Part shown: piece after piece, positions 1 through 25,091 of the stretch
How positions within the stretch are numbered: the first letter of the stretch is position 1
How the letters are laid out: each line of letters begins with the position of its first letter
IMG/VR virus record: IMGVR_UViG_3300017767_001797
Coordinates: 1 to 25,091 of that record
DNA length: 25,091 nucleotides
Origin: a virus
Reading direction: 5' to 3' (one strand)
Program-made: the position numbers and the translations under genes
Notes under the pieces: generated by a model
What the model was told of the DNA's origin: nothing
Database searches by the model: none
Seen by the model: only the letters and a program-made list of their open reading frames with translations

Positions 1-48
1 CAAAAGAGTACTCAAGTAAAGTAATAAAAAACAAGGATTTTAAATGAT

Positions 49-90
49 ATTCCGAAAAGGGTTTTCTTTTCAGATAAAATAAGAGAGAAT
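49..90 (+). promoter_or_regulatory. Early promoter copy 1 (repeat family)
   Basis: An ATTCCGAAAAG box (49-59) is followed by a -35-like TTTTCT (62-67), a 17-base spacer and a -10-like GAGAAT (85-90). TAAATTGA lies at 98-105, near the expected transcript start, and runs into GAGGAG, the ribosome site of the gene at 116. The same arrangement recurs before the genes at 10626, 11146 and 11503, which is the main support. The first 48 bases of the window hold nothing I can identify. Confidence 0.65.
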
Positions 91-115
91 CAAATAATAA
101 ATTGAGGAGCATAAA

Positions 116-313
116 ATGAACGAAAATGATACAAGCCAAGAAAAACTAACACATGGTTGTAGATGTAGAATAAAACGCACGACTATTTTTGGTACATTTT
201 GCGGCTACACTAATTCAACTAAAAAATTCTTAAGATTTTACGATGAGGAACTTAACAAGGTTAAAGTGTATCGTACATCACAAATAGAAAAGTCATACGA
301 GAAATGGAGATAA
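116..313 (+). CDS. Small hypothetical early protein
   Basis: This 65-residue protein has no family I recognise. It is basic in the middle, with the cluster CRCRIKRTT around residues 16-24, and carries two cysteines there plus one near residue 35, so a small nucleic-acid-binding or metal-binding role is possible but unproven. The start is supported by GAGGAG eight bases upstream, and the gene sits directly behind early promoter copy 1. One base separates its stop from the next gene, so the two are very likely cotranscribed and translationally coupled. Confidence 0.6.
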   Translation: MNENDTSQEKLTHGCRCRIKRTTIFGTFCGYTNSTKKFLRFYDEELNKVKVYRTSQIEKSYEKWR

Positions 314-314
314 A

Positions 315-953
315 ATGTCAATAGAATGCCTAAATCAAGCACTTAAAATAAGCGGCTTAACACCAACAAAAAAATTCATCTTAGTAATACTAGGAAATTA
401 TGCTGATGAAAATAACAGTTGTTATCCATCATACAGACACCTTGCCAATATAGTAGGTCTTAAAGATACTAAAGGTGTGCAAAGAGCAATTAAACAATTT
501 GAAGAAATGGGATTGTTAAAAATAGAACACAGAAAAACTAATGATGGTGGAAATACTAGCAACAGATATCACTTAACTATGGCTATGGGTGTAGAAACCC
601 CTGCAGGTGTAGAAACCAAGAAGGACAGGGTCACACAACCCTCCAATACTAAAGATAATACAAAAGAATATATTAACGAAGATTTTGCAATTTTGTGGTC
701 AGTCTATCCAAGAAAAATTGGTAAGAAAATGGCTAATAAGATTTTCTGTAAATATGACGAAAAACATTACAAAAAGATATTGTATGGTGCACAACGATTT
801 GCAGAACAAAATATGGGTACAGATGAAAAATTTATTCCACACTTGTCTACGTGGTTAAATCAAGAAAGATGGATGGATTGGTTTGAAACTGACGAACATG
901 GTTACATCATCAAACCGAAAGAAATTAAAACTAAAAACAACCTTGCAGGATAG
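315..953 (+). CDS. Helix-turn-helix replication protein (O-like)
   Basis: Residues 1-90 read as a winged helix of the kind found in phage and plasmid replication initiators: a short helical lead (LTPTKKFILVILGNYA), then SYRHLANIVGL as the likely recognition region, then a wing ending in NRYHLTM. A polar linker follows to about residue 120. The C-terminal part (residues 125-200, with WSVYPRKIGKK and PHLSTWLNQERW) resembles the tail of lambda O/DnaT-like phage proteins that contact helicase. The gene lies immediately before the primase-helicase, consistent with a role in origin recognition or helicase loading. A ribosome site GGAG lies in the end of the preceding gene. The fold is read from motifs; the origin itself is not located. 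Confidence 0.7.
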   Translation: MSIECLNQALKISGLTPTKKFILVILGNYADENNSCYPSYRHLANIVGLKDTKGVQRAIKQFEEMGLLKIEHRKTNDGGNTSNRYHLTMAMGVETPAGVETKKDRVTQPSNTKDNTKEYINEDFAILWSVYPRKIGKKMANKIFCKYDEKHYKKILYGAQRFAEQNMGTDEKFIPHLSTWLNQERWMDWFETDEHGYIIKPKEIKTKNNLAG

Positions 954-961
954 GAGTAACG

Positions 962-2662
962 ATGGAAGAAAAGAATAAAAGACCAGAAGAACATGGTATC
1001 AAGTTAAAAAAGTTTGAGCATGGCACACAAAAAGTTAAGTGTCCTCAATGTCAGCCGCCACACAAAATGAGTGATAACCCTTTATCAGTAACCATTAATG
1101 ATGAAGGCACAGTTTGGTTTTGTCATCATTGTGATTGGAAAGGTTCTTACTATAATAATTCTTCTTCGGTTTATATTCCAAAAAAACCTGTTTACATAAA
1201 ACCCAAAACACCGCAAATAAGCACTACAGAAAAAATGTATCAGTATTTTTCCAAACGTGGTCTTACAAGAACAACAGTAGACAAATTCCAGATATTTGAA
1301 GAAAAAGGTTGGTATGGTTTTCAGTATTTCGGTGCTGATGATGTATTAGAAAACATAAAATATAGGACAGAACAAAAGGGTTTCAGACAATCACAAGGAG
1401 CAAAACAAATACTCTATAATTACAAAAATGTTGCTAAAAAAGAAACAGTAGTATTTGTAGAAGGTGAAATGGATGTATTAAGTTGTTCAGAAGTAGGTTT
1501 TGAAGCCACTACCTTGCCAAATGGAGCACCAAAGGAAGCGAAATATGAGAAAAATGATGCTAGGTATAAGGCTTTAGAAAATTGCCCTTTAGAAGCAAAG
1601 AAAATCATATTGTTCACAGATGTTGACCAAGCAGGTAAAGCATTGCACAAAGAGTTATTACATAGGTTTGGTAAAGACGTATGTTGGTATGTAAAAGTTC
1701 CAGAAGGTTGCAAAGATGCTAATGATGTTTTGGCTAAATTAGGTGCACTAGAACTAAAGAAAGTGATTGACGAAGCAATACCATATCCGATTGATGGTTT
1801 ATATACAGCAAATGACTATTATTCACAGATACAAGATTTATATGATGGTAATTATGAAAAACCTATAGAAATAGGCATGAAAGGTCTTGATGATATTTAC
1901 AAAATAATGACAGGCACTTTTCACACAATCACAGGTATACCGAATCATGGTAAATCAATTTTCCTTGACCAAATATTGCTCAAACTTGCTATAAATCATG
2001 GTTGGAAATTTGCAATGTTTAGTCCTGAACATTCTACTTCAATGCATATAAGAAGATTAACACAAATGTATTTGCAAAAAGGTTTTGATGAAGGCTTTGA
2101 CAATAGAATGGATAAGGAAGAATTAAATAAAGCATTAGCATTTATGCAAGAACACTTTTACTTTATTGAAACACGAGATAGTGTGCCAAATATAGACACA
2201 ATACTGAATATAGCAAAGTCTAGTGTATTCAAATATGGTATCAATGGCTTGATAATAGACCCATACAATGAAGTTGATGCAAAAAGAACAGGTAATGCTA
2301 GAGAAGATGAGCATATAAGGGATTTTATATCACTTTGTAAGAGATTCTCTAGAATATATGAAATAACCACATGGGTAGTTGCACACCCTACCAAATTGCC
2401 TAAAGGTAATGATGGCGGCTATTTACCACCTACTGCTTATGATATTAGCGGTGCGGCTCATTGGCACAATCAGGCTGATGCAGTATTAACAGTACATAGA
2501 GATTTTGACAATAATACGACGAGTGTTATAACTAGAAAGATAAGGGAACAAGATTTGTATGGGAAAATTGGTGAAGCAAAATTCCAATATAATTTCCGCA
2601 CTAGAGATTTTCAACCTTATGAAAAACTACCTGATAATTGGGATGATAACTGGAATGACTAA
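962..2662 (+). CDS. Primase-helicase, T7 gp4-like
   Basis: This 566-residue protein has the full order of a bifunctional phage primase-helicase. A zinc ribbon has C27, C30, C54 and C57. A TOPRIM primase core carries VEGEMD around E168 and FTDVDQAGK with D220 and D222. A RecA/DnaB-type helicase domain has the Walker A motif GIPNHGKS (325-332) and a Walker B-like GLIIDPYNEVD near residue 430. Length matches T7 gp4 (566 residues). It would unwind the fork and lay primers for lagging-strand synthesis as a ring-shaped hexamer. The start follows TAGGAG by six bases. No DNA polymerase is in the window, so that gene must lie elsewhere. Confidence 0.95.
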   Translation: MEEKNKRPEEHGIKLKKFEHGTQKVKCPQCQPPHKMSDNPLSVTINDEGTVWFCHHCDWKGSYYNNSSSVYIPKKPVYIKPKTPQISTTEKMYQYFSKRGLTRTTVDKFQIFEEKGWYGFQYFGADDVLENIKYRTEQKGFRQSQGAKQILYNYKNVAKKETVVFVEGEMDVLSCSEVGFEATTLPNGAPKEAKYEKNDARYKALENCPLEAKKIILFTDVDQAGKALHKELLHRFGKDVCWYVKVPEGCKDANDVLAKLGALELKKVIDEAIPYPIDGLYTANDYYSQIQDLYDGNYEKPIEIGMKGLDDIYKIMTGTFHTITGIPNHGKSIFLDQILLKLAINHGWKFAMFSPEHSTSMHIRRLTQMYLQKGFDEGFDNRMDKEELNKALAFMQEHFYFIETRDSVPNIDTILNIAKSSVFKYGINGLIIDPYNEVDAKRTGNAREDEHIRDFISLCKRFSRIYEITTWVVAHPTKLPKGNDGGYLPPTAYDISGAAHWHNQADAVLTVHRDFDNNTTSVITRKIREQDLYGKIGEAKFQYNFRTRDFQPYEKLPDNWDDNWND

Positions 2663-2807
2663 TATATACAGCACAACGATTATAATTCTACTTTTATATA
2701 TCGTATGGATTGACCATAACTATATACAAGTTGGTTGGTGTGAGTCAGAAATAGATATATTGCGGAATACCATAGCTGATATACATACAATTCTTATACA
2801 AGATTAG
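2655..2807 (+). CDS. Small single-span membrane protein
   Basis: This 50-residue protein starts eight bases before the stop of the primase-helicase, in another frame, so it is probably translated by coupling. Residues 8-20 (TIIILLLYIVWI) form one hydrophobic segment, followed by a polar, acidic C-terminal tail. An in-frame ATG at 2643 would add four residues, and neither start has a strong ribosome site. Its stop overlaps that of the opposing kinase gene. No family is recognised; it could be a small inhibitor of host membrane functions, but nothing shows that. Confidence 0.45.
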   Translation: MTNIYSTTIIILLLYIVWIDHNYIQVGWCESEIDILRNTIADIHTILIQD

Positions 2808-3331
2808 CTTTGTATATGTTTAGATAGTTCTTTTGCTAATGCTCTGGAGTTTTCTATGTGGCTAAGTGTGTGAAACTCTATGAAATTGAACAGAGGTTCA
2901 GATTTTATGATGTTTTTTATCTTAGTTTCTCTTGATTTCTTGAATTTTTCAGACTGATTGTCTCCACGTTGTTTATGTCTAGCTGCTATTTCTTCTTCAT
3001 TATTCTGCAAAATTACAATCCTCGTGTCATAAGTATTAATTAGATTTATCAGATTATTCTCGGTGAAAAGCCTATCACCTTCAAACAATAGATGTTTTAG
3101 ATTTAAGTCTTTGTAAGTATCAAAATCTTTTTGTACTGCCATTGATAATTTATCAGTACCTGCAAACACTTCGTCTTTGTCGTATATTCCTAAAATAGAT
3201 ATATCGTGCTTCAAGTAACCTCTTAATAAACCATATTTAAACTTTGATTTAGGTTGCAATTCACTAAGAATACAACGCATTAATGTAGTTTTACCACTTG
3301 CAGGAACACCGCCTATAGCTACGCATTTCAT
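2804..3331 (-). CDS. P-loop kinase, candidate 5-hmdU DNA kinase
   Basis: This 175-residue P-loop NTPase begins with a Walker A motif (GVPASGKT, residues 8-15) right at the N-terminus. A Walker B-like strand follows at HLLFEGDRL (about 81-89), with a basic lid region (AARHKQRGDNQSEKFKKSR, residues 116-134). It overlaps the amino acid:DNA transferase candidate by ATGA. In phages with hypermodified thymine (SP10, W-14, ViI, M6), kinases of this general type phosphorylate 5-hydroxymethyl-deoxyuridine in DNA, and they sit beside the transferase. That role here is inferred from the neighbours. The motif alone would also fit a nucleotide kinase or a polynucleotide-type kinase. It is the last gene of the minus-strand cassette. 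Confidence 0.7.
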   Translation of the reverse strand: MKCVAIGGVPASGKTTLMRCILSELQPKSKFKYGLLRGYLKHDISILGIYDKDEVFAGTDKLSMAVQKDFDTYKDLNLKHLLFEGDRLFTENNLINLINTYDTRIVILQNNEEEIAARHKQRGDNQSEKFKKSRETKIKNIIKSEPLFNFIEFHTLSHIENSRALAKELSKHIQS

Positions 3332-4284
3332 AAGGTTTTATACTCCAAAGTACCTGTGTCTAAAAAGACACTATATAAATCTTTTCTAATTGTTTTACTT
3401 TCGTGCAATTTACTAGGCAATGTCTCTGTTCTCGCATCCCAAAAGACTTGCCAATCTATTCCATGCCAATTGTCTGCTTCAACTTTTTTTATTTCTTCTG
3501 CTTGTCTATCAAGATAATATCCCAAGTATCTGCCTTGTTTCTTTCTAAAAACCTTCTTAAAACTACATAAAAGCGTTTCCATCTGGTATAAATCCATGTC
3601 TACAGACAATCCTTTTTGGATTTCTGCCGCCTGTTGCTCAAGATATTGAATGCAGGACACATGTAGTTTTTGATTTATCCAATCATCATGTCCTAATGCA
3701 AAACACAATCCATTCCTATGTGAACGACTACCGCTATAATCTGCTAATTTTAAATTGTTTGGTACTAAGTCTAAGCCAACGCAATCCTTTAATGTTTGTA
3801 AGTAATACCAAGTAGAGTATCTGCCAAATTTGTGTAAATTTTTCTCAACACTATTCCAAATAAATTCAAAAGAATTCCTACGCAATAAATTAGCAAATCT
3901 ATGTCTTTGTGTTTTTTCCTCGTTCTCGTGCATAATCCACCGCTTATAGCTAGCAAACTGTTGTGGTAAATGCCCTTTATTCCATTTAGTATCAGTCTGA
4001 TAGCGTAATCTTGCATAGTTGTTATCATTCCAATCTTGTAATCTTTTTTGGTCTACTAATTCAAAGTCTGGAAACTCATTCCAAATTATCCATGTAGTCG
4101 GTAAATGATAAGTTGTACCATATATCCAACTAATCCAATATTTCTGTTCTATGTTGTGTTCAAATCTATCAAACAAATAATTCAAGAGCCATAATGCAGG
4201 GTCACAATCTTTATTGGTTAATGACCATTCACACCATTCTATAAAGGCTTCTTTCCTGTTTTCTTTAAGCCTGTAGTCAAGCAT
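3328..4284 (-). CDS. Putative amino acid:DNA transferase
   Basis: This 318-residue, mainly helical protein is rich in Trp and Tyr. Conserved-looking blocks include LPTTWIIWNEFPDFELVD (about 62-79), YQTDTKWNKGHLP (95-107), HKFGRYSTWYYLQTLKDC (151-168), DYSGSRSHRNGLCFALG (182-198) and GRYLGYYLDRQAEEIK (about 251-266). From memory these match the phage family first described as alpha-glutamyl/putrescinyl-thymine pyrophosphorylases (Iyer and colleagues 2013) and later as amino acid:DNA transferases (Lee and colleagues 2018). Those enzymes displace the activated phosphate on 5-hmdU with an amine. I could not check this by a search. The adjacent kinase and upstream TET/JBP oxygenase strongly support the reading. 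It overlaps the GNAT gene by eight bases. Confidence 0.68.
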   Translation of the reverse strand: MLDYRLKENRKEAFIEWCEWSLTNKDCDPALWLLNYLFDRFEHNIEQKYWISWIYGTTYHLPTTWIIWNEFPDFELVDQKRLQDWNDNNYARLRYQTDTKWNKGHLPQQFASYKRWIMHENEEKTQRHRFANLLRRNSFEFIWNSVEKNLHKFGRYSTWYYLQTLKDCVGLDLVPNNLKLADYSGSRSHRNGLCFALGHDDWINQKLHVSCIQYLEQQAAEIQKGLSVDMDLYQMETLLCSFKKVFRKKQGRYLGYYLDRQAEEIKKVEADNWHGIDWQVFWDARTETLPSKLHESKTIRKDLYSVFLDTGTLEYKTL

Positions 4285-4894
4285 TTAAGGATTTTCTTAG
4301 CCAGTAATCTTCTACAGATAGTATTGCTTCGTATGTCTGTATTAGTTTTTTCTCTGATAAATGTAAGTATTCTAAATCTTCTGTTTTTAATTTTTCACAT
4401 ACTTTTGTTTCAGGCATAACTAAACTTGGGTCACGCAATGCTCTTTCTCTCAATGCAATTTGTGCATCAATACTAGGCATAAGTGGTTGGTCTGAACGTA
4501 AGCTGCCTTGTTTATCTACTGACCAAAATACTAAACCATTTTTCTTATGAAATCCTATGCTATCAGGAGTACATGAAAGTTTAATCCTTTCCATGCCTTG
4601 CTGATGCCAATACGCTACAAACTCAGACCATATCTGTCTCGCATAGCCTTTGCGTTCTTGCCCTTGTATAGTGACAATCTCATACAAGTTTATATATTTA
4701 GATTTGTCGCTGCACGTTGCGAATATGGCTGCTACAGGCTCATTTTCTACATACAATACTGCAGGTAAGTGTTTGTTATAGTTTTGAAATCTAGTCCAAA
4801 GACTATGACTAGCTTTTAAAAATTTAGTGTTCTTACCTTTTGGTGCGTTATTTATAATATCTTGCACTACTTTTTCTTTTACAAATTTAATCAC
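4277..4894 (-). CDS. GNAT-family N-acetyltransferase
   Basis: This 205-residue protein carries a GNAT core. A beta strand NLYEIVTIQ is followed by the acetyl-CoA loop QERKGYARQI (79-88), matching the Q/RxxGxG/A pattern. Later come IKLSCTPDSIGFHKKNGLVFW (about 104-124) and the usual FHKKNGF-like turn. The C-terminal 80 residues are helical and not part of the minimal fold. Between the amidotransferase and the putative DNA transferase, its likely substrate is an amine installed on the modified base, or the small-molecule donor. In other hypermodifying phages GNATs have been predicted to cap or help tailor such amines. The substrate is inference only. It overlaps the upstream gene by ATGA. Confidence 0.8.
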   Translation of the reverse strand: MIKFVKEKVVQDIINNAPKGKNTKFLKASHSLWTRFQNYNKHLPAVLYVENEPVAAIFATCSDKSKYINLYEIVTIQGQERKGYARQIWSEFVAYWHQQGMERIKLSCTPDSIGFHKKNGLVFWSVDKQGSLRSDQPLMPSIDAQIALRERALRDPSLVMPETKVCEKLKTEDLEYLHLSEKKLIQTYEAILSVEDYWLRKSLNA

Positions 4895-5538
4895 TGTAAG
4901 TCCTCAATCACTTCTCTAATCAAAGATTTACGCATTTTGTTATTGATTATTGTGTAGTCTACGCAAGGCTCTGTTTTTTCGCATTCTGCAATGCCTGACC
5001 TCAGCAATATATCTTTAGTGCTAGCAATAAAAAATGTATTTTCTGTAGCTGCGTAATATAAAGGTCTTTGTTCATTTCTAAAAAAATGTAGTGCGTTTTG
5101 TTGTCTAGTGTCTATTAAAAGAGTTGCCATTGAGCCATGTAGTTTCAGTGGGTGACTTTGATTCTCCCATGTCCTTAATATAATTTCACTGTCGCATTTT
5201 GTTGTGAATTTAAGATTGTAAGTTTCTTCCCAAGTCTCTGGGTCTGCTTGAGTTATTACTCCATTGTGTGCTACTGCTACTTTGTCACTAAACACTGGTT
5301 GGTTGTACTCCAAATCAGATGTGCTGTACCGACAATGCCCTATAATCGTATTAGTCTCTATATCAGGCAGAGTGAAATCTTCTGCAGTTTCAGGCATAAC
5401 ATAAGTTTTGATATTGTCATTTTCAATCCATGCGATGCCTGTAGCATGTTTACCTCTAATCATAGATTGACTTAACATCTCTCTAAAGAGTTGCATATCT
5501 ACAATTTCTTTACTTTGTATACCTAATATCGCACACAT
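4891..5538 (-). CDS. Stand-alone class II glutamine amidotransferase
   Basis: This 215-residue protein is a single class II (Ntn-type) glutaminase domain. Cys2 directly follows the start Met and is the expected nucleophile. It also has RGKHATGIAW (28-37), GHCRYST (67-73, Arg70), AHNGVIT (90-96, the oxyanion Asn92-Gly93) and CDSE (115-118, substrate Asp116). All the hallmarks seen in GlmS, PurF and asparagine synthetase are present, but there is no synthase domain. It may feed ammonia to another cassette enzyme, or act directly as an amidohydrolase or transferase on the modified base. Which one is unknown. It shares one base with the oxygenase gene. Confidence 0.88.
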   Translation of the reverse strand: MCAILGIQSKEIVDMQLFREMLSQSMIRGKHATGIAWIENDNIKTYVMPETAEDFTLPDIETNTIIGHCRYSTSDLEYNQPVFSDKVAVAHNGVITQADPETWEETYNLKFTTKCDSEIILRTWENQSHPLKLHGSMATLLIDTRQQNALHFFRNEQRPLYYAATENTFFIASTKDILLRSGIAECEKTEPCVDYTIINNKMRKSLIREVIEDLQ

Positions 5539-6452
5539 TAACTCAGTTTCTCGCCTTTAGTCCTCGCTTTGGCTCTTTCTATTTCTGCTTCTGCATCTAA
5601 ACAATGGTGCATTTTTTTTCTGTAGTAACAGACTATGCTAATCCTTTCATATGCTAATTTTGCTTTGATTTCTGTATTTGCGTGGTACTCATGCACATTA
5701 AAAAAACACACATCACCGCTTCTTACGTCAAACGCTACCCTAAATCTAGGGATAACTGTATATCCGCCTTCGTATTTACCTGCTTGTAATACAGCTAAAT
5801 TCCCTAAACCCTCTTTCAAATCACCTGCGTCAGTGTGTAAAGCAGTTCTAAAGTTTTTATTGACAGTAATTGTTGTGAAAACAGTATCTTTTATCATAAA
5901 GTCTTTTTCTGTTTTATCAGCCATTTCCTTTTGATTATTATATTTTTCTGGACAGGCTTCTTCAAATAAGTTGTTAATACATTTTATGTAAGGGTATGCA
6001 TCAGCGAATTGTTTAAAGTTTTTCTCGTACCATGTAGTTTGCCTACAGTAAGGAAATCTTGCACCCCTATCAAAATAACCTACAATCCCTGAATTTACTG
6101 TATTTGCTCTAGATGTATTGCTTAGTATTCCGTCTTTTCTAACACCTTTGAATCTTATTTTTTGTAGGTCGCCTATATCCCAATCATCTTTTGTATCATC
6201 GCTAATAATCCCACCTGCTGCTCCTCTATTGTTAGTAGGTGCTGCTGCACTTCTTAGAGTGGTATATGCTTGTTTGCATAGTTCTGTAGGTATTTTGTTT
6301 TTTCTAAAAAAGAATAGCGGATTGCCTTCTTCGTCGTATGCATCGCAATCATCTCTGATAACTAAGTCATAATCGTTTTCATCTACCCAATCACCTTTTC
6401 TTTTAGCAATTTCTTCTTTAGAACAATGTGCCTTTAGATTATAGACTTTCAT
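5538..6452 (-). CDS. TET/JBP-type 2OG-Fe(II) dioxygenase
   Basis: This 304-residue protein carries the iron-binding triad H206-x-D208 and H257, with the 2-oxoglutarate-binding Arg at about R270 (RISIV). The surrounding pattern reads ITVNKNFRTALHTDAGD, then GKYEGGYTVIP, then SGDVCFFNVHEYHANTEI. The upstream region has RGAAGG (76-81) and TVNSGIVGYFDR (118-129). This arrangement is typical of the phage branch of the TET/JBP family, which oxidises the 5-methyl group of thymine or 5-methylcytosine in DNA. Beside a 5-hmdU kinase candidate and a DNA transferase candidate, thymine is the more likely substrate, giving 5-hydroxymethyluracil. It overlaps the ParB-like gene by 14 bases. Family assignment is strong; substrate is inferred. 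Confidence 0.85.
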   Translation of the reverse strand: MKVYNLKAHCSKEEIAKRKGDWVDENDYDLVIRDDCDAYDEEGNPLFFFRKNKIPTELCKQAYTTLRSAAAPTNNRGAAGGIISDDTKDDWDIGDLQKIRFKGVRKDGILSNTSRANTVNSGIVGYFDRGARFPYCRQTTWYEKNFKQFADAYPYIKCINNLFEEACPEKYNNQKEMADKTEKDFMIKDTVFTTITVNKNFRTALHTDAGDLKEGLGNLAVLQAGKYEGGYTVIPRFRVAFDVRSGDVCFFNVHEYHANTEIKAKLAYERISIVCYYRKKMHHCLDAEAEIERAKARTKGEKLS

Positions 6453-7065
6453 TTTTGAAACTCCTTTCTACAGCTTCAAATACTGTATCTGTAAGGTTTT
6501 CTTTTTGCCATTTCTCTTTAAGGTTTGCAATCATTTCTTGGAACTTAGGTTCAGTTTCACTATTTAAAAATATATTTACCATACGCACATTACTGGTCTG
6601 CACCTCTCCGAAATCTTCAAAGTTATCCTCAGTGACTATAGTTTCTGGTTCGTCAAACTCTAACATTGAAGCTGTCATTTTTTCTATTTCATCAAAATTG
6701 AATCCAGTAAGGTCTAAGTCATAATCTGAGTCTGCCAATTTTGCAAACTCTCCTGCTAATAATTCATTATCCCATTGTGAAAAGTCCTGACTTTTATTGT
6801 CCATAATCCTGAACGCTGTTTTCTGCTGTTCTGTGAGGTCTTTTGCAATATGTACAGGCACTTTGTCTAATTGTAGTAACTGTGCAGCTTTGAGCCTTGT
6901 ATGACCTGCTAATATCACATTGTCCTCATCTACAATAATAGGCACTTTCCAACCTACTTCTTTAATGCTCATTACTACCTTTTCTACTGATTCTTTATTT
7001 ATTCTTGGATTATCAGCGTATTCTTTTAAATCCAAAATGTCTGTCATGTTTACTTCGTAGCTCAT
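6439..7065 (-). CDS. ParB/sulfiredoxin-fold protein
   Basis: Residues 8-75 form a ParB-N/Srx domain: DLKEYADNPRINKESVEKV, then VGWKVPIIVDEDN, then the phosphate-binding GHTRLKAA (54-61) and VPVHIAKDL. The remaining 130 residues are acidic and helical (LDLTGFNFDEIEKM), without a recognisable helix-turn-helix. Phage proteins of this type often sit by DNA methylases or modification genes. Some have nuclease or CTP-binding activity, and they may direct modification enzymes to DNA. It follows the Cro-like gene closely; its ribosome site TTGGAG lies at the end of that gene, and the stop TAA is two bases before this ATG. Confidence 0.85.
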   Translation of the reverse strand: MSYEVNMTDILDLKEYADNPRINKESVEKVVMSIKEVGWKVPIIVDEDNVILAGHTRLKAAQLLQLDKVPVHIAKDLTEQQKTAFRIMDNKSQDFSQWDNELLAGEFAKLADSDYDLDLTGFNFDEIEKMTASMLEFDEPETIVTEDNFEDFGEVQTSNVRMVNIFLNSETEPKFQEMIANLKEKWQKENLTDTVFEAVERSFKNESL

Positions 7066-7067
7066 AT

Positions 7068-7274
7068 TTACTCCAAATAAAAATCGTTGGGTGTCACTAA
7101 TCCCTTAGTTGTTTTATATATTATATTCAATTCTTTCTTTCTTGGAATCCTTTGCGAAAGAATATATTTAGCTAATGTTCCTTGCGGTAGTTTGTGACCT
7201 GTTTCTCGTTCTATTTCAACGATAAATGCCGCTTGGGTGTAGTTATTCCTTTTTATATATTCGTTAAGTTTCAT
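7068..7274 (-). CDS. Cro/CI-like helix-turn-helix regulator
   Basis: This 68-residue protein reads as a compact Cro-type DNA-binding domain. Helix 1 is LNEYIKRNN, helix 2 begins TQAAFIVEI (13-21), and the recognition helix is near QGTLAKYILSQR (31-42). KKELNIIYKTTKG follows. It is the first gene of the modification cassette and is divergent from the recombination operon. A perfect 17-base palindrome in the shared gap is a natural operator candidate. It probably represses or balances both directions. No oligomerisation or peptidase domain is present, so this is not a full CI-type repressor. Confidence 0.7.
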   Translation of the reverse strand: MKLNEYIKRNNYTQAAFIVEIERETGHKLPQGTLAKYILSQRIPRKKELNIIYKTTKGLVTPNDFYLE

Positions 7275-7314
7275 TTTTCTATTGTTCTTCTCATAAAATA
7301 AAGTTATATTTGCG

Positions 7315-7343
7315 TTGCGTTAATTCCTTTTTGGAATTATAAT
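7315..7343 (+). promoter_or_regulatory. Sigma70-type promoter for recombination operon
   Basis: TTGCGT (7315-7320), a 17-base spacer and a consensus TATAAT (7338-7343) form a strong-looking promoter 47 bases before the gene at 7390. The transcript leader contains TAAATTGAGGAG (7373-7384), the same leader and ribosome-site block found before the gene at 116. The spacer holds a perfect palindrome. Most of the 7275-7389 gap is explained by this promoter, its operator and a less clear opposite-strand promoter. Confidence 0.7.
7322..7338. promoter_or_regulatory. Palindromic operator AATTCC-N5-GGAATT
   Basis: AATTCC (7322-7327) and GGAATT (7333-7338) are a perfect inverted repeat around TTTTT. The palindrome lies wholly between the -35 and -10 of the plus-strand promoter, so a bound protein would block RNA polymerase. 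It also lies just upstream of any promoter for the Cro-like gene. The half-site ATTCC is also the start of the ATTCCGAAAAG box at the other early promoters, which may or may not be meaningful. The link to the neighbouring regulator is inference. Confidence 0.6.
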
Positions 7344-7389
7344 CAACCTTTGTTAGAAAGTCTAATGAATTGTAAATTGAGGAGTAAAA

Positions 7390-8187
7390 ATGAAAAACGA
7401 TCCATTTGAAGTACACCACATAGACCACTTATCACCTTCTTCTGTAAACTGTTACATTGACGATATTCCGCTATGGATAATGCGTTATTTGTATGGTTTT
7501 AGGAATGGTGGTGGTCCAGCAATGTGGAGAGGAACAGTAGTTGACCATGCAGTAGGAAATATATTTGGATTGAATGAACATTCAAATCAATTAAGCATTC
7601 CTGAAGCCTTGAAAGAGTCTGAATTGGAATACAAAAAACTATATCACTATTGTAGAAAAGAGTACCCTGAACAAAATATAGATGAAAACCAATATAAAAG
7701 AGAAGGCAACAATGTTAGTACCTATACTAAGACTGCTTTAGATTTTTATAAGAAAATTGGTCAACCTACCGAATACCAAAAAGAAATAAATTTAATGTTA
7801 GAAGATATACCTGTTCCAGTAAGAGGATATATTGACTTGCAATACCAAGACATTATTAGGGATATCAAGACCACTGGTCGTATGCCTAGTAAAGTATCTG
7901 ATGCTCATGCTAGACAGGTTTCTGTTTATGCTAAAGCCTTAGATTGTTCGCCTGTATTAGATTACATTCATGTTTCTGCTAAAGAAAATCAAGTAGTTAC
8001 AATGCCTGTAAACAATGTAGATGAACATATAACTGTGGTAAGACAGGTTGCGTTAGCAATAATGAACCTCTTATCTTTTTCTAATGACAAACAAGTTATA
8101 GCAAACTTATTTTATCCTAACTTTGACGATTGGAAGTGGAAGGAAGATGAGATTAATTTTGCTAAAACTATATGGAGTATAAAATGA
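7390..8187 (+). CDS. RecB/Cas4-like PD-(D/E)XK exonuclease
   Basis: This 265-residue protein has the ordered motifs of the RecB/Cas4/lambda-exonuclease class: an early His (GTVVDHAVG, H53), Asp149 in VRGYIDL, DIK (D158-x-K160), and QVSVYAKAL (Q176-x3-Y180). These residues coordinate the metal and align the DNA. Next to the annealing-protein candidate it would resect double-strand ends to make 3' tails for strand annealing, in the manner of Red-alpha with Red-beta. It is the first gene of the rightward operon, with GAGGAG nine bases upstream of ATG. Its stop overlaps the next start as ATGA. Confidence 0.88.
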   Translation: MKNDPFEVHHIDHLSPSSVNCYIDDIPLWIMRYLYGFRNGGGPAMWRGTVVDHAVGNIFGLNEHSNQLSIPEALKESELEYKKLYHYCRKEYPEQNIDENQYKREGNNVSTYTKTALDFYKKIGQPTEYQKEINLMLEDIPVPVRGYIDLQYQDIIRDIKTTGRMPSKVSDAHARQVSVYAKALDCSPVLDYIHVSAKENQVVTMPVNNVDEHITVVRQVALAIMNLLSFSNDKQVIANLFYPNFDDWKWKEDEINFAKTIWSIK

Positions 8188-8882
8188 ATGATACATTGAT
8201 AAATTGTATAAATGAAGTAGCAAACCTTACTAATGCAGATAAGGTTAATATAAAAGGAAAGTTCTACACGACTGTAGACACTAGAGTAGACCTATTCAGG
8301 AAACATTTCGGCTGTAATGCAGAAATTGTAACTGATATTGTTATGAATGACTTAGAAAGAGTCGTTGTAAAGGCTTCTGTTTCTATCAAAAATGATGGTG
8401 AATGGAAACTTATAGGCTCTGGATATGCCGAGGAGTTCAGAGGACAAGGCATGGTCAATAAAACGTCTGCTTTAGAGAACTGCGAAACCTCTGCTGTAGG
8501 TAGAGCATTGGCGGCATGTGGACTAGGTGGCGGTGCATACGCTTCTTCTTTTGAGGTAGATAATGCCATCAATAATAAATCAGAAGCACCAAATCTTGAT
8601 GATGGTTATGTTTTAAGACGACCAACAGGAACTGTTCTACAACATTGTGTTGATGAAAAGATTTTTCTTAAACACTTAAGAACTTTCTTAGGCGACCCAA
8701 CTAATCAAGAACATAGAGAACTTTACGAAGTAAATGCTGATGAAATAAAGAAAGCATCAGAACATGCAACTGTAAAGAAAGACCAAGATGCTTATAAGAA
8801 ACTCATATCACTTTATGACGAGTATGAAGAAGCAGAAGCAGAACGTAATCAAGAAGCTGAACTCAATGAGCAAAGCGAATAG
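8184..8882 (+). CDS. Putative single-strand annealing protein
   Basis: This 232-residue protein carries the block NKTSALENCETSAVGRAL followed by AACGLGGG (about 92-118). That block recurs in a large set of phage proteins related to the ERF/Rad52-like annealing group. The N-terminal half is a mixed alpha/beta core; the last 60 residues are acidic and helical (DEYEEAEAERNQEAELNEQ), as is common in annealing proteins. Pairing with the upstream exonuclease by ATGA overlap supports a recombinase role. An upstream in-frame ATG at 8172 would overlap more of the exonuclease and has no better ribosome site. The exact family needs a profile search; an unrelated essential phage protein is the main alternative. 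Confidence 0.6.
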   Translation: MNDTLINCINEVANLTNADKVNIKGKFYTTVDTRVDLFRKHFGCNAEIVTDIVMNDLERVVVKASVSIKNDGEWKLIGSGYAEEFRGQGMVNKTSALENCETSAVGRALAACGLGGGAYASSFEVDNAINNKSEAPNLDDGYVLRRPTGTVLQHCVDEKIFLKHLRTFLGDPTNQEHRELYEVNADEIKKASEHATVKKDQDAYKKLISLYDEYEEAEAERNQEAELNEQSE

Positions 8883-9138
8883 TATTACAGACTTCGTTTA
8901 TTTGTGTATGCGTGATGGCTCTTGGTGGACTTTTTGGGAATTGCAAGATGTCATCAAAACGAAAACAGGTAAATACTATGGAGAACCTTCTTTATCTGCC
9001 GCTATAAGGGATTTAAGGAAAACACCTTATAGGGAAAAATATGACCTACAAATGTGGGGAGAAGTAGTAGAGAAGAAAAGAATAACTAATGGCAAAGGTT
9101 ATAAATATAAATTAACAACAGGAGATAAAAATGGCTGA
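8866..9138 (+). CDS. Small winged-helix-like protein
   Basis: This 90-residue protein contains a pattern typical of a winged helix: ITDFVYLCMRDGSWWTFWELQDVI (about 7-30), then SLSAAIRDLRKTPY (residues 42-55), then a basic beta wing (KKRITNGKGYKYKL). It is likely a DNA-binding regulator or replication accessory. The start at 8866 overlaps the annealing-protein gene by 17 bases. A longer reading from 8788 would overlap it far more and is less likely. The gene overlaps its downstream neighbour by eight bases, so it belongs to the same operon. Confidence 0.6.
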   Translation: MSKANSITDFVYLCMRDGSWWTFWELQDVIKTKTGKYYGEPSLSAAIRDLRKTPYREKYDLQMWGEVVEKKRITNGKGYKYKLTTGDKNG

Positions 9139-9523
9139 TGAATATGTAATGAAAGAAAATACTGGAAGTTTGTTTCACGAAACAAAAGTAACAGTACCAA
9201 GGAAAGGTAAAATGAAAATAGGCAATACTGAACAGTATGGTGCAATTTTGAAATATGTAGACAAAAATGGTAACGAGAAATATGAACTTGTCGCTAGTTT
9301 AGGTTTACTGCACTACAATCCGCCTGAAAGCAAAAGGACAGAAGGCACACCAGATATCGGTGGTAAGATTACATACAATGGCACAGTATATAAATGTGGC
9401 GGCTATGCTAATCAAACACAAACAGGTATAGATTATACTAAATTGCTTTTTACACCTTATGATGAGGAAGGTAACTTAATAATCCCTGAAAAGAATACTG
9501 ATAATTCTGATGCTGCATTCTAG
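9131..9523 (+). CDS. Hypothetical protein of recombination operon
   Basis: This 130-residue protein is rich in short beta stretches (KMKIGNTEQYGAILKYVD, YELVASLGLL, GKITYNGTVYKCGGY) and ends in an acidic tail with a terminal Phe (NTDNSDAAF). A small beta barrel with such a tail would be reminiscent of single-stranded-DNA-binding proteins, but no firm OB-fold signature is visible and this is only a suggestion. It has a clear ribosome site (GGAG, ten bases upstream). Its position among nuclease and annealing genes fits a DNA-metabolism role. Confidence 0.6.
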   Translation: MADEYVMKENTGSLFHETKVTVPRKGKMKIGNTEQYGAILKYVDKNGNEKYELVASLGLLHYNPPESKRTEGTPDIGGKITYNGTVYKCGGYANQTQTGIDYTKLLFTPYDEEGNLIIPEKNTDNSDAAF

Positions 9524-9525
9524 AT

Positions 9526-9858
9526 ATGGAAGAAGAACTATGGATGCACCGAATAAGGAAACTAGCAGAACCCATACAAAAAGCTGAATACGAGGTTTTT
9601 GAAGCAGATGCTAATGTTAAACGTATTATTGCTAGACTTAAGTTAGAAGCTACGCATAAAGGTTGCACTACTGTTTCTGCACAAGAGGTATATGCAGAAA
9701 ATACAGACCAACTTCATGCCGCTAGATTAAACATTGGCTTAAAAAAAGGTCAATTAGCAGGTTTGAAAGTGCAACTAGATGCTATTAAAGTAGGCTTTGA
9801 GGAATGGCGAACAAAAATGGTCAATATGCGTGAAGAACGTAAAAACTATGGTGCATAG
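9526..9858 (+). CDS. Coiled-coil hypothetical protein
   Basis: This 110-residue, highly charged, helical protein has two predicted coiled stretches, at roughly 10-45 and 65-105, separated by THKGCTTVSAQEVYAENT. Its pattern of alanine and lysine/glutamate heptads resembles small phage scaffold-like or nuclease-accessory proteins. No catalytic motif is visible. The start lies two bases after the preceding stop, without a clear ribosome site, which suggests coupled translation. Function is unknown. Confidence 0.6.
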   Translation: MEEELWMHRIRKLAEPIQKAEYEVFEADANVKRIIARLKLEATHKGCTTVSAQEVYAENTDQLHAARLNIGLKKGQLAGLKVQLDAIKVGFEEWRTKMVNMREERKNYGA

Positions 9859-10188
9859 GTGAAAACTAGCAGTGCAAAGGCTAAAGGACGTTTATTGCAA
9901 AAATGGTTTGTAGAAGTATTGATTGAAAAATTGCAGCTTAACCCTAATGATTTAGAGTCTAGACCTATGGGTAGTCAAGGTGAAGATGTTATTTTAGGCA
10001 ATGAATCTAGGAAAAAATTTCCTTTGTCTGTTGAATGTAAGAATCAAGAAGCAGTCAATGTTTGGAAATCATATGAACAATGCCAAGATAATTGCAAAGG
10101 TTATGAACCATGTTTAGTTATTAAAAGAAATAGAAGTAAGCCGCTAGTTGTAGTAGATGCAGAATACTTTGTGAGTCTTTTTAAATAA
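9859..10188 (+). CDS. PD-(D/E)XK nuclease, resolvase-like
   Basis: This 109-residue protein begins with GTG directly after the preceding stop. The core GSQGEDVILG (38-47) and LSVECKNQE (56-64) gives the D43...E59-x-K61 arrangement of the PD-(D/E)XK fold. A helix with KAKGRLLQKWFVEVL precedes it, as in archaeal-type Holliday-junction resolvases and VRR-type nucleases. The strand PCLVIKRNRSKPLVVV follows. Small stand-alone enzymes of this kind resolve recombination junctions before packaging. The fold is fairly clear; the exact substrate is inferred from the recombination setting. It shares one base with the next gene. Confidence 0.72.
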   Translation: MKTSSAKAKGRLLQKWFVEVLIEKLQLNPNDLESRPMGSQGEDVILGNESRKKFPLSVECKNQEAVNVWKSYEQCQDNCKGYEPCLVIKRNRSKPLVVVDAEYFVSLFK

Positions 10189-10511
10189 TGAAAGGCAGAA
10201 CACCCAACAAGGCAGAAAAACAACACATGGACAGAGTTAGTCAGCTAGGTTGTATCATTTGCCGCCAACAAGGTAAAGGCAGAGTACCTTGCGAAATCCA
10301 CCATGTTGATGGCAAAACTAAACCTGATGCACATTTTAAAGTATTACCTTTATGTTTTGAACATCACAGAATGGGAAGCGATAAAGAACCTATTAGCCGC
10401 CACCCATACAAGGCTAGATTTGTAGCAACTTATGGTACTGAAAGTGATTTATTAGAATTAGTAGATAAGTTGTTGGAATTAGATGATTATTCAGACACTT
10501 TACCTTTTTAA
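10188..10511 (+). CDS. Ref-like HNH nuclease
   Basis: This 107-residue protein has paired cysteines C22 and C25 (GCIIC), an IHHV motif (H38-H39), LCFEHHR (C56, H59, H60) and a further H72 in SRHPYKARF. This is the layout of P1 Ref-type recombination-enhancement nucleases, a zinc-stabilised HNH variant that cuts DNA at RecA-made displacement loops. The neighbouring annealing, exonuclease and resolvase-like genes fit. It ends the first rightward gene run, before the promoter at 10526. Confidence 0.82.
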   Translation: MKGRTPNKAEKQHMDRVSQLGCIICRQQGKGRVPCEIHHVDGKTKPDAHFKVLPLCFEHHRMGSDKEPISRHPYKARFVATYGTESDLLELVDKLLELDDYSDTLPF

Positions 10512-10525
10512 ATTTATTGGTTTTT

Positions 10526-10568
10526 ATTCCGAAAAGCACTTGCCTTATAATACAATATAAAGAAGAAT
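10526..10568 (+). promoter_or_regulatory. Early promoter copy 2 (repeat family)
   Basis: ATTCCGAAAAG (10526-10536), -35 TTGCCT (10540-10545), 17-base spacer and -10 AAGAAT (10563-10568). TAAGTTAA at 10577-10584 is a degenerate version of the TAAATTGA element of the other copies. It drives the gene at 10626. The box and -35 (ATTCCGAAAAGCACTTGCC) are identical to those of copy 3. Confidence 0.7.
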
Positions 10569-10625
10569 TATAATCATAAGTTAATAATGACTTATATAAA
10601 ATGAGCCGAAAGGCGTGGAGATAAA

Positions 10626-11021
10626 ATGATAAACGAAATGAATAGAGCAAACGCTAAAAAAATCAGAACAATTCTAGAAAATGAATTGCCAGAACTTTTA
10701 GCAAAACATGGTCTTGAGTTTGAACTTGGTAATGCATCTTTTGATAGTGACAGCATACACTTTAAAGGTTTTAGACTTAAATTAGAAGGTGGTCTTTCAC
10801 AAGATGCTAAAGCATTAGAAAGCGAACTTTCTTTCAGAAAACAAACCAATCAAACGCTACTTTGCACAGATAAGATTGCAGATGTTAATGGTAAAAAAGC
10901 ACAGTTAGTAGGTTTTAGACCTAAAGCAAGAAAAAACCCTTTCATAATACGTGAAGTTTCTAGTAATAGTGAATATGTTATTACTGAAATGCATGCAGAA
11001 TTACTGTTCGCAGCTTCATAA
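10626..11021 (+). CDS. Hypothetical early protein
   Basis: This 131-residue soluble protein has no motif I can tie to a function. The N-terminal third is helical (NAKKIRTILENELPELLAKHG), followed by a beta-rich middle (FDSDSIHFKGFRLKLEGG) and a short C-terminal strand-helix (EYVITEMHAELLFAAS). It is its own transcription unit, with promoter copy 2 upstream and a strong terminator 8 bases downstream, which suggests a product needed early and at a separate level from its neighbours. GGAG lies seven bases before the ATG. Confidence 0.65.
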   Translation: MINEMNRANAKKIRTILENELPELLAKHGLEFELGNASFDSDSIHFKGFRLKLEGGLSQDAKALESELSFRKQTNQTLLCTDKIADVNGKKAQLVGFRPKARKNPFIIREVSSNSEYVITEMHAELLFAAS

Positions 11022-11029
11022 TCAATTTT

Positions 11030-11075
11030 GGGTAGCGGTGTATATGATATAAGCTGAGCATCGTTACCCTTTTTT
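11030..11075 (+). terminator. Rho-independent terminator
   Basis: GGGTAGCGGTG (11030-11040) pairs over 11 positions with CATCGTTACCC (11059-11069), two of the pairs being G-U in RNA, around an 18-base loop. A run of six T follows at 11070-11075. It ends the single-gene unit at 10626, and the T run touches the box of promoter copy 3, so the terminator insulates two adjacent early units. Confidence 0.85.
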
Positions 11076-11118
11076 ATTCCGAAAAGCACTTGCCCAAATT
11101 CAATAAATAAGGAATAAT
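11076..11118 (+). promoter_or_regulatory. Early promoter copy 3 (repeat family)
   Basis: ATTCCGAAAAG (11076-11086), -35 TTGCCC (11090-11095), 17-base spacer, -10 AATAAT (11113-11118), and TAAATTGA at 11127-11134. It begins immediately after the terminator T run and serves the gene at 11146. Confidence 0.75.
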
Positions 11119-11145
11119 CAGTATCATAAATTGACAGGAAATAAA

Positions 11146-11418
11146 ATGAAACAAAATAAATTAAAACTAGAACTAGAAACCCAAGAAGCCGATAGAATCT
11201 TAATCGGATATGTAAACACTATAGAAGAAGTAGAGCCTTTGCTTGAAAATCTTGGTGATGTTTATGCAAAAGTCATTGATGAAAACATAAGCCTTTTATC
11301 TGAAGATAACATGAGCATAGAAGAATTGACTTCATGCCCTATAATTCAGAATTGGGAAGGTGCTATGGCAGTAATCGGTACTTGGTCACAGGGAAATCAA
11401 GAAGAATTAATCTTTTAA
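11146..11418 (+). CDS. Small acidic hypothetical protein
   Basis: This 90-residue acidic protein starts at the ATG at 11146, with AGGAA upstream; a TTG at 11131 lies inside the TAAATTGA element and is an unlikely start. It is helical, with ETQEADRILIGYVNTIEEVE and ENISLLSEDNMSIEEL, and ends in a Trp-containing strand (AVIGTWSQGN). Small acidic early proteins made from their own promoter are often inhibitors of host enzymes or nucleases, but no specific family is recognised. No terminator separates it from promoter copy 4. Confidence 0.6.
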   Translation: MKQNKLKLELETQEADRILIGYVNTIEEVEPLLENLGDVYAKVIDENISLLSEDNMSIEELTSCPIIQNWEGAMAVIGTWSQGNQEELIF

Positions 11419-11423
11419 TATTT

Positions 11424-11465
11424 ATTCCGAAAAGGGTTGCGGAATTATATAAAATAGGGAATAAT
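11424..11465 (+). promoter_or_regulatory. Early promoter copy 4 (repeat family)
   Basis: ATTCCGAAAAG (11424-11434), -35 TTGCGG (11437-11442), 17-base spacer, -10 AATAAT (11460-11465), and TAAATTGA at 11474-11481. A GGAAT at 11441-11445 gives this copy an inverted partner to its ATTCC half. It drives the ArdC-like gene, whose ATG at 11503 has AGGAG eight bases upstream. Confidence 0.75.
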
Positions 11466-11502
11466 CATAATTATAAATTGAGACGAAAGTCAGGAGAAAA
11501 AA

Positions 11503-12381
11503 ATGAAATCTAATGAAGTGTTTAAAAAAATGCAAAAAGAAATCCTTGAGTTGATGAAAACTGAAGGTCAAGATTGGACTAAATCTTGGATTGGTGTTGG
11601 TGTTCCTACCAATTTCACAAGCAGAAAAGCATATAGAGGTATCAATCAATGGTGGTTAGCCATACAGGGTTATAAATCTAATGAATGGGGTACTTACAAA
11701 CAATGGTCTGAAAAAGGCTATCAAGTAAAAAAAGGCTCAAAGTCTACACCTATAATCTTTTCTTCAATGCAGAAGAAAAAAGAATCATGGTTGAAAGATG
11801 AAGAATTAGCTAGGTACAAAGCTACAGGCGAATTACCTTCATACTTCTACTGGAAGTCTTGGAATGTTTTTAATGCTGACCAAATAGAAGGTTATACACC
11901 AAACAAAGAAGTAAAAGACGCTAAAAAAGAATTAACCATAGAAGAAGTTAATGCAATACAGTCTTTTATAGATAATACAGGTGCTAATATAGTAGTAGGC
12001 GGTGATGTTGCTTGTTACATACCAAGTCAAGACGAAATCAATATGCCGCATATCAAACAGTTCTTCTCTGATTCTGAATATTTTGCAGTAACTTTGCATG
12101 AATTAACGCATTGGACTAAGCATGAATCAAGAACTAACAGAGATGCTAAAGACTTATCTTATGCAGAAGAAGAACTTGTTGCTGAAATAGGTTCAGCTTT
12201 TCTATCACAATTACTAGGTGTAGAAAAGTCAGTAAGACCTTGTCATGCAAAATACTTAAATAACTGGATAGAAGCCATAGCAGATAGTGAAAAAGCGATG
12301 ATACAAGCCTTTTCAATGGCACAAAAAGCAGTAGATTTTTTAACTAACTTACAGGAGAAAAAGAAAGAGAAGGCTGCATAG
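11503..12381 (+). CDS. ardC: ArdC-like antirestriction protein
   Basis: This 292-residue protein joins an N-terminal ArdC-type single-stranded-DNA-binding region to a C-terminal zincin-like metallopeptidase. The DNA-binding region covers about 1-130, with the signatures TNFTSRKAYRGINQWWLA and WGTYKQWSEKGYQVKKGSK. The peptidase has H199-E200-L-T-H203 with AEEELVAEIGSAFL (221-234) downstream, supplying the third metal-ligand glutamate. ArdC proteins of conjugative plasmids and phages protect incoming DNA against host restriction, although how the peptidase contributes is not settled. Expression from its own early promoter fits protection soon after DNA entry. The next small gene begins after a terminator hairpin formed at its stop codon. 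Confidence 0.85.
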   Translation: MKSNEVFKKMQKEILELMKTEGQDWTKSWIGVGVPTNFTSRKAYRGINQWWLAIQGYKSNEWGTYKQWSEKGYQVKKGSKSTPIIFSSMQKKKESWLKDEELARYKATGELPSYFYWKSWNVFNADQIEGYTPNKEVKDAKKELTIEEVNAIQSFIDNTGANIVVGGDVACYIPSQDEINMPHIKQFFSDSEYFAVTLHELTHWTKHESRTNRDAKDLSYAEEELVAEIGSAFLSQLLGVEKSVRPCHAKYLNNWIEAIADSEKAMIQAFSMAQKAVDFLTNLQEKKKEKAA

Positions 12382-12390
12382 CCTTCTTTT
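12367..12390 (+). terminator. Hairpin terminator over the ArdC stop codon
   Basis: GAAGGCT (12369-12375) and AGCCTTC (12380-12386) form a perfect stem around a four-base GCAT loop, extendable by an A-T and a G-T pair. TTTT follows at 12387-12390, then CC and three more T. The TAG stop of the upstream gene spans the loop and the second arm, so the last ribosome would cover the hairpin while translation continues. That suggests partial rather than complete termination before the small genes downstream. Confidence 0.6.
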
Positions 12391-12407
12391 CCTTTGGGGA
12401 GAATATT

Positions 12408-12698
12408 ATGAAGATATATAAATTATTAGAATTACAAAGCCTTATTGAAGGTCGTACTACACCTAGCGACATGAATGATGACAATATGCCTTTCTATTAC
12501 TCTAAGTCTAAAGACGGATATATAAATATTCTTTATATGGATTTGGTACATGTAATGCGAACATTGAAAAATAGCCTAGAAACTATTGAAGGTTTAAAAG
12601 AAGAAATTTGTGAATTAGAAGGTGAAAGAGGTGTGCCAACGATAGATAACCCACAAAACAAAGCGGAAAAGATTTGGAATATATTACAGGAGAAATAA
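12408..12698 (+). CDS. Small hypothetical protein
   Basis: This 96-residue protein is preceded by GGGGAG nine bases before ATG, a strong ribosome site. It begins with a helix (KIYKLLELQSLIEG), has a tyrosine-rich middle (MPFYYSKSKDGYINILY), and ends in a coiled-coil-like helix (LETIEGLKEEICELEGERG). No family is recognised. It is the first of four short overlapping or adjacent genes that close the rightward operon. Confidence 0.6.
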   Translation: MKIYKLLELQSLIEGRTTPSDMNDDNMPFYYSKSKDGYINILYMDLVHVMRTLKNSLETIEGLKEEICELEGERGVPTIDNPQNKAEKIWNILQEK

Positions 12699-12699
12699 T

Positions 12700-12876
12700 A
12701 TGAAGTTATCAGAAAGAATATTGCAAGAGTTATACAGTAAATATAAGATTGATGATAATACTTATATACAAGACATACAGAACATAATGACTAAAAAAGA
12801 TTATGATAAATGGCAAATTGCCTTCAAATATCCCAATGGCAAACCTTTGCAACTAATACAAGGCGGCAAAAAATGA
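12700..12876 (+). CDS. Small hypothetical protein (58 aa)
   Basis: This short gene begins one base after the preceding stop, with AGGAGAAATAAT upstream of its ATG. The product starts MKLSERILQELYSKYKIDD and ends in a basic tail (PLQLIQGGKK). It ends by an ATGA overlap with the next gene. Consistent spacing and a ribosome site support a real gene despite its length. Function is unknown. Confidence 0.55.
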   Translation: MKLSERILQELYSKYKIDDNTYIQDIQNIMTKKDYDKWQIAFKYPNGKPLQLIQGGKK

Positions 12877-13082
12877 TTGATAAAAGATTGTCTTATAGCG
12901 GCTATGATAAAATTTTAGATAGAGTGCGAGGTATTATAAAAGATGAAATACCTAATGGTTTTATGGAAGAAATTATAGTAAAAAATCTAATCAATAAAAT
13001 AGATGATTTTGAAACAGAAATAGAAAACATTATAGAAGGGAGAGAAACAGATGGATTCATTCAAATACGACAAAACAAGTAG
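12873..13082 (+). CDS. Small helical hypothetical protein (69 aa)
   Basis: The start at 12873 is chosen because it overlaps the preceding stop as ATGA, the pattern used throughout this genome, and GGCGG lies shortly upstream; a start at 12810 would run deep into the previous gene. The product is amphipathic and acidic (LINKIDDFETEIENIIEG). It overlaps the next gene by 32 bases, an unusually long overlap for this operon, so the end of one of the two may be less constrained. Confidence 0.5.
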   Translation: MIDKRLSYSGYDKILDRVRGIIKDEIPNGFMEEIIVKNLINKIDDFETEIENIIEGRETDGFIQIRQNK

Positions 13083-13233
13083 TTTTGAAGCAAACTTTCA
13101 GACTTGGTATTCAATGAATACTAAAGAAAGAATGATGCATAACGAAGAAGTCTACGAACTGAAAGAAGCTAGAGTAGTTTTTGAAAATTATTTAAGAACT
13201 ACTTTCCCCAGTCTTATTTTCAAGATTGGTTGA
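13051..13233 (+). CDS. Small hypothetical protein (60 aa)
   Basis: A strong ribosome site (GGGAGAG) lies eight bases before this ATG. The 60-residue product has aromatic residues (FEANFQTWYSM) and a basic C-terminus (LRTTFPSLIFKIG). It is the last rightward gene. Its final 42 bases are antisense to the end of the leftward late gene at 13192-13455, so the two operons run into one another. Confidence 0.55.
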   Translation: MDSFKYDKTSSFEANFQTWYSMNTKERMMHNEEVYELKEARVVFENYLRTTFPSLIFKIG

Positions 13234-13455
13234 TTCAGGTTTAGTTTCACTAGCATATTTTATATTCAATCCTGCTAAAGTGCAGAGCCGATTTTTTTCG
13301 TCAAGACCTTTAGCAGTAAGTCCCAAGCCGCCATCTTTTTCTTCTACAAAACCCTCAGACTTCACTTCCTGAACAATATCATCAGGAGTATCTTCATTGA
13401 ACATTACTGATAGTATTGCTCCTAATCGTTTATTTTGTTTTTTACTTAATGCCAC
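13192..13455 (-). CDS. Small hypothetical protein after endolysin
   Basis: This 87-residue protein begins with GTG directly after the endolysin stop, with no gap. The N-terminus is basic and helical (LSKKQNKRLGAILSVMF). The middle (EVKSEGFVEEKDGGLGLTAKGLDEK) has the look of a winged-helix C-terminal half. The tail is rich in Ser, Glu and Thr. It is the last leftward late gene and could be a late regulator or a packaging accessory, but no family is recognised. Its 3' end overlaps the opposing gene. Confidence 0.55.
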   Translation of the reverse strand: MALSKKQNKRLGAILSVMFNEDTPDDIVQEVKSEGFVEEKDGGLGLTAKGLDEKNRLCTLAGLNIKYASETKPESTNLENKTGESSS

Positions 13456-13899
13456 TTATACATTTATCCATTCTTTACCATTGAATAACAAAGATTCAGC
13501 TTCACGTCTCCTAATCAAACCTTCTAATGTTTTGCCTGCCGCTTTATTCCACCTTCGCATTTCGCTGCCGACTTGTTCAAATTTAGCCTGATTTAATACT
13601 TTAAGCATAGTGCTGCTTCTTAAGTTTCCAACACCAAGATTGAATGTCCATGCGACTAATGCATCAAACTGATTCTGTGATAAAGGTACAGTGACTTCTT
13701 CTTCAACATACAGTTCAAACTCTTTTATATCATCTTCTAAAAGCTGTTCTGCAACTTCTTGTGTAATTGTATCGCCTTCTTTAACTCCGCTAGTGTGTCC
13801 ATAACCTATTGTAAGCACGTTAGCACTGCACAAATAACTTTCTAAACGACAACCTTCAAATTTTTTAATTAAAGATAAACCTTCTTGTGATGTCTGCAT
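13456..13899 (-). CDS. GH24 endolysin (lysozyme)
   Basis: This 147-residue phage lysozyme has a catalytic triad E15-x8-C24-x5-T30 within LIKKFEGCRLESYLCSANVLTIGYGHT; the Cys takes the place of the Asp of T4 lysozyme, as in P1 Lyz. NQFDALVAWTFNLGVG (92-107) and LIRRREAESLLF (129-140) are standard GH24 features. It cuts the glycan strand of peptidoglycan at the end of infection. The start is fixed by GGGGAGGA six bases upstream; a longer reading to 14055 would overlap the nuclease gene and adds no signal or membrane segment. Without a signal-anchor, release should depend on a holin. Confidence 0.93.
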   Translation of the reverse strand: MQTSQEGLSLIKKFEGCRLESYLCSANVLTIGYGHTSGVKEGDTITQEVAEQLLEDDIKEFELYVEEEVTVPLSQNQFDALVAWTFNLGVGNLRSSTMLKVLNQAKFEQVGSEMRRWNKAAGKTLEGLIRRREAESLLFNGKEWINV

Positions 13900-13900
13900 A

Positions 13901-14299
13901 TTATCCTCCCCATGTTCCATCATTTTGGACTTTGGCAGTTTTCTTGCCACCCCAGTATTCAACTGCGTGTCCTTCTTGTACAAGCATTTGACATATATCT
14001 TCGCCATTCTCAGTATGCGGTATGCCAAGGATTCTTCCATATTTGCCTTTTCCAAGTGATTGTATTTTGAAAGAGCCTACACATAATTCTATAAGCCTTT
14101 CTTTAGCTTTTAATCCTAAAGCCTTTTCTTCTAAGTTTCTAGTTCTAGATTCTGGTGTATCTATCCCTGCTAGTCTTACTCTTTGTTTATGTAAGAAACA
14201 AGAAAATCCCAAATCAAGAGTCACATCTATGGTATCTCCATCAATTACTCTTTCTAAGATCGCATTATATACGAATGGTGTGACTGTTGACTCAGACAT
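13901..14299 (-). CDS. SNase-like thermonuclease
   Basis: This 132-residue protein matches the staphylococcal-nuclease OB fold. ERVIDGDTIDV (16-26) supplies the calcium-binding aspartates. RLAGIDTPE (42-50) gives catalytic R42 and E50. GKYGRILG (85-92) gives R89. It hydrolyses DNA and RNA with calcium. No signal peptide is visible, so it acts in the cytoplasm unless released with lysis. It sits between the small membrane protein and the endolysin, with no gap on either side, so it is coexpressed with lysis. Possible jobs are host nucleic-acid scavenging, superinfection exclusion, or clean-up of viscous DNA at burst. Confidence 0.92.
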   Translation of the reverse strand: MSESTVTPFVYNAILERVIDGDTIDVTLDLGFSCFLHKQRVRLAGIDTPESRTRNLEEKALGLKAKERLIELCVGSFKIQSLGKGKYGRILGIPHTENGEDICQMLVQEGHAVEYWGGKKTAKVQNDGTWGG

Positions 14300-14464
14300 C
14301 TATTGTTTCGCTTTGCCGATATTTAAAGCCATGACTTCAATTATCTTATATAGCTTTGCAATCATTGCATCGTCTTTTGGTGTTGGTGTTAAAGAACAGA
14401 TTATAGAAGCTGCACAAACAACCCCAGTAACTATTCCAACCAAGTCTCCTATCATTCCTAACAT
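14300..14464 (-). CDS. Small membrane protein, holin candidate
   Basis: This 54-residue protein has one hydrophobic segment (residues 2-24, LGMIGDLVGIVTGVVCAASIICS), a TPTPKDD turn (26-32), and an amphipathic C-terminal helix. A strong ribosome site (AAGGAGG) lies five bases before the ATG. Its stop shares its position with the start region of the nuclease gene. Small proteins with a TPTPKDD turn recur beside phage lysozymes, and its place between spanins and endolysin makes a holin the obvious candidate. One transmembrane segment alone does not prove it. Confidence 0.65.
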   Translation of the reverse strand: MLGMIGDLVGIVTGVVCAASIICSLTPTPKDDAMIAKLYKIIEVMALNIGKAKQ

Positions 14465-14503
14465 AGTTTCCTCCTTGTTAAAAAATTAGTCTAGCCGAAT
14501 TTA

Positions 14504-14890
14504 CTACTTTTTTCCAGAATCCTCTTCAGTTTCTTTTTTGTCATATTCTCTGTAATACTTAACTACAGATAATATATTGTTTGTATATCTAGTAATTTCT
14601 GCCATGTTTGTAGATAAATTTTCGTATTGTTGGGTAGTTAATGCGTAATAAGGTTTTGCAGGTGCTTTGCCTTCTTTTACTAAGTCTAAGTACTCTTGCA
14701 TTAGTTCTGGTGTAAGTATTTCAAACTTCACATCTACTAATTGCATTTCTAAAGGTAATGGTGGGTGGTACATTGGTGGTACTTCTGCAATAGTCCTAAC
14801 CTCTACAGGCTTTGCTTTCGGCAATATACTACACCCACTTATGAGTAAACCTAAAATCAAAAAGCTAATTATTTGTAACTGATTCTTCAT
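14504..14890 (-). CDS. Outer-membrane spanin lipoprotein (Rz1-like)
   Basis: This 128-residue protein has a signal peptide ending in the lipobox LISGC (Cys20), then a Pro-rich stretch (ILPKAKPVEV, VPPMYHPPLPLEM) and a helical region (LTTQQYENLSTNMAEITRYTN) with a charged tail. It is larger than lambda Rz1, but the position (starting inside the end of the Rz-like gene), the lipid anchor and the proline content match an o-spanin. It would join the i-spanin across the periplasm to fuse the membranes at lysis. The ATG at 14890 is preferred; a TTG nine bases earlier would add three residues. Confidence 0.75.
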   Translation of the reverse strand: MKNQLQIISFLILGLLISGCSILPKAKPVEVRTIAEVPPMYHPPLPLEMQLVDVKFEILTPELMQEYLDLVKEGKAPAKPYYALTTQQYENLSTNMAEITRYTNNILSVVKYYREYDKKETEEDSGKK

Positions 14891-15278
14891 TTTTGTCAAA
14901 CATATTAGGGTTAGTTATATTTATAAGGTTATCCATGACTCTGCCACTAGCCTTATTGACCCTAGTTTCAATAAGTTTTGGTTTCATTAGTGCCAAATTG
15001 TTTAAATCATGCCTTGCAAATTTGTTTCTTAATTCTGTTACTGCTCTATTTGCTTCTGCTTTTTCTATTTCTAGAGCATCTAACTGTGCATTATGTCTCT
15101 CTTGATTGGCTAAATACGTTTTAATTGATTCGTTTTGCTCTGTGATTTTGCCCTCTAAGACTATTTGATTGCCTTGCAAGATTGCCATTTGGTTGTGCAA
15201 ATACTTTATGTAAAACGCAGAACCACTTACAGAAGCCAACAACAACCCTCCCAATATCAAACTAAGTTTAAATCCCAT
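14865..15278 (-). CDS. Inner-membrane spanin (Rz-like)
   Basis: This 137-residue protein has an N-terminal membrane segment (residues 5-24) and a periplasmic coiled coil (about 28-95, ILQGNQIVLEGKITEQNESIK, then ERHNAQLDALEIEKAEANRAV). HDLNNLALMKPKLIETRVNKAS follows, a stretch familiar from phage Rz-like proteins. It overlaps the lipoprotein gene by 26 bases and the cyclase by 11. The pair would act after endolysin cuts the wall. This is evidence that the host is Gram-negative. The family is assigned by topology and order rather than sequence search. Confidence 0.78.
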   Translation of the reverse strand: MGFKLSLILGGLLLASVSGSAFYIKYLHNQMAILQGNQIVLEGKITEQNESIKTYLANQERHNAQLDALEIEKAEANRAVTELRNKFARHDLNNLALMKPKLIETRVNKASGRVMDNLINITNPNMFDKNEESVTNN

Positions 15279-17025
15279 ATACTTTTAAAGCCTTTTCTTT
15301 ACCTTTTACTTTAATCTCTTTCACTAAGTGTAAATCATGTTTAGTATTTTTTGCAGTGTTTTCTCCTATTAATAAGTCAACACCAACATCTTTTGTAGCT
15401 GATTCTAACCTAGCAGCAGTATTGACAGAATCGCCAATAGCAGTATAGTCAAACCTAGATGAACTTCCCATATTCCCTATTGTTGATTGCCCTGTGTTTA
15501 TGCCTATTCCTATGGCTATGGTCGGCAATGCTTCCTTTTTAAGTTCTTCATTCAAAGATTTCATATTCTCTACTATTTGTAAAGCACAACTTATAGCTGC
15601 ATCTTCGTGGTTTTCTAGGTCTAAAGGTGCATTAAATATTGCCATGAGTGCATCCCCTATATACTTGTCTACCATTCCTGAATATTGTTGTACTGCTTCT
15701 TGTTGTGCAGTTAGTGCTTTATTCATTATGTATGTTACTTTTTCTGGCGGCATAGACTCTGACATAGATGTAAAACCTCTGACATCTGTGAATAAATAAG
15801 TAGCGTTCCTTTTTTCTCCGCCTAGTACGAGTAACTCAGGATTGTCCTGTAAGCGTTTAATTTGTCTTGGGTCTAAGTAATGCTCAAATTGTTTTTTAAT
15901 TTCTAATCTTAATTTGAATTGTTCCCTGAATCTTAAATAGAAAGCTACCGCACCTGTTATAAATTGTGACAACAAAGTCCATGTTACATCAATCAATATG
16001 CCTTTTTGTATTAGGTAATATCCAGAAGCCGCTGTAATCAACATTAATAACGTAGCTATACTTATACCCAATGTTATCCCAAAACTGCTTAGAACGAGCC
16101 ATATGGCTATCACTGTGATAAAAAGCATAGCAATCTCGGCTGCTAATGCATAATCAGGTACAAATGGACTATTTTCTATTAACAAAGATTCTGACAATGC
16201 TGCTTGTATATAGTGTGGCTCTAACAAACCAACTGGTGTAGCTAATTGCGGCATTACACCTTTTGCTGTTACACCAACAAATACAAATTTATTTTCTACT
16301 TCCATTTCAGACAATGAGGTTTCACGTGGAACAATCCAAGATATCCATTTTCTACCGAAACTATCTGTCTTGACTGGATTTATACCTTTGACTGTTATTT
16401 CCTCTATACCATTATCATTCGTTTTTATAATGTAAGTATCTGCACCAGTCAGAGATTTCAAAACTTGTGTGCCGAAAGAAGCAATCCAACCATCAGGAGA
16501 TTTGTATAACAAAGGTATTCTTCTTACTAAATTATCAACATCCACAGGTGCTGATGCAATTCCTTCTAGTGCATTTAATCCTTTAATATTCTGTACTGTA
16601 CCGCCAGAAAGAAAACCACCTTTTCCTTCTCCTAAAATAACTGTTCCAGTTGTTTTTGGATATATACCATTATTGTTTTCAAACAAAGCTATGACTGAAG
16701 GCGAATAAGACAATGCTTCAGCAAAGTATTTATCACCACCAAACCTGTCTGCATGTGGGAATGCTAGAACCCAACCTACACCCAATGCACCTTTTCTTAG
16801 AAGGTCTATATGTATTTTTGCTAATGTTTCTCTTGGAAAAGGGTAACCACCTGCTGCATCAACATCGGCTTCTGTTATATTTAATATTGCGAAATTTCCA
16901 GAAGGTGCAGGAGTTTCTATTAAATAATCAAATGTTTTGAGTTTTAATATTTCTGTTGGTGTACTTTGGAATATAAGTGGTAGTGATAATACTAACAATA
17001 AACATAAGCCAAATTTATAATTCAT
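15268..17025 (-). CDS. CHASE2-domain class III adenylate cyclase
   Basis: This 585-residue protein has an N-terminal hydrophobic segment (5-19) and a periplasmic CHASE2 sensor (about 25-285, with FPRETLAKIHIDLLRKGALGVGW and FVFVGVTAKGVMPQLATPVG). Three membrane segments follow (about 292-313, 316-337, 342-364), then a linker and a cytoplasmic cyclase (405-580). All catalytic residues are visible: metal ligands D414 (FTDVRGF) and D458 (KYIGDALMAIF), base-binding K454 and T528, and transition-state N535 and R539 (GDSVNTAARLES). Thr at 528 favours ATP, making cAMP. An active membrane cyclase is highly unusual in a phage. It overlaps the FecR gene by ATGA and the spanin by 11 bases, so it is part of the late operon. 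Confidence 0.95.
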   Translation of the reverse strand: MNYKFGLCLLLVLSLPLIFQSTPTEILKLKTFDYLIETPAPSGNFAILNITEADVDAAGGYPFPRETLAKIHIDLLRKGALGVGWVLAFPHADRFGGDKYFAEALSYSPSVIALFENNNGIYPKTTGTVILGEGKGGFLSGGTVQNIKGLNALEGIASAPVDVDNLVRRIPLLYKSPDGWIASFGTQVLKSLTGADTYIIKTNDNGIEEITVKGINPVKTDSFGRKWISWIVPRETSLSEMEVENKFVFVGVTAKGVMPQLATPVGLLEPHYIQAALSESLLIENSPFVPDYALAAEIAMLFITVIAIWLVLSSFGITLGISIATLLMLITAASGYYLIQKGILIDVTWTLLSQFITGAVAFYLRFREQFKLRLEIKKQFEHYLDPRQIKRLQDNPELLVLGGEKRNATYLFTDVRGFTSMSESMPPEKVTYIMNKALTAQQEAVQQYSGMVDKYIGDALMAIFNAPLDLENHEDAAISCALQIVENMKSLNEELKKEALPTIAIGIGINTGQSTIGNMGSSSRFDYTAIGDSVNTAARLESATKDVGVDLLIGENTAKNTKHDLHLVKEIKVKGKEKALKVYGI

Positions 17026-18188
17026 GAGCTTTGTTTAATTGTTATAGTGGAATCTCCACCACCATTAATCTTAACTACATTTGAGACACCATCTTGCACA
17101 ATAATTAATGTATATGAGCCGCTACCATCTAAATCTAATTGCATAGAATCTGATACTTGTCGTCTAAGTGATATTTGTTGTCCTGTTATAATTGTAGTTA
17201 TTTGCGTGTCTGTATCTTTGCCAATATTAGTGCCTGATATTTTAATACCAGTCGCCTGTAAGTTTAGTTCATCTTCGTCCTCACCTATTGCTAAGGCATC
17301 TAAGATATTTAGTAAATCTTCTAGGAAATTCACATCTAAATAATTTATATCTAACTCGGTAAACTGTAATTCATTTCTATTGTCTAAAAAATCTTCTGCT
17401 AAAAAATCAATGTCTAAGTCATTGAAGTCCAAATAGTCTGCAGACTTTGTTTGTTGGCTTTCTTCAGCATAAGATACATTTTGTTTAGGTGGATTCACAA
17501 TCAACATATTGTCTATAAATTCTAGGGTAAGGTCTAAAATAACAGGTTTACTAGGCATATTCGTAAACAGTGTAGCTGTAGTGGATTCATAAGGTTTGTT
17601 CAATGTTACGCTTCCCATACCAGTAGATACTATAATTTCACCACTAGAAAGACCATTGATATCAGGTAGCAAAATAATAAGACTTCTTCCGAACTCGTCT
17701 ACAGTACAAGTAAAATCTGTACCACGAATAGCTATATTTGCAGTTGGTGTTTGCAAAGTAATGTTTTTTTTGTCTATCTTATTAAGACTGCCTGTAATGA
17801 ATCTAGCAGTACCACTAGCAAACTTGAGTGCCATTTTAGATTTAGAAGGATTAGGGTCATAGATGTATTCATCTATTATCAAAGAAGAATGTTCGGTTAG
17901 TTTTACTTGTGATTCATCTAAAAATTCAATAGCAATACGTCCATTAGATGTCCTTACATCATCAAGACTTTGTATAGGAAATTTTATTGTCGGGTCATAT
18001 TCATCATCTCTGATGACTTTTGTATAACCGCTTAACTCTTTAACTTCTCCAATATCAGCAACCGACTGCTGTGCCTTGATCGTTTTGGTTGATACACACA
18101 ACGCCAGAACTACCAGTACTTTCCACTTTAAGCCAGTCGTTATCAAGTGTACTAGCTTGGTCAATATTGAATGTTCTGCTACCGCCAT
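17022..18188 (-). CDS. Secreted FecR-domain protein
   Basis: From the ATG at 18188 the product is 388 residues. It has a signal peptide (about 20-39, GLKWKVLVVLALCVSTKTIKA) and a FecR domain (about 75-200) with FLDESQVKLTEHSSLIIDEY, LKFASGTARFITG and LQTPTANIAIRGTDF. A low-complexity Leu/Asp-rich stretch (250-300) follows. The C-terminal 50 residues (MQLDLDGSGSYTLIIVQDG, then SNVVKINGGGDSTITI) resemble a curlin repeat. Such proteins often lie next to CHASE2 cyclases in bacteria, so it may deliver a periplasmic signal. The 5' end overlaps the curlin-like gene by up to 134 bases in another frame. TTG starts at 18164 or 18146 would give a shorter signal peptide; none has a clear ribosome site. 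Confidence 0.85.
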   Translation of the reverse strand: MAVAEHSILTKLVHLITTGLKWKVLVVLALCVSTKTIKAQQSVADIGEVKELSGYTKVIRDDEYDPTIKFPIQSLDDVRTSNGRIAIEFLDESQVKLTEHSSLIIDEYIYDPNPSKSKMALKFASGTARFITGSLNKIDKKNITLQTPTANIAIRGTDFTCTVDEFGRSLIILLPDINGLSSGEIIVSTGMGSVTLNKPYESTTATLFTNMPSKPVILDLTLEFIDNMLIVNPPKQNVSYAEESQQTKSADYLDFNDLDIDFLAEDFLDNRNELQFTELDINYLDVNFLEDLLNILDALAIGEDEDELNLQATGIKISGTNIGKDTDTQITTIITGQQISLRRQVSDSMQLDLDGSGSYTLIIVQDGVSNVVKINGGGDSTITIKQSS

Positions 18189-18765
18189 CGTGCGTAAGGT
18201 GGAAATATCCGCCTGCATATCCATCTCCATTATAAGTTACTGTGTTATCACTACCATCTAAACTCATATAGTTTGTTGCACCATCTACATCAATAGCTGC
18301 AGTTATGCTGTTATTACTACCTTGTATAATCCAATCAAGGTCTAACTGACTCGCCAAAGCAGATGTTGCATGATTTAGTGTAAAGACATTTGAGCCACCT
18401 GTCACATCAACATTAACATTTGAGCCATCAGCACCAAACGCATTTGTTGGGTCTGTCTGCATATTAAATACATTGCTGCTGCCATCAAACTCAAAAAAAC
18501 CTGTGTAATTATCAGCCCAAATATCACCTAAGAATTTATTGGTAGAACCAATCATATTTATATCAAGCGTCATACTAGCACCATCTAAATCTAGTGCAGT
18601 CATAGAACCTGCAGTAGAACCAGTACCACCTATGATGTTACCAGAACCCATTTGCTCTATATCAGCATTAAAAGTCGCACCTGACTGATTTATATACACT
18701 TCATTATCTGCTGCATAAACGATTGTGCCTAACAACAGAGCTATTACTGTTAATAATTTATTCAT
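18055..18765 (-). CDS. Curlin-like secreted repeat protein
   Basis: This 236-residue protein has a clear signal peptide (1-18, cleaved after IVYA) and no further membrane segment. The mature part begins NEVYINQSGATFNADIEQMG, which fits the curlin pattern Q-x-G-x-x-N-x-A-x-x-x-Q. About eight further strands follow with a recurring G-S-x-N core (GSGNIIGG, GSTNKFLG, GSSNVFNM, GSNVNVDV, GSNVFTLN, GSNNSITA, GSDNTVTY). It is rich in Gly, Ser, Asn and Asp and nearly free of Lys, as expected for a beta-solenoid amyloid subunit. Cys224 and Cys236 could form a disulfide. TTGGAG lies nine bases before ATG. It would be exported through the CsgG pore encoded just upstream. Confidence 0.78.
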   Translation of the reverse strand: MNKLLTVIALLLGTIVYAADNEVYINQSGATFNADIEQMGSGNIIGGTGSTAGSMTALDLDGASMTLDINMIGSTNKFLGDIWADNYTGFFEFDGSSNVFNMQTDPTNAFGADGSNVNVDVTGGSNVFTLNHATSALASQLDLDWIIQGSNNSITAAIDVDGATNYMSLDGSDNTVTYNGDGYAGGYFHLTHDGGSRTFNIDQASTLDNDWLKVESTGSSGVVCINQNDQGTAVGC

Positions 18766-19564
18766 CTTTTATACTCCAATGATTTGCTTGAACTCCTTTC
18801 TCAAGAGTTTTCAGAACTGCAGTTTCTATAGCTGCTTGGAGTGCAATATTGACTGATTCGTTTTCGGTCATACCATTCTCTATCTCTACTAACTCTGTGT
18901 CATTAGCCACAAATCTAAATATGTCTTGGCTTATCCCATAACTCAAAATAGTTTTGGAGACCAAGACTTCAATTAAAATGCGACCAGTAGATACTGATAC
19001 TGTGCGTAAAGAAACTATTACTGTATCTTCTCGGTATTCTTTACTGGCTCCAATGCCTAAATACCTCGCACCATAACCGCCTGATTTAACATTGCTCTCA
19101 TATCCTACAACACTTCCTTCCATGAGTAAACCTGCAAATAACAAAGGTGGCAACTTATCTTCATCTTTGAATTTCTCCCTAGCTGACCTAATAATCTGCC
19201 TTTCTTTGCTCAAATTATCTAATCCTGTACGTTCTACCACATCAAAAAAACTACATTTGTTCTGTGATGCGTGTTGTAAGGCTCTAATTAAGTAAATATG
19301 AGGTGCTTGTGTTACAGCAGTACTAAAGGTTGCAAAATTACTATTTCCTCGTCTTTGCCCTGTTTGGTCAGTAAATGCGGTAGGATAAACTGCTATAGTC
19401 GGCTTTCTAGTAGGGCATGAAAAATCAGCTAATTCTTTTACAACTAACTCTCCTACTTCTGCTTTTTTTATTATAGGTACTTCTTGTAAGTAACCACTTG
19501 TAGCACAACTAGAAAGTAAAACTACCGATAGGCAAAGTGATAACAGTCGTACCACCTTCGGCAT
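18758..19564 (-). CDS. csgG: CsgG-like curli secretion pore lipoprotein
   Basis: This 268-residue protein is a clear CsgG homologue. The lipobox LLSSC places the lipid on Cys20. Then come PTIAVYPTAFTDQTGQ (56-70), FSTAVTQAP, LSKERQIIRSARE (118-130), MEGSVVGYESNVKSGG (148-163) with GARYLGIGAS (165-174), and LVSKTILSYG (201-210). In E. coli, nine CsgG subunits form the outer-membrane channel that exports CsgA and CsgB. By eye, the Phe of the E. coli constriction (Phe56) is kept as F80, while Asn55 appears as Thr79. The start is uncertain: ATG at 19594 or TTG at 19609 would extend it. It overlaps csgF by 56 bases or more. Confidence 0.95.
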   Translation of the reverse strand: MPKVVRLLSLCLSVVLLSSCATSGYLQEVPIIKKAEVGELVVKELADFSCPTRKPTIAVYPTAFTDQTGQRRGNSNFATFSTAVTQAPHIYLIRALQHASQNKCSFFDVVERTGLDNLSKERQIIRSAREKFKDEDKLPPLLFAGLLMEGSVVGYESNVKSGGYGARYLGIGASKEYREDTVIVSLRTVSVSTGRILIEVLVSKTILSYGISQDIFRFVANDTELVEIENGMTENESVNIALQAAIETAVLKTLEKGVQANHWSIKDE

Positions 19565-20045
19565 CAGTAATCGTAAGCGTAATGAAATCTCCATCAGTTG
19601 AGTATTCAATCGTATTTCCTTCCAATGTTATAGTTCCGCTCTCACTAGAGGTTTCACCAAACAGGTTTTCAACTAACTGTCTAGATAGCTGTGCATATAT
19701 TCTACTCTCAAGATTACGAATAAATCTAGCTAAAGTAGTATTTTCTGCTTCTCGCTTTAATTCTTCTTTATATGCTTCTATTTCTTCTTTGATAGCCTTT
19801 TTTCTATTGAATTGTTGATTTTCTATAGTCAGATAATGACTAGAAGTGCCGACACCTGAAAAACTAGGACTTTTGAATTTGAAAACCATTTCGTCAGCTT
19901 CTAAATTAGTTGCGAAGATTCCGCCAAGCAAAAAAATCCCTACAGCTACAGCAAACCAAACAATTTTTTGTTTACTAGCTTCTTCTTTTCTTCGTCTGAG
20001 TTCCGCTTTGCTCGGACGTCCTCTTTTTTTCTTTAGTTCCGCCAT
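19509..20045 (-). CDS. csgF: CsgF-like protein with membrane anchor
   Basis: The C-terminal 125 residues of this 178-residue protein match CsgF: MVFKFKSPSFSGVG (53-66), YLTIENQQFNRK, then RIYAQLSRQLVENLFG (115-130) and DFITLTITDAEGGTTVITL (153-171). In E. coli, CsgF caps the CsgG channel and couples nucleation to export. Here the usual cleaved signal is replaced by a strongly basic lead (KKKRGRPSKAELRRRKEE, 5-22) with an AT-hook core RGRP, then one membrane segment (28-46). The protein may be an inner-membrane-anchored form, or the segment may be cleaved near residue 50. It overlaps the upstream gene by 71 bases. GAGGAG lies 13 bases before ATG. Confidence 0.88.
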   Translation of the reverse strand: MAELKKKRGRPSKAELRRRKEEASKQKIVWFAVAVGIFLLGGIFATNLEADEMVFKFKSPSFSGVGTSSHYLTIENQQFNRKKAIKEEIEAYKEELKREAENTTLARFIRNLESRIYAQLSRQLVENLFGETSSESGTITLEGNTIEYSTDGDFITLTITDAEGGTTVITLPIGSFTF

Positions 20046-20286
20046 TGTTCAACTTATTCTCCTCTTTCAATTCAAGAACAGTATTTACTTTCTGTTGTAA
20101 TCGTATCATATCTTGGTCTAAAAGACGTAATTGGTCAGTTAATCTAATTATAGTGCCTTTCATTTCTTGTATAGCAGGGTCTATTATGTTGGTAATAGTC
20201 TGCCACACAAAATAAACAAAATATCCTAAACCAACAACCATAACTACAGGAAAACCAAAATCTGCTATTAGCTGAACAACGTCCAT
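19975..20286 (-). CDS. Small membrane protein with coiled coil
   Basis: This 103-residue protein has one N-terminal membrane segment (residues 5-31, QLIADFGFPVVMVVGLGYFVYF), a heptad-like coil (36-75, IIRLTDQLRLLDQDMIRLQQ) and a Lys/Arg-rich tail (residues 84-103, GGTKEKKRTSEQSGTQTKKRRS in part). It resembles the next gene upstream and belongs to a general BhlA/UviB-like class sometimes implicated in host lysis. Its basic tail is encoded over the basic start of csgF, in another frame. Holin-like or virion-associated roles are possible; neither is shown. Confidence 0.65.
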   Translation of the reverse strand: MDVVQLIADFGFPVVMVVGLGYFVYFVWQTITNIIDPAIQEMKGTIIRLTDQLRLLDQDMIRLQQKVNTVLELKEENKLNNGGTKEKKRTSEQSGTQTKKRRS

Positions 20287-20582
20287 TAATCCCTTCTAGC
20301 ATCAATTTTGCCATCTTCAACAAAGTTTTCTGCTCTTGCAATCCTAGCTAAATCTGGACTCAAATCTAATGCACTAGAAACTGAAACATCTATTCTAATT
20401 ATGTCGTTATTCATAATTGATGCTCTTGTTATCAACATTTTAGTTATACCCTGAATAGTTTTTATCTCAGCTACTAATCCATCCATTAGCTGCTTCATCA
20501 CTAAGAATATAAAGTAAGCCATTACTAATGCACCTGCTATCGGCAATCCAACCTTTTCTATAAGGTCAAATACTTCCATCAA
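20286..20582 (-). CDS. Small membrane protein, paralogue of its neighbour
   Basis: This 98-residue protein shares the same plan as the gene downstream: D-L/x-I-x-K-V/F-G-x-P at the start, one long membrane segment (about 8-30, VGLPIAGALVMAYFIFLVM), then a helical region (residues 38-75). DLSPDLARIARAENFVEDGK follows and is not shared. The two genes meet at a single base, suggesting a tandem duplication that has diverged. BhlA/UviB-like holins have similar size and topology. No closer assignment is possible by eye. Confidence 0.65.
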   Translation of the reverse strand: MMEVFDLIEKVGLPIAGALVMAYFIFLVMKQLMDGLVAEIKTIQGITKMLITRASIMNNDIIRIDVSVSSALDLSPDLARIARAENFVEDGKIDARRD

Positions 20583-20926
20583 TCTTCGCCTTTGAACTTC
20601 TTACTTTGTCCTGATGTTCCTGCATAAATACCAAACACAGCTGCCATTGCACCGACAACGATAGAAACTAAGGCAGACTGCTCTAGGTTTGGTTCTGGCA
20701 ATTCCATAAACCAAATCACAACTTTATACAAAAGCACTATATAAACACTTACGAATATCCTTGGAAATATTCTCCATGCATCTATGGTTTTTGCTAAATG
20801 CACCCATTTTGCATAAGGATTTTCGCCTAAATTGTGAGGTGTAACATCTATATCTAATTCAAGTTTTTTCTTGATTGGTTCTTTGTCAGTTATAACACCT
20901 TCTGCTATTACTTTTTCTTCATTCAT
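20579..20926 (-). CDS. Two-span membrane protein (marine phage type)
   Basis: This 115-residue protein has a polar N-terminal 45 residues, then two membrane segments (about 54-75, IFPRIFVSVYIVLLYKVVIWF; about 86-105, ALVSIVVGAMAAVFGIYAG). The block KTIDAWRIFPR before the first segment is a stretch I recall in many marine phage hypothetical proteins. Its function is not established. Location between tail and lysis genes makes a holin or membrane-active role plausible. It overlaps both neighbours by 4 to 8 bases. Confidence 0.7.
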   Translation of the reverse strand: MNEEKVIAEGVITDKEPIKKKLELDIDVTPHNLGENPYAKWVHLAKTIDAWRIFPRIFVSVYIVLLYKVVIWFMELPEPNLEQSALVSIVVGAMAAVFGIYAGTSGQSKKFKGED

Positions 20927-21140
20927 AAATCATTACTCCTACATCTTCGTATCTAAATTCCAACAATTGATTATAGTATTCTTTTGCTTCTTGAATAGTC
21001 ATAACTCTTTCGCTTCTTGTTTCCTCACCATGTGGTCCTTGCAATAGTTCTAACACTACAATATGACCGCTTTCTGGCAAGGAGAAATTAACAAAGTGAC
21101 CTTCGTGTGTAAGACATCCACATAAATCTTCTGCAATCAT
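20919..21140 (-). CDS. Small hypothetical late protein
   Basis: This 73-residue acidic protein has two early cysteines (LCGCLTHEGHFVNF, residues 6-19) and His residues in a spacing that could bind a metal, followed by MTIQEAKEYYNQLLEFRYEDVG, a likely helix. No family is recognised. It shares one base with the tail-assembly gene upstream and overlaps the next gene by eight bases, so it is translated as part of the late operon. Confidence 0.6.
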   Translation of the reverse strand: MIAEDLCGCLTHEGHFVNFSLPESGHIVVLELLQGPHGEETRSERVMTIQEAKEYYNQLLEFRYEDVGVMIYE

Positions 21141-21526
21141 TAGCTTGGTTGTGTTGGAAAGGTTGTGTTTTCTACTGTGTTGCTCTCGCTATCAGTATAA
21201 GAAGCCATCATATCTCTCAAGGCTTGACGATAGGTTGCCCATTCTGCTTTCTTGCTATCTGTTAAAGCTGAGTCAGGCATTTGTGTCCAATCTGATTGAG
21301 CTAAAAGCGTGTTTCTTTTACTTCGGACAAGAAAAGTATTAGAGTTTGATATATAAGGGATTGCATAGTCTACAACTTGTGTACCATTCCATTTTTTATG
21401 AAATATAGTATAAGTGCCTTCTACATATCCAAGCGTATTTGGTAAAATAATTTCATCCAGACTAACTACAGAACGATTTTGTATAATCTGTCCTGTTGAC
21501 TTGTTGTATATAGAAACTGCTATCAT
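21140..21526 (-). CDS. Tail fibre assembly-like protein
   Basis: This 128-residue protein ends in a block typical of phage tail-fibre assembly chaperones: LLAQSDWTQMPDSALTDSKK (about 74-93), followed by AEWATYRQALRDMM (94-107). The N-terminal half is beta-rich (IYNKSTGQIIQNRSVVS). Such chaperones help fold or trimerise the fibre made by the gene before them, here the tail-tip protein. The start at 21526 overlaps the tip-gene stop as ATGA and is preferred over 21595, which would reach far into it. Confidence 0.75.
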   Translation of the reverse strand: MIAVSIYNKSTGQIIQNRSVVSLDEIILPNTLGYVEGTYTIFHKKWNGTQVVDYAIPYISNSNTFLVRSKRNTLLAQSDWTQMPDSALTDSKKAEWATYRQALRDMMASYTDSESNTVENTTFPTQPS

Positions 21527-24500
21527 CTGAACAATCCAAAAACTGTAGCTGAGTATTGCATATTTGGAATGGTCACTCCAAATAATCCTCCCCAAATATA
21601 AATATATTTTGTAGTCGCAGCAGAAGTAGAAGTAGTGACATCAAATTTTAAACCTACTGCCATCGTAGAGACTTGTACCGCATTCTGATACAAATTGACA
21701 CTTGATGTACCAACCCAATTTCCTGACACCAAAGAGCCACTTTGAGCAAAAGGAGAAGAGTTTATAGCACCATCACTTGTGTAACTTGCGTTATCACTTA
21801 CACCTATAGCTGCCAGTGAAGCGTTTGCTCCTCCATATAAATAACCTGATACTATGAAATTACCCACATTAGCTTGTCTTGTTGAAGCTATTCCTACAGG
21901 GTTGACTGCTAATTGCACTAAATAGGTCTTAGTTTCCGCAGTTTTCGTAGCAGGAATAGTCAACGTAATAACAGAACCACCAAGAAGTTCTGGAACTGAA
22001 TAAGAAGTTCCTGTTCCTGTTGTAGCTGTGTTACTGAAGGTGTGTGTGCCTTGTGCAGCAAGTACAGCTCCAATAGTATTTGGGTTTACATGGCTTACAC
22101 CATCAAAAGTTCCTACCTGTAAACCATTAGCGGTGACTGTAAGCGTAGTGCCATTAAGATTAATATTATTAGCATTAAGGTCTCCTGTAGTTATATTACC
22201 TGCATCTAAATTAGTGATACTCATATTAGTACCATTAATTGTTCCTGCGGTAATCGTTCCTACATTAGCAGATATAGCTGACAAGGTGGAGACATCAATT
22301 TTGTCTGATGTAATTGCATCTGTGACTATCTTTGATGCACCAATCGTACCATCAACCATCATATCTCCAGAGACAAGGTTGCTAACTTCTGACCAAGAGC
22401 TACCGCCATACTTATAGGCTTTGGACTGGTCTGGGTTAGTGTCTGTCCTAGTAACTATAATCATGTCATTGGTAACTGGGTTTCTACCTGATATAGCACT
22501 GAACTCAGAATTGCTTGGTGCGTTGGTGTTACCTGTTTTGCTTTGGTAGAAGAAAGAAGCTCTATCTACATTTGATACAATGCTTTCTGCACTTGTGACT
22601 GTTGTAAAGTTTCCTGCACCCACTGCTACGAAACTTGAATGCACATCACTGTGATTCACTGCTCTTAACCAATAGTAATAAGTAGTACCTGCAGTCAAGC
22701 CATTAACTTGACCATCTATCCATGTAGAAATAGAGTTAGGAGAGCCATATTGCGTATTTACTAGACCATCTGAGTCACTACTGGGAGTGCTGTTTGCTGT
22801 CTTTCTGTATATTTTGACTGCCTTTAAATCAGAGTTATTAGGGTTAGTGTAAGTAATAATCATGTTTAAAGGTTTGCCTGTACTTACAGAAGCACTACTG
22901 GGGTCACTTGGAGCTGCACTGGCAGCAGCTATAGTGATATTTACATTACTTATGTATGCTGAATAAATACCTCTATCTGAGAAGTGTCTGAGTCTTACAT
23001 TGTATTGCTGTCCTGCGGTGACATTTGGTATAAAACCTTGACTTGTACCTGCTCCCACGACAATAGCTTGATAAGCTGAATCTGTAGATAGCTTGTATGA
23101 TATTTCAGTACCAAATAAATATGGAGAAGTGCTGTTTGTCCACGATGCTTTAATGTTTATTTTGGATGTAGTGCCATCAAGTGTAAGCACTTGCGAAAGC
23201 GATAGACTGCTTGGTTGTGACATCTCAAAAGAACCTGCAGGAACTTCGCTTATTGGTCCTTGCGTTACAGGTGTTACATAATCATTTGATACAAAGTCAT
23301 AAACTGCCGATTCTATTTCTTTAAGTACAAGTCTTGTAGCTGCAGCAGGAACGTCATTTTGCTCTATAAATTCTAATTGTGTTGATATGACTTCAAACAT
23401 TTTATTTGTGTAGCCTAATCTTTCATTAGTGACATAGACAAAATCTGCAGGTTGTAGCCTTAAATATTTTGTAGTGACTAAACCGCCTATATGTAAAGAT
23501 TTTCTTTGATGCTGTAACGATATTTTTGATAGTCTTTCTGCTGTGGTGACAGTTTGTGTGTAAGGTAGTTGCAACTCCATTCTTTTTAAGTAGTTTGAGT
23601 TAGCTTCTCCGCTTGGCACATCTTCAGAAACAAATGTAGAGTTAGTCAGTTCTGGAGTATCTGTTCCTACATAGTTATTATTTTTGTCAACGAATACAGC
23701 TTTTACAGAATTAAATAACTCATTAGAAGCAGTGTTTTTTGTTATTTGTAATGGAGATAATAGATCATCATCTGTGATTGTTAAACTAGGTGTCTGTGCA
23801 GCAGCTACAAACAAGTTAAACATGCCATTTGTGAATGTTAGTTTACCGCCACAAGAGCTTAAAAGACCCTCTAATATCCCATTGCCATTTGCACTAAAAT
23901 TAGTAAAGCCATTAGCTGTATATCTTTCTTCACTTACACCGCCTACATTTGATACTGTTTGTTCACAGGTATTTGCTGCAGACATGAAACCACCTGCATT
24001 TGCAGTTAAATTCAGTTCAGTAGAAGTGCCTTTAATTCCATAGGTGGTATTGCTCAAAAAATCTAAGACACAGAGAGCAGAATTATCTGACCATGCATAG
24101 GTAGATTCTGTTCCCAATCTATGTGAACCACTACCGCCAACAGAAGAGTCAAGTCGTGGGTCATAGAGTTTTTTTCCTTTGATAACTGCTGTAATTTTAG
24201 GAAGCTGTGGCATGTTTTCACTGTCATAGATAAGTTCTACATACATATAAGCACAATCTTTTAGCTTAAAATTACTGTCAATAACTGTACTGCCATGTGT
24301 AGTTCTTGCTAATGAATCATGTGCGTTTTGGCTACCATTGTGAAAAGTAAATCTTGCTAATCTACCACTGCCAAAATTATTGTCATTTTCAGTGTTAGTA
24401 AAGTCTGAGTTAGTAACTGTATAAATTTTGTTGTCTGTTCCTGCACCTGACGAGGTTGCAGCACTGGTAGTGACTGTAGTTTCATTAAAATTAATGCTTG

Positions 24501-24876
24501 TAAATGAATCAACTTGATGTCCTGCAAAAACAACATACATAGATAGCTTGTTATTATCTGTGCCAGTTGTACGCATCATAGTGATAGTGCCACCAACTCT
24601 AGTTTCACCATAAATTATTTGTCTTGGGTTTAAAGCTCCTCTTGTAGTTGCCTTCGCACCAAAGTTAGCGTTATTAGCTTCAATACCTTTTGAGGTCATT
24701 TGACCTATACCTGCAGCAATCAAAGTTGTTGCAAAAGTCATAACCGCCATACTTGCAGCGACACTTAATCCACCTATCGTAAAGCCTGTAACCGCAAACC
24801 CTGCTGCACCTGCTGTAGCCACAACAGCAAAGACAATCACTGCTGCAATTACTGCTGATTTTATTGCTTTAGCCAT
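21523..24876 (-). CDS. Tail tip / host specificity protein (J-like)
   Basis: This 1117-residue protein has the architecture of a siphovirus central tip protein. A Gly/Ala-rich, hydrophobic N-terminus (1-60) is followed by NPRQIIYGETRVGGTI (about 82-97), characteristic of J-like proteins. Tip-base domains run to about residue 540. Two fibronectin type III-like domains follow (roughly 555-655 and 660-760; SAYQAIVVGAGTSQGF and TYYYWLRAVN). A repetitive stretch (DGTIGASKIVTDAITSDKID) then leads to a beta-rich C-terminus (about 930-1117), the likely receptor-contact part. It would adsorb to the host surface and trigger ejection. The preceding partial gene overlaps its start by eight bases. Confidence 0.9.
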   Translation of the reverse strand: MAKAIKSAVIAAVIVFAVVATAGAAGFAVTGFTIGGLSVAASMAVMTFATTLIAAGIGQMTSKGIEANNANFGAKATTRGALNPRQIIYGETRVGGTITMMRTTGTDNNKLSMYVVFAGHQVDSFTSINFNETTVTTSAATSSGAGTDNKIYTVTNSDFTNTENDNNFGSGRLARFTFHNGSQNAHDSLARTTHGSTVIDSNFKLKDCAYMYVELIYDSENMPQLPKITAVIKGKKLYDPRLDSSVGGSGSHRLGTESTYAWSDNSALCVLDFLSNTTYGIKGTSTELNLTANAGGFMSAANTCEQTVSNVGGVSEERYTANGFTNFSANGNGILEGLLSSCGGKLTFTNGMFNLFVAAAQTPSLTITDDDLLSPLQITKNTASNELFNSVKAVFVDKNNNYVGTDTPELTNSTFVSEDVPSGEANSNYLKRMELQLPYTQTVTTAERLSKISLQHQRKSLHIGGLVTTKYLRLQPADFVYVTNERLGYTNKMFEVISTQLEFIEQNDVPAAATRLVLKEIESAVYDFVSNDYVTPVTQGPISEVPAGSFEMSQPSSLSLSQVLTLDGTTSKINIKASWTNSTSPYLFGTEISYKLSTDSAYQAIVVGAGTSQGFIPNVTAGQQYNVRLRHFSDRGIYSAYISNVNITIAAASAAPSDPSSASVSTGKPLNMIITYTNPNNSDLKAVKIYRKTANSTPSSDSDGLVNTQYGSPNSISTWIDGQVNGLTAGTTYYYWLRAVNHSDVHSSFVAVGAGNFTTVTSAESIVSNVDRASFFYQSKTGNTNAPSNSEFSAISGRNPVTNDMIIVTRTDTNPDQSKAYKYGGSSWSEVSNLVSGDMMVDGTIGASKIVTDAITSDKIDVSTLSAISANVGTITAGTINGTNMSITNLDAGNITTGDLNANNINLNGTTLTVTANGLQVGTFDGVSHVNPNTIGAVLAAQGTHTFSNTATTGTGTSYSVPELLGGSVITLTIPATKTAETKTYLVQLAVNPVGIASTRQANVGNFIVSGYLYGGANASLAAIGVSDNASYTSDGAINSSPFAQSGSLVSGNWVGTSSVNLYQNAVQVSTMAVGLKFDVTTSTSAATTKYIYIWGGLFGVTIPNMQYSATVFGLFR

Positions 24877-25091
24877 CTATACGCCACCCATGTAGAGCAA
24901 GTTCTGTTGGTTTAGTAGCCAGACCATCATCACTTGGACAAAGTATAGTATTACCATCATACATACCGCACATCTCTGATTCTTCTTTCCAAATTACTAG
25001 GTCACCACACTGTAAAAAGACTTTATTTATCTTTGTAAGTTTCTGTGCTTTAGCTGCTTTGTCTATAGATTTACCTAATGTTGCACCATAG
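24869..25091 (-). CDS. Tail protein fragment, DUF6950-like (partial)
   Basis: Only the last 73 residues are inside the window; the reading frame stays open to the right edge. The visible part has FLQCGDLVIWK, then ESEMCGMYDGNTILCP and TELALHGWRIDG, a small beta-barrel pattern of the kind seen in DUF6950-like proteins encoded just before siphovirus tip proteins. That position fits. The assignment is from memory of the pattern and the order; an NlpC/P60-type tail protein C-terminus is an alternative. Confidence 0.55.
   Translation of the reverse strand, partial: YGATLGKSIDKAAKAQKLTKINKVFLQCGDLVIWKEESEMCGMYDGNTILCPSDDGLATKPTELALHGWRIDG

Follow-up and report, generated by a model that had tools for sequence, protein, structure and literature searches.

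A TET/JBP oxygenase cassette of an ocean virus with amidotransferase and GNAT genes suggests a post-replicative route to amine-modified thymine

Phages M6, ViI and phiW-14 hypermodify thymidine, the known products being 5-NedU, 5-NeOmdU and putrescinylthymine. Iyer et al. are said to have predicted in 2013 that hydroxymethylpyrimidines made by TET enzymes serve as starting points, and mycobacteriophage Hydro carries ParB, TET, amino acid:DNA transferase (ADDT) and kinase genes, and the idea of a TET route is therefore an older one. According to a passage of PMC6449724, a 5hmdU DNA kinase adds a phosphate to 5hmdU in DNA before further modification, and a passage of PMC12730594 describes the hydroxylation of thymine by JBP. 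The paper on the glycinyltransferase and flavin-dependent lyase concerns, by its title, 5-NmdU (Wen et al., 2024). Here, we analyse a 25,091-nt fragment of an ocean virus (IMG/VR record IMGVR_UViG_3300017767_001797), referred to in its entirety as the window. We put at roughly 0.7 the probability that its modification cassette encodes a post-replicative, TET-started pathway to a thymine amine, irrespective of the nucleophile. The new part is a pair of genes for a class II glutamine amidotransferase (GAT) and a GNAT N-acyltransferase, joined in 27 of 69 locus groups by an amidoligase-like gene. A literature search, which missed key papers, returned no TET cassette with an amidotransferase, and we make no claim that the combination is unpublished.

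The cassette spans positions 2804-7274 and comprises, in order of position, genes for a P-loop kinase (KIN), ADDT, GNAT, GAT, the TET/JBP oxygenase, a ParB-like protein and a 68-residue ORF, all of which lie on the minus strand and abut or overlap. Every gene was located where the sequence-only reading had placed it; the six enzymes counted there become five, with the ParB-like protein and the 68-residue ORF as the remainder. The TET/JBP 2OG-Fe(II) oxygenase (304 residues; 5538..6452, minus strand) scores 94 bits against Tet_JBP (PF12851; Pfam cut-off 34.9). Across the alignment, His206, Asp208 and Arg270 are retained in 86/86 sequences and His254 in 84/86; we take the HxD, distal His and Arg of the PF12851 domain to be the 2OG-Fe motif. 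A sequence search for a solved TET homologue gave none that was convincing, the sole match being at 0.11. Judged from its gene context, the enzyme is probably a thymine hydroxylase. The adjoining ParB_N-domain protein (208 residues; 6439..7065, minus strand; 34.9 bits against a Pfam cut-off of 26.3) belongs to a cluster represented in 51 of 97 locus groups and is a likely DNA-loading or targeting partner of TET. The 68-residue ORF (7068..7274, minus strand) has a cluster of 15 relatives, gave nothing over the cut-off in a Pfam scan and is possibly a Cro-like HTH regulator.

KIN (175 residues; 2804..3331, minus strand) matches only P-loop models of Pfam below their cut-offs, among them AAA_18 (25.7 versus 29.4 bits) and Ploopntkinase3 (PF18751; 21.2 versus 27 bits). 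Its Walker A motif is intact (Gly8, Pro10, Gly13 and Lys14 in 72/72 sequences), and the structure model (pLDDT 94.8) has an NMP-kinase fold, with a best Z score of 12.8 and 3.0 Å over 141 residues. The kinase profile (A7) finds gp4 of Hydro as a homologue (1.1e-15), and in one metagenomic ORF of 1024 residues (L274) TET and KIN are fused. The characterized 5-hmdU DNA kinase families PF18723 and PF18747 are both missing from the Pfam matches of the window kinase at E 1; as positive controls, Cygsa01 has one protein matching each profile and Vibrio phage K452 matches PF18747. The kinase is thus of another P-loop family than the sequence-only reading had supposed, and would phosphorylate the hydroxymethyl group of a base in DNA. 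A 'terminase small subunit' label (phrog_800, 5e-9) is ruled out by the NMP-kinase-type fold; we think that this label stems from genes adjoining the terminase. ADDT (318 residues; 3328..4284, minus strand) is assigned by PF18724 at 75.5 bits (6.6e-21; Pfam cut-off 26.2), as had been proposed. Relatives of it are present in 376 phage records, and a sequence search for a solved homologue gave zero matches.

The entry point to 5-hmdU was examined through the distribution of PF00303, which was searched over whole records for 44 of the 97 locus groups and four later records. Among TET-less ADDT phages, PF00303 is above the cut-off in 9/9 (6/6, W07-W12; 2/2, M6 and phiW-14; and 1/1, phage Simon) and TET, by PF12851, in 0/9, these nine controls not being independent, as several are Ackermannviridae. 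Among TET-bearing records, PF00303 is above the cut-off in one of 57, made up of 0/45 and 0/4 IMG/VR records and one of eight named phages. That phage, the cultured Caulobacter phage Cr30, has TET, ADDT and kinase genes; its PF00303 match is strong (372.9 bits), and we read the protein as a putative ordinary thymidylate synthase. The window record has no PF00303 match. Like most IMG/VR records it is a fragment, of 25 kb, and a missing PF00303 or PF00145 therefore says little about a single record. In the TET record G005, a 13-bit stretch falls below the PF00303 cut-off. ThyX (PF02511) occurs in 4/45 of the IMG/VR records with TET, all four among the largest, and its product there may be dTMP or, with lower probability, hydroxymethyl-dUMP. 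The 71-kb genome of Hydro has no match to PF00303, PF00145 or PF02511. In the records searched, TET and PF00303 thus hardly ever occur together, which suggests that TET takes the place of the usual dUMP hydroxymethylase. The search beyond the cassette that had been called for agrees with the proposal that TET opens a different way to 5-hmdU.

These records also bear on the alternative that TET acts on 5-methylcytosine, like the TETs of phages with a C5-methylase, and that the kinase, ADDT, GAT and GNAT decorate 5hmC. By the title of Burke et al. (2021), phage TETs are active in C5-cytosine hypermodification, and Melnitz phage has in a row an HhaI-type methylase, TET, a putative c28-like protein and a kinase of the window family (33% identity). 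The Melnitz C5-methylase beside TET and such a kinase raises the possibility that 5hmC, too, is a substrate of the kinase family. On the other side, the C5-methylase PF00145 is found in one of 53 TET-bearing records (one of eight named phages, neither Hydro nor Cr30, and 0/45 IMG/VR records, the window included); the profile detects Melnitz phage and 10/14 control genomes. Furthermore, in 5/6 sibling contigs, genes homologous to the glycinyltransferase and flavin-dependent lyase of the thymidine pathway lie between TET and KIN. Cytosine as the main substrate was dropped on the PF00145 result and is kept as an improbable alternative because of Melnitz.

Loci were taken from scans that kept the best 80 matches (for TET of at least 576 confirmed, for ADDT of 103 and for GAT of 118), so that the counts lean towards window-like cassettes. 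The 252 loci were merged by shared 80-mers into 97 groups, with one representative counted per group. Some cassettes are cut short at contig edges; the counts below refer to the 69 groups with both TET and KIN. The module is widespread, with 69 such dereplicated groups: 53 have GAT and GNAT, four have GAT only (L079, L129, L152 and L248), none has GNAT only and 12 have neither. GAT directly follows TET and precedes ADDT in most loci, an order that is kept at ∼40-60% protein identity. On a TET tree covering 65 of the 69 groups (TETs under 260 residues were left out), GNAT follows GAT in a mean of 4.7 of five independent pairs and never the reverse, a test that with five pairs (median p 0.0625) cannot reach 0.05. 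Searches of genome contigs for hosts and prophages gave six loci with the TET alignment (A1), all in metagenome-assembled genomes, and no copies with the GNAT alignment (A4); these two alignments thus revealed the GAT-GNAT version in no cultured organism.

Six of eight contigs with relatives of the glycinyltransferase carry TET, that transferase, the flavin-dependent lyase and a kinase of the window family. The two partner proteins match PDB entries 8z2m (6.5e-12) and 8z2o (3.7e-11), and their genes sit between TET and KIN except in L284, which is rearranged. In L145 and L152 they stand in place of the GNAT-ADDT genes, and this exchange of the GNAT-ADDT block for 5-NmdU genes speaks for an amine as the outcome of either block.

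GAT (215 residues; 4891..5538, minus strand) is a stand-alone class II glutamine amidotransferase domain that scores 54.6 bits against GATase_6 (Pfam cut-off 27), aligns with PurF (8w7d, 2.8e-9) and has no fused synthase. Cys2 and Arg70 are retained in 69/69 sequences and Asn92, Gly93 and Asp116 in 68/69, the N-terminal Cys being the nucleophile and the Arg, Asn-Gly and Asp forming the glutamine site. We know of no explanation for a GAT in the known hypermodification pathways, and the sequence-only reading had likewise found it unaccounted for by their products. In cultured phages, class II GATs (214 records) are weak relatives, the best among the matches listed having 28.6% identity. GNAT (205 residues; 4277..4894, minus strand) scores 25 bits against Acetyltransf_1 (PF00583; cut-off 20.7), and its structure model (pLDDT 96.5) matches N-acetyltransferases with a best Z score of 12.2 and 2.4 Å over 134 residues; Mom-like or aminoacyl-tRNA-dependent donor enzymes were not among the top structure matches listed. 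The canonical GNAT acyl-CoA motif is Q/R-x-x-G-x-G/A, and the window protein reads ERKGYA there, with Glu in the first position. At E 0.01, a search of 50,697 phage records gave no relative of GNAT. GNAT had been taken as a sign of a possibly new base; Lee et al. (2021/22) reportedly list acetyltransferases among thymidine-hypermodification enzymes, and for that reason GNAT alone implies no new base.

GAT and GNAT might instead be passengers of a different pathway, for example one for small peptides or surface modification, leaving TET, KIN and ADDT as the DNA pathway. Ten TET, KIN and ADDT groups indeed lack both genes, as in a Hydro-type pathway, and phage LUZ24, the only cultured-phage GAT region examined of the 214 records, has a class II amidotransferase with a RimK-domain gene (gp19 and gp21) and no TET annotated nearby. 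The conserved place of GAT between TET and ADDT and the absence of GNAT without GAT among the 69 groups speak against this arrangement, and we regard it as very improbable.

A stronger competitor, which has the TET-kinase-ADDT core in common with our best explanation and differs in the role of GAT, is that ADDT installs an amino acid (for example glycine, as in M6-like phages), that ammonia from GAT amidates its carboxylate and that GNAT acetylates an amine, giving an amide-bearing or peptide-like thymine. The ligase would be the amidoligase where present, and in the window an unseen one. An Amidoligase_2-like gene, a weak match below the cut-off, occurs in 27 of the 69 groups, always with GAT, and in 0/12 groups without GAT, and its usual place is between GAT and GNAT. 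A passage of PMC12783734 describes amide ligases acting on phage DNA (CmoY), one CmoY cluster having a glutamine-hydrolysing domain. Against this, 28 groups with GAT and GNAT, including that of the window, have no amidoligase on the contig, and amide formation needs activation by ATP, for which the cassette has no other obvious enzyme. Of the seven independent pairs on the TET tree that differ in the amidoligase, a mean of 6.3 show no change in GAT, so that the two genes cannot be said to vary together. We consider amidation rather unlikely.

The scheme that we infer, conditional in each of its chemical steps, begins with the ParB-like protein loading or targeting TET on DNA, where TET would hydroxylate thymine to 5-hydroxymethyluracil, standing in for the phage dUMP hydroxymethylase of M6, ViI and phiW-14. 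The P-loop kinase would then put a phosphate on the hydroxymethyl group and ADDT would swap it for a nitrogen nucleophile; these steps, the hydroxylation included, very probably run on thymine. What GAT and GNAT contribute in a DNA-modification setting is a best guess. GAT would hydrolyse glutamine to ammonia, with the ADDT reaction as acceptor, to give 5-aminomethyl-dU directly, and GNAT would acylate, or cap, the amine. The ADDT reaction is the simplest acceptor since the window cassette has no amidoligase or synthetase partner; we give ammonia as the ADDT nucleophile somewhat less than even odds, and we know of no precedent for its direct transfer to ADDT. In a bolder reading, which we hold to be less likely than not, GAT ammonia and ADDT would make 5-aminomethyl-dU in one step from phosphorylated 5-hydroxymethyluracil in DNA and bypass the detour through glycine and a flavin lyase, GNAT would turn it into N-acylaminomethyl-dU, siblings with the amidoligase-like gene would lengthen the chain to peptide-like thymines, and TET and the kinase would act as an interchangeable front end to which phages couple various modules for making amines. 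The hypermodification pathway proposed in the sequence-only reading thus survives in its ADDT, its TET entry point and its unexplained GAT, and gives way in the known 5-hmdU kinase family and in GNAT as a mark of novelty.

If TET makes 5-hmdU after replication, thymine could be hypermodified without an altered nucleotide pool, polymerase or thymidylate synthase. Such a route, if real, could explain the trait in small phages and would give a function to phage TETs that have no C5-methylase. It would also provide a modular enzyme family, with Hydro as a relative cultured on M. smegmatis, by which DNA carrying modified thymine could be produced and the defences recognizing such DNA investigated.

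Compared with M6, ViI and phiW-14, the window shares the ADDT family PF18724 and the logic of a kinase followed by amine substitution, and differs in having TET rather than PF00303, another P-loop kinase family and the extra GAT and GNAT. The 5-NmdU pathway (8z2m and 8z2o) resembles it in that both homologues accompany TET and a window-family kinase in six siblings, and the 5-aminomethyl product suggested here would match; the window has neither gene and carries GAT, GNAT and a standard ADDT instead. Cytosine systems with TET, a C5-methylase and TAGT share the TET/JBP oxygenase, and TAGT (PF20691) adjoins TET in some siblings of the window TET (L173, L183 and P12024L); the window differs in having no PF00145 C5-methylase, and the 28 ORFs scanned gave no TAGT match. 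Base J of kinetoplastids is made with JBP of the same oxygenase superfamily and is glycosylated next, whereas phosphorylation and amination would follow in the window. Another close arrangement is that of Coopervirus, in which genes 1-4 of Hydro encode ParB, a very divergent TET (26.1 bits on Pfam, below the cut-off), ADDT and Ploopntkinase3 in the same order as the window core. All four functions of this Cooper-type row (ParB, TET, ADDT and a Ploopntkinase3-type kinase) are present in the window; Hydro has no annotated GAT or GNAT among genes 1-5, whereas the window inserts both.

The window takes in the entire linear IMG/VR virus record of 25,091 bases. Seven overlapping or abutting ORFs on the minus strand at 2804-7274 encode, in order of transcription, a 68-residue product, a ParB_N protein, a TET/JBP oxygenase (TET), a glutamine amidotransferase domain of class II that stands alone (GAT), a GNAT, the amino acid:DNA transferase (ADDT) and, last, a P-loop kinase (KIN). 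ParB_N, Tet_JBP, GATase_6/7, Acetyltransf_1 and ADDT pass their Pfam gathering scores; KIN passed none in the scan of the window ORFs and is, by sequence, the weakest of the assignments. The cassette proposed in the sequence-only reading is confirmed, with every named enzyme except KIN over a Pfam cut-off, and its enzymes stand, but they number five and not six, the other two ORFs being the ParB_N protein and the 68-residue ORF. Elsewhere, the minus strand carries a curli/type VIII secretion cluster (15268-20045) containing CsgF (19509-20045; PF10614, 1.9e-20), CsgG (18758-19609; PF03783, 1e-49), FecR (17022-18230) and a CHASE2-cyclase (15268-17025); a passage of PMC9599517 describes T8SS genes together with FecR and adenylate cyclase in pelagiphages. 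The plus-strand gene at 11503-12381 (ArdC N-terminal domain and zincin metallopeptidase; PF08401, PF18818) is, judging from its domains, of the anti-restriction type and is carried by the same phage as the cassette.

The Walker A residues G8, P10, G13 and K14 of KIN, together with D60, E84, D86, R87, R118 and R122, are invariant among 72 aligned members. Its AlphaFold2 model (pLDDT 94.8) is closest to adenylate-kinase-6-like proteins (Z 12.8, 3.0 Å, 141 residues) and also matches O-phosphoseryl-tRNA kinase (Z 11.5, 3.4 Å, 147 residues); KIN belongs to another P-loop family than the known 5-hmdU kinases. The GNAT model (pLDDT 96.5) matches serotonin N-acetyltransferase over 134 residues at 2.4 Å (Z 12.2) and RimI over 133 residues at 2.6 Å (Z 12.1). 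The acyl-CoA motif of GNATs has Gln or Arg at its first position; the window loop, ERKGYA, has Glu. In GAT, whose best solved relative is PurF (8w7d, 2.8e-9), C2 and R70 are present in 69/69 aligned sequences and N92, G93 and D116 in 68/69; in TET, H206, D208 and R270 are present in 86/86 and H254 in 84/86.

In the known pathway, as outlined in a section of PMC6449724, 5hmdU enters DNA, is phosphorylated by 5hmdU DNA kinase and is then substituted; for phiW-14, a passage of PMC5977210 places hydroxymethyl addition at the dUMP level. Whereas 5hmdU is there made before incorporation, TET of the window cassette is proposed to form 5-hmdU in DNA, which KIN would phosphorylate and ADDT would substitute, with GAT supplying ammonia and GNAT capping.

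PF00303, a family that takes in phage dUMP hydroxymethylases, scores over the cut-off in all nine TET-less phages with ADDT or glycinyltransferase (Cygsa01, K452, Menlow, phiMAM1, phiA8-29, LIMEstone1, phiW-14, M6 and Simon; PF12851 in 0/9). It does so in 0/45 IMG/VR TET records and 0/4 further ones, mostly fragments, and, of eight named TET phages, in Cr30 but not in HTVC112P, P12024L, Melnitz, DLP_6, S-CBWM1, C48C1 or Hydro; one TET record (G005) has a sub-cut-off stretch of 13 bits. The C5-cytosine methylase family PF00145 occurs in 0/45 of these mostly fragmentary records and in one of the eight phages, Melnitz. Phage Simon, in which the PF12851 search found no TET, encodes a glycinyltransferase, a flavin-dependent lyase, an amidoligase-like gene, a weak kinase match and a PF00303 protein, and is a case of the same downstream enzymes as in TET siblings fed through another entry point. 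Points against are the largely fragmentary state of the IMG/VR TET records, ThyX (PF02511) in 4/45 of them, and Melnitz, which joins a C5-methylase, TET and a window-family kinase. Set against these points, the three contrasts (PF00303, PF00145 and Simon) favour thymine and lend support, by inference, to TET as the entry point, as first read. In Methylophilales phage Melnitz-3, 4010-8090 (L255) encodes consecutively the C5-methylase, TET, a protein that we read as similar to protein cluster c28, and the kinase; chemistry like that of the window kinase possibly acts there on 5hmC.

Loci were drawn from viral-contig scans with TET, GNAT, GAT and ADDT (best 80 matches each), three named phage loci and the window locus; 252 loci collapsed to 97 groups, 69 with both TET and KIN on the contig. 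The slot after TET varies: L150 and L160 have no gene between TET and KIN, L146 and L147 have ADDT alone, and L145 has an ADDT-family protein and an FAD protein, to which L152 adds GAT. The ADDT-family protein matches a solved glycinyltransferase (8z2m, 6.5e-12), and the FAD protein matches a solved flavin-dependent lyase (8z2o, 3.7e-11). Wen et al. (2024), who reportedly describe these two structures, deal with 5-NmdU according to their title. A dedicated scan found glycinyltransferase relatives on eight contigs, six with TET, glycinyltransferase, lyase and KIN; on the remaining contigs, L282 and L283, the match is close to a contig end. Six of 19 groups with TET and without KIN carry a cluster of TET-associated glycosyltransferase (PF20691). 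TET is thus a front end onto exchangeable downstream modules. PF18724 is found nowhere in the L150 and L160 records (G020, 28 kb; G023, 47 kb), where the pathway either stops at phosphorylated hydroxymethyl-dU or goes on through another transferase. In L274, from a contig assigned to a gammaproteobacterial MAG, TET (profile match residues 147-348) and KIN (835-1011) share one 1024-residue open frame (7518-10589), also detected by PF12851, and an ADDT relative lies at 1640-2722 of that locus; the fusion links oxidation directly to phosphorylation.

Among the 69 TET+KIN groups, 53 have GAT and GNAT, four GAT only, none GNAT only and 12 neither, the commonest order being ParB, TET, GAT, (amidoligase), GNAT, ADDT, KIN. 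On the TET tree (65 groups) GAT requires at least five changes and GNAT eight; in five independent pairs differing in GAT, too few to reach p 0.05, GNAT differs in the same direction in 4.7 on average and never in the opposite one. The two genes tend toward joint gain or loss, which argues that GNAT works on a product that GAT helps to make. Since no amidoligase or synthetase was found on the window contig, ADDT, the sole cassette enzyme with an amine-accepting reaction, is the proposed acceptor of ammonia from GAT (probability roughly 0.4). That an installed amino acid is amidated instead is the less likely alternative here, and gains plausibility in cassettes with an Amidoligase_2-like gene (27/69 groups, each time with GAT; Pfam score below cut-off). 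Siblings swap the GNAT-ADDT genes for glycinyltransferase and lyase, which supports, at the level of gene content, a common aminomethyl product to which both blocks would lead.

Other proteins accompany these cassettes. A low-molecular-weight phosphatase (c87; PF01451; L208, L248, L129) adjoins the amidoligase-like gene in cassettes with GAT and without GNAT, and could remove a phosphate within the pathway. The c28 protein (13 members, about 430-490 residues) lies between GNAT and ADDT (e.g. L239, 428-1840; L111, 10151-11491), with weak ParB-like matches (phrog_1033, 4.5e-5) and no Pfam match. A 246-residue protein (c61) lies between TET and ADDT in cassettes without GAT (L187, 7768-8508; L192, 8927-9667); it had no Pfam or PHROG match over cut-off, and may, on our own reading, resemble methyltransferases.

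The sequence-only reading, in which the final base could be new because of the amidotransferase and GNAT, is partly supported: GNAT is not new by itself, and GAT remains unexplained by the known products. The cassette, probably TET-started, is a variant of already known thymidine hypermodification, with GAT as the unexplained element. Iyer et al. (2013) reportedly predicted TET/JBP-generated hydroxymethylpyrimidines as starting points for hypermodification. Part of PMC6449724 cites that study for hypermodification gene clusters. The core of the finding is already present in cultured phages, since genes 1-4 of mycobacteriophage Hydro, annotated as ParB-like, oxidoreductase, hypothetical and adenylate kinase, hold ParB-like, TET (gene 2; Tet_JBP, 26.1 bits, below cut-off), ADDT (gene 3; 36.8 bits) and KIN (gene 4; Ploopntkinase3, 238 bits), and cassette-derived profiles match them (TET 6.4e-7, ADDT 1.4e-21, KIN 1.1e-15). 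Hydro and the window phage have this ParB-like, TET, ADDT and kinase core in common.

Follow-up and report, generated by a model that had tools for sequence, protein, structure and literature searches.

Curli-type modules in phages

The closest described system is the type VIII secretion system (T8SS) module of Wittmers et al. 2022 (PMC9599517), which is arranged as 'HK'–CsgF–CsgG–CsgA/B–FecR–(CsgA/B)–AC, where AC is adenylate cyclase, and occurs in HTVC023P-type podophages and in pelagimyophages. In that description, one or two 'histidine kinase' genes precede the module (PMC9599517). CsgGF was also discussed by Zaragoza-Solas 2020 (PMC7029224) and Buchholz 2022 (PMC9004378), with 'sibling capture' and lysis-timing models. 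No clumping of cultures infected with Melnitz was observed in the latter study (PMC9004378). Phages HTVC008M and Melnitz have a block homologous to the one described here, in the same order and with two small genes resembling our smA and smB upstream (PMC7029224, PMC9004378), but they are T4-like, their block lies away from the lysis genes and it includes a second curlin-repeat protein, which in HTVC008M has a PA14 domain.

The window analyzed here, a 25,091-nt stretch of marine bacteriophage DNA (IMG/VR record IMGVR_UViG_3300017767_001797), has the same genes in the same order as the module of Wittmers et al., with CsgE likewise missing and with transfer between phage families. In both, CsgF, CsgG and CsgA/B are contiguous and in order, the last being recognized in the window through orthologues and a structural model, and in both the module ends with FecR and adenylate cyclase. 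An earlier note on this DNA, made from the sequence alone, had considered the combination unfamiliar. However, the gene set is not novel, because CsgF–CsgG–CsgA/B–FecR–AC was published for pelagiphages in 2022 (PMC9599517). The window differs in that it lacks the second CsgA/B that is frequent, but not universal, between FecR and AC, and in that its carrier is a siphophage, whereas the published carriers are HTVC023P-type or T4-like. In place of the 'HK' genes of Wittmers et al. we find small genes with no kinase domain, and FecR is re-read here as a CHASE2 partner. Relative to the E. coli curli system (csgBAC/csgDEFG), the window shares the CsgG pore, the CsgF cap and, putatively, a secreted subunit with curlin-type repeats, but it has no CsgE, its substrate is diverged and it has an additional FecR protein and cyclase.

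Gene content of the locus

All five ORFs named in the earlier note, CsgF to the cyclase, are on the minus strand. The module and its neighbors comprise:

21523–24876, minus strand: central tail fibre J-like protein, siphophage lineage marker (PHROG 5616 and 31)
20579–20926, minus strand: TM3, small membrane protein, holin-like by position, kept where the module is absent
20286–20582, minus strand: smA, first gene of the module, 98 aa, one apparent membrane helix (PHROG 18771)
19975–20286, minus strand: smB, 103 aa, diverged smA paralogue (PHROG 18771)
19509–20045, minus strand: CsgF, extracellular pore cap (Pfam CsgF, 1.9e-20; F-x-F-x-x-P-x-F motif)
18758–19609, minus strand: CsgG, lipoprotein outer-membrane pore (Pfam CsgG, 1e-49; 3x2r, E 3.2e-45; lipobox LLSSC)
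18055–18765, minus strand: curlin-like secreted beta-solenoid, presumed substrate (orthologue matches and model)
17022–18230, minus strand: FecR-domain protein (Pfam FecR, 2.8e-11)
15268–17025, minus strand: CHASE2 sensor, membrane helices and class III nucleotide cyclase (CHASE2, 2e-23; Guanylate_cyc, 3.1e-20)
14865–15278, minus strand: Rz-like inner-membrane spanin, downstream neighbor outside the module (PHROG 739)
14504–14899, minus strand: Rz1-like outer-membrane spanin, downstream neighbor (PHROG 812)
13456–14055, minus strand: GH24 phage lysozyme of the lysis cassette (Pfam, 5.1e-48)

Pfam profile searches found CsgF, CsgG, FecR and the CHASE2 cyclase where the earlier note had placed them, the matches for CsgF, CsgG, FecR, CHASE2 and Guanylate_cyc all exceeding the curated cut-offs. 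CsgF, CsgG, FecR and the cyclase are also members of phage PHROGs without a known function (35372, 20175, 37870 and 35576, respectively). The description of the genes as joined without gaps is borne out by overlaps between neighboring ORFs; those of FecR and the cyclase share 4 nt, with no gene between them. The placement of the block between tail genes and spanins was also correct: its upstream neighbors are J and a tail-fibre assembly gene, and downstream it is followed by Rz, Rz1, SNase and GH24 lysozyme. The operon is called probably late from its position, with tail genes on one side and lysis genes on the other, and from the strand that it shares with them; promoter and terminator counts did not exceed those in shuffled sequences. 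The absence of CsgE, noted previously by eye, was confirmed by a search of 13 phage records in which the E. coli control was positive. Two genes overlooked in the earlier note, smA and smB (19975–20582), also belong to the block.

The smA-type proteins are 81–116 aa long, with one apparent N-terminal membrane helix and a coiled coil. Pfam searches of these proteins gave weak, scattered matches only (YvrJ in 6 of 22) and found no kinase domain, and HATPase_c was absent from all 13 phage records, with the control positive in 14 of 14 genomes. We therefore reject the 'histidine kinase' label for smA. The gene travels with the module, and on this sequence evidence it is part of it, because similarity across phage lineages starts at its first codon (see below).

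In CsgF, the F-x-F-x-x-P-x-F motif sits after an apparent signal peptide; the annotated N-terminus, an AT-hook-like extension that overlaps smB, may be over-long. Alignment of CsgG to the solved CsgG structure 3x2r indicates that F56 of the pore-constriction loop is kept and that Y51 and N55 are not. The curlin-like assignment of the next gene stands on its orthologues, 10 of 17 of which match Curlin_rpt (best 3.6e-5), and on an AlphaFold2 model, an all-beta chain (pLDDT 81, pTM 0.76) that is matched best by phage proteins labeled 'Curlin associated' (E 4e-8, TM 0.72). It does not stand on a match of its own, since the window's protein has no Pfam match above cut-off and few canonical Q-x-G-x-x-N repeats. 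Solved-structure searches with the curlin-like protein, CsgF and FecR returned nothing useful.

The true start of the FecR protein is probably inside the ORF, where a short signal peptide, read from the sequence, ends in KAQ and has a coding sequence that overlaps the 3′ end of the curlin-like gene in a different frame. The peptide is followed by the FecR domain, an acidic conserved motif, ELDINYLDVNFLEDLL, to which a motif in HTVC008M and Melnitz is related, and a conserved C-terminal strand with the pattern Q-x-G-x-x-[NKR] and a final I-x-Q. The FecR profile matched 17 of 17 phage FecR proteins. The window's protein has no other Pfam domain, hence no N-terminal anti-sigma domain was seen, and its structure model was unusable (pLDDT 41).

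Conservation and phage lineages

A CsgG search matched 240 viral contigs, from which 80 loci were read. As the earlier note had proposed, gene order was compared across these contigs, and the order smA–(smA)–CsgF–CsgG–Cur–FecR–(insert)–AC, where Cur is the curlin-like gene, was seen directly to recur among the loci found through CsgG. Where more than 2.5 kb of sequence follows FecR, as it does in 60 loci, the cyclase is always present; this count, like our other locus counts, includes the same or near-identical viruses and is not one of independent events. The order is also the same in two near-identical contigs from two other samples (L002 and L003). One of them, L002, covers both junctions, with the tail and with the lysis genes, and the assembly is thus not chimeric there. 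In every module gene tested dN/dS is mostly 0.05–0.2, a range at which we read these genes directly as being under purifying selection. The extra genes between FecR and the cyclase in relatives were considered as a second curlin gene, but they have no curlin repeats; they include an apparent cytosine methyltransferase.

We considered whether the window belongs with HTVC023P and rejected this, since proteome comparison found no proteins in common between HTVC023P and either the window or its 53.8-kb sister contig, G001. Four other types of module-bearing contig do share core genes with HTVC023P, and in the more complete of them terminase, portal and capsid are among the shared genes. The sister contig encodes a large terminase, portal, HK97-type capsid and protease, tape measure, major tail, distal tail and J proteins, a gene complement by which it is a siphophage; its capsid and terminase are at most 49–51% identical to those of isolates. 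By gene content, the window represents a third lineage that carries the module, one of uncultivated, long-tailed siphophages, which is new here. The module is now found in three unrelated tailed-phage architectures.

Transfer between lineages

Between one siphophage locus (L075) and three HTVC023P-type loci (L039, L048 and L051), DNA identity is 80–82% from the start of smA to the end of FecR; in L075 the block runs from 7079, the first codon of smA, to 10422, the end of FecR. The cyclase gene is 68–70% identical in the same comparisons, and outside the smA–FecR block it is the only similarity between L075 and these loci. Between L075 and L048, dN is 0.05–0.12 in CsgF, CsgG, Cur and FecR, 0.27 in the cyclase and, outside the module, 0.77 in Rz and 0.41 in lysozyme. 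In a tree of CsgF, CsgG, Cur and FecR combined, siphophage modules fall in five places, several of them within HTVC023P-type groups, and, given the starred branches, at least five changes of lineage label are needed; we disregarded the unsafe labels of contigs with short flanks (e.g., L042, L053, L055 and L058). Most of the module has thus been exchanged between phage lineages. The presence of the module in three architectures, together with repeated exchange between two of them, indicates that selection favors the whole secretion-plus-signaling unit over any one gene.

The FecR–CHASE2 cyclase branch

The catalytic residues D414, K454, D458, N535 and R539 are invariant in 16 of 16 cyclases, so that the two metal-binding Asp and the transition-state Asn and Arg of class III cyclases are all in place. 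Cyclase domains differ or were swapped among loci, strongly so in L057, L063 and L046, with the catalytic residues unchanged. The nearest solved relatives of the window's cyclase are adenylate cyclases. The combination of Lys454 and Thr528 (Thr or Ser in relatives) is one that we take to fit class IIIb adenylate cyclases, with cAMP as predicted product; cGMP would be less likely. No cNMP-binding protein was seen in the phage records, which are possibly incomplete, so that any cAMP would act via the host or outside the host.

Pairs of FecR and CHASE2 adenylate cyclase genes with the same adjacency as in the phages occur in cells, some with TPR repeats. Ruegeria, a marine Rhizobium and a Marinimicrobia genome each have FecR immediately next to a CHASE2 cyclase, and in Ensifer the two adjacent genes are divergent; curli genes were absent beside the cellular pairs checked. 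A CHASE2-cyclase/FecR cluster has also been reported for Campylobacterota (PMC9239204). CHASE2 can act as a brake, because a cyclase without CHASE2 is constitutive in S. meliloti (PMC5498481).

This cellular pairing makes it unlikely that the phage FecR is an iron regulator. A FecI–FecR–FecA system was considered and is not supported: the FecR domain is present, but no anti-sigma domain was found and no sigma factor or TonB receptor is adjacent. FecI and FecA genes were not seen near phage FecR, whose neighbors are the curlin-like gene and the cyclase. Correcting 'histidine kinase' and 'iron regulator' takes two misleading labels out of current models.

Function of the module

We favor, with a probability of about 0.5, the reading that the locus encodes a type VIII (curli) secretion module that can be transferred between phages and includes an envelope-signaling branch of its own, and that it is probably expressed late and alters the host surface. 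CsgG would form a pore in the outer membrane, CsgF would cap it and the curlin-like protein would be exported onto the surface of the infected cell. FecR, secreted by the Sec pathway, would inform CHASE2 of periplasmic conditions or of how export is proceeding, the CHASE2 domain would set cyclase activity, and cAMP (less likely cGMP) would act on a host receptor. The benefit would most likely be a changed host surface that makes cells and debris adhere or aggregate, or that shields against other phages. A changed host surface, blocked superinfection and host reprogramming by cAMP, all raised in the earlier note, are each possible. The earlier note had read the genes as pore, cap, substrate, periplasmic signal protein and sensor cyclase, which fits the evidence, and both the set and its order are strongly conserved. 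Against this reading we counted the lack of clumping with Melnitz (PMC9004378), the absence of CsgE and the curlin-like protein of the window, which is repeat-poor and has no Pfam match of its own.

A variant in which FecR is itself a substrate of CsgG is unlikely, although several features point toward it. When export is blocked, FecR in the periplasm would set the CHASE2 cyclase; when export is running, FecR would leave and the signal would change, by a logic resembling that of FlgM in flagella. FecR has an apparently cleaved signal peptide and the C-terminal Q-x-G-x-x-[NKR] strand with its I-x-Q end, it is always found together with the cyclase where both are visible, and the best match between the profiles of the FecR and curlin-like alignments falls at the C-terminal end of FecR. 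However, this match is weak (12 columns, probability 4%), and Curlin_rpt gives no match in the FecR proteins. That such a checkpoint, through exit of FecR via CsgG, tunes the infected cell or late infection to the export status of surface fibres seems to us decidedly improbable.

The suggestion that CsgG and CsgF provide a gated outer-membrane hole, or a pinholin-like trigger, that helps virion release (PMC9004378) has in its favor the direct adjacency of the module to Rz, Rz1 and lysozyme in siphophages and several HTVC023P-type phages, and the weak YvrJ and holin-like matches of smA and smB. A sample of loci collected by tail gene J weighs against it. Among these siphophage loci, at least the beginning of the module is present in 22, and two (L144 and L158) lack it, a count that takes in L003 and L004 from the CsgG-based reading. 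Despite lacking the module, locus L158 has TM3, Rz, Rz1, SNase and lysozyme, and L144 has kept TM3, Rz and Rz1 as far as its contig extends. Lysis can therefore do without the module, and the proposal of the earlier note that it could aid lysis is weakened by these two relatives, one with a complete lysis cassette. In addition, a role in lysis timing needs no curlin-like substrate, FecR or cyclase, yet all are under purifying selection, and the HTVC008M module has no lysis neighbors; we consider the suggestion unlikely. Between TM3 and Rz, L158 instead encodes a 375-aa and a 750-aa protein that apparently have signal peptides, and L144 has homologues of both (373 and 745 aa) together with some small genes. 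The position thus looks like a slot for secreted proteins, and we counted the secreted look of this alternative cargo in favor of the favored reading above. The purpose of phage curli becomes testable with a module that lysis does not need, sits in a slot used by other secreted-looking proteins and has a dedicated FecR–CHASE2–cyclase branch.

Import of larger nutrients through an ungated CsgG pore, with FecR as an iron-related regulator (PMC7029224, PMC9599517), is very unlikely: the pore could be open, because the periplasmic gate CsgE is absent, but CsgF and the curlin-like protein would be left without a function, FecR has no other Pfam domains and no FecI or FecA was seen nearby, and the cellular FecR–CHASE2 pairs point to cyclase signaling.

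CsgG-like sequences outside the phage loci

A CsgG match labeled 'Salmonella phage' lies on a 1.5-kb unverified contig and is probably host DNA. In the Marinimicrobia metagenome-assembled genome (MAG), a gene upstream of the FecR–CHASE2 pair looked CsgG-like by eye, but the part tested had no Pfam match. A scan of genome contigs with a single CsgG sequence gave one match, apparently to a phage contig that had been binned with this same MAG.

Variation in and around the curli module

In two related siphophages, L144 and L158, the slot of the curli module holds a different protein pair:

L144:9073-12401, two-protein replacement of the module
L158:6002-9351, two-protein replacement of the module

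One protein is Asn/Thr-rich (373-375 aa) and the other acidic (745-750 aa). Both carry apparent signal peptides, and neither matched anything in Pfam above the cut-off.

The T4-like phage HTVC008M encodes a second curlin-repeat protein:

L082:10501-11826, second curlin-repeat protein

Because a PA14 domain (2.7e-6) precedes the repeats (Curlin_rpt, 5.2e-8), its sequence suggests a carbohydrate-binding tip.

The cyclase of contig L057 is composite in its similarities:

L057:10469-12286, cyclase gene

Its cyclase domain is strongly unlike that of its relatives and similar to that of HTVC008M, and its CHASE2 half resembles that of siphophage L075, with 86% DNA identity across that half.

Four contigs (L039, L040, L048 and L051) have, between FecR and the cyclase, an extra gene that reads as a C5-cytosine methyltransferase; further contigs carry other, differing small genes there.

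The window's CsgF ORF has the following start:

window 19968-20045, minus strand, AT-hook-like start of the CsgF ORF, KKRGRPSKAELRRR

This stretch overlaps smB, the small membrane-protein gene directly upstream, and similar RGRPSKA stretches are found in L054, L057 and L062.

Genomic context

The window also carries putative DNA modification genes:

window 2804-7065, minus strand, predicted DNA hypermodification operon

Its members are a TET/JBP oxygenase, a glutamine amidotransferase, a GNAT protein, an ADDT amino acid:DNA transferase, a P-loop kinase and a ParB-like protein.

One module-bearing phage contig, L100 (PBPT01000002.1), sits in a Candidatus Neomarinimicrobiota MAG bin, which is either a binning error or a hint at the host.
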